DNA of 46,237 nt from a virus (IMGVR_UViG_3300008113_008697:1-46237), one strand, 5' to 3'. Counted from the first letter of the stretch, positions 1 to 46,237 are shown. Notes: generated by a model from the letters alone, not told the origin. Translations and numbers: made by a program.

Positions 1-92
1 TGAAATTATTAGGAGAAGAAGCAATTCAAATAGATATTGAAAATAAACAATTAGTAGAAAAGTTATGGCAACAACAGTTAGAGAAACAATAA
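1..92 (+). CDS. C-terminus of a truncated upstream gene (possibly TPP enzyme subunit)
   Basis: An open frame enters from the left edge (first full codon at base 3) and ends with TAA at 90-92, leaving 29 residues that finish LWQQQLEKQ. It overlaps the next gene by 28 bp, the tight coupling expected of paired subunits. Because the next gene is the beta-like half of a thiamine-diphosphate enzyme, this is probably the alpha-like (cofactor-binding) half. That is inferred from position only; the remnant has no diagnostic motif. Confidence 0.55.
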   Translation, partial: KLLGEEAIQIDIENKQLVEKLWQQQLEKQ

Positions 93-994
93 AAGAAATA
101 ACTCGTAAACATCTTACTGAAGGCAAAGGTAAATGTTATGGACAGTGTCTTACAGCTGTTGGGTGGGTAGGTGGTACTTTACCTGAGTTATATGAAAAAG
201 ATGGAATGGTAGAATTATCTATGGCTGATGTGGCTGGAGGAGCAATAGTAACAGGAGCTGCTTTATCAGGCGAAAGATCAATTTATGTAGTTCGCTACCA
301 AGGATTTCAATGGTATAATGCTGCATCAGTAGTTAATTATGCTGCTAAATCAAAAGAAATATGGGGTAGACCTTGTCCTATACTTGTAAGAAGCATAGCA
401 ATGGAAGGAGGAATAGGACCTGTAGCTGGTTCGTCTCATCATTCTCTAATTCAGCGTATGCCTGGTATTAAGGTATTATCACCGATGACTCCAAAAGAAT
501 ATCAACTAGCCTATGATCTGTATATGGCTGATGATGATCCATACTACATCTCAGAACATAGAAAATCATATGACAATACTGAAGAACTAAATGATATAAT
601 TAGTAAAGATGAAGTTGATTTTACAATATTTCCTATTTCAATTACTCGTTTAGAAATGGATAAACTATTAAAATTAGCTGAACAAGAAGGAATTAAATTA
701 AATATAGCTCATCAGTTGTGGATTAGACCTTTCTATGTAATGGATAATTGGATTACATCTTTACAAAATTCTAAATATGGTGGTTTAGTAACAGATGATG
801 ATTATGTAGAAGGTGTAGCTAGTAGTATAGCTAATGAATTAAGTGTGGCTACTGGAAAAATAGTTCGTACATTAGGCTTAGAATCAAGAACAGCTGGATT
901 CCATCCATCTGTAGATAATCTACCCCCAACAGCCGAAAAAATACTTGAAAAACTAAAACAAATAAAAAATGAGTTTCAGTTGGCCTCTAATTAA
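65..994 (+). CDS. TPP-dependent transketolase/E1-beta-like subunit
   Basis: The 309 aa resemble the pyrimidine-binding plus C-terminal domains of transketolase-like or 2-oxoacid dehydrogenase E1-beta subunits. Residues about 45-75 hold the conserved acidic segment ELSMADVAGGAIVTGAAL. The GIGPVAGSSHHSL stretch near 130 and KVLSPMTPKEYQLAY resemble the E1-beta region before the C-terminal fold. The cofactor-binding half must be a separate protein, probably the truncated gene upstream with which it overlaps. It also overlaps the downstream PLP dehydratase by 26 bp, so the genes are translationally coupled. In bacterial sugar clusters such split enzymes can transfer two-carbon units to ketosugars (the avilamycin AviB1/B2 pair is a known case). 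A branching role here is inference; central-metabolism transketolase activity is the alternative. Confidence 0.7.
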   Translation: MATTVRETIKEITRKHLTEGKGKCYGQCLTAVGWVGGTLPELYEKDGMVELSMADVAGGAIVTGAALSGERSIYVVRYQGFQWYNAASVVNYAAKSKEIWGRPCPILVRSIAMEGGIGPVAGSSHHSLIQRMPGIKVLSPMTPKEYQLAYDLYMADDDPYYISEHRKSYDNTEELNDIISKDEVDFTIFPISITRLEMDKLLKLAEQEGIKLNIAHQLWIRPFYVMDNWITSLQNSKYGGLVTDDDYVEGVASSIANELSVATGKIVRTLGLESRTAGFHPSVDNLPPTAEKILEKLKQIKNEFQLASN

Positions 995-2132
995 TGATAA
1001 TATTACTCAACATGATAGAGAAGTATTAGCCGATTTCTGTTTAAATGGAAAACGCTTTACTAATGGTGAAAAAGTAAAAGAATTTGAAAAAGTATGGTCT
1101 GAATGGCTTGGAGTTAAACACTCAGTAATGGTTAATTCAGGAGCATCTGCTAATTTTATTTCCATTGCAATGGTAAAGGAATTAAAAGGAATAGGAGAAA
1201 TAATTGTTCCTCCAATTGGATGGGTTTCAGACATATCTTCAGTAGCACAGTTAGGAATGAAACCAGTATTTGTAGATATTAATATGAAAGATTTTAATAT
1301 CACTGCTGAAAATATTAAACGTGCTATTACTAAAGATACTAAAGCAATTGTACTAGTTCATACGTTAGGATTTAATGCTATGACTGATGAAATTGTTAAA
1401 ATAGCAAAAGAAAATAATCTTATATTAATTGAAGACTGTTGTGAAGCACATGGTGCTACATTTGAAGATAAGAAGGTAGGATCAATAGGTGATATTAGTT
1501 TATTCTCATTTTATTTCGGACATCACATTACTACAATTGAAGGAGGTACTGTATGTGTTAATGATGATAAATTATATGACCTAGCTAAGTTATTCCGTTC
1601 GCATGGTATGACTAGAGAAGCATCTTCTGAACTACAAGAAAGATATAAACTAACAAATCCAGATTTAAATCCATTATTTACATTTGCTGTAGCTGGGTTT
1701 AATATGAGATCAACTGAATTGAATGCTGTATTAGGTTTAGAACAGATGAAACGTTTAGATTATAATATTGAGTGTCGTAGAAATAATCTTGATACTTGGT
1801 TGAAAAATCTTGATCCATCTAAATTTATTACTGGTTTTAAAACACAAGGTAATAGTAACTTTGCTTTACCTCTTGTAATGCAAGGTGCTACTAGAGATAA
1901 ATTAAAAGATGTATGTAATGTATTAGCTGAAAACAGGGTTGAATATAGATTAGGAACAGCTGGAGGAGGAAATCAAGCCCGTCAACCTTATCTTAAAAAC
2001 TTTTCTTACGAAGTAAGTGGAGTGTTAGCTCAAGCTGATTATATTCACGAAAATGCTCTTTATATAGGTAATCATCCTGAATTAACAGAGGAACAGATTA
2101 TTAATCTTTGCAAAAAATTAAATAATGTTTAA
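969..2132 (+). CDS. ColD/E1-like PLP-dependent nucleotide-sugar 3-dehydratase (DegT/DnrJ/EryC1 fold)
   Basis: The 387 aa match the DegT/DnrJ/EryC1 fold and the length of E. coli ColD. The active-site segment reads FSFYFGHHITTIEGG (about residues 179-193). Ordinary members have the PLP-anchoring lysine here, while ColD (GDP-4-keto-6-deoxy-D-mannose 3-dehydratase) and RfbH have histidine. His185/His186 therefore point to C3 deoxygenation rather than transamination. IEDCCEAHGA (154-163) is the usual PLP-phosphate and ring-contact strand. Following Gmd-like 4,6-dehydration, the expected product is GDP-4-keto-3,6-dideoxymannose, a precursor of colitose-type sugars. It overlaps genes on both sides. 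The exact nucleotide and sugar are inferred from neighbours. Confidence 0.85.
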   Translation: MSFSWPLINDNITQHDREVLADFCLNGKRFTNGEKVKEFEKVWSEWLGVKHSVMVNSGASANFISIAMVKELKGIGEIIVPPIGWVSDISSVAQLGMKPVFVDINMKDFNITAENIKRAITKDTKAIVLVHTLGFNAMTDEIVKIAKENNLILIEDCCEAHGATFEDKKVGSIGDISLFSFYFGHHITTIEGGTVCVNDDKLYDLAKLFRSHGMTREASSELQERYKLTNPDLNPLFTFAVAGFNMRSTELNAVLGLEQMKRLDYNIECRRNNLDTWLKNLDPSKFITGFKTQGNSNFALPLVMQGATRDKLKDVCNVLAENRVEYRLGTAGGGNQARQPYLKNFSYEVSGVLAQADYIHENALYIGNHPELTEEQIINLCKKLNNV

Positions 2133-3090
2133 AAATCAAAACGTACTAGTAACAGGTGGTAGTGGAATGATAGGCCGCCAATTGGTAGATCTACTACTTA
2201 AAGAAGAAGCTATAGTATATGTAGCTGATCTTAACGAACCTGTTAACATGCCTAAAGAAATTAAATTTATAAGAATAGATTTAAGAAACTTTAATGCATG
2301 CAAAATGGCTTGCCAAGATATGGATTATGTATTTAATCTAGTTGGCATTAAAGCATCTCCTAAAGTAACCTTGGAACAACCATTTGATATTATAGGTCCG
2401 ATGCTTCAATTTAATACTAATATGATTGAAGCTGCTTTAACAACCCCAAGTGTAAAGTGGTTCCTATATACTAGTACAGTAGGAGTTTATCCTCCTGCTG
2501 AGGTATTTTACGAAGATGATGTTTGGAACGGCTTTCCATCTAGAAATGATTGGTATGGTGGTTGGGCTAAAAGAATGGGTGAGTTACAATGTGAAGCCTA
2601 TGAAAAACAATTTGGCGAAGGTAAATGCTCAATTATTAGACCAGCTAATGTTTATGGTCCTTATGATAATTTTGATCCTAAAAACTCAATGGTAGTTCCT
2701 TCATTAATTAGAAAGGCAGTTGAGAATGATATTATTGAAGTTTGGGGAGATGGATCATCTATTAGAGACTTTGTTCATGCTAAAGATGTAGCTCGTGGAA
2801 TGATGTTTGCTGTTAAAAATCAAATAACTAAACCTCTTAATATTGGAAGTGGAACAGGAGTTACTATTAAACAATTAGCAGAAATAGTATCTGAATACTT
2901 TAACAAACCAATTAAATGGCTAACAGACAAACCCTCAGGAGATGCTAAACGTATCTTTAGTATGGAAAGAGCTAGTTCATACGGTTTTGAAAATGAAGTA
3001 TCACTTAAAGAAGGAGTAATAGATGCTATCGAATGGTTTATAGCAAATAAAGATATAGTAGATAAAAGATTTAATATTTTAAATAAATAA
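2125..3090 (+). CDS. NAD(P)-dependent sugar epimerase/reductase (extended SDR), first copy
   Basis: The 321-aa extended short-chain dehydrogenase starts with the Rossmann glycine motif TGGSGMIG (residues 10-17). The STVGVYPP segment (117-124) supplies the active-site Ser/Thr, and IRPANVYGPYD and EVWGDGSSIRDFVHAKDVA are standard substrate-domain signatures. The catalytic YxxxK is irregular: the sequence is YGGWAKRMGE, so with Lys149 the residue four before it is Gly145 and Tyr144 is one step off. It overlaps the dehydratase by 8 bp and is 2 bp from a second SDR. By analogy with ColC it may reduce or epimerise a 4-keto sugar, but the specific reaction cannot be read from sequence. Confidence 0.8.
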   Translation: MFKNQNVLVTGGSGMIGRQLVDLLLKEEAIVYVADLNEPVNMPKEIKFIRIDLRNFNACKMACQDMDYVFNLVGIKASPKVTLEQPFDIIGPMLQFNTNMIEAALTTPSVKWFLYTSTVGVYPPAEVFYEDDVWNGFPSRNDWYGGWAKRMGELQCEAYEKQFGEGKCSIIRPANVYGPYDNFDPKNSMVVPSLIRKAVENDIIEVWGDGSSIRDFVHAKDVARGMMFAVKNQITKPLNIGSGTGVTIKQLAEIVSEYFNKPIKWLTDKPSGDAKRIFSMERASSYGFENEVSLKEGVIDAIEWFIANKDIVDKRFNILNK

Positions 3091-3092
3091 AA

Positions 3093-4052
3093 ATGGGATT
3101 TTATACTGGTAAAAATGTATTAGTAACAGGTGCGGCCGGAATTACAGGACACGCTGCTGTTAAAAGATTATTAGCTGAAGGAGCTAATGTTAGAGCTACA
3201 GTTTATAGCAACAGAGCATTAAAAATTGATCCACATCAAAATCTTGAAGTAGTTAAATGCGATCTTATGAAACATGAAGATTGTATGGATGTGTTAAAAG
3301 GTATTGATGTAGTATTTAACTTTGTAGCATTTATTAGAGGTGCTAAAGGTCAAACTGAATATGGAAATGCTTTAGACTTGGTAAGGAATAACTTATTTAC
3401 TTCAATTAATATGATTGATGCTGCTGTTAGAAGTAAAACCCCATTATTTGGATTTATTGGCAGCTCAACTATGTACCCAGATGTTTCTCACCCAGTAAAT
3501 GAAGATGAAGCATATGACTCTGAACCTCATAAACTATATAGAGGTGTAGGTTGGATGAAACGATATGTAGAACAAGTAATTCGCTACTATCAAGACATTT
3601 CAGAAACTAAATTTGGAGTTGTTCGTACAACAGCAATCTATGGTCCACACGATGCATTTAACGAAAACGGACATGCTATTCCTCAATTAATTCTAAAAGC
3701 AGATTCAGGAATGAATCCATTTGAAGTATGGGGTGATGGAAGTCAAACACGTGATTTCATTTATGTAGATGATGTTGTTGATGCTGTTATGACTGTAGTT
3801 GAAAAAGTACCTACTGGAAGACCATATAATGCTTCTACAGGTAAAGGAACAACTGTAACTGAATTAGTAGAAACTATCACTGACATTTATGGTTATAAAC
3901 CTAAATTTAACTACGATATAACCAAACCAACTATGATACCAGTACGTTTAGTAGATGTATCTAGAATTAAAAATGAAGTTGGATGGGAAGCTAAAACATC
4001 ATTAAGAGAAGGATTAGAAAAAACTATTGAGTGGTATAAAAATAATAAATAA
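3093..4052 (+). CDS. NAD(P)-dependent sugar epimerase/reductase (extended SDR), second copy
   Basis: The 319-aa protein has the glycine motif VTGAAGITGH (11-20), a GSSTMYPD active-site strand (123-130) and EVWGDGSQTRDFIYVDDVV. The GSSTMYP wording and length recall GDP-fucose synthase and GDP-colitose synthase, which epimerise C3/C5 and reduce C4. Its lysine lies in GVGWMKRYVE (Lys156) but position 152 is Val, so the canonical YxxxK tyrosine is missing; Tyr149 is the nearest. It is not a simple duplicate of the preceding SDR, because their central regions differ, but the two probably act in sequence or as a heteromer. Its stop codon overlaps the next start (TAATG). Confidence 0.8.
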   Translation: MGFYTGKNVLVTGAAGITGHAAVKRLLAEGANVRATVYSNRALKIDPHQNLEVVKCDLMKHEDCMDVLKGIDVVFNFVAFIRGAKGQTEYGNALDLVRNNLFTSINMIDAAVRSKTPLFGFIGSSTMYPDVSHPVNEDEAYDSEPHKLYRGVGWMKRYVEQVIRYYQDISETKFGVVRTTAIYGPHDAFNENGHAIPQLILKADSGMNPFEVWGDGSQTRDFIYVDDVVDAVMTVVEKVPTGRPYNASTGKGTTVTELVETITDIYGYKPKFNYDITKPTMIPVRLVDVSRIKNEVGWEAKTSLREGLEKTIEWYKNNK

Positions 4053-5062
4053 TGACTAATGTTCTTATTACAGGCATTACAGGAATGGTAGGTTCTCATT
4101 TAGCCGATTTTCTATTGGCTAATACGGATTGGAAAATATATGGTTTAGCTCGTTGGAATGATTCATTAGAAAATATTGAGCATCTGTCTTCTGAAATTAA
4201 TAGTAAAGAACGTATTGAACTTATATATGGTGACTTAAATGATCTAGCTTCATTATTAGTTGCTGTAGACAAATCAAAACCAAATTATGTATTTCATTTA
4301 GCTGCTCAATCTTATCCTCAAACTAGTTTTGATGCTCCTATTGAAACACTTCAAACTAACATTCTAGGAACAGCCAATCTACTTGAAGCATTAAGACGCT
4401 CAGAATATAAAAATGCTATTATTCATATTTGTGCTTCAAGTGAAGTATTTGGACGTGTACCTAAAGATAAACTTCCAATTAACGAAGAATGTTCTTTCCA
4501 CCCAGCTTCACCTTATGCAATATCTAAAGTTGGAACTGATTTAGTAGGTCGTTATTACGCTGAAGCATACGGAATGACAATTATGACTACACGTATGTTT
4601 ACTCATACTGGTCCTAGACGTGGAGATGTATTTTCAGAATCAACATTTGCTAAACAAATAGCAATGATTGAAGCCGGATTACAAGAACCAAAAATATACG
4701 TTGGTAATTTAGAATCACTTAGAACGTATGCTGATGTTAGAGATGCTGTTAAAGCATATTATATGCTTACAACAATTAATCCTCAACCAGGAGCTTATTA
4801 TAACATTGGGGGTACTTATACTTGTAAGATTGCTGATATGCTAAATTACCTAATAAGTAAATCAACAGTACCTAACATTGAAATTATAACCGATCCTGAA
4901 CGTTTAAGACCAATTGATGCTGATTTACAAGTACCAGATACAACTAAGTTCCAAAAGCATACAGGATGGAAACCAGAAATACCATTTGAAAAAACAATGG
5001 ACGATTTATTAGAATATTGGAGAAATAAAGTTAAATCTGGACGTAAATTTTTAAGGCGATGA
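4052..5062 (+). CDS. GDP-mannose 4,6-dehydratase-like SDR
   Basis: The 336 aa have glycine motif TGITGMVG (7-14), the dehydratase triad region CASSEVFGRVP (128-137, replacing the usual TSSE), and a canonical SPYAISK (Tyr155-Lys159). FTHTGPRRGDVF and YVGNLESLRTYADVRD are strongly reminiscent of GDP-mannose 4,6-dehydratase. That enzyme makes GDP-4-keto-6-deoxymannose, the substrate expected by the ColD-like protein encoded upstream. It is the only one of the three SDRs here with an intact YxxxK. It overlaps the sugar kinase start by 4 bp (ATGA). Confidence 0.8.
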   Translation: MTNVLITGITGMVGSHLADFLLANTDWKIYGLARWNDSLENIEHLSSEINSKERIELIYGDLNDLASLLVAVDKSKPNYVFHLAAQSYPQTSFDAPIETLQTNILGTANLLEALRRSEYKNAIIHICASSEVFGRVPKDKLPINEECSFHPASPYAISKVGTDLVGRYYAEAYGMTIMTTRMFTHTGPRRGDVFSESTFAKQIAMIEAGLQEPKIYVGNLESLRTYADVRDAVKAYYMLTTINPQPGAYYNIGGTYTCKIADMLNYLISKSTVPNIEIITDPERLRPIDADLQVPDTTKFQKHTGWKPEIPFEKTMDDLLEYWRNKVKSGRKFLRR

Positions 5063-5787
5063 AAATACTAGTAATAGGGGATAGCTGTACTGATATATTC
5101 AGATACGGTAAAGTAGAAAGACTAGCACCTGAAGCACCTGTTCCTGTTATTGTCCCTGAAAGAGAAGAATCAACACCAGGTATGGCAGGGAATGTAGTTA
5201 GGAATCTTGAAGTATTAGGAGCTAAAGTTGAATTTATTACTAATATAGCTGAAATTAAAAAAATAAGATATATTTGTTCTAAATATAACCATTTACTTTT
5301 AAGAGTAGATGAAAATGATAAATGTGAAAGAATAGTACTAGGAAATATACATTGGAATGAATTTGATGCTGTTGTAATTAGTGATTATAATAAAGGATTC
5401 TTAGATGAATTAGACATAAAATACATCTCAGAACAACATCCATTAGTATTTTTAGATACTAAAAAAATATTAGGAAAATGGGCTCATAAAATTAGTTATA
5501 TTAAAATTAACTATCAAGAATATTTAAATAACCGCTCAGTATTAGAATATGATTCTATTCTAAATAATAAAACAATAGTAACAAGAGGTAAATATGGATG
5601 TGATTTTAAAGGAATAAATTATCCAACTAAAGAAGTACCTGTAAAAGATGTTTCAGGAGCTGGAGATACATTCTTAGCTGGTTTAGTAGTGGAATGTTTA
5701 AGAACAAAAGATTATAAAAAAGCAATTGCATTTGCTCAAGAATGTACAACAATAGTAGTTCAAAAATCAGGAGTATCAACAATATAA
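5059..5787 (+). CDS. PfkB-family sugar kinase, HldE/RfaE kinase-domain-like
   Basis: The 242-aa ribokinase-fold protein opens with VIGDSCTDIFRYGKVERLAP and PVPVIVPEREEST, close to the start of D-glycero-beta-D-manno-heptose-7-phosphate kinase (HldE N-domain). GMAGNVVRNLEVLGA is the family glycine segment and SGAGDTFLAGL (199-209) the PfkB signature with Asp203 as catalytic base. HldE kinase domains are usually about 310-320 aa, so this version is shortened and lacks the nucleotidyltransferase domain. It overlaps the SDR upstream and lies 1 bp before the glycosyltransferase gene. It may phosphorylate a heptose or another sugar; specificity is not decidable. Confidence 0.8.
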   Translation: MKILVIGDSCTDIFRYGKVERLAPEAPVPVIVPEREESTPGMAGNVVRNLEVLGAKVEFITNIAEIKKIRYICSKYNHLLLRVDENDKCERIVLGNIHWNEFDAVVISDYNKGFLDELDIKYISEQHPLVFLDTKKILGKWAHKISYIKINYQEYLNNRSVLEYDSILNNKTIVTRGKYGCDFKGINYPTKEVPVKDVSGAGDTFLAGLVVECLRTKDYKKAIAFAQECTTIVVQKSGVSTI

Positions 5788-5788
5788 T

Positions 5789-6643
5789 ATGGAAACAAAA
5801 GGAGTAGTTTTAGGTTGTAGAAATGATGGATATAAGGAAGATGAGAGAATAATAGCTTGTCTTAATTCAATGGTGGATACATTTGATGAAGTTTGGTTTT
5901 GTGATTGGAACTCACCAAAAGAAAATGGTCCGTTGTTATGGAGATTAAAAGATAAAATTACTAAAGTAGGTAAAATTAGACATTTTATTATTTCTGAAGA
6001 TGTAGTTGAAGTAATAACAGGTGGAGACCCTAAGATTAGTCCTTATGCTTTTATATTAGCTCAAAATATACTATTAAGAAGATGCCAAACAGATTGGATT
6101 ACTAGTACGGCAATGGACATTATAGCACCTAAGAAAGAATACTTAGATGAATTTATATCTAAGGCAGATAAAAATACATTTTATTCTATCTCAAGAAGAG
6201 ATGTAGAATATTCTGAATTAGAAACCAGAAACTTTGATTGGAAGAAACTCAGAGATGACATGGATAAAATAAGTGAACCTAGACGTTTCCCAGCTAAAGT
6301 AACTCCTAATGATGAATATAGTTTAATTAATTGTTGTGGTGATTTTCAAACAACAACTAAAGAAATTTGGCATAATATAAAAGGATTTGAAGAACAAATG
6401 CTTTATGCTTGCTTTGGAGATACTAATGTACAGAAAAAAGCAGTACTGAATGGATATAAATTAGAAGCATATTATGATCTACCACTATATCATTTGTCAC
6501 ATAGAGGAATGGGAAATGATGGTTCATCACCTTCTAAACAATATTATAATGATGCCTGGGATTGGGTAGAATGGTTTACTGAATCAAATAACACCAGTTC
6601 ATGGGGATTTGGGGATACAGAGATTGAATTCGAAATTTTCTAA
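5789..6643 (+). CDS. GT-A-like glycosyltransferase
   Basis: The 284-aa protein begins with a nucleotide-sugar-binding-like strand and then FDEVWFCDWNSPKENG (about 33-48), the DWNS pattern seen in some GT2/GT27-like enzymes. DWITSTAMDIIAPK carries a possible acidic metal site, and GFEEQMLYACFGDTNVQKK matches the acceptor-side motif in which an Asp follows a GxE and aromatic segment. It is the last gene of the sugar operon and the natural user of the activated sugar. Target (host surface glycan, phage virion or DNA) is unknown. A late-type promoter motif lies just after its stop. Confidence 0.7.
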   Translation: METKGVVLGCRNDGYKEDERIIACLNSMVDTFDEVWFCDWNSPKENGPLLWRLKDKITKVGKIRHFIISEDVVEVITGGDPKISPYAFILAQNILLRRCQTDWITSTAMDIIAPKKEYLDEFISKADKNTFYSISRRDVEYSELETRNFDWKKLRDDMDKISEPRRFPAKVTPNDEYSLINCCGDFQTTTKEIWHNIKGFEEQMLYACFGDTNVQKKAVLNGYKLEAYYDLPLYHLSHRGMGNDGSSPSKQYYNDAWDWVEWFTESNNTSSWGFGDTEIEFEIF

Positions 6644-6645
6644 CT

Positions 6646-6655
6646 TATATTTATA
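6646..6655 (+). promoter_or_regulatory. Late-type promoter motif TATATTTATA
   Basis: TATATTTATA stands 15 nt before the ClpP-like gene, separating it from the sugar operon. It resembles the single-box late promoters of T4-like phages. Assignment is by recurrence of the same box near other structural genes in this window. Confidence 0.45.
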
Positions 6656-6670
6656 GGAAATTTTCAGTTT

Positions 6671-7210
6671 ATGATGAAGACTCGTCGCTCTAAATTAGAT
6701 CCACTTAGCCGAATAATAACACTAGGATACATTGATGATGAATCAGTAAACGAAATTATTCAACTAATATATGAGGTTAATGATGAGGACGCTAAAAAAA
6801 CGCAAGTAGAGCCAATTAAACTAATAATTAATTCATTTGGAGGAGAAGTATATAGTGGATTAGCTTTAATTGATGTAATTGATAATTCATTAGTTCCTAT
6901 TCATACTATATGTCATGGCACAGCAATGTCCATGGGTTTGATAGTATACGCTTCGGGGCACCACAGAATGGCAAGTAAATATGCTACATTTATGTACCAT
7001 GAAGCTCATTATGAATTAAATGGTAAAGTAGCAACCCATAAACAAGAAATAGAAGAAGTAGATCGTACTGAAAAAATATGTGATGATTATATATTATCCA
7101 AAACAAAACTCACCAGGAAAATATTAAAAGGTGTTAAAGATAAACAAAAAGAATGGTATTTTGATGTAAAAACAGCACATCAATATGGAATAGTAGATGA
7201 AATTTTATAA
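6671..7210 (+). CDS. ClpP-like serine protease (S14; possible head maturation protease)
   Basis: The 179-aa protein has the ClpP strand NSFGGEVYSGLALID (54-68) and nucleophile elbow CHGTAMSMG with Ser87. The catalytic His is expected in FMYHEAHY (His110). The usual acidic partner before the SAEEA-like helix appears as Glu161 in KEWYFDVKTAHQYG rather than Asp, with Asp165 nearby. Phages often use ClpP-fold proteases to process capsid proteins, but no capsid genes are visible here, so it could equally be a stand-alone protease. There are two in-frame ATG codons at the start (6671 and 6674); either is possible. Confidence 0.8.
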   Translation: MMKTRRSKLDPLSRIITLGYIDDESVNEIIQLIYEVNDEDAKKTQVEPIKLIINSFGGEVYSGLALIDVIDNSLVPIHTICHGTAMSMGLIVYASGHHRMASKYATFMYHEAHYELNGKVATHKQEIEEVDRTEKICDDYILSKTKLTRKILKGVKDKQKEWYFDVKTAHQYGIVDEIL

Positions 7211-7218
7211 TATTTATA
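7210..7218 (+). promoter_or_regulatory. Late-type promoter motif ATATTTATA
   Basis: ATATTTATA directly follows the protease stop, 14 nt before the next ATG. It has the same box as at 6646 and lacks the upstream GTC element of the middle-type promoters. Confidence 0.35.
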
Positions 7219-7232
7219 CATAAACGAATATA

Positions 7233-7529
7233 ATGGCTGAAGTAAAACCTAAATTAAGAGTAGATGTAAACCATAATCCAACTAAAAAAGGAATTAAGGT
7301 ACAGTTTGTATTGCCACAAGCAATTGAAGGTGATGCTAAAGCAGAAGCTACTCAAAAATTACAAACTAAATTAAATCAAGGATTATCTCAATATAATTTA
7401 ACTGTATCCCAAGACACAGATGTACCTTATTCTAATGTTATTGGATTCTTAATCCCTATAGCTGATTTTAAGCTGTTCATTAAGAACGCAATCGGCGGAG
7501 GAGGATCAGAAACACCCCCACAAGTTTAA
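7233..7529 (+). CDS. Hypothetical protein, 98 aa
   Basis: Not recognised. It is mixed charged and soluble, with a central QKLQTKLNQGLSQYNL helix and a Gly-rich tail ending GGGGSETPPQV. It is the first of four closely spaced small genes (7233-8863) after the protease and starts downstream of a late-type box, so it may be a minor structural or assembly protein. No motif supports a specific role. Confidence 0.7.
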   Translation: MAEVKPKLRVDVNHNPTKKGIKVQFVLPQAIEGDAKAEATQKLQTKLNQGLSQYNLTVSQDTDVPYSNVIGFLIPIADFKLFIKNAIGGGGSETPPQV

Positions 7530-7538
7530 ATTTAATAA

Positions 7539-7838
7539 ATGAAGAGAAAAGTACCTGTATTTAGAGTAAGTATAAAACCGGGTGCTTCATTCCGTCCACT
7601 TACGGAAATACCCGAGGTAAAAGAAGTAGTAATAGAAGAAACAATAGTTGCGATTAAAGAAGGGATTAAAAAAAAGAAAAAATCAATCTCTTTATTTGAA
7701 ATAGCAGGTTCTGATTATTACGTAGAATTAGAAAAAGATAATTGGAAATTATCTCTTGAAAATGCTATTGAATATTATTTAGAGAAAGAAGACTATAATA
7801 AATGTATTGAGTGTAGAGATTTAATTTGTAAGTTATGA
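7539..7838 (+). CDS. Hypothetical protein, 99 aa
   Basis: Not recognised. It has a proline-containing N-terminus, a basic KEGIKKKKKS run near residue 45, and a C-terminal helical part ending YNKCIECRDLICKL with three cysteines. It overlaps the next start by 4 bp (ATGA), implying coupled translation. Confidence 0.7.
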   Translation: MKRKVPVFRVSIKPGASFRPLTEIPEVKEVVIEETIVAIKEGIKKKKKSISLFEIAGSDYYVELEKDNWKLSLENAIEYYLEKEDYNKCIECRDLICKL

Positions 7839-8257
7839 GTGAAGAACACACACAAGGTATAAAACAATCGATTGAAGACATAATTGGAACTGATACAGTT
7901 TTAAGACGTAAACGCAAAACAGAAGAAGATATTAGTAGAGAATCATTTGAAAAAATAATACTACTAATGGACGAAATTCAAGTTAGATCAGCTTTACTAC
8001 ATTCTGAATTAGGATTAGACTATTCTAATTATGATGAAAAATTCTTTGAAATAATAGATAGAATGTTTACTCTTCATTTTGGAAGAGAAGCAGCTGAAAT
8101 TATTTTCTTTTATGTGTATGAAAGAATAAACCCAGATGGCTCTGTAAACGAGTTAATAGATCAAAATAATGAAACAGTTCCGATTAATAGTCCATCTGAT
8201 TTGTGGTATTTAGTTAACCACATTAAAAATAAGACTAAGAAGATAGTTAAAAAATAA
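7835..8257 (+). CDS. Hypothetical protein, 140 aa
   Basis: Not recognised. It is acidic and alpha-helical: LRRKRKTEEDISRESFEKI is followed by helices rich in Glu and Leu, with a basic tail HIKNKTKKIVKK. It overlaps the upstream gene by 4 bp and is 3 bp from the HNH-like gene. Size and position are compatible with a scaffold or adaptor protein, but this is only a guess. Confidence 0.7.
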   Translation: MSEEHTQGIKQSIEDIIGTDTVLRRKRKTEEDISRESFEKIILLMDEIQVRSALLHSELGLDYSNYDEKFFEIIDRMFTLHFGREAAEIIFFYVYERINPDGSVNELIDQNNETVPINSPSDLWYLVNHIKNKTKKIVKK

Positions 8258-8260
8258 GTT

Positions 8261-8863
8261 ATGCCTGCTGCTAAAATATATAGTAAGGAAGATATCCTAC
8301 GTGCGATGCGCTTCACAAAATCAAATCGTGCTGCTGCTCGTTATTTAGGATGTTCCTATCAACATTATAAACCATATGCTAAATTATTTAGAATAGATGA
8401 ATCAGACCCAACTTCTCCTACTCTATTTGATGCTCACAAAAACCAAAGCGGAAAAGGAATCCCAAAATTCCTCCCTAACAGAAGAAAAGAACCAAATGTC
8501 AAAAACATTGTTGAAAACGGAACAGGATGGGAATCCTTCACCCCAGACAAAATCAAAACAAGATTAATTGCTGAAGGTTATTTAAAGGATGAATGTTATC
8601 ATTGCGGGTTTTGTGAACGTAGAGTAACTGATTATAAAATACCTTTACTATTACATTTTAAAGATGGAAATAAATTTAATTATCTTATTGATAACCTTGA
8701 GTTACTTTGTTATAATGACTACTTCCTATTGGTTGCAGACCCACTTACCCCTGATCAAATCAGACATATTGAGGATAGCTCTACTGTTAAGGCAGTTTCC
8801 CACGATTGGGATTTAGATGAGACTCATCTTGAAAATATGAAAGCATTGGGACTTTTGGATTAG
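8261..8863 (+). CDS. HTH plus degenerate HNH-like protein
   Basis: In this 200-aa protein residues about 9-45 (DILRAMRFTKSNRAAARYLG) form a Fis/homeodomain-type helix-turn-helix. Residues 112-155 look like an HNH nuclease core: CYHCG (Cys112, Cys115), then LHFKDGNKFN and DNLELLCYNDY. In true HNH enzymes the last part is LLCPNCH with a second CxxC, whereas here it is CYND, and the paired histidine of HHxDGN is reduced to one (His132). It may thus be a DNA-binding protein derived from an HNH endonuclease, or a divergent nuclease. Such genes are common in Bacteroidota phages. Confidence 0.7.
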   Translation: MPAAKIYSKEDILRAMRFTKSNRAAARYLGCSYQHYKPYAKLFRIDESDPTSPTLFDAHKNQSGKGIPKFLPNRRKEPNVKNIVENGTGWESFTPDKIKTRLIAEGYLKDECYHCGFCERRVTDYKIPLLLHFKDGNKFNYLIDNLELLCYNDYFLLVADPLTPDQIRHIEDSSTVKAVSHDWDLDETHLENMKALGLLD

Positions 8864-8886
8864 GCAAAATAAGGTTGTATATTCAA
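8863..8886 (+). promoter_or_regulatory. Middle-type promoter: GGC-N12-TATATTCAA
   Basis: GGCAAAATAAGG, then TATATTCAA, precedes the 8902 gene by 15 nt. The upstream half begins at the stop codon region of the HNH-like gene. Confidence 0.5.
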
Positions 8887-8901
8887 TTATAAATAAAGAT
8901 T

Positions 8902-9195
8902 ATGATAAACAGACCAGAATTAGCACAACAATTTGCTGAGTTTAATTTGCCTGCAGAGATAAAACAAGCTTGGAAAGCAGGAATGCAGTTAATAGGTTCA
9001 CTCGGATTTACTAAAATGATGATGTTTGCAAATGAAGTTCAATTAACTAATGATGATATTGATTATTTTGTAAGTTGCCCTCCACGTAGAATGGAAGATG
9101 AATCTTTTGAAGATATGAAATTAAGAACAGCATTTACTAAAAAACTAAACAAATACAGAGCACATCTGTATGATTATTCAGTATATAATAAATAA
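8902..9195 (+). CDS. Hypothetical protein, 97 aa
   Basis: Not recognised. It is probably all-helical; LAQQFAEFNLPAEIKQAWKA and TAFTKKLNKYRAHLYDY are amphipathic. A recurrent promoter-like element lies upstream. No catalytic or binding motif is seen. Confidence 0.7.
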   Translation: MINRPELAQQFAEFNLPAEIKQAWKAGMQLIGSLGFTKMMMFANEVQLTNDDIDYFVSCPPRRMEDESFEDMKLRTAFTKKLNKYRAHLYDYSVYNK

Positions 9196-9200
9196 ATAAT

Positions 9201-9422
9201 ATGGCACAATATTTTCAAGTTAAAGTACAATTCACAGTAGAAGTGAACGGCAAACTAAAAAAGCAAAGCGTAAATTATCTAGTAGACGCAATGTCAGTTA
9301 CTGAAGCAGAAGCTAAAACAGTAGAATATCTTACCGCTCAAGGTGAGAATGAATTTGAAGTTAAAGCAGCTTCTGAATCTAAAATTGCAGGGATAATTCT
9401 TCAAGAAGAAGTAGCAGAATAA
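9201..9422 (+). CDS. Small protein resembling DUF4494
   Basis: The 73 aa show the pattern YFQVKVQFTVEVNGK, then NYLVDAMSVTEAEAK, then FEVKAASESKIAGI. This is the layout of the small DUF4494 family found in Bacteroidota and their phages (beta strands, then a VDA-S-TEAEA helix). Function is unknown in that family. The similarity is recalled from family pattern, not searched. Confidence 0.65.
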   Translation: MAQYFQVKVQFTVEVNGKLKKQSVNYLVDAMSVTEAEAKTVEYLTAQGENEFEVKAASESKIAGIILQEEVAE

Positions 9423-9436
9423 AAATTATATATTTA
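9413..9436 (+). promoter_or_regulatory. Middle-type promoter variant: AGC-N12-TATATTTAA
   Basis: AGCAGAATAAAAATTA followed by TATATTTAA, overlapping the end of the DUF4494-like gene and 15 nt before the 9452 start. A weaker match in its first base than the other sites. Confidence 0.35.
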
Positions 9437-9451
9437 AAACAAAAATAAGTT

Positions 9452-9673
9452 ATGATTTGGTACATTTACATTGTTAGCGTTATTTACTGCATTTGGAGAA
9501 TGACTAGAGGTTATAAAAGAACTTTTGGTTCTGGCAATCCAATAGGTCCAACTCCAGGATTGGAAACTATATTCATTATAGTGTTTGCTCCCGTACTTGC
9601 AGTAGTAGATATCACTTTAACCTGGATTAGAAAGGTTAAAGAAGCTAACAACGATAATGAATCAATCATTTAA
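9452..9673 (+). CDS. Small membrane protein, 73 aa
   Basis: It has an N-terminal hydrophobic segment (IWYIYIVSVIYCIW) and a second one (LETIFIIVFAPVLAVVDITL) separated by a Gly/Pro linker, so two transmembrane helices are likely. The tail is charged (RKVKEANNDNES). It is the last protein gene before the RNA island. Holin-like topology is possible but unproven. Confidence 0.7.
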   Translation: MIWYIYIVSVIYCIWRMTRGYKRTFGSGNPIGPTPGLETIFIIVFAPVLAVVDITLTWIRKVKEANNDNESII

Positions 9674-9674
9674 T

Positions 9675-9831
9675 TGTCAGGTGGTGAAAGAGCCTAGGCT
9701 ATGGCATACACACCCACTCGTCTCGTGGGCGCTGAGTTCGAAATAGGTAATTGGATATGGGTTGACCACAAAGCCGGCTATTTTGTTCATTACCGAATCG
9801 CAGCATGGAGGTTCAAATCCTCCCCTGACAG
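9675..9831 (+). tRNA. Aberrant tRNA-like gene with expanded D-loop and 77-nt variable region
   Basis: The ends pair as an acceptor stem (TGTCAGG at 9675-9681 with CCTGACA at 9824-9830), and a perfect T-arm follows (GGAGG-TTCAAAT-CCTCC, 9807-9823). A D-stem GTG/CAC (9684-9686, 9709-9711) and an anticodon-like stem CCCAC/GTGGG (9713-9717, 9725-9729) are also present. The D-loop is about 22 nt and contains the palindrome AGCCTAGGCT. The variable region is 77 nt (9730-9806) with an imperfect long hairpin (GCTG/CAGC, TTCG/CGAA, GTAAT/ATTAC). The loop TCGTCTC would give anticodon GUC but has C at position 33 and U at 37, both abnormal. No CCA is encoded. It may be a non-decoding tRNA mimic, a decaying gene, or contain an unusual intron. 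Confidence 0.5.
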
Positions 9832-9912
9832 CGGAGTAAGCAGCTCGCTCCCACATGGCATCCAGTCCGTTAAGCTGGAGAATCTGCTTGACAGCTCGGA
9901 AAGACGGGCTAT
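9832..9912 (+). other. Structured spacer between tRNA-like gene and tRNA-Leu
   Basis: These 81 nt have no plausible coding frame of their own and are GC-richer than the surroundings. CCAG/CTGG flank TCCGTTAAG, and GTCCGT can pair with ACGGGC further on, enclosing about 33 nt. No T-arm is present, so it is not a standard tRNA. It is possibly part of a polycistronic tRNA precursor. Confidence 0.4.
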
Positions 9913-9999
9913 GCCCTTGTGGTGAAATTGGTAGACACGCAGGACTTAAAATCCTGTTCGCCGAAAAAGCGAGTGCGGGTTCAAGTCCCGCTGGGGGCA
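9913..9999 (+). tRNA. tRNA-Leu (anticodon UAA)
   Basis: The acceptor is GCCCTTG/TGGGGGC, the D-arm begins GTGAAATTGGTAGACAC, and the anticodon stem CAGGA/TCCTG has loop CTTAAAA, giving UAA. A long variable arm typical of leucine tRNA is followed by a T-arm GCGGG-TTCAAGT-CCCGC. The discriminator is A and CCA is not encoded (next bases CAG). UUA is a very frequent codon in this AT-rich phage, which would explain keeping the gene. Confidence 0.95.
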
Positions 10000-10035
10000 C
10001 AGATAGTTATATGTATGGCATGCCATTATTTATCA

Positions 10036-10341
10036 ATGAAAAACAGTGATGAGTTCTACCTCAAATTAAAAGGTAGAGACCCAGATATTGTTTTAAAAAT
10101 GGTGAAATGCGTTTTAAGTGCTTATAAAAGAGGTAAAGATCAAATTGATATATTTGATATTACTTTTAAAAATATGGATCAACTTACATTTACTATTGAT
10201 AAATCACAATATAAAGAATTACTCAGTAATTGTATGAATGATTTGATTGGAATGGAAGAATATGAGTTGTGTGCTGAGATAAAAAAGATATTAGAGGGGA
10301 AAAAAAAACGAGGCAGAAAACCAAAAGAAGAAGTTCTTTAA
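10036..10341 (+). CDS. Hypothetical protein with basic AT-hook-like tail
   Basis: It is 101 aa if started at ATG 10036; an in-frame ATG at 10015 also exists, and longer starts would run into tRNA-Leu. The body is helical and acidic to neutral (MKNSDEFYLKLKGRDPDIV), and the C-terminus ends KKKRGRKPKEEVL, an AT-hook-like minor-groove-binding motif shared with other proteins of this window. It sits between tRNA-Leu and the tmRNA. Function unknown. Confidence 0.7.
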   Translation: MKNSDEFYLKLKGRDPDIVLKMVKCVLSAYKRGKDQIDIFDITFKNMDQLTFTIDKSQYKELLSNCMNDLIGMEEYELCAEIKKILEGKKKRGRKPKEEVL

Positions 10342-10346
10342 CATAT

Positions 10347-10804
10347 GGGGCATACCGGTATCGATTCGGATGATGAGGTAATACTACATGCAGGCGTTTG
10401 GTAGAGTCGCCTTAGAAAACTGCAAACAATAACTGACGAAATGTCAACTATGACCTTCGACGACCTTATGGCGTTCGTAGGCGCCGACTACGCTTTAGCA
10501 GCCTAGTCCGCAAACAGGTGGGTAACCTAGGAACAGAACTACTCCGAGCGCTCACGATCGACTCGTTAAATAAGGACCGTGTGGTAGTCTCTTAACGGGG
10601 CCAAGTTTCCTGATGTCATAAAATCAGGTGGTGGAAACGACCATAAAGGTCAGTCCCTTACAGTACAGAGTTGGTCGCAAGACTGATGGAGCAAAGAAGA
10701 GATAAAAGCTACTACCCACATCTCTTACAACTTAGTACTAAGCATGTGAGACGTTAGTATTATTGTCACTTTCGAAGACCTGGGTTCGAATCCCAGATGC
10801 TCCA
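10347..10804 (+). ncRNA. ssrA: Transfer-messenger RNA (tmRNA)
   Basis: The 5' GGGGCAT pairs with 3' ATGCTCC (10797-10803), followed by discriminator A. The 3' end has a T-arm CTGGG-TTCGAAT-CCCAG. A tag frame ends in the highly conserved GACTACGCTTTAGCAGCC then TAG (D-Y-A-L-A-A). AACAATAACT directly before the resume codon matches the Bacteroidota layout as I recall it. The 458-nt length exceeds the usual 350-400 nt, mostly because of a longer tag frame. tmRNA plus SmpB rescues stalled ribosomes and tags the nascent chain for proteolysis; a phage copy would compete with or replace the host one during infection. Confidence 0.93.
10435..10506 (+). other. tmRNA tag reading frame, 23 codons plus TAG
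   Basis: Taking GAC at 10435 as resume codon (the position after AATAACT), the tag has 23 residues. It starts DEMSTMTFDD, continues LMAFVGA and ends DYALAA. Typical Bacteroidota tags are about 9 residues ending NYALAA. The alternative frame starting at the earlier GCA stops after four codons, so the long frame is the only one reaching the conserved tail. Confidence 0.75.
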
Positions 10805-10813
10805 CAATTTCTC

Positions 10814-10823
10814 TATATTTATA
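10814..10823 (+). promoter_or_regulatory. Late-type promoter motif TATATTTATA
   Basis: TATATTTATA lies 10 nt after the tmRNA 3' end, upstream of a terminator. It would transcribe into the terminator, so it may instead be part of the 3' trailer; the role is uncertain. Confidence 0.25.
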
Positions 10824-10839
10824 GATGTAGAAAAAATAA

Positions 10840-10868
10840 GGTTGTATATGAAGATATACAGCCTTTTT
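10840..10868 (+). terminator. Rho-independent terminator after tmRNA
   Basis: A 10-bp stem GGTTGTATAT/ATATACAGCC with loop GAAG is followed by TTTTT. It closes the tRNA/tmRNA transcript. Confidence 0.85.
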
Positions 10869-10887
10869 CTATTTAAAAATTAAAAGT

Positions 10888-11529
10888 ATGAAATCATTAT
10901 TGGTTAGTGCAAAGGAAAGATTACTGCTTGTTTTTCTTTATTTAGTAGGAATTTTAGTTACGTGTGCTTTAGCCACACAACTTTTCTTTGTATTTCTAGA
11001 TATGACTGGTAAAAGTGAGTATGCTACTCAATTAGCAAGAGAATTTAGTTGGAAGTTTGATGATGCATTTAAAAATCATCCTAACAATATAAATTATGTT
11101 GCTGAAGATCATATTTATGTTCAAAGTGTAACTAATCTAGTTAAAGTAGGCAAATTAGCAGGTAATCGCAATTTAGAATTTGGTGTTAAAAATGTCTTAG
11201 AAGAATTTCTTCAAGAAAAAGGATATGATTTAACACCAACAGCATCTTATTATTTAGATGTTGATATTATTTATTTAGATGTATTAACAACTAAAAAAAG
11301 TTTATCCGTATTCAGTAAAACTGAAAACGAAGTAGTTATAAGACTAAAAGGTACTCTCTACAACGAAGGAAAAAAAGAAAAAGAGGTGTTAGTAGAGGAA
11401 TCATCGTCTGAAATTTCAATGGCTACCCTCATAGTAGATACTGGGGGTAAGTTTAATCAGGCCTCTTTAAGTTCTGCGCTTAAAAAGGGTTGTGACAAAC
11501 TTATCACCAAATTATTTACTAAAGAATGA
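10888..11529 (+). CDS. Membrane-anchored protein, 213 aa, CsgG/LptE-like secretion of folds suspected
   Basis: There is one N-terminal transmembrane segment (LLLVFLYLVGILVTCALATQ, about 12-31) and a soluble domain of about 150 aa. Alternating strands such as YYLDVDIIYLDVL and EVVIRLKGTLYNEG and a final helix with SALKKGCDKLITKLF recall small envelope-assembly domains (CsgG, YajG or LptE-like), but no family signature is clear. It overlaps the next gene by 4 bp (ATGA), starting a run of exported proteins. An inner-membrane-anchored periplasmic role is inferred. Confidence 0.65.
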   Translation: MKSLLVSAKERLLLVFLYLVGILVTCALATQLFFVFLDMTGKSEYATQLAREFSWKFDDAFKNHPNNINYVAEDHIYVQSVTNLVKVGKLAGNRNLEFGVKNVLEEFLQEKGYDLTPTASYYLDVDIIYLDVLTTKKSLSVFSKTENEVVIRLKGTLYNEGKKEKEVLVEESSSEISMATLIVDTGGKFNQASLSSALKKGCDKLITKLFTKE

Positions 11530-13157
11530 AAAAATTAATTATTGTTTTAGGGATATTATTAGTATCTTTAACCTCATTAGGACAATTAACAATTAGTCAA
11601 TCACTTACACCAACAACTGGATTAAAAGTTGGTGATACAATTACTGTTAAGTATAATCTAACAAAAGGACAGGTAATTAAAAACCCTCGATATCTCTGGT
11701 TTAGATATCAGTATAATAACAAAGCATTTAGCCATATTTCTACTGAATTCAATCAGGGAAGCTCTGCACAAATATTTTACACAAATTGGAATAACTATAA
11801 GTTTATTCCAAACGGTGGTGCAAGTGATAATGATTTAAATGTTCAATATGGATTAAGTCCTTGGAATTATTCCGTAAATGCAGATTGGAATGTTGGACAA
11901 TTAACAGTTCAAAGAGCAGATCAATCTATTAATGGGCTAATAGCAACACAAAAATATTTACTAAAAGATTTAACAGATTACTCAAACATTTTTAAAATAG
12001 ATTTAGCGACTGGTACTGACACAACGGGTGCAAATGTTGGAACTATATATGGTGGTGGTTGGTCATCTTTACAAGGTGTATTAGGTAATATATCACAATT
12101 CAAAGTAAAAGTTTTATTTCCACAAGGATATGCAATAAATAATCATAGTGTTCAATTAATGCGATTGAAACCAGATAATTCAATTGATTGGACACAACAA
12201 CCTATTGCACAATTACCATTAGACGCAAGTGGTGAAGCACTATTTACAACTCAAATTAGACAACGTGACTCCGTTGGTGTTTTTATTACACCTGCATCAC
12301 AAAAAAGTTGGATGAACAATATATTAACAGTGTCAGATGCTTATAAAGCATTTTTAGGACACTCACAAACTAATATTGGTGGAACTCCAAGCTTCTTTAC
12401 ATATCCTAATTTAGAAACTAAAATTGGTAATGTATCAAAAAATGACAATATATTTGATGAAACAGATTCATACTACTTACTTTCACATGTAATTGGCCAA
12501 AATGTATCATCAGTTGCATATATACCTTCTGATACCGCAACATCATTTAGATGGCAAAGTGGATTATTGAATCAAAGTTGGTTAGATGGTGTACCTAAAA
12601 ATAAAGTAGTAATCACACAAGCAAATCAAGAAGTTTATGCAGTATTTGCTTGGGGTGGTGATTTAGATTGGTCACACTCATCAGACCCATCAGTTATTGC
12701 TAGTAGAATAGCTAGTGGAATGTTTACAAATTCAGTAAATAATAAGATGGTAGCCTCTTCAAAATCAATGTCGTACACACAATCTCAATTAGAAAAAGCA
12801 ACATTAGGTATAACATCCACGTTAGAAAATGGTAAAGTAATTTTAACAGCAAAATTAACAAAAGAGGGATTAGCTGGGTTACAAGTAATAATGAATTATG
12901 ATGATAGCAAATTAGTATTAGATAATGTAATATTTGATACAGGAAGTTCAATGACAAATTTTTCAACACATAAAGATGGTAGATTAACATTTGGTTCTAT
13001 TGACCAACTTAAAACTGCAAGAATAAAAACAGGTACACCTTATAAGTTAATATTTACTCCTAAAGAAACTTTAAACAATACTGCTGGATTATTCTACTTT
13101 GTTCTTTCAGATGCAGTTGATGCAGCCGGTAACAAAGTTAACTTAATAATTGAGTAA
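11526..13157 (+). CDS. Secreted modular protein with dockerin-like and cohesin-like modules
   Basis: This 543-aa protein has a signal peptide (MKKLIIVLGILLVSLTSLGQ). The N-terminal half is beta-rich. Around 268-325, TVSDAYKAFLGH and KNDNIFDETDSYYLLSHVIG form a dockerin-like pair, with DxNxxxDxxD calcium-loop character. GDLDWSHSSDPS follows, and the C-terminal 115 residues (ILTAKLTKEGLAGLQVIMNY onward, ending DAVDAAGNKVNLIIE) have cohesin-like beta-sandwich spacing. The same order recurs in the next gene, so they are paralogues. It overlaps the preceding gene and abuts the next with TAATGA. It is likely a surface or secreted adhesin; whether it acts on the host surface or the virion is open. 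Confidence 0.75.
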   Translation: MKKLIIVLGILLVSLTSLGQLTISQSLTPTTGLKVGDTITVKYNLTKGQVIKNPRYLWFRYQYNNKAFSHISTEFNQGSSAQIFYTNWNNYKFIPNGGASDNDLNVQYGLSPWNYSVNADWNVGQLTVQRADQSINGLIATQKYLLKDLTDYSNIFKIDLATGTDTTGANVGTIYGGGWSSLQGVLGNISQFKVKVLFPQGYAINNHSVQLMRLKPDNSIDWTQQPIAQLPLDASGEALFTTQIRQRDSVGVFITPASQKSWMNNILTVSDAYKAFLGHSQTNIGGTPSFFTYPNLETKIGNVSKNDNIFDETDSYYLLSHVIGQNVSSVAYIPSDTATSFRWQSGLLNQSWLDGVPKNKVVITQANQEVYAVFAWGGDLDWSHSSDPSVIASRIASGMFTNSVNNKMVASSKSMSYTQSQLEKATLGITSTLENGKVILTAKLTKEGLAGLQVIMNYDDSKLVLDNVIFDTGSSMTNFSTHKDGRLTFGSIDQLKTARIKTGTPYKLIFTPKETLNNTAGLFYFVLSDAVDAAGNKVNLIIE

Positions 13158-15040
13158 TGAAAAAATTAGTTACGTTTTTATTTATCCTAATATATAATAT
13201 ATCTCTGGCTCAATCGGGTTGGGGATATATTAATTATACGTCATATAAAACTCACAACGGAAATGGAAGCCAAACCCAATACGGGCAATTTGCAAACACG
13301 GCAGCTGAGTTTGATAATATGCTGAATACGGCAAACTCCAACACAACAATAACACATACAGGTGAAGTTCCAATTTCCTATTTATATAATGGATCATCAC
13401 AAGTTCCACGTTGGTCAAATGATTACTTTGCTTATAAGTTTGAGTTTTGGTTCGTACCACAACAAACTGGAACATATTATTTTGGAACTAATTCAGATGA
13501 TGCGTCAGATATTTTTATAGATGGTATAGCAATAGCAACTTATTATGGTGGACATGGTGCTAGTGGATATCAAACTGGAAGTATTAGTATGGTTGCAGGA
13601 AAACGATATAGAGTGGTTTATAGAGGACAGGAATTTGGTGGAGGTGAAGCTTTCTATTTTCAATGGTATAGACCTGTTGGTGGTTGGGGATATTGGGCAA
13701 ACGAAGTAACAAATATAAATAGTGAACCAACTAAAAAAGTTATGATGAATTTTAATTTTGGAAACACATTAAACAAAACAACATTTTCAGTAGGTTCTAC
13801 TTTAAGTTCAACGGGTTGGGTGGATATAACAAATTTATTAGATAGTGTTAAAATAGCCAGTGGTAATAAAGTAATTTTAAATGGTGGACAAGTTGAATAT
13901 GCTTATGTAACAAATTATACTGGTGGGAATATGTTACTAAATATAGATTTAAGAACATTTGGAAATGTAACACCATCATCTATAAATAATATTAAATTAT
14001 TAGATGTTTATGAAGGTCCTATTACATATGTAAATAGTAATGCTTATTGGGCAGTTTATACAATTCCTACACAAACATATACTCCTGGAACCTATATTAG
14101 AGATATGGGGTCAGGTAGTTATGCTTTTAAATGTGATGTAACGTATGCTGAAAATATGGTTTATAAACCTCAGTCTGTGACAATGACAACAACTAATACA
14201 TTATCTACATTATATAATAGTATTATTACTGTAACAGATGTTTATTTGGCATTTAAAGAATTTAATAATAGGGGAATATTAAGTAATCAAAGTGGAAATG
14301 AATTTGGATATGGTATCCAATATAAAAATGCTGATATAGATGATAATAATATATTTGATGAATCTGATTGTTTTAGATTATTACAGCATTTAACTGGTGT
14401 TAAAAATATAGTAGATACATTCAATTTAAATAAAACAATAAAATTAATTCCACAAGCTATATATAATACAATTGGAAAATCAAATTGGAATACCTTTTCA
14501 TCTTATTTAGGTAATACCTATAATTTTAATATTAATACAAGTAAAGCAACAGATACATTTTATATATCAGCAACTTGGAAAGGTGATATTAACTTATCAC
14601 ATTCATCAATTCCACCTTCAAACGGTATAACTAACACCAGTGTAGTAAAATTAGGGGTTAAATCTATATCAAATACAATTAATGCTTCAATTATTACTGA
14701 GTTAGATAATAAAGTGTATGCTTATATTACCTTAGATCCACTACAACAAGAATTAGTTGGAACCCAATTTCAATTAAATTACGACAACACAGTATTAAAA
14801 TTTGAATCAGTAGAATTTAAAACTAAAGGTAATCCAATAAATTATAGTACAAATAAAAGTAATTATATAAATTTAGGTTCATTAATTAATAATGGTAATA
14901 CCACATTAGATAATACTACTGAATATAAAGTAATATTTACACCAATTATAAATCTAGATAATGTATTAGGTTTAATATCAATAGGTTCTACTGATGCTGT
15001 AAATAAAGCAGGTGTACAATTAAAATTTAAAATAAACTAA
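13157..15040 (+). CDS. Secreted PA14-domain protein with dockerin/cohesin-like C-terminus
   Basis: This 627-aa protein has signal peptide MKKLVTFLFILIYNISLAQ. Residues about 88-185 form a PA14 domain, a carbohydrate-binding beta-barrel: FEFWFVPQQTGTYYFGTNSD, then DIFIDGIAIA and AGKRYRVVYRGQEFGGGEAF. TVTDVYLAFKEF and DIDDNNIFDESDCFRLLQHL follow (dockerin-like), then GDINLSHSSIPPS, then a cohesin-like end. The block from the dockerin-like motif on is paralogous to the previous protein. The PA14 module suggests binding of glycans. Low-complexity Asn/Thr-rich stretches are typical of Bacteroidota surface proteins. Confidence 0.8.
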   Translation: MKKLVTFLFILIYNISLAQSGWGYINYTSYKTHNGNGSQTQYGQFANTAAEFDNMLNTANSNTTITHTGEVPISYLYNGSSQVPRWSNDYFAYKFEFWFVPQQTGTYYFGTNSDDASDIFIDGIAIATYYGGHGASGYQTGSISMVAGKRYRVVYRGQEFGGGEAFYFQWYRPVGGWGYWANEVTNINSEPTKKVMMNFNFGNTLNKTTFSVGSTLSSTGWVDITNLLDSVKIASGNKVILNGGQVEYAYVTNYTGGNMLLNIDLRTFGNVTPSSINNIKLLDVYEGPITYVNSNAYWAVYTIPTQTYTPGTYIRDMGSGSYAFKCDVTYAENMVYKPQSVTMTTTNTLSTLYNSIITVTDVYLAFKEFNNRGILSNQSGNEFGYGIQYKNADIDDNNIFDESDCFRLLQHLTGVKNIVDTFNLNKTIKLIPQAIYNTIGKSNWNTFSSYLGNTYNFNINTSKATDTFYISATWKGDINLSHSSIPPSNGITNTSVVKLGVKSISNTINASIITELDNKVYAYITLDPLQQELVGTQFQLNYDNTVLKFESVEFKTKGNPINYSTNKSNYINLGSLINNGNTTLDNTTEYKVIFTPIINLDNVLGLISIGSTDAVNKAGVQLKFKIN

Positions 15041-15369
15041 TGAAAAAATTACTTCTAATATTATTTTTAATTGGATGTAAAAAATCAGATATACCACCAC
15101 CACAAGTTGTAGATATATTTAACATTACTCAATCAACAGTTACTAATAATAGCAATTTAGAATTTAAATTAGATAAAGCAGGAGTATATACAATTAAATT
15201 AATTGATAAAAATACAGAACAGGTCATAACTAGAGAGAGAATTAATGGCAAAGTTGGTGTAAATATTATAAAAATTTATACTAGGACATTACCTGTTAAA
15301 TATTTATATCTGGTTTTAGATGATGAAAGTGGCAACCAAGTCAATAAAACAACCATTATAATAAATTAA
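15040..15369 (+). CDS. Lipoprotein with T9SS-CTD-like beta domain, copy 1
   Basis: The 109 aa begin with a short lipoprotein signal MKKLLLILFLIGCKKSD (lipobox LIGC), followed by a Pro-rich linker and one beta domain: LEFKLDKAGVYTIKLIDKNT then GVNIIKIYTRTLPVKYLYLV. The order (strand, GxYTIKLxDxxG-like, NxxxIxTxxLPxxxY) matches the type A C-terminal sorting domain of the type 9 secretion system. Here it forms the whole mature protein rather than a tail. It is paralogous to the next gene and may dock to the secretion or surface assembly. Confidence 0.7.
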   Translation: MKKLLLILFLIGCKKSDIPPPQVVDIFNITQSTVTNNSNLEFKLDKAGVYTIKLIDKNTEQVITRERINGKVGVNIIKIYTRTLPVKYLYLVLDDESGNQVNKTTIIIN

Positions 15370-15372
15370 AAG

Positions 15373-15747
15373 ATGAAAAAAACACTATTAGTATTATTAG
15401 GAATAATATTATTATTCGCTTGTCGTAAATTCGACACCCCAATTCCTTCACAACCAACCGTAATTGATGAAAGCCTACAAATAAAAAATTCAGTAGGAAT
15501 TAAATTACAAAGTCCTTTTGTAACTAATGAAGTATTAATGAATGTAAAATTAGAAACAGCAGGTACAATTACAATTAAAATATTTGATATCTCTAATAGA
15601 GTAGTATCTAAAGAAACTGTAAGTGTAGTTGAAGGCGATAATATATTAAAAGTATATACAACTGCTCTACCTCAATCAGCTTATAGAATTGCTTTATTCA
15701 ATGCAAATAACATCCAATTAGGGATAACCGATTTTAATAAATTATAA
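15373..15747 (+). CDS. Lipoprotein with T9SS-CTD-like beta domain, copy 2
   Basis: In these 124 aa the signal MKKTLLVLLGIILLFACRKF has lipobox LFAC. The beta domain contains VKLETAGTITIKIFDISNRV and NILKVYTTALPQSAYRIALF, parallel to the preceding lipoprotein. The tandem duplication suggests a dose or partner requirement. It is three bases from copy 1 and in the same operon as the modular secreted proteins. Confidence 0.7.
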   Translation: MKKTLLVLLGIILLFACRKFDTPIPSQPTVIDESLQIKNSVGIKLQSPFVTNEVLMNVKLETAGTITIKIFDISNRVVSKETVSVVEGDNILKVYTTALPQSAYRIALFNANNIQLGITDFNKL

Positions 15748-15758
15748 AAATTAAAAAT

Positions 15759-15953
15759 ATGTCAGAAGAACAACAAGAACAATCAACAGGTGGTTCAATT
15801 AAAACTCCAATTATTATCAACAATAATAATCAACAACAACAAGCAGTAGGTGGTAAAACTGTGATTGTAAAAGAAAAAACAGTAGAAAAACCAGCAGCTC
15901 CAGTTAAGAAAAAAGAAGGTGATGAATTTAAAGAAAAAGAACCAGTATGGTAA
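15759..15953 (+). CDS. Low-complexity small protein, 64 aa
   Basis: It has Gln/Asn-rich (IINNNNQQQQ) and Lys/Glu-rich (KKKEGDEFKEKEP) segments and looks intrinsically disordered. It overlaps the next gene by 7 bp. No signal peptide. Function unknown; possibly a partner of the downstream membrane protein. Confidence 0.6.
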   Translation: MSEEQQEQSTGGSIKTPIIINNNNQQQQAVGGKTVIVKEKTVEKPAAPVKKKEGDEFKEKEPVW

Positions 15954-16507
15954 ATAATAATCAACCAAGTGGATTTAAAGATCTACTAAATAAAATGATG
16001 GCTAGACGCTGGTATATTACAGCGTTAGTATTGGGTGGCTTTATATTAATAATAGGGGGTATATTTGCTTCCATTACAGGTAATGTTGTTATTAGAGGTG
16101 AATGGAAAGAACTATTAATGTTATTATTAGGAGCCTTTATTGGTAGCTATGGTAAAATTATAGATTATTGGTTTAGTGATACTGATAAGGATAAAATGTT
16201 AGTTCAAAAAATGGATGAAGAAGATGGTGTTAGTATGGGTAGTGTAAATGATATAAAAGAATCCAATAAACCAGTAACACCACTTATCCCAGATGCCTTT
16301 GTAACAGCAGCAGCTCATGCTCATCAAATTAATTTAGCTGAAAATCAGCAAGAATTTGAACTAAGAAAAGATCAACAAGAACATGAGCAAGAAATGGAAA
16401 AATTAGAATTTGAATATCAAACTCATCGTCAATGCGAACATGTTTGGGTTGATAGTGATTATGATGGTGATTTAGAATGTGATAAGTGTGGTAAAATAAA
16501 AGATTAA
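15947..16507 (+). CDS. Two-TM membrane protein with coiled coil and zinc ribbon
   Basis: In this 186-aa protein hydrophobic helices lie at about 22-43 and 55-74 (WYITALVLGGFILIIGGIFA; LLMLLLGAFIGSYG). They are followed by a Glu/Gln-rich coiled coil (QEFELRKDQQEHEQEMEKLE) and a C-terminal CEHVWVDS...CDKCGK zinc-ribbon-like motif (Cys163, His165, Cys178, Cys181). The topology is holin-like, but the long cytoplasmic tail with a metal site is unusual for a holin. It lies next to a second small membrane protein. Confidence 0.7.
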   Translation: MVNNNQPSGFKDLLNKMMARRWYITALVLGGFILIIGGIFASITGNVVIRGEWKELLMLLLGAFIGSYGKIIDYWFSDTDKDKMLVQKMDEEDGVSMGSVNDIKESNKPVTPLIPDAFVTAAAHAHQINLAENQQEFELRKDQQEHEQEMEKLEFEYQTHRQCEHVWVDSDYDGDLECDKCGKIKD

Positions 16508-16525
16508 TAATTAAAAACTAAAAGT

Positions 16526-16765
16526 ATGAAATGGTTAAAATCGCTATTTGATGATAGCAACACAGTCAATGAAAAATCAGTAGTTGGATTTACAGCTTTC
16601 TTAATGATGGTAGTAACATTAATTGCTGATATTGCAACTGGTGTAATGGGTAAAACAATGCCTATTCACGAGTTTGTATTTGACGGCTTTATGGTGATTG
16701 TTTTAGGTGCATTCGGTATTGCATCTGTAGATAAGTTTATTAATAAGAGAAAAGGTAACGAATAA
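16526..16765 (+). CDS. Small two-TM protein, holin candidate
   Basis: The 79 aa have two hydrophobic segments (VVGFTAFLMMVVTLIADIAT and FVFDGFMVIVLGAFGIASVD) with a charged tail NKRKGNE. Similar small proteins with a VxGFxxFxxM start are often annotated as phage holins. The endolysin is only 2.5 kb downstream in the same orientation. No functional evidence is visible. Confidence 0.6.
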   Translation: MKWLKSLFDDSNTVNEKSVVGFTAFLMMVVTLIADIATGVMGKTMPIHEFVFDGFMVIVLGAFGIASVDKFINKRKGNE

Positions 16766-16772
16766 ATAATGT

Positions 16773-17492
16773 ATGAAAAATTTATTCATATTATTAAGTT
16801 GCTTTTTATTAAGCAACATAGTGACTGCTCAAACTATTGGCAGCACAAAAACCGAACAGTACAAAGCGTCTTTCGAAACCAAAGTTGATATATCTCAATT
16901 CTTAGACTATGACGGTCCAACTATCCCAATACAAATTCTCAAATGCGGTATTGGTGATGAAGTTTATGACCAATATCCTGAACTCAAAGAAAAGAAAGTG
17001 GGTTTGGGTGTGGCTAACATCACGTTGGAATATCTTGAAAATCTTAATCGATTTACATTTACAGAAGACAAAACTGAGATCAAAAACAGAATGGTTAAAC
17101 AGTTCCAAGCATCTCAAGCTGGCATTAGTCAAGATAAACTTGATGGTCGTGGTAAAATACGCCTTGCTCACTATTTTGTGGAAATTGAGGTATATGACTG
17201 GAGTGTAAGTGACGATGAAGAAGTAAATTTAAAAGACGGAGTTAAAAATACAATGGTAACTCGTTTAGGATTACAAGTACGCTTTACAAATGCTGAAACA
17301 GGAGAAATAATAGCAGCTTCAGGTTTAGGTGAAGCTAAAACAACTCGTGAATTAACTCTATTATCAGATGCAACTGTTGATCCTGTTAAATTTAATCAAT
17401 CAACTGTATCAATCGCTACTAAAAAAGCACTCGATATAGCTTGTGCTCGTATCTTAAAACGTATGGTTAGTAAAGGAGTATTTACTAAGTAA
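16773..17492 (+). CDS. CsgG-like outer-membrane secretion/assembly protein
   Basis: The 239 aa begin with signal peptide MKNLFILLSCFLLSNIVTAQ. The body follows CsgG/curli-secretion family order: NLNRFTFTEDKTEIKN (a helix after the nucleotide-binding-like strand), RLAHYFVEIEVYDWSVSDDE (AHYFVxGxV-like strand), then LQVRFTNAETGEIIAASGLG and a final conserved helix VSIATKKALDIACARILKRM. In curli systems CsgG forms the outer-membrane channel. The cysteine lipobox is absent, which differs from canonical CsgG. It is followed by a barrel-like Ser/Ala-rich protein. Pore formation is inferred. Confidence 0.75.
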   Translation: MKNLFILLSCFLLSNIVTAQTIGSTKTEQYKASFETKVDISQFLDYDGPTIPIQILKCGIGDEVYDQYPELKEKKVGLGVANITLEYLENLNRFTFTEDKTEIKNRMVKQFQASQAGISQDKLDGRGKIRLAHYFVEIEVYDWSVSDDEEVNLKDGVKNTMVTRLGLQVRFTNAETGEIIAASGLGEAKTTRELTLLSDATVDPVKFNQSTVSIATKKALDIACARILKRMVSKGVFTK

Positions 17493-18911
17493 TGAAATGG
17501 CTATTAGTATTATTAGTAACATTATTGTTAGCTACTAGTGCTAATAGCCAAACTTATACTCAAACCTTCACTGATAGATGTACTGGGGAAATTAGAGTTG
17601 CAACCACAACAATTATAAATGGTAATGCAACTGTATCATTCTATAACCAAGTCAAAACATTTACCCCTGTAGAAGTACAAAGTGGAGCTGTTCAAACGTG
17701 GCTACAAACAACATATGCCACTTACAATTCATTAGCATGTCCAACAAATACAGCCGTACAACAAGCAGTAACCAATACTGTAAGTCAAGCAGCAGCCCAA
17801 GCAGCATCAGCGGCCGCAAACGCAGCCTCATCCGCTGCTTCAAGTGCAGCAAGTTCTGCAGCGTCATCAGCAGCGTCAAGTGCAAGCTCAAGCGCTTCAT
17901 CAGCAGCGTCATCAGCAGCGTCAAGTGCAAGCTCAAGCGCTTCAACTCCTACTTCGAGTACCTCAACTTCACCACCATCATCATCTTCTTCATCATCATC
18001 CTCTTCCTCCCAATCGTCATCCTCTTCTGGATCTTCCTCTTCATCAGGATCAAGCTCGGAGAGCAAACCAGAAAGTTCAAGTTCAAGCAGCGAGCAAAAA
18101 TCAGAACAAAAATCAGAGCAGAAATCGGAACAAAAACAAGAAGAAAAAAAAGAGGAAAGTAAATCTGAGTCTAAAGAAGAAAAAAAAAGAGGAGAAGAAA
18201 GAAGAAAAAAAATCAGATAAAAAAGACGATAAAAAGAAAGATGAAAAAAAACAATTAAGATTAAATCCAATATTAATCAACTCAGATTTAACTACAGCAC
18301 AAACACCAAATGGTAAATTTGTACCTATTATTTCATTAGGTATGTCTCAATCCTCAGCTACAGGTGAATCAAGTTGGGGCGCTAACACTATGATATTTGC
18401 TGATTTAAAATCATTTGCTCTATCAGCTAATAAAAGTAATTTAGTACTTAAAAACGGACAATTAAAGGCTATTAAAGCATATTCACATACTTATGCTTGG
18501 ATGAATGGTATTCCAATGATATTTAGTGGTTATACTTATGTTAAACCCCATCCACAATATGGGACAATTGGATATAATTTATCATTAATTACTATTAAAT
18601 TAAAAAGTGAAAATAAAAGCTACTCATACCAATTAGCATCCTCGATAACTACATTTTGGACTAAACCATATAAAATCACTCCAAGATCAAATATATCACC
18701 AGGTGTATTTTTAATGGCTTCTCCTTATTCATATAATAATAAAAATGGTAGCACCTGGAGTTATAATATAGGTGGGTTAGTAGGAGCAGGGTATAATTAT
18801 CAGATATCAAAACGATTCGCATTTGCAATTGATTATAAATTAAATGCATCAACTGCTAAGGGAGCTCCATTATTAAATTTTGTAATGATTGGAGCAAAAT
18901 CTATGTTTTAA
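17492..18911 (+). CDS. Ser/Ala-rich exported protein with barrel-like C-terminus, read across a frameshift
   Basis: The first frame runs 17492-18220. It has a signal peptide (MKWLLVLLVTLLLATSANSQ), a short ordered domain ending SLACPTN, then Ala/Ser repeats, a Ser-rich run and a KSEQKSEQ-type charged tract. After the A9 run at 18180-18188 the original frame stops at 18218-18220. The +1 frame instead continues through Lys/Glu/Asp repeats into about 220 ordered residues rich in aromatic alternating strands, ending IGAKSMF. A terminal Phe is the classical outer-membrane barrel signal. The most economical reading is one gene with a one-base shift at A9 (sequencing error, transcript slippage or programmed shift). 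It overlaps the CsgG-like stop (TAATG). Confidence 0.7.
17858..17944 (+). repeat. 42-bp tandem repeat in Ser/Ala tract
   Basis: Two identical 42-bp copies (17858-17899 and 17903-17944), starting gcagcgtcatcag, are separated by tca. They encode Ala/Ser repeats and are locally GC-rich. Recent expansion by replication slippage is likely. Confidence 0.85.
18180..18188 (+). other. A9 slippery run at frame change
   Basis: Nine A residues between GAAG and GAGG lie where the first frame (GAA AAA AAA AGA) and the +1 frame (AAA AAA AAA GAG) are both open. An A8 run would fuse the two frames. Confidence 0.7.
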
Positions 18912-18921
18912 ACTTGGTTTG

Positions 18922-18945
18922 GTCAAAATGTTATCTTATATTTAA
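18922..18945 (+). promoter_or_regulatory. Middle-type promoter: GTC-N12-TATATTTAA
   Basis: GGTCAAAATGTTATCT then TATATTTAA, 20 nt before the lipoprotein ATG. It is one of the best matches to the bipartite motif. Confidence 0.6.
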
Positions 18946-18965
18946 GTAAATAAATAAATAAAAAT

Positions 18966-19154
18966 ATGAAAAAAGTAATTTTTACATTTGCACTAGGTTT
19001 AGTTCTAGCGTCTTGTGGATCAAACAACACAACTGTAATCAATACATCTGATTCTACAGTTATTGATAGTACTGCTGTTGCTGATTCAGCTGTTACTGCT
19101 GTTGATTCAAGTGTAGCTGAAATTAAGGCTGCTGGAGACTCTGTAGCAAAGTAA
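18966..19154 (+). CDS. Small lipoprotein, 62 aa
   Basis: Signal MKKVIFTFALGLVLASCGSN has lipobox LASC. The mature part of about 45 residues is Ser/Thr/Val/Asp repetitive (VIDSTAVADSAVTAVDSSV). It is monocistronic between a promoter and a strong terminator, immediately upstream of the endolysin. Size and location would fit an outer-membrane spanin-like lysis protein, but its sequence has no diagnostic feature. Confidence 0.75.
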   Translation: MKKVIFTFALGLVLASCGSNNTTVINTSDSTVIDSTAVADSAVTAVDSSVAEIKAAGDSVAK

Positions 19155-19185
19155 GTCTAGCAATATTTATTGCTGTAAAAAATTC

Positions 19186-19219
19186 AAGGTTGTATATGTA
19201 AAGGTATACAACCTTTTTT
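19186..19219 (+). terminator. Rho-independent terminator
   Basis: An 11-bp stem AAGGTTGTATA/TATACAACCTT has an 8-nt loop, with Ts running on to 19219. The stem sequence is nearly the same as in the post-tmRNA terminator, so the phage reuses this hairpin. Confidence 0.88.
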
Positions 19220-19246
19220 ATACATGTTAATAAATAAAATCTAAAT

Positions 19247-19840
19247 ATGGACTTAAACAAATTAAAAGGACACATCCCAGATGGTGTAATTGCACAAATT
19301 CCTGATGTAATGAAAACATTCGGAATTGACACAGCAGTTGAATTATCTCATTTTTTATCTCAATGTGGTCATGAATCTGCTGGTTTTAAAGTTGTAAATG
19401 AAAACCTAAATTACAGTGCTAAGGGTTTATTAGGTATATTTAAAAAATACTTCCCAACCCAAGCATTAGCCGAGTCATATCAACGCAAACCAGAAAAGAT
19501 TGCAAATAAAGTATATGCATCTAGAATGGGTAATGGTGATGAGGCATCAGGTGAGGGTTTTAAATATCGTGGACGTGGTTATATTCAATTAACAGGTAAA
19601 TCAAATTATACTGCTTTTGGTAAAGCAATTGGTGTTGATATAGCTGCTAATCCTGATTTAGTAGCGACTAAATATCCTTTACTATCTGCTGCTTGGTTCT
19701 TTTCTAAAAATTGTTTACCTAAATGTAAAGATGCTTCTGACGCTACTGTAACAGCTGTTACTAAATGTGTTAATGGTGGTACAATTGGTTTACCGGACCG
19801 CCTTAAGCATTTTAAAGAATATTATAATTTACTTAAGTAA
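19247..19840 (+). CDS. GH19-family endolysin (chitinase-like muramidase)
   Basis: The 197-aa single-domain GH19 protein has SHFLSQCGHESAGFKVV (Glu43 as likely acid catalyst), NLNYSAKGLL, EGFKYRGRGYIQLTGKSNY and AAWFFSKNCLPKCKD, all standard for phage GH19 endolysins. The length is typical for a complete catalytic domain, with no cell-wall-binding module and no signal peptide, so it would need a holin. It would cleave peptidoglycan at lysis. It follows a terminator and is transcribed from its own start region. Confidence 0.93.
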   Translation: MDLNKLKGHIPDGVIAQIPDVMKTFGIDTAVELSHFLSQCGHESAGFKVVNENLNYSAKGLLGIFKKYFPTQALAESYQRKPEKIANKVYASRMGNGDEASGEGFKYRGRGYIQLTGKSNYTAFGKAIGVDIAANPDLVATKYPLLSAAWFFSKNCLPKCKDASDATVTAVTKCVNGGTIGLPDRLKHFKEYYNLLK

Positions 19841-19847
19841 TTTGGTT

Positions 19848-19873
19848 ATCAAAATAATAAGTTTTATATTTAA
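19848..19873 (+). promoter_or_regulatory. Middle-type promoter variant: ATC-N14-TATATTTAA
   Basis: TTATCAAAATAATAAG precedes TATATTTAA, whose end touches ATG 19873; this favours the second ATG at 19879 as start of the next gene. Weak match. Confidence 0.3.
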
Positions 19874-19878
19874 TGGTT

Positions 19879-20241
19879 ATGTGGAGAATAAAAAAATTTT
19901 TTAAAGGCATTAATAATTTAATAAGGTGGTTCCCAATTATCTGGAAAGATAGAGATTGGGACCACTATTATATTTTTGAGATACTCAAATATAAACTCAT
20001 ATTCATGTCTAATCATATTCGCAAAAATGGCAATCATGTTTCAGCTGAGTATGATGCTAATAAAATGATGTTGTGTGTTAGATTAATTGATAAGATTCAA
20101 AATGAAAAGTATATGGAAGATCTTATCAACAAAGAAAAATTAACAATGGAAGATCTGAATAAAGGAATAGCTAAACAGAATAAAGCAAGAAAATTATTAT
20201 TTAAATCATTAGAACAAAATATAGAAAGATGGTGGGATTAA
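19879..20241 (+). CDS. Hypothetical protein, about 120 aa
   Basis: It starts at ATG 19879 (19873 is also in frame, but overlaps a promoter-like box). The N-terminal part is Trp/aromatic-rich and basic (MWRIKKFFKGINNLIRWFPI), the rest helical and charged. The family pattern is not recognised; the size and KLLFKSLEQNIERWWD tail are seen in small phage proteins encoded near thymidylate synthase. It overlaps the next gene by 13 bp. Confidence 0.65.
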   Translation: MWRIKKFFKGINNLIRWFPIIWKDRDWDHYYIFEILKYKLIFMSNHIRKNGNHVSAEYDANKMMLCVRLIDKIQNEKYMEDLINKEKLTMEDLNKGIAKQNKARKLLFKSLEQNIERWWD

Positions 20242-20387
20242 TTTTACTTATGATAGCAATAACAGCTACAATTTCCTGGTTATGGGCGGGAGGTATTACT
20301 TATATGCATAAACATCATAAAGATTATAAAGGTGAAGATTTCCTAAATTGGAAAACAGACAAAGAAGATGAAGAACAAGTACTTTGA
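20229..20387 (+). CDS. Small single-TM protein, 52 aa
   Basis: ATG 20229 gives MVGLILLMIAITATISWLWA, a hydrophobic helix, then a His/Lys/Glu-rich tail (HKHHKDYKGED). It overlaps genes on both sides, a gapless arrangement supporting translation. A shorter start at 20250 is possible. Function unknown. Confidence 0.55.
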   Translation: MVGLILLMIAITATISWLWAGGITYMHKHHKDYKGEDFLNWKTDKEDEEQVL

Positions 20388-20541
20388 TCCTCGAATTAGT
20401 AGAATAATCCAATTAGAATTAATCATTACAGAAGCATTATCTAAAGGTCATAAAGCTAAAGATGATGATGAATTTGAGGAGTATAGAAAGGAATTAAAGC
20501 AATTAAGAAAAGAATTAGATATAAAACGCCAAGCCCAATGA
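20368..20541 (+). CDS. Small coiled-coil protein, 57 aa
   Basis: It runs from ATG 20368 to TGA 20539-20541 and overlaps the thyA start (ATGA). The sequence is helical with ELIITEALSKGHKAKDDDEF and EEYRKELKQLRKELDIKRQ. The tight stop/start coupling on both sides argues it is real. Function unknown. Confidence 0.6.
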   Translation: MKNKYFDPRISRIIQLELIITEALSKGHKAKDDDEFEEYRKELKQLRKELDIKRQAQ

Positions 20542-21539
20542 ATAATATAGATCGCCAATATAAAGAATTACTACTTCAGATTATACATTTTGGAGTAGAA
20601 AAGAAAGATCGTACAGGAACAGGAACTAAATCAATCTTCGGTTGGCAAATCAGACATAATATGAAGGAAGGATTTCCATTGCTCACAACAAAGAAGATGG
20701 CTTGGAAATCAATTGTAACAGAATTGTTATGGTTCTTAAGAGGTGATACTAATATTAAATTTTTACATGACAATAATTGCCATATATGGGATGGTGATTA
20801 TGCTAAATCAGGTAGAACAGATGGTGAATTAGGACCAATATATGGTAAGCAATGGAGAAAATGGAAAACAGACAAAACATGGAAGGAACATACAGATTTG
20901 GGACCAGGATATTTAATTACGACTGAACATCCTATCTATATAGATCAAATCCAAAACCTAATCAACGAACTCAAAACAAACCCCGATAGTAGAAGATTAA
21001 TGGTTAGTGCTTGGAATGTAGGTGAATTAGATCAAATGGTATTACCACCTTGTCATTATGGATTTCAAGTTTATACAAGAGAGCTAACAACCAAAGAAAG
21101 ACTAGCCTACTATCCAGCAAACAATGCTGCACCGACTAGAGCAATCTCTTTAATGTGGAATCAACGCTCAGTAGATACATTTTTAGGATTACCATTCAAT
21201 ATTGCTTCATACGCTTTATTACTTGAAATAATAGCTAAAACAGTAAATATGGTACCTGATGAATTGATTGGTAACTTAGGTGATGTTCATTTATATAATA
21301 ATCATTTAGAACAAGCAGCCGAGCAATGTTCAAGACATCCTTATGAATTACCTAAATTAAATATTAATACTGAATTTTGGCCTACTGAAGGTGGTTCATG
21401 TGGAGAAGGACCCTTAGATGCTACTGCAATATTTGAATCATTTAAGAATGATCGTTTTTGTAAATGCCTATTAGAAGATGATATACAATTAGAAAACTAC
21501 CAGTCACATCCATCTATTAAGGCACCACTTTCAAACTAA
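20538..21539 (+). CDS. thyA: Thymidylate synthase (ThyA type)
   Basis: The 333 aa have DRTGTGTKSIFG (phosphate-binding Arg25), WELLWFLRG-like ELLWFLRGDTN, catalytic loop LPPCHYGFQ (Cys172), NQRSVDTFLGLPFNIASYALL and GDVHLYNNH. It makes dTMP from dUMP with methylene-tetrahydrofolate. It is longer than the 264-aa E. coli enzyme because of insertions around 108-135 (KWKTDKTWKEHTD and neighbours) and 183-195, seen in some other lineages. Codon use resembles its neighbours. T4-like phages often encode thymidylate synthase to support genome synthesis. Confidence 0.96.
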   Translation: MNNIDRQYKELLLQIIHFGVEKKDRTGTGTKSIFGWQIRHNMKEGFPLLTTKKMAWKSIVTELLWFLRGDTNIKFLHDNNCHIWDGDYAKSGRTDGELGPIYGKQWRKWKTDKTWKEHTDLGPGYLITTEHPIYIDQIQNLINELKTNPDSRRLMVSAWNVGELDQMVLPPCHYGFQVYTRELTTKERLAYYPANNAAPTRAISLMWNQRSVDTFLGLPFNIASYALLLEIIAKTVNMVPDELIGNLGDVHLYNNHLEQAAEQCSRHPYELPKLNINTEFWPTEGGSCGEGPLDATAIFESFKNDRFCKCLLEDDIQLENYQSHPSIKAPLSN

Positions 21540-21540
21540 A

Positions 21541-21550
21541 TATATTTATA
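21541..21550 (+). promoter_or_regulatory. Late-type motif TATATTTATA close to start
   Basis: TATATTTATA ends 3 nt before ATG 21554. If it is a promoter the mRNA would start at or inside the gene; it may instead be a translation-initiation context. Confidence 0.25.
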
Positions 21551-21553
21551 AAC

Positions 21554-21778
21554 ATGATACGTACAGTCTTCGTAAAAGGAAAAGAATATCATGTTATAAC
21601 AACATCCATTGAAGCAAATGGTATTGTAGCTCCTGTACAAATTCATGTTAACGTTAGTGGTTTAGAGTATTCTGAGAAGTTATTAATTCAAAAACATGCT
21701 AATTTGTTGATGAATAAGGTATTTAAAATGCCTAAACCAAAACAACAACCAAAAAAAGCATGGTATAAATTTTGGTAG
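21554..21778 (+). CDS. Hypothetical protein with Trp-rich C-terminus
   Basis: The 74 aa are mostly beta strands (TVFVKGKEYHVITTS, VAPVQIHVNVSGLEY) and then a helix. The end is KKAWYKFW, an aromatic tail shared in form with the 26171 gene (KKRWWQFWKSK). Such tails are sometimes docking peptides; function unknown. Confidence 0.65.
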   Translation: MIRTVFVKGKEYHVITTSIEANGIVAPVQIHVNVSGLEYSEKLLIQKHANLLMNKVFKMPKPKQQPKKAWYKFW

Positions 21779-21801
21779 GCATAAAATAATAACTTAAATT
21801 T

Positions 21802-22068
21802 ATGACAGTTAAGGAATTAATTGAACAACTACAAGCGTTAGATCCTGAATCTAGAGTATTTGTTCGTGGATATGAAGCAGGTTATGATGATATTAATATG
21901 GTTAAACCAAATAAAATGGTTTTGAATGTTAATAATGTTTGGTATTATGGTAAACATGATACATTAGAAAGAGAACATAAACGAGATAAGATATTAAATA
22001 AAGATACAACCCGAGAATCAATTGACGGGGTAATAATAGGTTATGATGAAGACACTAATATTAGGTGA
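21802..22068 (+). CDS. Conserved small phage protein (TVKELIEQL family)
   Basis: The 88 aa open MTVKELIEQLQALDPESRVFVRGYEAGYDDI. The same opening recurs in the protein at 33407, so this is a paralogue pair. This short helix-strand fold is frequent in Bacteroidota phages and has no known function. It overlaps the metallophosphoesterase gene by 26 bp. Confidence 0.7.
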   Translation: MTVKELIEQLQALDPESRVFVRGYEAGYDDINMVKPNKMVLNVNNVWYYGKHDTLEREHKRDKILNKDTTRESIDGVIIGYDEDTNIR

Positions 22069-22783
22069 TACACACGGTCGCTCTAACTGGAAATTAGCAA
22101 TATATCAAGAACAACCTGACAGAATTATTTTTATAGGTGATTACTTTGACTCATTTGAAATATCAGGTATAGAACAAATTGATAATTTCAAACAAATTAT
22201 TCAGTATAAAAACGATAACCCACAAGTTGAAGTTGTATTATTAATTGGTAATCATGATCATCATTATTTTCCTGAAGTTGGTTATACTGGAACTAGTGGT
22301 TATCAAGCAGGAGTTGGTCATTCAATTACTCAAGTCATAGATGAAAATAGGCATCATCTACAAATGGCTTATGGTTTTGGTGAATATCTATTTACTCATG
22401 CTGGTGTAAGTCCCGTTTGGATGGATAAAGTATTTGGGCCTGATGGTTGGAGTAAAGACACTGTTGTAGTTGATTTAAATGAATTGTTTAGATATAAACC
22501 TAAAATATTTGAGTTTACTGGATTAGAACCAACAGGAGATAATGCAATTCAAACTCCTATATGGATTAGACCTAGATCATTAATGTATGCTAACAAGAAA
22601 CATGAGAAAGGATTAAAAAATGATTATATCCAAATTGTAGGCCATACTGTAATGAAAAAACTTAATCTAGAAGGATCAGATAAAAACACAGGTGGCAGAT
22701 ACTATTTTATTGACACAATGGAAACATCAGGAGAATATTTGGTTATTCAAAATAATAATCTTACCGTTAACTCAGTAAAATAA
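22043..22783 (+). CDS. Calcineurin-like metallophosphoesterase
   Basis: All five signature blocks are present in these 246 aa: GDTHG (8-12), GDYFDS (32-37), GNHDHH (69-74), FTHAGVSP and VGHTVMKK. These bind two metal ions and a phosphoester. Family members include phage serine/threonine phosphatases (lambda type), nucleotidases and dinucleotide hydrolases; the substrate cannot be read here. Two in-frame ATGs exist (22043, 22046). The start lies within the upstream gene, suggesting coupled translation. Confidence 0.9.
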   Translation: MMKTLILGDTHGRSNWKLAIYQEQPDRIIFIGDYFDSFEISGIEQIDNFKQIIQYKNDNPQVEVVLLIGNHDHHYFPEVGYTGTSGYQAGVGHSITQVIDENRHHLQMAYGFGEYLFTHAGVSPVWMDKVFGPDGWSKDTVVVDLNELFRYKPKIFEFTGLEPTGDNAIQTPIWIRPRSLMYANKKHEKGLKNDYIQIVGHTVMKKLNLEGSDKNTGGRYYFIDTMETSGEYLVIQNNNLTVNSVK

Positions 22784-22788
22784 AAGTT

Positions 22789-23022
22789 ATGAAAGCAACA
22801 TTAAAATTTAACTTACCCGATGATGATCAGGAATTTGTATTAGCAACTAATGCATCTAATTTTTGGAGTGTTCTTTGGGAATTAGATCAAGATTTAAGAG
22901 CAAAAACCAAATATGCTTCCGATGATCTTCCTCAAGACAAATATGATGCATACCAAGAAGTTAGAGATAAACTTTATGAACTAATGTCGGAAAGTAATAT
23001 TAGTTTTGATATGGTCAGATAA
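22789..23022 (+). CDS. Conserved small phage protein, 77 aa
   Basis: KATLKFNLPDDDQEFVLATN, then SVLWELDQDLRAKTKY, matches a pattern common in small proteins of many tailed phages: a beta strand, then an acidic segment and a helix. Function unknown. It is six bases after the phosphoesterase gene. Confidence 0.75.
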   Translation: MKATLKFNLPDDDQEFVLATNASNFWSVLWELDQDLRAKTKYASDDLPQDKYDAYQEVRDKLYELMSESNISFDMVR

Positions 23023-23029
23023 ATGGTTG

Positions 23030-23239
23030 ATGAAGAAAAAAAGAGCACAACAAACTAAACGTGAGTGGTTTATTGTTATGAACTCACAATTAGAATACTT
23101 TAGTGGAATGATGTACGGTGGTGAACTAGTATGGTGTAATGACTATAACGAAGCTAAACCATTAGATGATGAACGTAAATTTAAAATGTTACAATCTCTT
23201 TGCTATGGCGAAGAATTAGTCTTAGATTATATTTCATGA
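23030..23239 (+). CDS. Hypothetical protein, 69 aa
   Basis: ATG 23030 is chosen because earlier in-frame codons overlap the previous gene. The start is strongly basic (MKKKRAQQTKREWF), followed by a compact aromatic-rich domain (YFSGMMYGGELVWCND). Its TGA overlaps the next ATG (ATGA). Function unknown. Confidence 0.65.
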   Translation: MKKKRAQQTKREWFIVMNSQLEYFSGMMYGGELVWCNDYNEAKPLDDERKFKMLQSLCYGEELVLDYIS

Positions 23240-23442
23240 GAACAGAAGAAGAACGTTTAGCGCATTATAGAGAATTATTTCTTGAAAAAGTAAAAAAATG
23301 GAAATGGGATGACTATGAGGAGTGTGTCTACAAAAAACGTGGTCGTAAAGCAAAACAAACTGAACGTATTGAATCTAAACCACGTACAGCAGGTGAACGT
23401 AAAGTAGCACTTAAACAATCTAAATATAATTGGATAAAATAA
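23236..23442 (+). CDS. Basic hypothetical protein, C-terminus altered by insertion
   Basis: The 68 aa start at ATG 23236. A helical acidic N-terminus is followed by a basic KKRGRKAKQTERIE tract (AT-hook-like) and the end KQSKYNWIK. The bases coding for the last residues (cactta...ttgg) recur as 24010-24035. In the repeat copy the reading would be KYNWL and stop, the TGA overlapping the next ATG. The present end therefore looks like a product of the gene insertion next to it. Confidence 0.65.
   Translation: MRTEEERLAHYRELFLEKVKKWKWDDYEECVYKKRGRKAKQTERIESKPRTAGERKVALKQSKYNWIK
23408..23433 (+). repeat. 26-bp direct repeat, left copy
   Basis: cacttaaacaatctaaatat plus aattgg, identical to the right copy at 24010-24035. 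Together they bracket the FkbM methyltransferase gene. The left copy is coding (end of the 23236 gene). Confidence 0.9.
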
Positions 23443-23447
23443 ATAGT

Positions 23448-24008
23448 ATGGAAAATTTAATCAGAATAATAGAAGGGTGGGATTACTCAACTGTTGATAA
23501 TAGATGTTTTGAAAACGAAGGGTGTATTGTTGATTTAGGATGTAGAGGTTGGGATTGGTCAAAAATATTTATTGGTAAAAAAAGAGTTATTGGGGTTGAT
23601 CCTTTTGAAAAACAAATTCCTAATACTGAATTTTTTAAAGGTATTATAGATACATATGATGGACAAACTAAATTGTTAGATGTAGGTTTTGGTACTAATA
23701 GTAAATTTAATTCTTCTGGGGAAATTGTAGAAGTAAAGACATGGAATACTTTTATTAAGGAATATAATATAGATAAAATAGCAGTATTAAAGCTTAATAT
23801 TGAAGGAACTGAATACGATATAATTGATAATTTTAATGACAATGATTTTAATAATATAGATCAAATTGCAGTAAGTTTTCATGAAAATATAGTACCTGAG
23901 CTAAAAGGGAGAACAGAAAAAACTTTAAAACTTTTAGAATCAAAAAACTATAAAATAATAAAAATTAATGAAGCATGGAATTGGTATCTAGCGATAAAAA
24001 ATAAATAA
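23448..24008 (+). CDS. FkbM-family methyltransferase, apparent inserted gene
   Basis: The 186 aa start at ATG 23448. CIVDLGCRGWDWS is the SAM-binding glycine loop and KLNIEGTEYDIIDNF the FkbM signature (usually KIDVEGAEY). AVSFHENIVPE and the C-terminal NWYLAI strand complete the fold. FkbM enzymes O-methylate sugars or other small molecules. It has the direct 26-bp repeats on both sides and breaks an ancestral stop/start overlap, and its sequence is more A/T-rich, so it looks acquired. It could methylate the sugar made by the operon at the left end, but there is no direct link. Confidence 0.85.
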   Translation: MENLIRIIEGWDYSTVDNRCFENEGCIVDLGCRGWDWSKIFIGKKRVIGVDPFEKQIPNTEFFKGIIDTYDGQTKLLDVGFGTNSKFNSSGEIVEVKTWNTFIKEYNIDKIAVLKLNIEGTEYDIIDNFNDNDFNNIDQIAVSFHENIVPELKGRTEKTLKLLESKNYKIIKINEAWNWYLAIKNK

Positions 24009-24009
24009 A

Positions 24010-24035
24010 CACTTAAACAATCTAAATATAATTGG
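24010..24035 (+). repeat. 26-bp direct repeat, right copy
   Basis: Identical to 23408-23433, ending two bases before ATG 24038. Here it is non-coding and serves as the leader of the next gene. Confidence 0.9.
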
Positions 24036-24037
24036 TT

Positions 24038-24241
24038 ATGATAAACAACAAGTACGAAGCATTAGGTAGTAATTTATTTGGTTTTGAATTATTTGAAGAA
24101 GTATTTAAAGTAATTAACGAACGTGGTTACTCAAATGAGGATAATATGTTTAAAGCAGGTGTAGCAAGTGCTGAGGCTGCTGTTAGACGTTTGAGGGAAG
24201 AATATTATGAAGCCATATCTAAGATGGCGAATGATGAGTAG
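24038..24241 (+). CDS. Hypothetical helical protein, 67 aa
   Basis: ATG 24038 is preferred over the TTG six bases upstream. The sequence is helical and acidic with GSNLFGFELFEEVFKVIN and KAGVASAEAAVRRLREEYYE. In the reconstructed ancestor its start overlapped the stop of the 23236 gene. Function unknown. Confidence 0.65.
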   Translation: MINNKYEALGSNLFGFELFEEVFKVINERGYSNEDNMFKAGVASAEAAVRRLREEYYEAISKMANDE

Positions 24242-24243
24242 TG

Positions 24244-24252
24244 ATATTTATA
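24244..24252 (+). promoter_or_regulatory. Late-type motif ATATTTATA near nuclease start
   Basis: ATATTTATA ends 3 nt before ATG 24256. The short gap makes promoter use doubtful. Confidence 0.2.
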
Positions 24253-24255
24253 GGT

Positions 24256-24882
24256 ATGAAATACCTATTATTCCTTCTTATGTTCATTACTGTTACGACT
24301 TATAGTCAAGATACAGTTACATTACATCATAAAGCATATTCAACTACATTTAGTAAGTCTAAACATTATCCTGTAAAGGTAGAATGGTGGGTTACTAAAG
24401 CATCACTAAATTGTCCTGTTAAAGTAAAACGTGGAGATAAATTCATCCCTGATCCTAAATTAGCAACTGAAACAGATTTACAGGCAGCCTATACAGGACA
24501 AGGATTTGATCGTGGTCATAATTTCCCAGCAGCAGATGCTGCTTGTGATCAAGTAGCAAACGACGAATCATTTTACTTCAGTAATATGACAGCTCAATAC
24601 CCAGCATTAAATAGGGGTGATTGGAAGGTATTAGAAATAATGATACGTGATGAAGCACTTAAATATGATTCAATTCACGTTTGGTGTGGTTCAGTTGGTG
24701 AAATTAAAAAAATAGGTAAAGTATCTATTCCTTCCCAATGTTGGAAGGTAACTTACAATAAACATAAAAATGAATGGGATGCTTTTCTATTTGACAATAA
24801 TACAAGCAAAGCAGATGGACTTAAAAACAATCAAGTTGATGTAAAGTTGATTGAGCAAATTACAGGTTTTAAATTTAAATAA
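24256..24882 (+). CDS. Secreted DNA/RNA non-specific endonuclease (NUC1-like)
   Basis: Started at ATG 24256 (208 aa), it has a signal peptide MKYLLFLLMFITVTTYS. A GTG 15 bases earlier would precede it but spoils the signal. The beta-beta-alpha-metal nuclease core is GFDRGHNFPAADA (His88 general base), then FYFSNMTAQYPALNRGDWKVLE (Asn110 as metal ligand) and HVWCGSV. These are the S1/NucA/DNase-like family marks. Export to the periplasm or medium means it would degrade extracellular or host DNA, perhaps scavenging nucleotides or excluding other phage DNA. Confidence 0.9.
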   Translation: MKYLLFLLMFITVTTYSQDTVTLHHKAYSTTFSKSKHYPVKVEWWVTKASLNCPVKVKRGDKFIPDPKLATETDLQAAYTGQGFDRGHNFPAADAACDQVANDESFYFSNMTAQYPALNRGDWKVLEIMIRDEALKYDSIHVWCGSVGEIKKIGKVSIPSQCWKVTYNKHKNEWDAFLFDNNTSKADGLKNNQVDVKLIEQITGFKFK

Positions 24883-24893
24883 ATAAATAACAA

Positions 24894-25088
24894 ATGCCAA
24901 TTATCACAAAAGATCAATCCCAAGACAAAGCGAGTAGAAAATTAGATAAAGCATTACACAAGAAAACAAAACGAAAACCATTACACGAAGAAACTTGGAG
25001 TGAATTAAATCAAAGAGGAGCAAGTTTGGCTGATCAATTTGAATGGATTAAATTGAAGAAACAACAAAAAGATAGATATGGCAACTAA
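24894..25088 (+). CDS. Hypothetical basic protein, 64 aa
   Basis: It is lysine-rich and helical (KASRKLDKALHKKTKRKPL) with the end LKKQQKDRYGN. It overlaps the next gene by 11 bp. Function unknown; possibly nucleic-acid-binding. Confidence 0.6.
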   Translation: MPIITKDQSQDKASRKLDKALHKKTKRKPLHEETWSELNQRGASLADQFEWIKLKKQQKDRYGN

Positions 25089-25272
25089 TGCTGAGATGTA
25101 TCAAAAATGTATGGAAATTGAAGCTATGATTACCACAATGGTAATATGTGGTATTACAGATAATCGCAAATTAGTAGAAGCAGTAAATGCCAAATATCCC
25201 CCAGCAACAGAATGGGAACAAGAGATATATAGTGAAGCTATTATCTATGCTAAACACGCAGTCCTAAATTAG
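25078..25272 (+). CDS. Hypothetical protein, 64 aa
   Basis: A helical, soluble small protein (EMYQKCMEIEAMITTMVICG). It overlaps the gene before it and ends just before a bipartite promoter. Function unknown. Confidence 0.6.
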   Translation: MATNAEMYQKCMEIEAMITTMVICGITDNRKLVEAVNAKYPPATEWEQEIYSEAIIYAKHAVLN

Positions 25273-25276
25273 GATG

Positions 25277-25301
25277 GGCAAAATAGTAAGTGTAAATTCA
25301 A
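25277..25301 (+). promoter_or_regulatory. Middle-type promoter: GGC-N13-TAAATTCAA
   Basis: GGGCAAAATAGTAAGTG then TAAATTCAA, 26 nt before ATG 25328 with its AAAGGTTATG context. Confidence 0.5.
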
Positions 25302-25327
25302 TCATTAAATAATTAAAATCAAAGGTT

Positions 25328-26113
25328 ATGTCAAACGAATTAAACACAAACTCAATGATGACCAATGTAAGTTACACATTGGATCAAATCAAACAAATGG
25401 CTCCATCAGTATTTACAACTGATAAAGCACCTCACCTAACAGATAAATATATTCAAACTCCAACATCACGTGTTGTAGAGGATTTGATGAGTTTAGGTTG
25501 GGAAGTAACTAAAGCACAAGAAGTTAAATCCCGTAAGTACAAAGGATTTCAAAAACACATGGTTGTGTTTCGTAACCCAAATATTACCATTAAGGGTAAA
25601 GATGGTGATGATGCATTTCCACAAATCCTACTTACCAATTCACATGATGGTAAAGCAGCATTCAATTTTAGAGTAGGTATCTTTAGGTTAGTATGTAGTA
25701 ATGGATTAGTAGTTGCAGATGCTGATTTTAATAATGTATCAATTAGGCATACTAATTATACGTTTGAATCACTACAAACCAAAATTCAGGAAATCATTGC
25801 CAAACTACCTAATCTAGTTCAGAAGATTAATTTGTTTAAATCAACTGAATTAACTGAAACTCAAATGCAAGATTTCGCTACTAAAGCAATGCAATTGAGA
25901 ACTAAACAGAGAGTAAACATTATGGATGTACTTACTGCTGATCGTCCTCAAGATGCAGGTAACGATTTGTGGGTTGTGTTTAATAGAATACAAGAGAAAT
26001 TAATTGGTGGTTCATATAGAGCTGGTACTCGTAAAGCACGCTCAGTTAAGAACTTCCAAAAAGATATAGAGTTGAATGAACAACTATTTGAACTCGCTGA
26101 GTCATACCTTTGA
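25328..26113 (+). CDS. DUF932-family phage/plasmid-like protein
   Basis: The 261 aa contain ILLTNSHDGKAAFNFRVGIF and RLVCSNGLVVADADF, the DUF932 core (LxNSHDGxSA then GxxRLVCSNGL). They continue with a helical region with KSTELTETQMQDFA and a final KARSVKNFQKDIELNEQ. DUF932 proteins are common on phages and plasmids and have no settled function. The gene is well separated, with its own promoter and a hairpin downstream, and starts in the strong AAAGGTTATG context. Its length fits the family. Confidence 0.85.
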   Translation: MSNELNTNSMMTNVSYTLDQIKQMAPSVFTTDKAPHLTDKYIQTPTSRVVEDLMSLGWEVTKAQEVKSRKYKGFQKHMVVFRNPNITIKGKDGDDAFPQILLTNSHDGKAAFNFRVGIFRLVCSNGLVVADADFNNVSIRHTNYTFESLQTKIQEIIAKLPNLVQKINLFKSTELTETQMQDFATKAMQLRTKQRVNIMDVLTADRPQDAGNDLWVVFNRIQEKLIGGSYRAGTRKARSVKNFQKDIELNEQLFELAESYL

Positions 26114-26125
26114 TTAAAGTAAAGT

Positions 26126-26157
26126 TGGGGGTGTCAAAGCCCCCATTTTACATTCAT
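26126..26157 (+). promoter_or_regulatory. Composite hairpin and promoter (GTC-N13-TACATTCAT)
   Basis: TGGGGG/CCCCCA (26126-26131, 26140-26145) form a 6-bp stem whose loop TGTCAAAG holds the GTCAAAG half-site (26133). The TACATTCAT box at 26149 follows exactly 13 nt later, 13 nt before ATG 26171. It looks like a weak terminator for the DUF932 gene fused to the promoter of the next gene. Confidence 0.65.
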
Positions 26158-26170
26158 TTAAATTAAAGAT

Positions 26171-26470
26171 ATGAAGAAAAAGCAACCACAACAAGAATTA
26201 CTTATAGGTTACGGTACACATATAAATGTACAAACAGCTCAATTAGTAACATTACTTGATACTCTAACAGTAATGGATGGAAATACTCCTATAGAATTAA
26301 ATATTAAGATAGAAGCTGATTTTACTGACATCCCTGAAAAATATCATGAGATATTCTTTAATGTAATGTCATCCAGATATTATGGAAAAGTAGCATTTAC
26401 AAATAATCCATTTTCAGAGTGCGTTCCTCCATCAAAGAAACGTTGGTGGCAATTTTGGAAGTCAAAGTAG
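26171..26470 (+). CDS. Hypothetical protein with Trp-rich C-terminus, 99 aa
   Basis: The first part has ELLIGYGTHINVQTAQLVTL, a beta-alpha layout; the end KKRWWQFWKSK parallels KKAWYKFW in the 21554 protein. The last codons overlap the next promoter's GTC element. Function unknown. Confidence 0.7.
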   Translation: MKKKQPQQELLIGYGTHINVQTAQLVTLLDTLTVMDGNTPIELNIKIEADFTDIPEKYHEIFFNVMSSRYYGKVAFTNNPFSECVPPSKKRWWQFWKSK

Positions 26471-26485
26471 TAATCGTATCTTTAT
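26461..26485 (+). promoter_or_regulatory. Middle-type promoter: GTC-N13-TATCTTTAT
   Basis: GTCAAAGTAGTAATCG and TATCTTTAT, 15 nt before ATG 26501. The upstream half lies inside the end of the preceding coding sequence. Confidence 0.55.
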
Positions 26486-26500
26486 TTCAAATCAAAGGTT

Positions 26501-26863
26501 ATGTCAGTTATTATTGGTGGAGACAAATTAATTATTCACAGTTGGCGAGCGCCCGTATTATTCGATTCAATTCAGGAACCCGGTAAAAAATATGCTATTA
26601 CATCTGAAGATGGATGGGTTGAGGTTCCAAATCATTTCACATATAAAAACCTTATATGGTTTAGAAAAGGAGATAGAAATGGTAAAAATGAAGCGTTTAA
26701 AATTCAACCTGAATGGGAAGTAGATGGTTCTAAAGGTAAAAAATACATTGTAAAAGTAGATAATGATACTTGGAGTTGTAGTTGTCCCGCTTATGGATGG
26801 TCAGGTAATTCTAGAACTTGCAAACACATTCAGCAAGTTAAAACTGAAAACGGATGGAATTAA
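26501..26863 (+). CDS. SWIM zinc-finger protein
   Basis: The C-terminal part of these 120 aa has WSCSCPAYGWSGNSRTCKHI, a SWIM zinc finger (Cys93, Cys95, Cys107, His109). The N-terminal half is beta-rich (VLFDSIQEPGKKYAITSEDG). SWIM fingers bind DNA or protein partners. It starts in the AAAGGTTATG context and overlaps the next gene by 10 bp. Confidence 0.85.
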   Translation: MSVIIGGDKLIIHSWRAPVLFDSIQEPGKKYAITSEDGWVEVPNHFTYKNLIWFRKGDRNGKNEAFKIQPEWEVDGSKGKKYIVKVDNDTWSCSCPAYGWSGNSRTCKHIQQVKTENGWN

Positions 26864-27303
26864 AAGAACGAATAGAAACTTATCAAAAACAGAATTATAA
26901 TCCTTACTATTGGTGGAGGCGTTTTAAAAGCAGAAGTATGCTTCATAAATACCAACCACTTGAAGCCAAAGTTAAAAATGGTGATTTTGAAGTAAGTGAT
27001 TATCATTGGTGGATACTTTGGGAAAATAAATTAGAAGAAAAAGCATTAGCTGATATATCTGAACCTGATAAACAACATGAGACAAGGTGTTTATTTGGAG
27101 AACGTAGACGTAGATTAACAGCTGACTTTGAAAAGGATGAAGCTAAAATATTAGAGGCAATGTATAAGGATTTCTGGGTTGAGTTTAGAATGAATCAAAC
27201 AGAAGTAGAAGACGAAATGCTTCAGTTTGATGGTACGCTTTCAGAATTCTATTATTATATTTATAACAAAAAGAAAAACAATGGAAATCAAAGACATTCT
27301 TAG
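26854..27303 (+). CDS. Hypothetical helical protein, 149 aa
   Basis: It is charged, helical and tryptophan-rich in its first half (YWWRRFKSRSMLHKYQP, YHWWILWENKLEEK). Its start overlaps the SWIM protein gene, so the two may be translated as a pair. Function unknown. Confidence 0.65.
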   Translation: MELKERIETYQKQNYNPYYWWRRFKSRSMLHKYQPLEAKVKNGDFEVSDYHWWILWENKLEEKALADISEPDKQHETRCLFGERRRRLTADFEKDEAKILEAMYKDFWVEFRMNQTEVEDEMLQFDGTLSEFYYYIYNKKKNNGNQRHS

Positions 27304-27478
27304 TGAATTAATTACAGTAGCAACCAATGTATTAAATGAAAAGGGTCAACCTGATAATTTTGATTTGGAAGATTTTATTTCAAATATGGAAAGTTACTAT
27401 GAAGAATTAGATGATTTGGGTGAGTTTTATTTTGAATCTGATGAATATGATTTTGATGATGATGAAGATGATTATTAA
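27281..27478 (+). CDS. Acidic hypothetical protein, 65 aa
   Basis: It starts at ATG 27281 inside the end of the preceding gene, after AAAACA. The tail is very acidic (FESDEYDFDDDEDDY), which could mimic nucleic acid, but it is too short and generic to say more. Confidence 0.6.
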   Translation: MEIKDILSELITVATNVLNEKGQPDNFDLEDFISNMESYYEELDDLGEFYFESDEYDFDDDEDDY

Positions 27479-27480
27479 TT

Positions 27481-27505
27481 GTCAAAGTTAAGGTATTATA
27501 TTTAT
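27481..27505 (+). promoter_or_regulatory. Middle-type promoter: GTC-N13-TATATTTAT
   Basis: TTGTCAAAGTTAAGG and TATATTTAT, 13 nt before ATG 27519 (AAAGGTTATG). It is a near-perfect consensus. Confidence 0.65.
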
Positions 27506-27518
27506 TTAAATAAAGGTT

Positions 27519-27782
27519 ATGAATAGAAATCACAAACGCGTATTAAGCGAAGATCAAATTGAAAGTATTTCAAAACAAGTAGCACTTGATTTGATGGAAT
27601 ATGCTCAAGAAACAGCAGATACATTAGTTGATCATTACCTTCGTGATGATGCTGAGGGGTTAATGGTATTAGTTAGTAGTTGGATTGAATCAGCAGAAGA
27701 CACAATAATTGATCAATTGAATCATGACTTAAACGAAGATTCATTTAATAATGATCAGTTCATTCCTCATTACGGATTTTAA
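27519..27782 (+). CDS. Hypothetical acidic protein, 87 aa
   Basis: It is helical, with SEDQIESISKQVALDLMEYA and an acidic run ESAEDTIIDQLNHDLNEDS. It has its own consensus promoter and a strong start context. Function unknown. Confidence 0.65.
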   Translation: MNRNHKRVLSEDQIESISKQVALDLMEYAQETADTLVDHYLRDDAEGLMVLVSSWIESAEDTIIDQLNHDLNEDSFNNDQFIPHYGF

Positions 27783-27791
27783 AATTAAGTT

Positions 27792-28325
27792 ATGAGAACA
27801 TTAGTAATACACCCACACGATAAGTCAACACATTTTTTAAGACCAATATATGAGAAGATACCTCATAAAACAGTTGTTACTGGTGGTTTGTCTATTGCTG
27901 AAGTGGAAAATCTAATATTAATGCATAATCGAATTATAATGTTAGGTCATGGTTCACCTTATGGTTTATTTGGTATTAATTTTAATCGCAGTCATGTTAT
28001 AGATGAGAGTGTAGTAAATTTACTTAAATATAAAGAATGTATATTCATCTGGTGTCATGCTGATCAATTTGTAAAGAAACATAGCTTAAAAGGATTCCAC
28101 AGTGGTATGTTTATAAGTGAAGTAGGTGAAGCATTATTTTATGGTTTAAAGGATGATAAACAATTAATAAATGAATCCAATGACGCGTTTGCTGAGATAT
28201 TAGGTGAAGCAGCTGATAAGCCACTAAACGAATTACATGAATATGTTACTTCAAATTACAGTTGGTACACAGAAACAAATGAAATAGCTAAATATAATTA
28301 TGAAAGATTAGCTTTGGCAGAGTAA
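27792..28325 (+). CDS. CHAT/caspase-like (clan CD) fold candidate
   Basis: In these 177 aa the motif layout is a hydrophobic strand, then His-Gly (RIIMLGHGSPYGLFG, His53), then a second hydrophobic strand ending in Cys (KECIFIWCHADQF, Cys88). This is the catalytic dyad order of caspases, gingipains and CHAT domains, with a spacing of 35 residues. The 177-aa length is short for a full CHAT domain. No binding partner is obvious; the flanking genes are small orphans. The alternative is a Rossmann-like hydrolase with chance HG and C. Function inferred only. Confidence 0.55.
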   Translation: MRTLVIHPHDKSTHFLRPIYEKIPHKTVVTGGLSIAEVENLILMHNRIIMLGHGSPYGLFGINFNRSHVIDESVVNLLKYKECIFIWCHADQFVKKHSLKGFHSGMFISEVGEALFYGLKDDKQLINESNDAFAEILGEAADKPLNELHEYVTSNYSWYTETNEIAKYNYERLALAE

Positions 28326-28340
28326 TATTCATATATTTAG
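28316..28340 (+). promoter_or_regulatory. Middle-type promoter: GGC-N13-TATATTTAG
   Basis: GGCAGAGTAATATTCA and TATATTTAG, 19 nt before ATG 28360. The first half lies in the end of the upstream gene. Confidence 0.5.
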
Positions 28341-28359
28341 TTAAATAAAAATAAAAGTT

Positions 28360-28548
28360 ATGAGAATTAAAGTAGAAAGAGAAACAAAATGGCAGGACAA
28401 CGAAATGAAAACATGCTACTACATTTGGGTAGATGGTAAATGTACTGCACTAACACACAGCTTTGATAAGGCTATGGGTATAGTAAAGCAAATCGAAACA
28501 AGTGAAGAAAAAATTGGTACAGAAATAGTTTATGAAAACGAAATCTAA
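28360..28548 (+). CDS. Hypothetical protein, 62 aa
   Basis: A compact beta-rich small protein (KVERETKWQDNEMKTCYYIW) with a helical C-terminus. It has its own promoter. Function unknown. Confidence 0.6.
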   Translation: MRIKVERETKWQDNEMKTCYYIWVDGKCTALTHSFDKAMGIVKQIETSEEKIGTEIVYENEI

Positions 28549-28559
28549 AATAAACAAAT

Positions 28560-28841
28560 ATGGCAAAAGCAAAATCAACTCCAGTAGTTAAAAAAGAAAA
28601 ACCAATTACACTTACTAAAGAACAATATAGTAAGTTGTGTGAAATTAAAGATTCTATAGATAATGTTACAGATTATCTTAAAGAGATAGCAGATGATACA
28701 GATAAGGAAGACACTATTAAAATTGGATTCCTAATAGGTAGAGCATATAATGTAGCTATAAATAGTTGGGATGATTTGAAAGATATAGTATGGAATATAC
28801 AACCCGACAATGACGATAATGAAGATGAATTTGAATTTTAA
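28560..28841 (+). CDS. Hypothetical acidic helical protein, 93 aa
   Basis: Acidic, with helices KEQYSKLCEIKDSIDNVTDY and a terminal IQPDNDDNEDEFEF. It shares the acidic end style with 27281. Function unknown. Confidence 0.65.
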   Translation: MAKAKSTPVVKKEKPITLTKEQYSKLCEIKDSIDNVTDYLKEIADDTDKEDTIKIGFLIGRAYNVAINSWDDLKDIVWNIQPDNDDNEDEFEF

Positions 28842-28845
28842 ATTA

Positions 28846-28875
28846 GGATGGGCAGGGTAACCTGCCTATCTTTAA
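28846..28875 (+). promoter_or_regulatory. Composite hairpin and promoter (GGC-N13-TATCTTTAA)
   Basis: GGCAGG (28851) pairs with CCTGCC (28861) around GTAA, and the outer bases extend the stem. The GGCAGG arm is also the GGC half-site and TATCTTTAA at 28867 lies 13 nt later. ATG 28908 follows after 32 nt. Confidence 0.6.
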
Positions 28876-28907
28876 TTCATTAATAATAAAAATAAAAATC
28901 AAAGGTT

Positions 28908-29288
28908 ATGACAAAAACAACACTTACAGCAGCATTCAGCCAAATGGTACACACAGTAGACAAAGCATTTCCTTCATTATTCACTAAGGAAGATGTAATT
29001 GTAGTCCTTAAAGATCTTGAAGAGCAACTTGAAGCAGCAATGAATGGTAATGAAGAAGAAACCACAACTAAAATCAGCATTACTGAAGATCAGATTAAAG
29101 AAATAGCAGATAACGCAGCATCATCTGTTTCATCTGAAGGAGTAGATTTAGTTGATGATTATGATCTGACTATGAATTATAGAGAAGTAGAGTTAGATAG
29201 TATTACATTAGATGAAAGTAAAATTTCTAGTGAAATAGAAAGAGCCATTGTTGATTGGTTTGAAAGTAATGGAATAGAAATTAACTAA
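28908..29288 (+). CDS. Hypothetical acidic protein, 126 aa
   Basis: Acidic, with a helical N-terminus (FSQMVHTVDKAFPSLFTKED) and a beta-containing C-terminus (LDESKISSEIERAIVDWFES). It starts AAAGGTTATG after its own promoter. It may be DNA-mimic-like because of its charge, but there is no proof. Confidence 0.65.
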   Translation: MTKTTLTAAFSQMVHTVDKAFPSLFTKEDVIVVLKDLEEQLEAAMNGNEEETTTKISITEDQIKEIADNAASSVSSEGVDLVDDYDLTMNYREVELDSITLDESKISSEIERAIVDWFESNGIEIN

Positions 29289-29297
29289 ATTAAATTA

Positions 29298-29327
29298 GGG
29301 TAGGCGACGCAAGTCGCCTACCTTTAC
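29298..29327 (+). promoter_or_regulatory. Composite hairpin and promoter (GGC-N13-TACCTTTAC)
   Basis: The 10-bp stem GGTAGGCGAC/GTCGCCTACC has loop GCAA. The stem includes GGC (29303), with TACCTTTAC 13 nt later (29319) and ATG 29349 after 21 nt. Confidence 0.6.
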
Positions 29328-29348
29328 TTTACAATTAACAAATTACAT

Positions 29349-29534
29349 ATGGATATTAGTAGAAACAATACAGAACAAATGTATGATATACTAACTGTAT
29401 TCGGTAGTACAGTAGTTAAGGAAGTATTAGATATGATTAGGTGTTGTGATATTATGGTTATACGTGATACATTAGTTGATATGAATATGAATGATCATGT
29501 TGAATGTATCGATGCCTTATTAAATATCAAATAG
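29349..29534 (+). CDS. Hypothetical protein, 61 aa
   Basis: A small helical protein (LTVFGSTVVKEVLDMIRCC) with aspartate-rich acidic ends. Function unknown. Confidence 0.6.
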   Translation: MDISRNNTEQMYDILTVFGSTVVKEVLDMIRCCDIMVIRDTLVDMNMNDHVECIDALLNIK

Positions 29535-29580
29535 CTTGTGGCTCACACACCACCCCACTTAATCCGTATATACGTTTAGT
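29535..29580 (+). other. Intergenic stretch with palindrome CGTATATACG
   Basis: A short spacer carrying the perfect 10-bp palindrome CGTATATACG and an upstream GTGG...CCAC pair. It is probably a hairpin, with no T tract. Confidence 0.35.
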
Positions 29581-29605
29581 GGCAGAATTTAGGTCGTATA
29601 TTCAT
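29581..29605 (+). promoter_or_regulatory. Middle-type promoter: GGC-N13-TATATTCAT
   Basis: GGCAGAATTTAGGTCG and TATATTCAT, 14 nt before ATG 29620. Confidence 0.6.
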
Positions 29606-29619
29606 CAAAATTAAAAAAT

Positions 29620-29799
29620 ATGCAATACAGAATCATTGAGTCACGTCCAGCAACTTATTATTGGGAGTTCATTGTTGAAGCGGAAAGCGAAACCGAAGCG
29701 CTAAACAAAGTATTAGAAGGTGAACTTGAAGCCGAGGAAACGTGGGTGGAAGAGAGTGAGGATGAAGAAAGTGATTACGAAATTGAACAAGTTGATTAA
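29620..29799 (+). CDS. DpnD/PcfM-like small acidic protein, 59 aa
   Basis: ATG 29620 follows a bipartite promoter. The layout YRIIESRPATYYWEFIVEAE, then SETEALNKVLEG and an acidic tail, matches the small DpnD/PcfM-type family found in phages and plasmids. Function of that family is not clear. It ends just before the next ATG (TAATATG). Confidence 0.6.
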   Translation: MQYRIIESRPATYYWEFIVEAESETEALNKVLEGELEAEETWVEESEDEESDYEIEQVD

Positions 29800-29800
29800 T

Positions 29801-29941
29801 ATGAGGAAAATAACATTAGCGTTATTGGTTATGGTACTGTTCAGTAGTTGTTATACATCAGTAGTAACAGTAGGTAATTGTAAGTATTATTATAGAAGAC
29901 CAATTGGATCACTTCACCGCGTAAATGCACCAAGATTTTAA
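29801..29941 (+). CDS. Small lipoprotein, 46 aa
   Basis: ATG 29801 gives MRKITLALLVMVLFSSCYTS: a lipoprotein signal with lipobox SSC. The mature part of about 28 aa is basic and Tyr-rich (CKYYYRRPIG). It shares the SSCY(T/V)S cleavage region with the lipoprotein at 36277, suggesting related ancestry. Confidence 0.65.
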   Translation: MRKITLALLVMVLFSSCYTSVVTVGNCKYYYRRPIGSLHRVNAPRF

Positions 29942-29943
29942 TT

Positions 29944-30159
29944 ATGGCACAATCAGCAGTAGAATGGTTGAGAAAGAATTTAAAAGATTTCCCTCATATA
30001 AAGCATTCTCAGCATTTTAAAGATCTAATAGAGCAAGCAATGCAAATCGAAATGGAGAAATGCATTAGTGATTATAATGCGGGTTATGATGATGCGAAAT
30101 GCAATCATATTAACGATGCGGAAAATTACGCTAATGAGATTAGATACAATTTAGATTAG
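29944..30159 (+). CDS. Hypothetical protein, 71 aa
   Basis: Helical (SAVEWLRKNLKDFPHIKHSQ; MQIEMEKCISDYNAGYDDAK). It is two bases after the lipoprotein gene, so the same transcript. Function unknown. Confidence 0.65.
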   Translation: MAQSAVEWLRKNLKDFPHIKHSQHFKDLIEQAMQIEMEKCISDYNAGYDDAKCNHINDAENYANEIRYNLD

Positions 30160-30165
30160 GTAATT

Positions 30166-30190
30166 GTCAGAGTTAGAGTCGTACATTCAT
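30166..30190 (+). promoter_or_regulatory. Middle-type promoter: GTC-N13-TACATTCAT
   Basis: TTGTCAGAGTTAGAGTCG and TACATTCAT, 14 nt before ATG 30205. Confidence 0.6.
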
Positions 30191-30204
30191 ACAAATAAAA
30201 AGTT

Positions 30205-30498
30205 ATGACGTACAAACAAAAATTACAGACAGTTATTGGTTGGAGAGAACAAATTAAACAAGCAGTACCCGATTTAAAGTATAAACGTGTATATACACGT
30301 AAAACCAAAGATGGCGAATGCGAAACCACATATTGGGGAATAAGTAGGAATAGTTGGAATAAAGTAAGTGAATTTGTCGTTGGTGATGATTTTAAACATG
30401 ATGGTGTTAGATTAGGTAAATTTAGACGTATCAAGAATACCCCAGCAGGAATGAGGTATTTAGGTAAGTTAAGTGTAACTTTGGCAACATTTAGTTAG
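30205..30498 (+). CDS. Hypothetical basic protein, 97 aa
   Basis: Basic with beta strands (KYKRVYTRKTKDGECETTYW) and a Lys/Arg-rich C-terminal half. Function unknown; nucleic-acid binding is possible from charge. Confidence 0.65.
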   Translation: MTYKQKLQTVIGWREQIKQAVPDLKYKRVYTRKTKDGECETTYWGISRNSWNKVSEFVVGDDFKHDGVRLGKFRRIKNTPAGMRYLGKLSVTLATFS

Positions 30499-30507
30499 TA
30501 TATTTAA
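30483..30507 (+). promoter_or_regulatory. Middle-type promoter: GGC-N13-TATATTTAA
   Basis: GGCAACATTTAGTTAG and TATATTTAA, 22 nt before ATG 30530. The first half overlaps the end of the preceding gene. Confidence 0.5.
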
Positions 30508-30529
30508 TCAAATAAAAAAATCAAAGGTT

Positions 30530-30817
30530 ATGAAATTATTCGAAAAAAATTACCCATTCGGGTTTGAAGTCAACAAGTACGAAGGAGACAGAGGTTACAC
30601 TATCACAGGTAATCTTACAAGAGAGTATTGCTTTAAAAAGTATAGTAGCAACTATGACGTTGAGGAGCATATACAGGATCATATTAACTGTGATGGAATT
30701 AGTTTCGATTCGGAATATAGTCAGTTCTTTGCTCATGCCGATACCGAAGAGAGAGCAGTACAGTTTTGTGAGGATATACAGGCTTGGTTCAATAATATAA
30801 AGGAATTGGTTGGTTAA
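30530..30817 (+). CDS. Hypothetical acidic protein, 95 aa
   Basis: It has a mixed fold (YEGDRGYTITGNLTREYCFK), is acidic, and starts AAAGGTTATG. Function unknown. Confidence 0.65.
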   Translation: MKLFEKNYPFGFEVNKYEGDRGYTITGNLTREYCFKKYSSNYDVEEHIQDHINCDGISFDSEYSQFFAHADTEERAVQFCEDIQAWFNNIKELVG

Positions 30818-30824
30818 TAATAGT

Positions 30825-30854
30825 GAGGGGGCAAAGCCCCCTCCTTATATTTAT
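30825..30854 (+). promoter_or_regulatory. Composite hairpin and promoter (GGC-N13-TATATTTAT)
   Basis: The perfect stem GAGGGGGC/GCCCCCTC has loop AAA. GGCAAAG starts in the stem at 30830, and TATATTTAT (30846) follows 13 nt later, 20 nt before ATG 30875. It is the clearest overlap of terminator-like stem and promoter. Confidence 0.7.
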
Positions 30855-30874
30855 CTAAATTAAAAATCAAAATT

Positions 30875-31093
30875 ATGGCATTTTACGGCGATGGTAAACA
30901 TAACGAAAACATGGAGCATATGAATCAATTCGAAGAAAACAATCCAGAACAGCTCAGGAAATTCCTTAAAGAATTTAATGATCTTACAGATGAATATCAT
31001 GCAAACATATACACACTTGATGAATTGTGGGAAGGGGTACGTATGATACAGGATGCAATTAATTATGAATTGAATTATAAAGAAACTAAATAA
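30875..31093 (+). CDS. Hypothetical acidic helical protein, 72 aa
   Basis: Acidic helix-rich protein (HNENMEHMNQFEENNPEQLR) with its own promoter. Function unknown. Confidence 0.65.
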   Translation: MAFYGDGKHNENMEHMNQFEENNPEQLRKFLKEFNDLTDEYHANIYTLDELWEGVRMIQDAINYELNYKETK

Positions 31094-31099
31094 ATAATC

Positions 31100-31345
31100 A
31101 TGGCAGACTTCAGCAAACAATGGTGTGAAATAAACGATCCGGAAATGCCTCATGACTTTGACATCATGGAGGAACACAGCAAATTGAAACCGGGACACTA
31201 CGTTCCGTATATTTGTGAGGGTTTTGGATTCATTGCAATAGGAAAATCGGATGATCAAAATGAAGAGTGTATGTTAGCAATGCCGATTGAAGGTGAAGGA
31301 TATGGAGTAGTAATGTGGAAACCATATAATGAAGTAGTAAAATGA
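31100..31345 (+). CDS. Hypothetical protein, 81 aa
   Basis: Acidic with beta strands (HYVPYICEGFGFIAIGKSDD). It overlaps the next gene by 4 bp (ATGA). Function unknown. Confidence 0.65.
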   Translation: MADFSKQWCEINDPEMPHDFDIMEEHSKLKPGHYVPYICEGFGFIAIGKSDDQNEECMLAMPIEGEGYGVVMWKPYNEVVK

Positions 31346-31548
31346 TGACAGTGAATATTGGTGATATAATAGAAACAAAGGTGGGTGGGCCATATAAAGT
31401 CATTAGCGTTAAGGATAATTTAATAACGTTTCAAATGAAATTAGGTATTGGAATGACACTGTTAGAATATGTAACTAATGTGATTAGTAAAGCAGTAGAT
31501 ACGTGTGAGTATAGTGGATTACCATCAGTTAAATCATATGACAAATAA
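31342..31548 (+). CDS. Hypothetical protein, 68 aa
   Basis: A beta-rich small fold (VNIGDIIETKVGGPYKVISV), reminiscent of small SH3/OB-like domains. Coupled to the preceding gene by stop/start overlap. Function unknown. Confidence 0.65.
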   Translation: MMTVNIGDIIETKVGGPYKVISVKDNLITFQMKLGIGMTLLEYVTNVISKAVDTCEYSGLPSVKSYDK

Positions 31549-31554
31549 TTAAAC

Positions 31555-31758
31555 ATGGATCAATTAGATAAAATATTTGAATTGTGTGCTCGCATCGAAA
31601 CCAAAATCAACGAGATACACGATGAGTTAGATAAACTGGGTGTACCCAAGGTAGATAGAGAGACGGGTGAAGATATAGATAAGGATGATAAGGATAGTAA
31701 CTCAGGTGATAACACGAATGTAACGTACGACGTGGAAGTAAAATATGATACTAAATAA
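31555..31758 (+). CDS. Small coiled-coil protein with Asp/Ser-rich tail
   Basis: It has a coiled-coil-type start (DQLDKIFELCARIETKINEI) and a disordered acidic tail (EDIDKDDKDSNSGDN). Function unknown. Confidence 0.6.
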   Translation: MDQLDKIFELCARIETKINEIHDELDKLGVPKVDRETGEDIDKDDKDSNSGDNTNVTYDVEVKYDTK

Positions 31759-31759
31759 T

Positions 31760-31873
31760 ATGAACAAATATAACGATAAGGAAACTTTTGCAGTAGCAGT
31801 GGCGTTCGGTATATTGTGTATAACGTTAGGATTAATGGCTATTTTGTTTAAAATAGTTATGAGTATAGGGTAA
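31760..31873 (+). CDS. Small single-TM protein, 37 aa
   Basis: ATG 31760 directly after the previous stop encodes MNKYNDKETFAVAVAFGILC and then a hydrophobic helix. Its position in an operon-like chain supports translation, but the small size lowers confidence. Confidence 0.5.
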   Translation: MNKYNDKETFAVAVAFGILCITLGLMAILFKIVMSIG

Positions 31874-31886
31874 TTTTTGCGCGAGA

Positions 31887-31911
31887 AAAGCGCGGTGGTG
31901 CGCGTTTTTTT
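31887..31911 (+). terminator. Terminator after the 30875-31873 operon
   Basis: The stem AAGCGCG/CGCGTTT has loop GTGGTG and continues into a T run. It ends the chain of small genes. Confidence 0.65.
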
Positions 31912-31970
31912 ATATAGACATGAAACGATTTTTTTCTAAGTAGGTGTGGAAAACAAATACGACATGTCAA

Positions 31971-32010
31971 AACGGAACTCTACAGCGATGTAGGGTTTCG
32001 TTCTTTTTTT
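31971..32010 (+). terminator. Strong Rho-independent terminator
   Basis: A 14-bp stem (31971-31984 with 31989-32002) with loop GCGA is followed by C and seven Ts. It is the longest hairpin in the region. Confidence 0.8.
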
Positions 32011-32084
32011 GTTAATGTATGTGGAATGAAGTGGTGTATGGGGATAGTGATGTTATGATAGGTTCCTTTTTTTCTTCGCCACTC

Positions 32085-32113
32085 CACCTCTTTTTTTTCG
32101 ACAAAGTATATAC
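32085..32113 (+). repeat. 29-bp dispersed repeat, copy 1
   Basis: CACCTC, eight T bases, then CGACAAAGTATATAC. It matches 36617-36645 at 27 of 29 positions; copy 2 has ATG inside the T run. This copy is non-coding. Confidence 0.85.
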
Positions 32114-32158
32114 TTTTTTTTTGAAATTTTTTTTTGTTTTGGGGCCCCTGGGGTAGGG

Positions 32159-32183
32159 GGCGAGGTTTTTTTCTTAGATTTAA
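32159..32183 (+). promoter_or_regulatory. Middle-type promoter: GGC-N13-TAGATTTAA
   Basis: GGCGAGGTTTTTTTCT and TAGATTTAA, only 2 nt before ATG 32186, closer than elsewhere. Confidence 0.35.
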
Positions 32184-32185
32184 TT

Positions 32186-32401
32186 ATGAATTTTTTTCTT
32201 GAATCATACCCCCCGACAGTCACCCCCACAGAAATTTTTGTAAATATATTATTCTGGGGAGGGATTTTTGTCGTATATCTCCTTAGAAAAACACCCCCAT
32301 TCGATGCGATATGGCGTGTAATAGCAATTTTTTTATTAGTACTTTTTGGTACTGTTTTGTTTAATAGATTTAAAGACAAATTGAAAGATTTTTTAAATTA
32401 G
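32186..32401 (+). CDS. Small membrane protein, 71 aa
   Basis: Two hydrophobic segments (IFVNILFWGGIFVVYLL and IWRVIAIFLLVLFGTVLF) with a basic C-terminal FKDKLKDFLN. Function unknown; topology could be holin- or superinfection-exclusion-like. Confidence 0.6.
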   Translation: MNFFLESYPPTVTPTEIFVNILFWGGIFVVYLLRKTPPFDAIWRVIAIFLLVLFGTVLFNRFKDKLKDFLN

Positions 32402-32411
32402 GTTTTGTTTT

Positions 32412-32436
32412 GTCCAAGTTTTTTTCTTAAATTTAT
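32412..32436 (+). promoter_or_regulatory. Middle-type promoter: GTC-N13-TAAATTTAT
   Basis: TTGTCCAAGTTTTTTT and TAAATTTAT, 13 nt before ATG 32450. It shares GTCCAAGTTTTT with 33352 and 33622. Confidence 0.6.
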
Positions 32437-32449
32437 TTAAATCAAAGTT

Positions 32450-33079
32450 ATGAAAGTAATAGAAAAACCATGGCAATACGGAACATATCTAGCGTATGAT
32501 GAAACGGAGGAAATTTTTGTTCCACAGGAAAAAGGTATTCGTGTACTCCCAGCACCATTTTTTTACGACAAGAAATTATATTTTGAACTTTGGAAGCGAT
32601 ATGAGCCAGGTGAAAAACCCACTTTTCCCAATGGCGGTTATGAGGTTGTTGACGTGAGTGGAGGCATTCGTTCATACGACCTGGATCAAGTTATTATACA
32701 CCCAGCTGTTCTTAAACACAAGAAAATGTTGGATAAAATGGCTCGTAGAGCAGAAAAACAACAAAAACAACGTGATAAGAAGGTGAAGCAGATTGAGAAA
32801 GAGAATAAACCTAAGCACGGTAAAAGAGGTAGACCCGCGTTAAGCCCTGCTTTAAAGGCACATAAGGAGGCTTTAAAAGCAGAGGCAAAAGCCAGATCAG
32901 GTGGAAAGAGAGGGCGCCCAAAATCCGCCGTTCCAAAAACGGTTTCCACACCAAAAGTAGGAGGAAGAAGAGGAAGACCAGCTCTCACACCAGAGGCTCA
33001 AGCGAAGAAGATAGCCGCAAAAGCAGCTTTACAGAAACGTTCAGGAGGAAAACGCGGCAGACCTAAGTCAAGACGTTGA
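32450..33079 (+). CDS. AT-hook protein with four RGRP motifs, 209 aa
   Basis: The N-terminal 85 residues form an ordered domain (WQYGTYLAYDETEE). The rest is lysine-rich and helical with four AT-hook cores RGRP at about 126-129, 154-157, 174-177 and 202-205. AT-hooks bind the minor groove of AT-rich DNA. It resembles an H1/HMG-like packaging or nucleoid factor; the 33685 protein has the same hooks. It could organise this AT-rich phage genome or displace host nucleoid proteins. Confidence 0.8.
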   Translation: MKVIEKPWQYGTYLAYDETEEIFVPQEKGIRVLPAPFFYDKKLYFELWKRYEPGEKPTFPNGGYEVVDVSGGIRSYDLDQVIIHPAVLKHKKMLDKMARRAEKQQKQRDKKVKQIEKENKPKHGKRGRPALSPALKAHKEALKAEAKARSGGKRGRPKSAVPKTVSTPKVGGRRGRPALTPEAQAKKIAAKAALQKRSGGKRGRPKSRR

Positions 33080-33081
33080 TT

Positions 33082-33107
33082 GTCATAATTATTTTTCGTA
33101 GATTTAT
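33082..33107 (+). promoter_or_regulatory. Middle-type promoter: GTC-N14-TAGATTTAT
   Basis: TTGTCATAATTATTTTTCG and TAGATTTAT, 19 nt before ATG 33127. Confidence 0.55.
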
Positions 33108-33126
33108 CTAAACAAAAATTACAATT

Positions 33127-33336
33127 ATGAATTTGAGTTTAGAATCAATTATGACGATTAGGGAAGAGATGCAGAGTGTTGAGTTAAATAGAAAAGTTTT
33201 GAATGCAATTAATGAGCTGGATGGGGTACTAGCCAGTCACGGATTAAAAGCAGAATTTAAAGCTTTACCAAAACGTAAATGGCAAAGACAAGCGGAAAGA
33301 GAAATTGTGTGGGTAAATATTTCGAATAATAAATAA
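33127..33336 (+). CDS. Hypothetical protein, 69 aa
   Basis: Acidic helical front (SIMTIREEMQSVELNRKVLN) and basic tail (KRKWQRQAEREI). Function unknown. Confidence 0.6.
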   Translation: MNLSLESIMTIREEMQSVELNRKVLNAINELDGVLASHGLKAEFKALPKRKWQRQAEREIVWVNISNNK

Positions 33337-33401
33337 GATAAGTTTTATTCAGTCCAAGTTTTTTAGTATATTCACATCACAATTATAAATAACAAAAATT
33401 A
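33337..33401 (+). repeat. Duplicated gene leader, copy 1
   Basis: gataagttttattcagtcca and onward, about 65 nt, nearly identical to 33607-33672. It contains the promoter motif at 33352. Both copies precede small genes, so they arose by duplication. Confidence 0.8.
33352..33375 (+). promoter_or_regulatory. Middle-type promoter: GTC-N12-TATATTCAC
   Basis: GTCCAAGTTTTTTAG and TATATTCAC, 31 nt before ATG 33407. Confidence 0.55.
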
Positions 33402-33406
33402 ATAAT

Positions 33407-33607
33407 ATGACTGTAAAACAATTAATTGAACACCTACAACAACTCCCTCAAGACAAAAAAGTTATTTTGTCACACGATGATCACACTGATTGGAATTATG
33501 CCACAGAATTAGTACCAGAATTAATTGTTGAAGATTATTATTATGATGATGAGAATGATGATAGCCCAGAAGAAGAAGTTGTAATAATAGATTGTAAATT
33601 TTGGTAG
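33407..33607 (+). CDS. TVKQLIEHL-family small protein, 66 aa
   Basis: It opens MTVKQLIEHLQQLPQDKKVI, like MTVKELIEQL in the 21802 protein, then has an acidic run (EDYYYDDENDDSPEEE) and ends CKFW. A paralogue, function unknown. Confidence 0.7.
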   Translation: MTVKQLIEHLQQLPQDKKVILSHDDHTDWNYATELVPELIVEDYYYDDENDDSPEEEVVIIDCKFW

Positions 33608-33672
33608 ATAAGTTTTGTTCGGTCCAAGTTTTTAGTATAGATTCATATCACAATTATAAATAACAAAAATTA
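33607..33672 (+). repeat. Duplicated gene leader, copy 2
   Basis: gataagttttgttcggtcca and onward, differing from copy 1 at a few positions and by two small indels. Confidence 0.8.
33622..33646 (+). promoter_or_regulatory. Middle-type promoter: GTC-N13-TAGATTCAT
   Basis: GTCCAAGTTTTTAGTA and TAGATTCAT, 38 nt before ATG 33685 (AAAGGTTATG). Confidence 0.55.
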
Positions 33673-33684
33673 AAACAAAAGGTT

Positions 33685-33939
33685 ATGTCAAAAACAAACA
33701 CAGAAAACACAACTCCAAAATCAAAAGGCCGCCCAACAGTAGAAGGTTCGGCACGTCAAGCCCGTTTAGCCGCTAGAGCAGCTCGTGTAGCAGCAGGTGG
33801 TGAAGTAAAAAGGGGTAGACCCGCAGTAGCAGGTTCAGCACGTCAAGCTAAACTTGCAGCACAAGCAGCAAGGATTGCTGCAGGTGGATCAATTAAGAGA
33901 GGTCGCCCAGCAACTAAAAAGGTAGAAGTAGCTGCTTAA
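33685..33939 (+). CDS. AT-hook protein with internal repeat, 84 aa
   Basis: Two copies of a 29-residue unit: GRPTVEGSARQARLAARAAR with AAGGEVKR, and GRPAVAGSARQAKLAAQAAR with AAGGSIKR. A final RGRPATKK follows. The three GRP cores lie at about 15, 44 and 73. It is a small HMG/H1-like nucleoid protein, and the unit could bind AT-rich DNA in a tandem fashion. A terminator follows. Confidence 0.8.
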   Translation: MSKTNTENTTPKSKGRPTVEGSARQARLAARAARVAAGGEVKRGRPAVAGSARQAKLAAQAARIAAGGSIKRGRPATKKVEVAA

Positions 33940-33957
33940 TTAGTTAATTATTTAAGG

Positions 33958-33990
33958 TCCGCTCGCCGCAAGGTGAGCGGAACTTTTTTT
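33958..33990 (+). terminator. Rho-independent terminator
   Basis: A 10-bp stem TCCGCTCGCC/GGTGAGCGGA with loop GCAA, then AC and seven Ts. Confidence 0.9.
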
Positions 33991-34014
33991 GTATATTCAT
34001 CCAAATTAAATTAT

Positions 34015-34200
34015 ATGAACAATATTCTTTTTGTATTACAACTAATGATCAATTTTTTATTCGGCGTACGAGTGGAAGGTGAACCAGCAGGCTACCCAGA
34101 AACTGGTCCCGCAGACGTAAGAGATGAAGACGGTTTTTTTGAATGGTGTCGCGAGTATAAGGTGGGGTGTCAAGCGAAAAGTGGAGCTGTCTTTTATTAG
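34015..34200 (+). CDS. Hypothetical protein, 61 aa
   Basis: ATG 34015 gives a hydrophobic start (MNNILFVLQLMINFLFG) that may be a membrane or signal anchor, then an acidic Pro/Gly-rich part and a Cys-containing end. Earlier in-frame starts would overlap the terminator. Function unknown. Confidence 0.55.
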   Translation: MNNILFVLQLMINFLFGVRVEGEPAGYPETGPADVRDEDGFFEWCREYKVGCQAKSGAVFY

Positions 34201-34224
34201 GCCAGATTTTTTGTATACATTTAT
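34200..34224 (+). promoter_or_regulatory. Middle-type promoter: GGC-N13-TACATTTAT
   Basis: GGCCAGATTTTTTGTA and TACATTTAT, 19 nt before ATG 34244. Confidence 0.55.
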
Positions 34225-34243
34225 TCAAATAAAAATATAAAAT

Positions 34244-34483
34244 ATGAACCAAGTAAAAGCAAAATTTAGTATTGTTGATGATGGAGAAGGTCTTGATATT
34301 GATATTGAAGGAACCAGAATGGATATTATAATAGCTTTAGCTACTTTGCTTCATGAAAACGAAGAAGTAAAGATGATGTTTGAGACTGCTTTTACACTGG
34401 TGGAAGAATATAAGGCGAAAGAGACGAGTGATGAGGATATTGTTGCGATGCTAAGTAAAATAAAACCAATCGCTCAGGCATAG
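34244..34483 (+). CDS. Hypothetical acidic protein, 79 aa
   Basis: Beta then helical (AKFSIVDDGEGLDIDIEGTR; MMFETAFTLVEEYKAKETSD). The start resembles small phage proteins that bind a partner with a KVKAKF-type strand. Function unknown. Confidence 0.65.
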   Translation: MNQVKAKFSIVDDGEGLDIDIEGTRMDIIIALATLLHENEEVKMMFETAFTLVEEYKAKETSDEDIVAMLSKIKPIAQA

Positions 34484-34501
34484 TTTTTCTCATATATTCA
34501 T
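34477..34501 (+). promoter_or_regulatory. Middle-type promoter: GGC-N13-TATATTCAT
   Basis: GGCATAGTTTTTCTCA and TATATTCAT, 21 nt before ATG 34523. Confidence 0.55.
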
Positions 34502-34522
34502 TCAAATAAAAAATTAAAAATT

Positions 34523-34927
34523 ATGTCCACAAGATCTTACATTGGAGTTAGAAACACAAATGGAACCGTTGATTATATTTACTGCCACTTTGATGGTTAC
34601 CCAGGTGGGGTAGGAGCTACCCTAATTAAGTGGTATGCTGATATAGATAGGGTAGACGCGCTAATGAAATTAGGTGATATAAGTGTGTTAGGTGAGAAAA
34701 TAGGTGAGAAACATGATTTCGATAAGCCAGTAAGAGGATGGTGCCGCGCATACGGTAGAGATAGAGGCGAACAGAATGTGAGTGTAAAGACGGGCGATTA
34801 TAAAGAGTTAATTAACGATCAAAATGTAGACTACGTTTATATTTTTGATGGTGATTATTGGGAGTGCTTTGATACCTATGCTCCAGAAAAACTAATTGAA
34901 TTATATAATATAGAAACAACGCATTAA
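34523..34927 (+). CDS. Conserved phage protein (MSTRSYIG family), 134 aa
   Basis: MSTRSYIGVRNTNGTVDYIY and CHFDGYPGGVGATLIKWYAD are hallmarks of a phage family in which an N-terminal SxRSxIG strand precedes YCHxDGYPxGVG. Function is unresolved. The C-terminal part is compact (DVYIFDGDYWECF-like). It has its own promoter. Confidence 0.8.
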   Translation: MSTRSYIGVRNTNGTVDYIYCHFDGYPGGVGATLIKWYADIDRVDALMKLGDISVLGEKIGEKHDFDKPVRGWCRAYGRDRGEQNVSVKTGDYKELINDQNVDYVYIFDGDYWECFDTYAPEKLIELYNIETTH

Positions 34928-34959
34928 AGACGGTTCATACTTTTAATTTTTAATGGTTC

Positions 34960-34983
34960 GGCCCTGGGTTTCTACCCGGGGCT
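34960..34983 (+). terminator. GC-rich hairpin
   Basis: GGCCCTGGGT/ACCCGGGGCT, 10 bp with loop TTCT; no T tract of full length follows (CATTTG). Probably a terminator or processing site. Confidence 0.6.
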
Positions 34984-34996
34984 CATTTGTTGATTG

Positions 34997-35021
34997 GTCA
35001 GAATAATGCACATATATTCAC
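34997..35021 (+). promoter_or_regulatory. Middle-type promoter: GTC-N13-TATATTCAC
   Basis: TTGGTCAGAATAATGCACA and TATATTCAC, 18 nt before ATG 35040. Confidence 0.65.
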
Positions 35022-35039
35022 GTTATAAAATTAAAATAT

Positions 35040-35315
35040 ATGACCAAAAAAGAAATTAGATCCGCAATTAACAAAGCAGCATTTACATTTGCTGAGTCAT
35101 TAGGATATGAAGTGTATGATGATAATGATGGTTCAACCGTTACGTTCATGAAGCCGGGAACCAAACGTCATGATGATACGATCGAGTGGAGTCGTGGTTA
35201 CCATGAGACGTGTGTGTTGAACTGGGCGTCCACCCAGACCCAAGCAGACGCTGAAGCGATAGACACACACATGAAACCTATAATTGAACATTATAATAAT
35301 CAGTATAGTAAATAA
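35040..35315 (+). CDS. Hypothetical protein, 91 aa
   Basis: Helical N-terminus (KEIRSAINKAAFTFAESLGY), a beta middle with VTFMKPGTKRHDDT, and a histidine-rich C-terminus. Function unknown. Confidence 0.65.
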   Translation: MTKKEIRSAINKAAFTFAESLGYEVYDDNDGSTVTFMKPGTKRHDDTIEWSRGYHETCVLNWASTQTQADAEAIDTHMKPIIEHYNNQYSK

Positions 35316-35318
35316 AGC

Positions 35319-35350
35319 GAGGCGGGTCAAAACCCGCCTCATATATTCAT
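35319..35350 (+). promoter_or_regulatory. Composite hairpin and promoter (GTC-N13-TATATTCAT)
   Basis: GAGGCGGGT/ACCCGCCTC with loop CAAA. GTCAAAAC spans the stem-loop junction (35326), with TATATTCAT at 35342 exactly 13 nt later and ATG 35372 after 21 nt. Confidence 0.7.
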
Positions 35351-35371
35351 CACACAATTAAAAATTACAAT

Positions 35372-35584
35372 ATGAAAACATTTAACGGCATTATCAGTGT
35401 ATTATTAGGTCTATTATCAATGTATCTAATGTTTATCTGGGCTAAAACCGATATGGACTTCGTCTGTGGGTTCCTAGTATTAATAATGGCAGCACTATTC
35501 CTCCTATTCATGATAATAGAAGAACGTAATGAGGAAATAAGTCAATTAAGGCGTACGATATTAAAGATGAGAGGTATAGAATAA
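35372..35584 (+). CDS. Small two-TM protein, 70 aa
   Basis: Hydrophobic N-terminal segments (GIISVLLGLLSMYLMFIWA; FVCGFLVLIMAALFLLFMI) and a basic coiled C-terminus (QLRRTILKMRGIE). Possibly a membrane modulator; function unknown. Confidence 0.65.
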   Translation: MKTFNGIISVLLGLLSMYLMFIWAKTDMDFVCGFLVLIMAALFLLFMIIEERNEEISQLRRTILKMRGIE

Positions 35585-35588
35585 TGTG

Positions 35589-35617
35589 ACGGGGCAAAGC
35601 CCCGTTCCTATATTTAC
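35589..35617 (+). promoter_or_regulatory. Composite hairpin and promoter (GGC-N13-TATATTTAC)
   Basis: The stem ACGGGGC/GCCCCGT has loop AAA, and GGCAAAG starts in it at 35593. TATATTTAC (35609) lies 13 nt later, 21 nt before ATG 35639. Confidence 0.7.
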
Positions 35618-35638
35618 GTTATAATAAAAATTAAACGT

Positions 35639-35839
35639 ATGTTAACTAAACAAATGAGAGAATTAGAGCGCCAAGCAACAGTAGTAAACCAACAACACAT
35701 ACTTAAATTATCCGATTTAATGTGCCGTGATGGATTATATTATATAGGTGGTATTGTGGATGTAGATGGAAATGGGTGGGTGGAGAAAGATGTAGCACTT
35801 GATCTACTATATAATTTAAATATAGACTGGGTAAGCTAG
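35639..35839 (+). CDS. Hypothetical protein, 66 aa
   Basis: Helical front (KQMRELERQATVVNQQHILK), then VDGNGWVEKDVALDLLYNL. Function unknown. Confidence 0.65.
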   Translation: MLTKQMRELERQATVVNQQHILKLSDLMCRDGLYYIGGIVDVDGNGWVEKDVALDLLYNLNIDWVS

Positions 35840-35843
35840 GCTG

Positions 35844-35868
35844 ATCAGAATCATACACGTATATTCAC
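35844..35868 (+). promoter_or_regulatory. Middle-type promoter: ATC-N13-TATATTCAC
   Basis: GATCAGAATCATACACG and TATATTCAC, 23 nt before ATG 35892. Confidence 0.55.
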
Positions 35869-35891
35869 ATTACACAATTAAAAACACAAAT

Positions 35892-36095
35892 ATGAACTTC
35901 CAAATCACAACATTAGCAGAAACAATGAGCGCAACTGAATTCATCATCGAATTAGACAACCGTAAGATCGATTGGTCATTTGATGAGTGTGATAACTTAT
36001 TAGACTATAATGATGGTAATTGTAATATTATAATAGATGATATGGCTTATCTATTCAGTGACGGTGAATTATTAGATGTAGCCGTACAAGCGTAA
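35892..36095 (+). CDS. Hypothetical acidic protein, 67 aa
   Basis: Acidic (FDECDNLLDYNDGNCNIIID), compact. Function unknown. Confidence 0.65.
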   Translation: MNFQITTLAETMSATEFIIELDNRKIDWSFDECDNLLDYNDGNCNIIIDDMAYLFSDGELLDVAVQA

Positions 36096-36105
36096 ATCAA
36101 AAAAG

Positions 36106-36200
36106 ATGATCGAGATCGGGTCGCTGTCGATCGATGGCGGTCCGATAGCGGTTTGATCGCGGATTGATCCCATGCCAATTGCGGTCCATCGATGGGGCGT
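36106..36200 (+). other. GC-rich island rich in GATC and ATCGAT
   Basis: It carries five GATC sites in about 70 bp and repeated GCGGT(C/T)/ATCGATGG modules, in an otherwise AT-rich region. ATG 36106 is in frame with the following lipoprotein but stops at TGA (17 codons). It could be a leader, a structured RNA, a regulatory site or foreign DNA. Confidence 0.45.
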
Positions 36201-36276
36201 GGTTGGTGTAAAAAAAAGATATGTATGTTCGACAGAAATACAATCTTTAACCACCGACAATATATACAAATATACT

Positions 36277-36561
36277 ATGAAAAAATTATTAACAATTTTC
36301 GCTCTAATATTTCTTAGCAGTTGCTATGTTTCCGAGTACGCTACAGACTCCGTTTATTATGATAGAAATTATTATGAATTTCGTCCGTATTACTATGATT
36401 TTTTTTATTATAGACCAATTAATCCATATTATTATATTCCTCAACCACGTTATATACCAAGATATCAACAACCAAGAATATATAATTTAAAGCCACAACC
36501 AAAAACAAATTATCCAAAACAAGCACCAATACGTAAATTTGCTCCAAAACGCAATAATTAA
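36277..36561 (+). CDS. Tyr/Pro-rich lipoprotein, 94 aa
   Basis: ATG 36277 gives MKKLLTIFALIFLSSCYVSE with lipobox SSC. The mature part is extremely rich in Tyr/Pro/Arg (YYDRNYYEFRPYYYDFFYYR) and ends with KAPIRKFAPK-type basic repeats. The cleavage region resembles that of the 29801 lipoprotein. It probably coats or anchors to the outer membrane; function unknown. Upstream starts are possible but would lose the signal. Confidence 0.7.
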   Translation: MKKLLTIFALIFLSSCYVSEYATDSVYYDRNYYEFRPYYYDFFYYRPINPYYYIPQPRYIPRYQQPRIYNLKPQPKTNYPKQAPIRKFAPKRNN

Positions 36562-36616
36562 ATTCATTTTAACCCATTTTAAACCACTTTGCAATATTTC
36601 AAAGATCTCTTTTAAA

Positions 36617-36645
36617 CACCTCTTTTATGTCGACAAAGTATATAC
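36617..36645 (+). repeat. 29-bp dispersed repeat, copy 2
   Basis: CACCTCTTTTATGTCGACAA then AGTATATAC, 27 of 29 bases like copy 1 at 32085. The internal ATG is the start codon of the next small gene. Confidence 0.85.
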
Positions 36646-36803
36646 AAGATAATCTATTGTTAACTAAAGAAGCAATAGCAGAACATATATTAAAACAACG
36701 TATGGAACAAGCTAAACGCTATGGTCTAACGTTGGAACAGTTTATGGAAGCCGTTGTTAACGGAGATGTTGTTCAATCCGCTCCGCCAACAGGCAGTTTG
36801 TAA
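36627..36803 (+). CDS. Hypothetical protein, 58 aa, convergent with the T5orf172 gene
   Basis: ATG 36627 lies in the dispersed repeat. The product is helical (LLLTKEAIAEHILKQRMEQA), then KRYGLTLEQFMEAVV. Its 3' end overlaps the opposite-strand gene by 47 bp, an antisense overlap that could regulate both. Function unknown. Confidence 0.55.
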   Translation: MSTKYIQDNLLLTKEAIAEHILKQRMEQAKRYGLTLEQFMEAVVNGDVVQSAPPTGSL

Positions 36804-37272
36804 AATCCTTACCTAACTCCTCAATTACACGTTGTGCCGTTACTGAATCAATTCTAAACATTTCTCTATTCTCAGCCACTCTATATTGACCCAGATACTC
36901 ATGCACTCGCTGCTCAAGTATACGCGAAGCATAACACTTTAATGACCAAACAGGCACCCACGGTGTAGGAACACCCGTTGCTCTATTAATATCACGTGCG
37001 CGTTTTACTGGAGTATCAGTAGTCATTCCTATTTTCACCATACCAGGCATCGATTTATTTACTAGCACATACACATATTCAGTTGCTCTTACACCACCGC
37101 TAGCATCCATTACTGGTTCTTTTAAGTATACTACATCTTCCCATCCCTCTTCAAACCCCGGATCAGTAGTAGGCATAAGGGCAAAGTGAGTAGCAAGATT
37201 AGATTCGCCAGGTTCTAATCGAATATAGAACTGAACATCCTCAATTGGTACACGTGTAAAACTTTTTTTCAT
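36757..37272 (-). CDS. T5orf172/GIY-YIG-like domain protein
   Basis: This 171-aa protein is the only minus-strand gene. Residues about 65-140 hold the T5orf172/MUG113 core: EYVYVLVNKSMPGMVKIGMT, then PVKRARDIN, VPVWSLKCYASRILEQRVHE and ENREMFRID. The family is a GIY-YIG-like nuclease-fold group common in phages; here YVY...KIG replaces GIY...YIG. It starts at 37270-37272 from a divergent promoter. It could be a homing-like or regulatory DNA-binding protein. Its inverted orientation suggests an independent insertion. Confidence 0.85.
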   Translation of the reverse strand: MKKSFTRVPIEDVQFYIRLEPGESNLATHFALMPTTDPGFEEGWEDVVYLKEPVMDASGGVRATEYVYVLVNKSMPGMVKIGMTTDTPVKRARDINRATGVPTPWVPVWSLKCYASRILEQRVHEYLGQYRVAENREMFRIDSVTAQRVIEELGKDFTNCLLAERIEQHLR

Positions 37273-37278
37273 ACAGTG

Positions 37279-37330
37279 TAAAATATAAGTTAAATAATTT
37301 TGACAGTCAAAATAATTAAAATATATTTAA
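37279..37330. promoter_or_regulatory. Symmetric divergent promoter
   Basis: The palindrome ATTTTGAC-A-GTCAAAAT (37297-37313) provides a GTCAAAAT half-site to each strand. On + , TATATTTAA (37322) lies 13 nt later, before ATG 37344. On - , TATATTTTA (complement of 37279-37287) lies 14 nt later, before the T5orf172 start. Both directions match the middle-type motif. Confidence 0.75.
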
Positions 37331-37343
37331 AATAAAATAAGTT

Positions 37344-37529
37344 ATGAAAAAATTACTTAGTAATTTAATTATGGTTATTGGACATTTATTTTTTGTTACA
37401 ATACATTACCTTGCAATTAAAATGAATGGAATGGATTTATTCCAATTTATTTCCTTTGCTATTGTTCATGGTTTATGGTACGATTTTTATTGTGATTATT
37501 TAAAGAAGCGTATATACGGATTGAAGTAG
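37344..37529 (+). CDS. Small membrane protein, 61 aa
   Basis: Hydrophobic front (NLIMVIGHLFFVTIHYLAIK) and FISFAIVHGLWYDFY, two likely helices, basic end. It starts in an AAGTTATG context under the divergent promoter. Function unknown. Confidence 0.6.
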   Translation: MKKLLSNLIMVIGHLFFVTIHYLAIKMNGMDLFQFISFAIVHGLWYDFYCDYLKKRIYGLK

Positions 37530-37586
37530 TGGAGTAGGTAGCCACAATGCTGTGTGGGGTTTATGTTTTGTACATATTTATTGTAA

Positions 37587-38147
37587 ATGACATTCAAAAT
37601 AAAACTTGAGGATAAAGCTGCTCTTCTTAACCGTCTAGAAAAAGTTGGTAGTGAAATAAGTAGTACTCAAATTAAAGATAATAAAATGGATGATTCATTT
37701 GAGATAACTACTGATAGTCCTGATCAAATAAAAACAATAGAGACAATTTTAAAACAATCTCCAAAAATTAACATAGTAAAAGAAATGAAAAAATCACTTA
37801 CAAAAAGCGAATTAAAAGAAATGGTTCGCACCGAATTACAAGCTGTATTAGCTGAAAAGAAGAAAATAAAGGGTGAAGATAAAAAAGAAAATTTAGATGA
37901 ACAAACAACTGGAGCTGAAATGGCTGCTAAGCAACTAATGGGTGCTATTTCTGGTGGAGATCCGTTTTGGACAGGTGTAGCTTTAGTAGGTGCTGTAGCC
38001 ACAGGTATTCTAGCTGGCCCTTCAGTTATTAAAACCCTTAAAGGATATTATAAAGCATTAACACAAAAAGATCCAGCTAAAGCAGAAAAATTAAAAGATG
38101 CTGCTGAAGAAGCTATTTTAGATTTAGATAGTGGAGTTGAAGCTTAA
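37587..38147 (+). CDS. Hypothetical protein with C-terminal membrane segment, 186 aa
   Basis: It has a charged helical N-terminal half (KSLTKSELKEMVRTELQAVL), then a Gly/Ala-rich hydrophobic segment (DPFWTGVALVGAVATGILAG) and a helical tail ending LDSGVEA. A CATATTTAT box precedes it by a few bases. It is probably the first gene of the structural region and might be a membrane-active or virion-ejected protein. Confidence 0.6.
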   Translation: MTFKIKLEDKAALLNRLEKVGSEISSTQIKDNKMDDSFEITTDSPDQIKTIETILKQSPKINIVKEMKKSLTKSELKEMVRTELQAVLAEKKKIKGEDKKENLDEQTTGAEMAAKQLMGAISGGDPFWTGVALVGAVATGILAGPSVIKTLKGYYKALTQKDPAKAEKLKDAAEEAILDLDSGVEA

Positions 38148-38169
38148 TTAATTTAAACTTTATATAAAA

Positions 38170-38200
38170 GGAGGGCGTCTTAAAAAAGATGCCCTTCTTC
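38170..38200 (+). terminator. Rho-independent terminator
   Basis: A stem of about 12 bp (GGAGGGCGTCTT with AAGATGCCCTTC) has an AAAA loop and is followed by a TTCTTT tract. Confidence 0.75.
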
Positions 38201-38299
38201 TTTGGAAGTACAAAATTTCTTTGGTATATTTTACCTACGAGAGGTTTGAAAATAAGGAGATGGGAAAAAACGTAGGGGTGTGGGAACCATAAGTTGTCA
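38201..38299 (+). other. Non-coding leader with inverted repeat
   Basis: No plausible gene. CCTACG (38234) and CGTAGG (38271) are complementary and enclose about 31 nt, a possible structured leader or small RNA. It runs into the late-type box at 38300. Confidence 0.35.
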
Positions 38300-38309
38300 T
38301 ATATTTATA
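38300..38309 (+). promoter_or_regulatory. Late-type promoter motif TATATTTATA
   Basis: TATATTTATA, 14 nt before ATG 38324, opening the late gene block. Confidence 0.5.
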
Positions 38310-38323
38310 TATAAACATATATT

Positions 38324-38521
38324 ATGAAATACAAACAAAACGTTGCGGAAAAGTTAATACAATTAGAAGCAATAGCAAACAGGATTCAATTTCAAGTAAA
38401 TAGAAATGCTGATCAAGATTCAACTTTGGAATCTATTAGTGATTTAAAAGAGCAAATTGAAAAATTACAAGATATAATTTCTTTAGAACAAGATGATTTT
38501 GCTCAACAATTTAATGGGTAA
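38324..38521 (+). CDS. Hypothetical helical protein, 65 aa
   Basis: Coiled-coil-like (KLIQLEAIANRIQFQVNRNA; ISDLKEQIEKLQDIISLEQD), resembling small assembly chaperones. Function unknown. Confidence 0.65.
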   Translation: MKYKQNVAEKLIQLEAIANRIQFQVNRNADQDSTLESISDLKEQIEKLQDIISLEQDDFAQQFNG

Positions 38522-38524
38522 TAT

Positions 38525-38797
38525 ATGATGTGGATTTGGTTACTAGGTATTCATTTACTTGAGATTATAGGAATAGGAATTTTTTTTCTTATTAGACGTA
38601 ATAATACTCTTGAAAAAGCTGTTGTTGATCAACAGCAATATATTGACTCTATTAGTATTATAATTCAAAATTCTCAACAAAAATTAGATGAATTAGATAC
38701 ATTGGGTGCATTTAAAACAGATGATGAAGTAGGTACCTTCTTTCAAAATCTAAAACAAATTCAAGAAATACTCAACGAGTTTAACAACCGAAAATAA
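38525..38797 (+). CDS. Single-TM coiled-coil protein, 90 aa
   Basis: It has an N-terminal transmembrane segment (WIWLLGIHLLEIIGIGIFFL) and then a coiled-coil tail (VVDQQQYIDSISIIIQNSQQ). It is two bases after the previous gene. Function unknown; could be a spanin-like or T4-like assembly factor. Confidence 0.65.
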   Translation: MMWIWLLGIHLLEIIGIGIFFLIRRNNTLEKAVVDQQQYIDSISIIIQNSQQKLDELDTLGAFKTDDEVGTFFQNLKQIQEILNEFNNRK

Positions 38798-38852
38798 TTT
38801 TGGTTATGTGATTTTTCTTCCATATATTGGGATTAAAAATTAGAAAATCACT

Positions 38853-39626
38853 ATGTCTTATTACGATAATTATGGAGCCGATATATTTGCTGATGATAAA
38901 ATTGCTCTAACTAAACGTGGTCAACCTCGTAAACGCAAACCTAAAGAACCGCGTATTTATTTCACTCAGGATACTGAAGATGCTATAGTAGAATATCTTG
39001 CTACTACTGATACCTTTGAACGTAATCGTATTTATAATGATCGTATTGAATATGGTTTTTATAAATTAGCAGAAAATATTATTCATACATTCAAATTTTA
39101 TTATACTGATACTGATACAATAGAGGAACTTAAACACGAGGTTATTACTTTCCTTCTTGAAAAACTTCATTTATATAATCCAACTAAAGGAAAAGCATTT
39201 TCCTATTTTGGTACTATTGCTAAACGCTATTTAATCGTTTACAACGAAAATAACTATAAAAAATTACAGGAAAAAGCTGATGTAGATGAATCAGATGATG
39301 AGCAAATGATGCTTTATGAAAATGACAAAAATATAGAGTTATTATTTGATGAAAATAGTTTTATGGATCAATATATTAGATATATAGACACTCATATATA
39401 CAAATTATTCCCTAAAAAACAAGATGCTCAAACAGCAGACGCTATTGTTGAATTATTTCGTAAGCGTGAAACATTAGAAATATTCAACAAAAAAGCACTT
39501 TACATTTATATACGTGAAATAACAGATGTATCAACCCCTCAGATTACTAAAATAATTAAAAAATTAAAAGTTATATATGTTCAACTATATAACGAATATT
39601 ACAACCACGGATATATAAAAATTTAA
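38853..39626 (+). CDS. T4 gp55-like late sigma factor
   Basis: In this 257-aa protein residues about 67-138 match the sigma region-2-type core of T4-like gp55: YGFYKLAENIIHTFKFYYTD, HEVITFLLEKLHLYNPTKGK, AFSYFGTIAKRYLIVYNE and NNYKKL. The C-terminal IREITDVSTPQITKIIKKLK is helix-turn-helix-like. In T4, gp55 with gp33 and the sliding clamp directs host RNA polymerase to late promoters consisting of a TATAAATA box only. It sits directly before the baseplate genes. The motif TATATTTATA at several late starts is its plausible target. Confidence 0.85.
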   Translation: MSYYDNYGADIFADDKIALTKRGQPRKRKPKEPRIYFTQDTEDAIVEYLATTDTFERNRIYNDRIEYGFYKLAENIIHTFKFYYTDTDTIEELKHEVITFLLEKLHLYNPTKGKAFSYFGTIAKRYLIVYNENNYKKLQEKADVDESDDEQMMLYENDKNIELLFDENSFMDQYIRYIDTHIYKLFPKKQDAQTADAIVELFRKRETLEIFNKKALYIYIREITDVSTPQITKIIKKLKVIYVQLYNEYYNHGYIKI

Positions 39627-39631
39627 TTATT

Positions 39632-39641
39632 CATATTTATT
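39632..39641 (+). promoter_or_regulatory. Late-type promoter motif CATATTTATT
   Basis: CATATTTATT, 13 nt before ATG 39655, directly after the sigma factor gene. Confidence 0.4.
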
Positions 39642-39654
39642 GGTAAATACATTT

Positions 39655-40044
39655 ATGGCTAATTTTGATGATGTACAAGTATTCGATGGTATGTCTTTAT
39701 CGGACTTGTTTAAAAAAATACATAAAAATAATAAAGATATTGATAAACAAATAGGTGAATTTATTGAAACAATGAAACCTATGGCAACATCTAATGCAGG
39801 TTCTGCTGTTATGCTAATGCCAACTGTTAAAGATTTAATTGATGTTAATGTAAAAAATAATGAACAATTAATTAAAATGGCAGCTATAGCACAACGTGCA
39901 GCAACAGTTAATGCTAATAATGGTACTGATTTAATTAATATGGATGAAATTAATGCTTTATTAGAAGAACAAAAAGCAGTACAAGAACAAGGAAATAAAT
40001 TATTAGAACAGGCTCCAATAGTACAATTAGAAATAACGAAATGA
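39655..40044 (+). CDS. Hypothetical structural-region protein, 129 aa
   Basis: ATG 39655 is chosen over the upstream TTG because the late-type box lies just before it. It is alpha-helical (SDLFKKIHKNNKDIDKQIGE; MDEINALLEEQKAVQEQGNK). It overlaps the next gene by 4 bp (ATGA). Probably a small baseplate or assembly protein. Confidence 0.65.
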   Translation: MANFDDVQVFDGMSLSDLFKKIHKNNKDIDKQIGEFIETMKPMATSNAGSAVMLMPTVKDLIDVNVKNNEQLIKMAAIAQRAATVNANNGTDLINMDEINALLEEQKAVQEQGNKLLEQAPIVQLEITK

Positions 40045-41231
40045 GTAGCTTTGTAATATCAAACAATCTTACATCTGTAGTTAACTCTATAGGAAAGAAT
40101 AACTTTATTCCAAACCAAAAAGCTCAAATAGGAGTTGTATTTGGTGTAGTTACTACAGAAAATACTCCTACAAAAGAAATGTTTGAAAAAGCAGGAGGTT
40201 TTAGTGGTATAGGAAGTGTTTTTTATAAAAACATAGAAGAAATTAATAATCAAAATATTACAAAAATTAATGATAATGATTTTTTAGATAAAGAATGTAG
40301 TATTGCTATTCCTAAAACTTCATACCGTTGTTATTTTCCACTTCTTAAAGAATTAATTTATTTAGAAGATCTTCCTTCTAATAATAAACAAATTAGTAAC
40401 ACCTCTATAAAAAAATATTATTCTGGTCCTATTAATATATGGAATAATACTCAACTTAATTCTCAATTTAATAATTTAGATAGTAACCCTGGAATTACCT
40501 TTGTTGAAAATTCAGACATTAGACCTTTAATTCCTTTTGAAGGAGATCATATAATACAAGGAAGACAAGGTGCTACTTTACGATTTAGTTCAACAACAAA
40601 ACTGTATAATAACTTAAATGAGTGGAGTAATGTAGGCAATGAAGATAATCCTATTACTATTTTAACTAATGGATTATCATTTAATCCTAAAAAACAATAT
40701 TACGTTGAACAAATAAATAAAGATGCTTCTTCAATTTATTTGACTTCAACCCAAAAAATCCCTCTCCAAACAGATAAAACAGGTGTTTTAAACAATTTAA
40801 CTAATCCTCTAAATGCACCTGATTATTTCAACTCTCAGGTAATATTCAATGCTGATAGAATTACTTTAAATTCTAAAAAGGACGAAGTAATGATATTTGC
40901 AAAAACAAATGTTGAAATAAATACTAAAAATGCTATTAATTTAAATGCTGATGAAAGAGTACATTTGAATAGTAATTCTATATTTTTAGGACCATATGAT
41001 ATTAATAATCCTCCTCAACCTTTACTATTAGGGGATAATACTTATGAATTATTAGAATCTCTACTAGATAGTCTTTATAATTTTGGAATTGCTTTATCAA
41101 CTGTAGTAGGAAGTCCTGAAGGAGCTCCAGCAATGGACATAAATAAAGCTGCAGGAAGTTTATTAAATGATTTAGATAAAATTAATGATGGTTTAGGAAA
41201 GATATTGTCACAACAAAACTTTACAGTTTAA
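40041..41231 (+). CDS. gp5-like baseplate hub/tail-spike protein
   Basis: The 396 aa contain an OB-like segment with PFEGDHIIQGRQGATLRFSS, then NPITILTNGLSF and YYVEQINKDASSIYLTSTQK, a pattern of T4-like baseplate hub (gp5/VgrG-like) proteins. The part around 270-330 (NADRITLNSKKDEVMIFAKT and INTKNAINLNADERVHLNSN) repeats short beta strands as in the spike beta-helix. The C-terminus is helical. No lysozyme domain is visible, in contrast to T4 gp5. It should form the membrane-piercing centre of the baseplate. Confidence 0.8.
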   Translation: MSSFVISNNLTSVVNSIGKNNFIPNQKAQIGVVFGVVTTENTPTKEMFEKAGGFSGIGSVFYKNIEEINNQNITKINDNDFLDKECSIAIPKTSYRCYFPLLKELIYLEDLPSNNKQISNTSIKKYYSGPINIWNNTQLNSQFNNLDSNPGITFVENSDIRPLIPFEGDHIIQGRQGATLRFSSTTKLYNNLNEWSNVGNEDNPITILTNGLSFNPKKQYYVEQINKDASSIYLTSTQKIPLQTDKTGVLNNLTNPLNAPDYFNSQVIFNADRITLNSKKDEVMIFAKTNVEINTKNAINLNADERVHLNSNSIFLGPYDINNPPQPLLLGDNTYELLESLLDSLYNFGIALSTVVGSPEGAPAMDINKAAGSLLNDLDKINDGLGKILSQQNFTV

Positions 41232-42484
41232 TGGCTACTAATTTAAATATATCTTCTGTAATTTCTCCTGATATTTTAAAAACAATATCATCTTCAACCG
41301 TTATTAAAACCTTAGGAAATCAATTAAAAAATACAGCAAAAGAAAAAGTTATATCTGTTGCTTTAGGAAAAGTCCAACAATTAGCAAACCAAATTGCAGA
41401 AATTGTTATACTAGAACAAAAAGTAGAACTTAATCATAATACTGAGTTAAAGCGTTTAGATAAGCTTTTAAAAGAAAAACAAATAACTCAAGAACAATAT
41501 AATGAAGCTAAAAATAAAGAAGATATTGCTTATAAAGAAAAATTAAAAGATTTAGAAGAATTAAGAATAAAATTAGAAGAAGATAAAAAAATTATAATTG
41601 ATGATCCTTTTAGTAAAATAAAAGAAAAAGCTAAGGCAAGAAAACTTAGAAGAGCTAAAAGAAAAGCAATAACTAAAGAGGAAAAAGCAGAAGCAAGAAG
41701 AGATTTAACTAAAAAAGTAATATCTAATACTGCTAAAACTTTAGCATCTATAATAGCTTTACAATTAGCTAATCAATTCACTTCAATTATATCTCAAAGA
41801 GCAAAATTAGAAGTTTTAGTAGATCAAGTTAATGCATACATAGATCAAGCAAATACTCCTGATACTGCAGCTATAGCTGCTAATTTGAGAAGTAATACCG
41901 TTGCATTAATTAATAATAGTATTAATAAATTAAATAATCTTCAAAAAACATTAGGTATCATTAGCATATCATTGACTGTATTTAACACACTGATACCATT
42001 ATTAAATAGATCTGCTCCTTTAACTGTCATATCCACCCCTCCAGGTACTCCTGTTATTACAATGGTAGCTCATGATGAACTTAGAAATAAAAAACAAAGA
42101 CTAGAAAAATTAGTATCAGCTCTAAGTGCTGTATTATCTATTGCTACTGTTGCCTTAGCAAACGAAATTAGAAAACTTAATGAATTAATATTACGACTAA
42201 AGAATGTTAATTTAGATGGATTAGATCAACAACAATTAACAGATCTTACATCTAGTATATATAGTAATGTTGATAATTTTTCACCATATAAAGGATTTAC
42301 ATTTAAAATTAAAGAAGAACAAAATCAAGCCTTTGTTGTTAAAGGTAATAAACGTCGTTATGCTGTAGCTATTAATCGTGATGGGGTAGAAACAATTAAA
42401 AGTGAATTTTCATTTACTTTAGACCCTAACGATTTAGTAGAACAATTAAAACTAATCATTGACCAACGAAATTTACAAGGATAA
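41231..42484 (+). CDS. Long coiled-coil baseplate-region protein, 417 aa
   Basis: It has an N-terminal amphipathic region, a charged coiled coil (KRLDKLLKEKQITQEQYNEA) with a basic tract (KARKLRRAKRKAITKEEKAE), hydrophobic segments around 165-180 and 240-262 (LGIISISLTVFNTLIPLLNR), and a compact C-terminus with PYKGFTFKIKEEQNQAF and NKRRYAVAINRDGVE. It lies between the hub and gp25-like genes, so it is probably structural. The family is not recognised. Its stop precedes the next gene's ATG by 13 nt. Confidence 0.65.
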   Translation: MATNLNISSVISPDILKTISSSTVIKTLGNQLKNTAKEKVISVALGKVQQLANQIAEIVILEQKVELNHNTELKRLDKLLKEKQITQEQYNEAKNKEDIAYKEKLKDLEELRIKLEEDKKIIIDDPFSKIKEKAKARKLRRAKRKAITKEEKAEARRDLTKKVISNTAKTLASIIALQLANQFTSIISQRAKLEVLVDQVNAYIDQANTPDTAAIAANLRSNTVALINNSINKLNNLQKTLGIISISLTVFNTLIPLLNRSAPLTVISTPPGTPVITMVAHDELRNKKQRLEKLVSALSAVLSIATVALANEIRKLNELILRLKNVNLDGLDQQQLTDLTSSIYSNVDNFSPYKGFTFKIKEEQNQAFVVKGNKRRYAVAINRDGVETIKSEFSFTLDPNDLVEQLKLIIDQRNLQG

Positions 42485-42494
42485 AATATTTATA
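42485..42494 (+). promoter_or_regulatory. Late-type motif AATATTTATA
   Basis: AATATTTATA ends 3 nt before ATG 42498, too close for a usual leader, so promoter use is uncertain. Confidence 0.25.
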
Positions 42495-42497
42495 ATT

Positions 42498-42857
42498 ATG
42501 AATACTAAAGCATTTAAAAGATTAATTAAAGAAGCTGTAATTGATGCTATTCATGAAGAATTACCATACATTCTTGAAGAGCACATGGCTAAACAAGAAA
42601 AAAAAGCCTTACGTGAAAACAAAACATTTAGTTATACTAGTGCTGATGTAATGCCTAGTAATCCTGATGTTAGAACATCTTTACGTAATAAAATGGGTGA
42701 AGCTTTTGGCTTTCAACAATCTCAACCTAAATTAGAAATAATTGATGCTGTTGATGAGTCAACAGGAGAACGTATAAACCCATTTGCTGCTTTTATAGCA
42801 GACGCCGCTGCTACTATGACACCTCAAGAAAGAGCAGGACTTAAAAATTTAGGATAA
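42498..42857 (+). CDS. Hypothetical structural-region protein, 119 aa
   Basis: ATG 42498 (longer frames lack an ATG start). Helical (FKRLIKEAVIDAIHEELPYI) with a C-terminal helix (PFAAFIADAAATMTPQERAG). It is one base from the gp25-like gene. Probably a baseplate assembly or chaperone factor. Confidence 0.65.
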   Translation: MNTKAFKRLIKEAVIDAIHEELPYILEEHMAKQEKKALRENKTFSYTSADVMPSNPDVRTSLRNKMGEAFGFQQSQPKLEIIDAVDESTGERINPFAAFIADAAATMTPQERAGLKNLG

Positions 42858-42858
42858 T

Positions 42859-43269
42859 ATGCCGATACCTCAAACAATACGAGTAAATCCGTTAGATTTA
42901 CAAAAGAATATTGCTATTGGGGTATCATTACCTTTTAATGGGCCTGGGGTATTTAATAGTACTTATACTACTAAAGATCAAATAAAGTCTAATTTATTAA
43001 ATTTACTTTTAACCGACATTGGTGAAAGAGTAATGAATCCTGCATTTGGAACTATTTTAAGAAAATTTTTATTTGAAGGAATCACAGAGGAAAATATAGA
43101 ATCTTTAAAAGTTAGTTTAATAAATAGTATAGCAATATATGTTCCTGATATAACAGTAGTAGATATTGCTGTAACTTCTGAATATGATTCTAATACAATT
43201 ATTTTAAATGTTAATTATATATTGAATATATCCCAAACCCCAGATCAAGTAACAGTACAATTCCAATAA
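42859..43269 (+). CDS. gp25-like baseplate wedge protein
   Basis: The 136 aa carry the gp25/GPW signature: LLTDIGERVMNPAFGTILRK with FLFEGITEENIES following, then strands IYVPDITVVDIAVTSEYDS. The length is typical of gp25. Its GERxMxPxFG helix resembles the sheath-initiator anchor at the baseplate wedge. It overlaps the next start by one base. Confidence 0.92.
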   Translation: MPIPQTIRVNPLDLQKNIAIGVSLPFNGPGVFNSTYTTKDQIKSNLLNLLLTDIGERVMNPAFGTILRKFLFEGITEENIESLKVSLINSIAIYVPDITVVDIAVTSEYDSNTIILNVNYILNISQTPDQVTVQFQ

Positions 43270-45113
43270 TGATGGCTAACGAAGATAAAAATATATCGTA
43301 TTTAAATAAAAGTTTTACAGACTTTAAAGCAGCATTACAACAGTATGCTAAAACCTACTTTCCTACAACATATAATGATTTTTCAGAATCAACACCTGGG
43401 AATTTATTTATTGAGATGTCTTCTTATGTAGGTGACGTAATGTCGTTTTATTTAGATACTCAAACACAAGAAAATTTTCTTTTATATGCTAAAGAAAAGG
43501 AAAATTTATATGCTTTATCTTATGTAATGGGTTATCGTCCCAAAGCATCATATGCCTCGGCAACTACTGTTGATATATATCAATTAGTTCCTTCTATAAA
43601 TAATGGAGGTATTTTATCTCCTGATTATAATACTTATGGATTAATTATACCTGCTAATACCTCTCTTACTTCAACTTCTACAGGAACTAAATTTTTAACT
43701 ACTCAACAAATAGATTTTACAGATACAGGAAGTACAGAAATTACCTTTGTAGATAATAATTATTACTTATTTAAAAAATCAACCCCTGCTATATCAGCTG
43801 AATTAAAAGAAACTACTATTTCTTTTATAGGAAATCAAAAATTTGCAACTGCTAATATTACTGACACTAATATATTACAAATATTAAAAATTACAGGTAG
43901 TGATAGTAATATATGGTATGAAGTTCCATATTTAGCTCAATCATCTATTTTTCAACAAGTAACAAATCCTACCTACAGCACAGATCAAGTTCCTTATTTA
44001 TTACAATTACAAAAAGTACCTCGTAGATTTACATCTAGAATACTTTCAGATAATACTTTACAATTAGAATTTGGAGCAGGTTTGTCTCAAAACAAAACAG
44101 ATGAACAAATTATCCCAACCCCAGATAATATTCAACTAGGATTAGTACCCGGAATATCATTGTTAACTAATAATTACAATGAAGCCTCAGTAATGTTTAC
44201 TCAAGAATATGGATTAGCACCTTCAGGTAGCTATAATGTAAGATATTTAGTAGGAGGGGGCATAACATCTAATGTACCTGCTAATGATTTAACTATTTTA
44301 GATACATCTGGAGTTTATTATAAAAACGGTAATCCTGGAGGAGCAATATCTACTACTGTTTTAAATAGTATAATATCTAATAATCCATTTCCTTCTTCAG
44401 GTGGTAGAAATGGAGATACTATTGATGAGATTCGTCAAAATGCTCTTTATGCTTATTCTACTCAATTAAGAGCAGTAACTAAAGATGATTATATTGTTAG
44501 AGCATTATCTATGCCTTCTGATTATGGTACTTTAGCTAAAGCTTACATATCACAAGATTTCACCAGAGAAGATTTCACCCAAACCGTAGCCCATACCCAA
44601 CCTGGTAATCCACTTTCATTGGATTTATATATTTTATCTTATAATAGTAATAAACAATTATCTACTGCTACTACTGTTTTAAAACAAAATTTAGTAACAT
44701 ATCTTAATCAATATAGAATGGTTACTGATGCTATTAATATTAGAGATGCTTACTACATTAATATAGGAGTTAACTTTGATATAATAACATTAAGTGGATA
44801 CTCTAATAAAGATGTATTAACATCTTGTATATCTACACTTCAAGACCATTTTAATATAGATAAATGGCAAATTAATCAACCAATTATCCTTTCAGATATT
44901 ACTTCAAAATTATTACAAGTTAAAGGTGTACAATCTGTAGTAAAATTAGAAATCGTAAATAAACAAGACAGTACAGGAACTACCTATTCACAATATGGAT
45001 ATGATATCCCAGGAGCTACTCGTAATGGAAATATATATCCTTCATTAGACCCTGCTGTTTTTGAAGTTAGATATCCTAACAATGATATACAGGGTAGAGT
45101 TGTAGTAAGTTAA
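43269..45113 (+). CDS. gp6-like baseplate wedge protein (J-like)
   Basis: In these 614 aa YLNKSFTDFKAALQQYAKTY, SESTPGNLFIEMSSYVGDVM and SFYLDTQTQENFLLYAKEKE form the conserved N-terminus of T4-like gp6/baseplate J proteins, and NGDTIDEIRQNALYAYSTQL with RAVTKDDYIVRAL the J-type central motif. The C-terminal part has ITLSGYSNKDVLTSCISTLQ and a domain of strands. Directly following gp25, this order is as in other myoviruses. Two in-frame ATGs start it. It builds the wedge's dimerising ring. Confidence 0.9.
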   Translation: MMANEDKNISYLNKSFTDFKAALQQYAKTYFPTTYNDFSESTPGNLFIEMSSYVGDVMSFYLDTQTQENFLLYAKEKENLYALSYVMGYRPKASYASATTVDIYQLVPSINNGGILSPDYNTYGLIIPANTSLTSTSTGTKFLTTQQIDFTDTGSTEITFVDNNYYLFKKSTPAISAELKETTISFIGNQKFATANITDTNILQILKITGSDSNIWYEVPYLAQSSIFQQVTNPTYSTDQVPYLLQLQKVPRRFTSRILSDNTLQLEFGAGLSQNKTDEQIIPTPDNIQLGLVPGISLLTNNYNEASVMFTQEYGLAPSGSYNVRYLVGGGITSNVPANDLTILDTSGVYYKNGNPGGAISTTVLNSIISNNPFPSSGGRNGDTIDEIRQNALYAYSTQLRAVTKDDYIVRALSMPSDYGTLAKAYISQDFTREDFTQTVAHTQPGNPLSLDLYILSYNSNKQLSTATTVLKQNLVTYLNQYRMVTDAINIRDAYYINIGVNFDIITLSGYSNKDVLTSCISTLQDHFNIDKWQINQPIILSDITSKLLQVKGVQSVVKLEIVNKQDSTGTTYSQYGYDIPGATRNGNIYPSLDPAVFEVRYPNNDIQGRVVVS

Positions 45114-45141
45114 TTTTTACTTAAAACAATTTAATAGTTAC

Positions 45142-45151
45142 TATATTTATA
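45142..45151 (+). promoter_or_regulatory. Late-type promoter motif TATATTTATA
   Basis: TATATTTATA, 17 nt before ATG 45169, a full match in good spacing. Confidence 0.5.
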
Positions 45152-45168
45152 TGTAGTAATTACTAATT

Positions 45169-46237
45169 ATGGCTGTTTACAAAATATTTCCGGAAAAAAG
45201 TGCAACTCTTTATTCATATTACCCAACTCTTAATGCAGGGTTAGATGAAATTTTAGAAGCCAGCACATATTATTCATTACAAGGTACAAATGAAGTATCT
45301 CGCCCTTTAATCAAATTCCCATCAGATCAAATTTCTGATATTATTTCTAATAAAATTAGTGGAAGTAGTTTTGATGTTTATTTAAGATTATATTTAGCTA
45401 ATGCTTCTGAAATTCCATTAAATTATACCTTATTTATACATCCAATCTCTAAAGATTGGGATATGGGTACTGGTAGATTAGGCAATTCCCCTATTACTAC
45501 AAACGGAGTAAGTTGGATTTACACACTTTCTTCAGGAAGTGGTCTTTGGGTGAATGGAGCTTTTCCATCAGGTACAACAGGTTCCTATTATGTAAGTGGC
45601 TCAGCAGGAGGTGGTTCATGGTATACTAGTTCAACTTATCAATCAACTCAATCATTTACTAATATATCTTCTAAAGATATTGAAACTAAAGTAACTAATA
45701 CTGTATTAGCTTGGAATAGTGGTTCAATAACTAACTATGGATTTATTTTAAAACATTCATCATCTCTAGAATTTACGACAGCTTCTAAATTTGAATTAAA
45801 ATATTTTTCAGGTAATACTCATACTATTTATCCTCCTGCACTTGAATTTAGATGGAATGATTCATCATATAGTACCGGATCTTTAACAGTAGTAACTTCA
45901 AGTTTATTTGCTCTTACATTAGGTAATAATAAGGGAGAATTTCAACAAGATTCATTTCAACGTTTTAGAGTAAATGTTAGAGATATTTATCCTTCTACTG
46001 CATTTAGAACTACATTAAGTTATGCTAATTCAAAAGCACTACCTTCTTCTTCATATTGGTCAATAAAAGATTTGGATACTGAAGAAATAGTCGTAGATTA
46101 TGACACATCATATACTAAAATTAGCTGTGATGCTAATGGTAATTATTTCGATGTTTATATGAATGGATTAGAACCTGAACGTTATTATAAATTACTTATT
46201 AAAACTATTGTAGCAGATAAGGAAGTAGTAATATCTG
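45169..46237 (+). CDS. DNRLRE-like tail/baseplate protein (3' truncated by window end)
   Basis: ATG 45169 opens a frame of 356 codons without a stop to the window end. MAVYKIFPEKSATLYSYYPT, LNAGLDEILEASTYYSLQGT and SRPLIKFPSDQI followed by DVYLRLYLANASE match the DNRLRE-type beta-sandwich (xxxDTTLYSxxPxxNxGxxxxL). IHPISKDWDMGTGRLGN and the Ser/Gly-rich GSAGGGSWYTSS segment follow. It lies downstream of gp6 in the tail region, so it is likely a tail-fibre or baseplate-associated adhesin. Confidence 0.75.
   Translation, partial: MAVYKIFPEKSATLYSYYPTLNAGLDEILEASTYYSLQGTNEVSRPLIKFPSDQISDIISNKISGSSFDVYLRLYLANASEIPLNYTLFIHPISKDWDMGTGRLGNSPITTNGVSWIYTLSSGSGLWVNGAFPSGTTGSYYVSGSAGGGSWYTSSTYQSTQSFTNISSKDIETKVTNTVLAWNSGSITNYGFILKHSSSLEFTTASKFELKYFSGNTHTIYPPALEFRWNDSSYSTGSLTVVTSSLFALTLGNNKGEFQQDSFQRFRVNVRDIYPSTAFRTTLSYANSKALPSSSYWSIKDLDTEEIVVDYDTSYTKISCDANGNYFDVYMNGLEPERYYKLLIKTIVADKEVVIS

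Follow-up and report, generated by a model that had tools for sequence, protein, structure and literature searches.

Phage-borne CsgG systems have been described earlier in pelagiphages and in a methylophage (PMC7029224, PMC9004378, PMC9599517), with partners different from those found here. In FapF, another outer-membrane protein, the barrel is preceded by an N-terminal part located in the periplasm and by a disordered linker (PMC5557850). In Bacteroidota, most exported proteins have Gln at the cleavage site, the so-called Q-rule (PMC10653852, in which exported P. gingivalis phage proteins are also mentioned), and T9SS (gld/spr) mutations confer phage resistance in F. columnare (PMC9233685).

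The locus analysed here lies in a 46,237-base virus sequence from IMG/VR, referred to below, in its full length, as the window. A preliminary description had singled out a run of consecutive genes for exported or membrane proteins at 10888–18911 and had read it as a self-contained surface system made up of a pore, anchors and adhesins. The run is real, as judged from gene spacing, terminators, export signals and synteny, and it forms a conserved outer-membrane and surface module which includes a CsgG-fold protein, a barrel, lipoproteins and adhesin-like proteins. Our best explanation, to which we assign a probability of about one half, is that it represents a conserved operon for outer-membrane export and for display at the surface, in which a ring and a barrel would serve to place variable adhesins on the infected cell.

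The operon-like unit (10888–19154; Table 1) is wider than first described by one small lipoprotein gene, gene 12, which is counted within it because the second terminator lies beyond this gene. Almost all of its genes code for membrane proteins, lipoproteins or exported proteins. Up to gene 10, the coding intervals overlap, as most of them do, or are spaced by 3–18 nt. The unit is flanked by two near-identical intrinsic terminators, and terminator-like sites are more frequent in the region than expected (11 against 4.3). A tmRNA is located upstream and a GH19 endolysin gene (19247–19840; phrog_181, E 2e-65) lies downstream. Promoter prediction was abandoned because the Bacteroidota motif TAnnTTTG was not enriched (70 occurrences against 76 expected) and sigma-70-like sites were rarer than expected.

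Table 1. Genes and terminators of the operon-like unit, in window coordinates
Feature	Position	Strand	Description
Intrinsic terminator	10838–10865	+	Ahead of the operon, between gene 1 and the tmRNA; 12-pair stem and T run
Gene 1	10888–11529	+	213 aa; N-terminal membrane anchor and C-terminal domain putatively related to the CsgG-fold family
Gene 2	11526–13157	+	543 aa, exported; degenerate dockerin-like loop, GDLDWSHSS motif, C-terminal cohesin-like domain
Gene 3	13157–15040	+	627 aa, exported paralog of gene 2; PA14, one dockerin-like loop (DIDDNNIFDESD), cohesin-like end
Gene 4	15040–15369	+	109 aa lipoprotein, Ig/T9SS-CTD-like (weak likeness)
Gene 5	15373–15747	+	124 aa lipoprotein, Ig/T9SS-CTD-like (weak likeness)
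Gene 6	15759–15953	+	Small N/Q-rich protein, invariant Trp at end
Gene 7	15947–16507	+	186 aa membrane protein, conserved WKELLLLLLGAFIGSYGKIIDYWFSDTDKDK core
Gene 8	16526–16765	+	79 aa small membrane protein, holin-like look
Gene 9	16773–17492	+	239 aa exported protein, CsgG fold in the structural model; most conserved gene of the set
Gene 10/11	17492–18911	+	One outer-membrane protein, frame-split at about 18180: N-terminal domain, Ser/Ala linker, charged stretch, predicted 12-stranded barrel (18258–18908)
Gene 12	18966–19154	+	62 aa lipoprotein (lipobox); final gene ahead of the terminator
Intrinsic terminator	19186–19215	+	Operon end; nearly the same sequence as the 10838 site

Viral loci in IMG/VR were searched with gene 9 and with its homolog from the cultured Flavobacterium phage immuto, which is itself included among the 475 window-like and 113 immuto-like loci matched. 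Gene order is kept in about 150 loci, which excludes chance, and the recurring components are the cohesin protein or proteins, gene 6, gene 9, the barrel and a gene-1-like protein. Where gene 5 was used as the anchor (lipoprotein-anchored loci), genes 1–5 and 9 are present in 55 of 55 loci. Median identity reaches 86% for gene 9 (82 loci) against 40–56% for the adhesins. The module is carried by viruses of aquatic Bacteroidota (Flavobacterium-type), which form a large family. When gene 9 was used to search 84,980 genomes, only two contigs were matched, both from MAGs and probably phage contamination; a host origin was not retained since no donor was found.

Export signals were called by a simple heuristic. 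A hydrophobic N-terminal segment is found in every cassette ORF except the shortened gene 6, and a cleavage-like site with Gln (type I signal) is present in genes 1, 2, 3, 9 and 10; gene 5 also scores for this site but is a lipoprotein. Elsewhere in the window, such signals occur in 2 of 82 ORFs, while among gene-9 relatives having a hydrophobic N-terminus Gln occupies the probable cleavage site in 147 of 147. The gene 6 family ends in Trp in all 142 members, and 141 of these have a TM-like stretch, a helix which is missing from the window copy. Gene 7 represents a family of 53 proteins, together with a short version in 37. No confident PHROG or Pfam holin match was obtained for genes 7 and 8, and this identity was dropped.

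The CsgG-like channel protein of the preliminary description corresponds to gene 9. This protein has no sequence match in Pfam, PHROG or PDB. However, the AlphaFold2 model built from a 57-sequence alignment (pLDDT 74.8) has CsgG structures as its best PDB matches (E 2e-7 with Foldseek; Z 11.9 with VIA, for 152 residues at an rmsd of 3.2), followed by PelC (Z 9.2), HpaA-type proteins and LptE (Z 8.7). Structure prediction, which had been proposed as a check, thus recovered the CsgG relation, and fold comparison was the only approach to do so: at the sequence level there is nothing in PDB and almost nothing in Pfam (no match of gene 9 to PF03783, one of 57 relatives at E 0.01), and hhalign gave no match with E. 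coli CsgG. On the basis of the model, gene 9 has the fold of CsgG but does not belong to its sequence family. Nor is the window copy lipidated: like most of its relatives it has a type I signal with a Q-rule-like site, and a lipobox-like pattern scores in 31 of 163. The modelled hairpins are about 25 and 28 residues long and 32% and 25% charged; those of E. coli CsgG measure 28 and 35 residues, of which 18% and 23% are charged. Being shorter and more charged than in CsgG, the hairpins of gene 9 may form no pore, and an autonomous pore is at most putative. A Pfam scan of ten cassette proteins of the window gave no match to CsgA/B, CsgE or CsgF, a result which leaves room for remote homologs.

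Gene 1 has a weak Lipoprotein_16 match. Profile comparisons gave E values of 5e-12 for A2 against A3, 3e-9 for A3 against A1 (CsgG-like) and 5e-3 for A1 against A2; gene 1 could be placed in the broad family of gene 9 only via A3, an intermediate immuto-clade family, the direct comparison being weak.

The Ser/Ala-rich barrel protein reported earlier is real and appears as two ORFs here only through a longer A-run near 18180. A near-identical locus (L003), essentially the same elsewhere, has one intact ORF of 472 aa, which together with the A-run indicates that the two ORFs of the window correspond to one protein; most homologs from other loci consist of a single ORF, about 380–510 aa long. The C-terminal 217 residues are predicted by AlphaFold2 as a barrel of 12 long strands (pLDDT 90.6). 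Its top Foldseek match is FapF (E 2.4e-7), but Z scores lie close together for the autotransporter NalP (21.4), the porin KdgM (20.4) and FapF (19.8).

Genes 2 and 3 are paralogous over their C-terminal half, as had been proposed (BLASTP, 29% identity over 286 aa, E 1e-19), and have in common a dockerin-like loop, a GDxxxSHSS motif and a cohesin-like end. The modular composition first suggested for them is retained for the cohesin-like part and for PA14 but not for a dockerin in the strict sense. The cohesin relation is recovered by family profiles: PF00963 scores 19.2 bits with gene 2 alone, below the cut-off of 24.1, but passes it in relatives L083 (36.7) and L074 (26.5), and the profile of the cohesin-like family matches PDB cohesins (best E 1.3e-4). 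The PA14 domain of gene 3 barely exceeds the Pfam cut-off (24.9 bits against 24). The dockerin-like loop, at residue 393 in gene 3 and degenerate in gene 2, is enriched about 50-fold in the gene 2/3 families. A dockerin with two EF-hand-like repeats is absent, with no more than one loop in any protein of the cassette families and no Pfam dockerin match. The N-terminal halves vary within the family, with PA14 in the window and C-type lectin in relatives, and a neighbouring exported lectin family also contains laminin-G. Judged from these domain matches, glycan binding would fit the PA14 domain here and the C-type lectin domains of the relatives.

Genes 4 and 5, described earlier as tandem lipoproteins with T9SS-CTD-like folds, are indeed paralogous lipoproteins (E 1e-20), and the lipobox C13 of gene 4 is invariant across its family. 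Their likeness to the T9SS CTD profile appears only weak (E 1e-4 and probability 59% for gene 4, E 3e-4 and 42% for gene 5). Gene 5 also matches DUF3244 (E 8e-5), and Por_Secre_tail is weakly matched in 16 of its 23 family members.

No T9SS sorting-domain match was found in genes 2 and 3 of the window, whose products terminate in the cohesin-like domain. A true T9SS type A sorting domain ends the cohesin protein in the immuto clade and in a few window-clade phages (TIGR04183, 44.8 bits for L083 and 26.3 for L028 against a cut-off of 23; PF18962, 34.6 and 33.4 against 27), and the profile of these phage domains matches solved T9SS CTDs. Sorting domains of T9SS cargo are present in 60 of 60 genomes sampled from the family of a Flavobacterium MAG. 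Among 148 loci, 80 have a tagged cohesin protein, 64 have the CTD-like lipoproteins, four have neither and none has both. On the gene-9 tree, the tagged type must have changed three times or more; the exclusion between tag and lipoproteins comes down to about two informative independent pairs, and a sign test is not significant. This distribution suggests the exchange of a fused for a separate anchoring module. The host T9SS tags of many relatives, together with signals which obey the host Q-rule, indicate that the module is probably not self-contained, and this part of the preliminary description is doubtful and probably wrong.

If the operon serves export and surface display, its proteins would be exported through host Sec during infection. 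Gene 9, perhaps together with the related gene 1, would make an outer-membrane ring and would cooperate with the co-encoded 12-stranded barrel, a partnership that we infer. The displayed cargo would be the variable modular proteins (genes 2 and 3), most of which have the conserved cohesin-like end. In many relatives, the host T9SS would carry this cargo to the surface via the cargo's own sorting domain, while in the relatives of the window the separate CTD-like lipoproteins (genes 4 and 5) would stand in for it. The benefit would be an altered cell surface, with the exclusion of competing phages judged most likely and cell aggregation second. Since F. columnare is phage-resistant when its T9SS is mutated, a phage could mask receptors from its competitors by loading this system with cargo of its own. 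A role of the module in superinfection exclusion is put forward by analogy only; TraT compares with the gene 9 fold at Z 7.0, within the range of common arrangements. A narrower proposal, possible but less likely than not, is a phage-specific display machine in which a CsgG-fold ring and a barrel of FapF/autotransporter type would be plugged into the host T9SS, with CTD-like lipoproteins sometimes replacing the fused tag and exchangeable lectin-type adhesins coating the cells.

The endolysin gene that follows the unit, and is near the module in many loci, would suit a role in lysis or egress: the ring and the barrel would perforate the outer membrane, gene 6 would span the periplasm and genes 7 and 8 would act with the GH19 endolysin. 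Genes 6–8 are small membrane proteins, and the authors of the Melnitz study suggested that phage CsgG acts in lysis (PMC9004378), but genes 7 and 8 are not recognised as holins, an endolysin homolog is present in only 14 of the 55 lipoprotein-anchored loci, all of which have genes 1–5 and 9, and lectin, PA14 and cohesin adhesins, like the T9SS tags, have no evident role in such a process, which we regard as unlikely. It seems to us quite unlikely that the module secretes functional amyloid, a CsgG/FapF-like channel exporting fibre formers or Ser/Ala- or N/Q-rich segments which would clump infected cells. Such sibling capture has already been proposed (PMC7029224), pelagiphages carry curli genes with CsgA/B (PMC9599517), and CsgG and FapF are the best Foldseek matches of gene 9 and the barrel. 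Folds aside, however, the window cassette proteins have no Pfam curli or Fap match, no repeat-bearing candidate fibre subunit was identified and, by Z, the barrel is also close to autotransporters and porins.

Most genes of the module have host Q-rule signal peptides or lipoboxes, the relatives have T9SS tags, the barrel is of outer-membrane type, and in immuto the module genes come after those for replication and ribonucleotide reductase. These features make it very improbable that the proteins are virion parts, decorations of tail or capsid merely resembling surface proteins, even though phage tail proteins can contain stretches of PA14 type (a weak match to a Tunturiibacter phage tail protein) and exported proteins could attach to virions after lysis. 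No virion proteomics of immuto was found in the literature searched.

Should the export and surface-display reading hold, aquatic phages of a very common group would reprogram the exterior of their hosts with their own outer-membrane hardware and the host T9SS, and phage surface display for superinfection exclusion or aggregation would become testable. Flavobacterium phage immuto on strain LMO8 offers a cultured model for the puzzle of phage-borne CsgG-type proteins.

In the open-licence literature searched, no description was found of a phage module of this make-up or of phage-encoded T9SS cargo; the earlier statement that no such phage system is described therefore stands for the composition, but phage CsgG systems were already known. 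Several other systems share one or another of its features. Bacteroidota T9SS type A cargo with cohesin resembles the proteins of relatives L083 and L028 in Q-rule signal peptide, cohesin and C-terminal sorting domain. Here, however, the proteins are phage-encoded, and those of the window have no sorting domain, with CTD-like lipoproteins instead. TraT, which mediates surface exclusion by the F plasmid, is likewise an outer-membrane protein of a mobile element with a related core fold, at a weak score (Z 7.0), but has two TM helices (PMC12658005), none of which are seen in gene 9. PelC/PelB and LptE/LptD pair a ring or plug protein with an outer-membrane barrel; the gene 9 fold is related and a barrel is co-encoded, whereas the barrel differs in size and sequence and would be the partner of the ring here by inference.

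Gene 9 resembles E. coli CsgG (4uv2/4uv3/6si7) in fold and overall size but is unlipidated in the window, shares 10–12% identity with it and has shorter and more charged hairpins. Like FapF, the amyloid secretion barrel of Pseudomonas, gene 10/11 is predicted to have a 12-stranded barrel after an N-terminal part with a low-complexity linker. It has no sequence similarity to FapF and no fap operon partners, its barrel is about equally like NalP and KdgM, and its likeness to FapF, which has a periplasmic coiled coil, a helical plug and a trimeric state, is that of the barrel model. The closest phage systems are the type VIII (curli) genes of pelagiphages and methylophage Melnitz (CsgG, CsgF, CsgA/B), in which a phage CsgG-fold outer-membrane protein is also part of a conserved cluster of exported proteins. 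In contrast to these, the module described here has no sequence-level CsgG, no curli partners were seen and the hosts are Bacteroidota; its CsgG-fold protein is accompanied by a 12-stranded barrel, cohesin-ended adhesins, and CTD-like lipoproteins or T9SS tags.

The module lies directly downstream of a phage-borne tmRNA gene, which matches Rfam family RF00023 at 61.8 bits; ARAGORN did not call it. The tag reading frame of this tmRNA ends in ...GADYALAA.

Gene 6, which encodes a small N/Q-rich protein, is 35 residues shorter than in the near-identical relative L003 as a result of an in-frame loss, and the absent residues include a transmembrane helix present in L003. Trp is the last residue in all members of the gene 6 family (142/142). 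The gene for the outer-membrane barrel protein is split at an A homopolymer (window 18180) longer than that of L003, a difference reflecting either a sequencing error or real frame variation.

Further exported proteins are encoded in the window and in relatives. One, in the window, carries a Q-rule-like signal, and its family also occurs near the cassette in 15 relatives. Another adjoins the module in the cultured Flavobacterium phage immuto and is annotated as NUC1 endonuclease. An exported protein of ~150 aa with an HExxH-like motif (VHESRH/VHESKH), possibly a zinc protease, adjoins the module in about 35 loci. A GroEL-like chaperonin gene is found close to the module in six relatives. Elsewhere in the window, consecutive genes for an aminotransferase and three nucleotide-sugar epimerase-like proteins may serve surface-glycan synthesis by the phage.

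Locations of features within and around the module
Feature	Locus	Position	Strand	Remark
Aminotransferase and epimerase-like genes	window	969-5062		
tRNA-Leu (taa)	window	9913-10000		immediately 5' of tmRNA
tmRNA	window	10347-10807		
Gene 6	window	15759-15953		
Exported protein, Q-rule-like signal	window	24256-24882		
Exported protein, NUC1 annotation	immuto (L001)	8205-8783		
HExxH-like exported protein	L114	1131-1586	minus	
HExxH-like exported protein	L111	5174-5620	minus	
GroEL-like chaperonin	L150	1370-2980		

Two module-bearing contigs, L163 and L164, were binned in Flavobacterium and Bacteroidetes MAGs. They are probably phage contamination of these assemblies, and their binning hints at the hosts.
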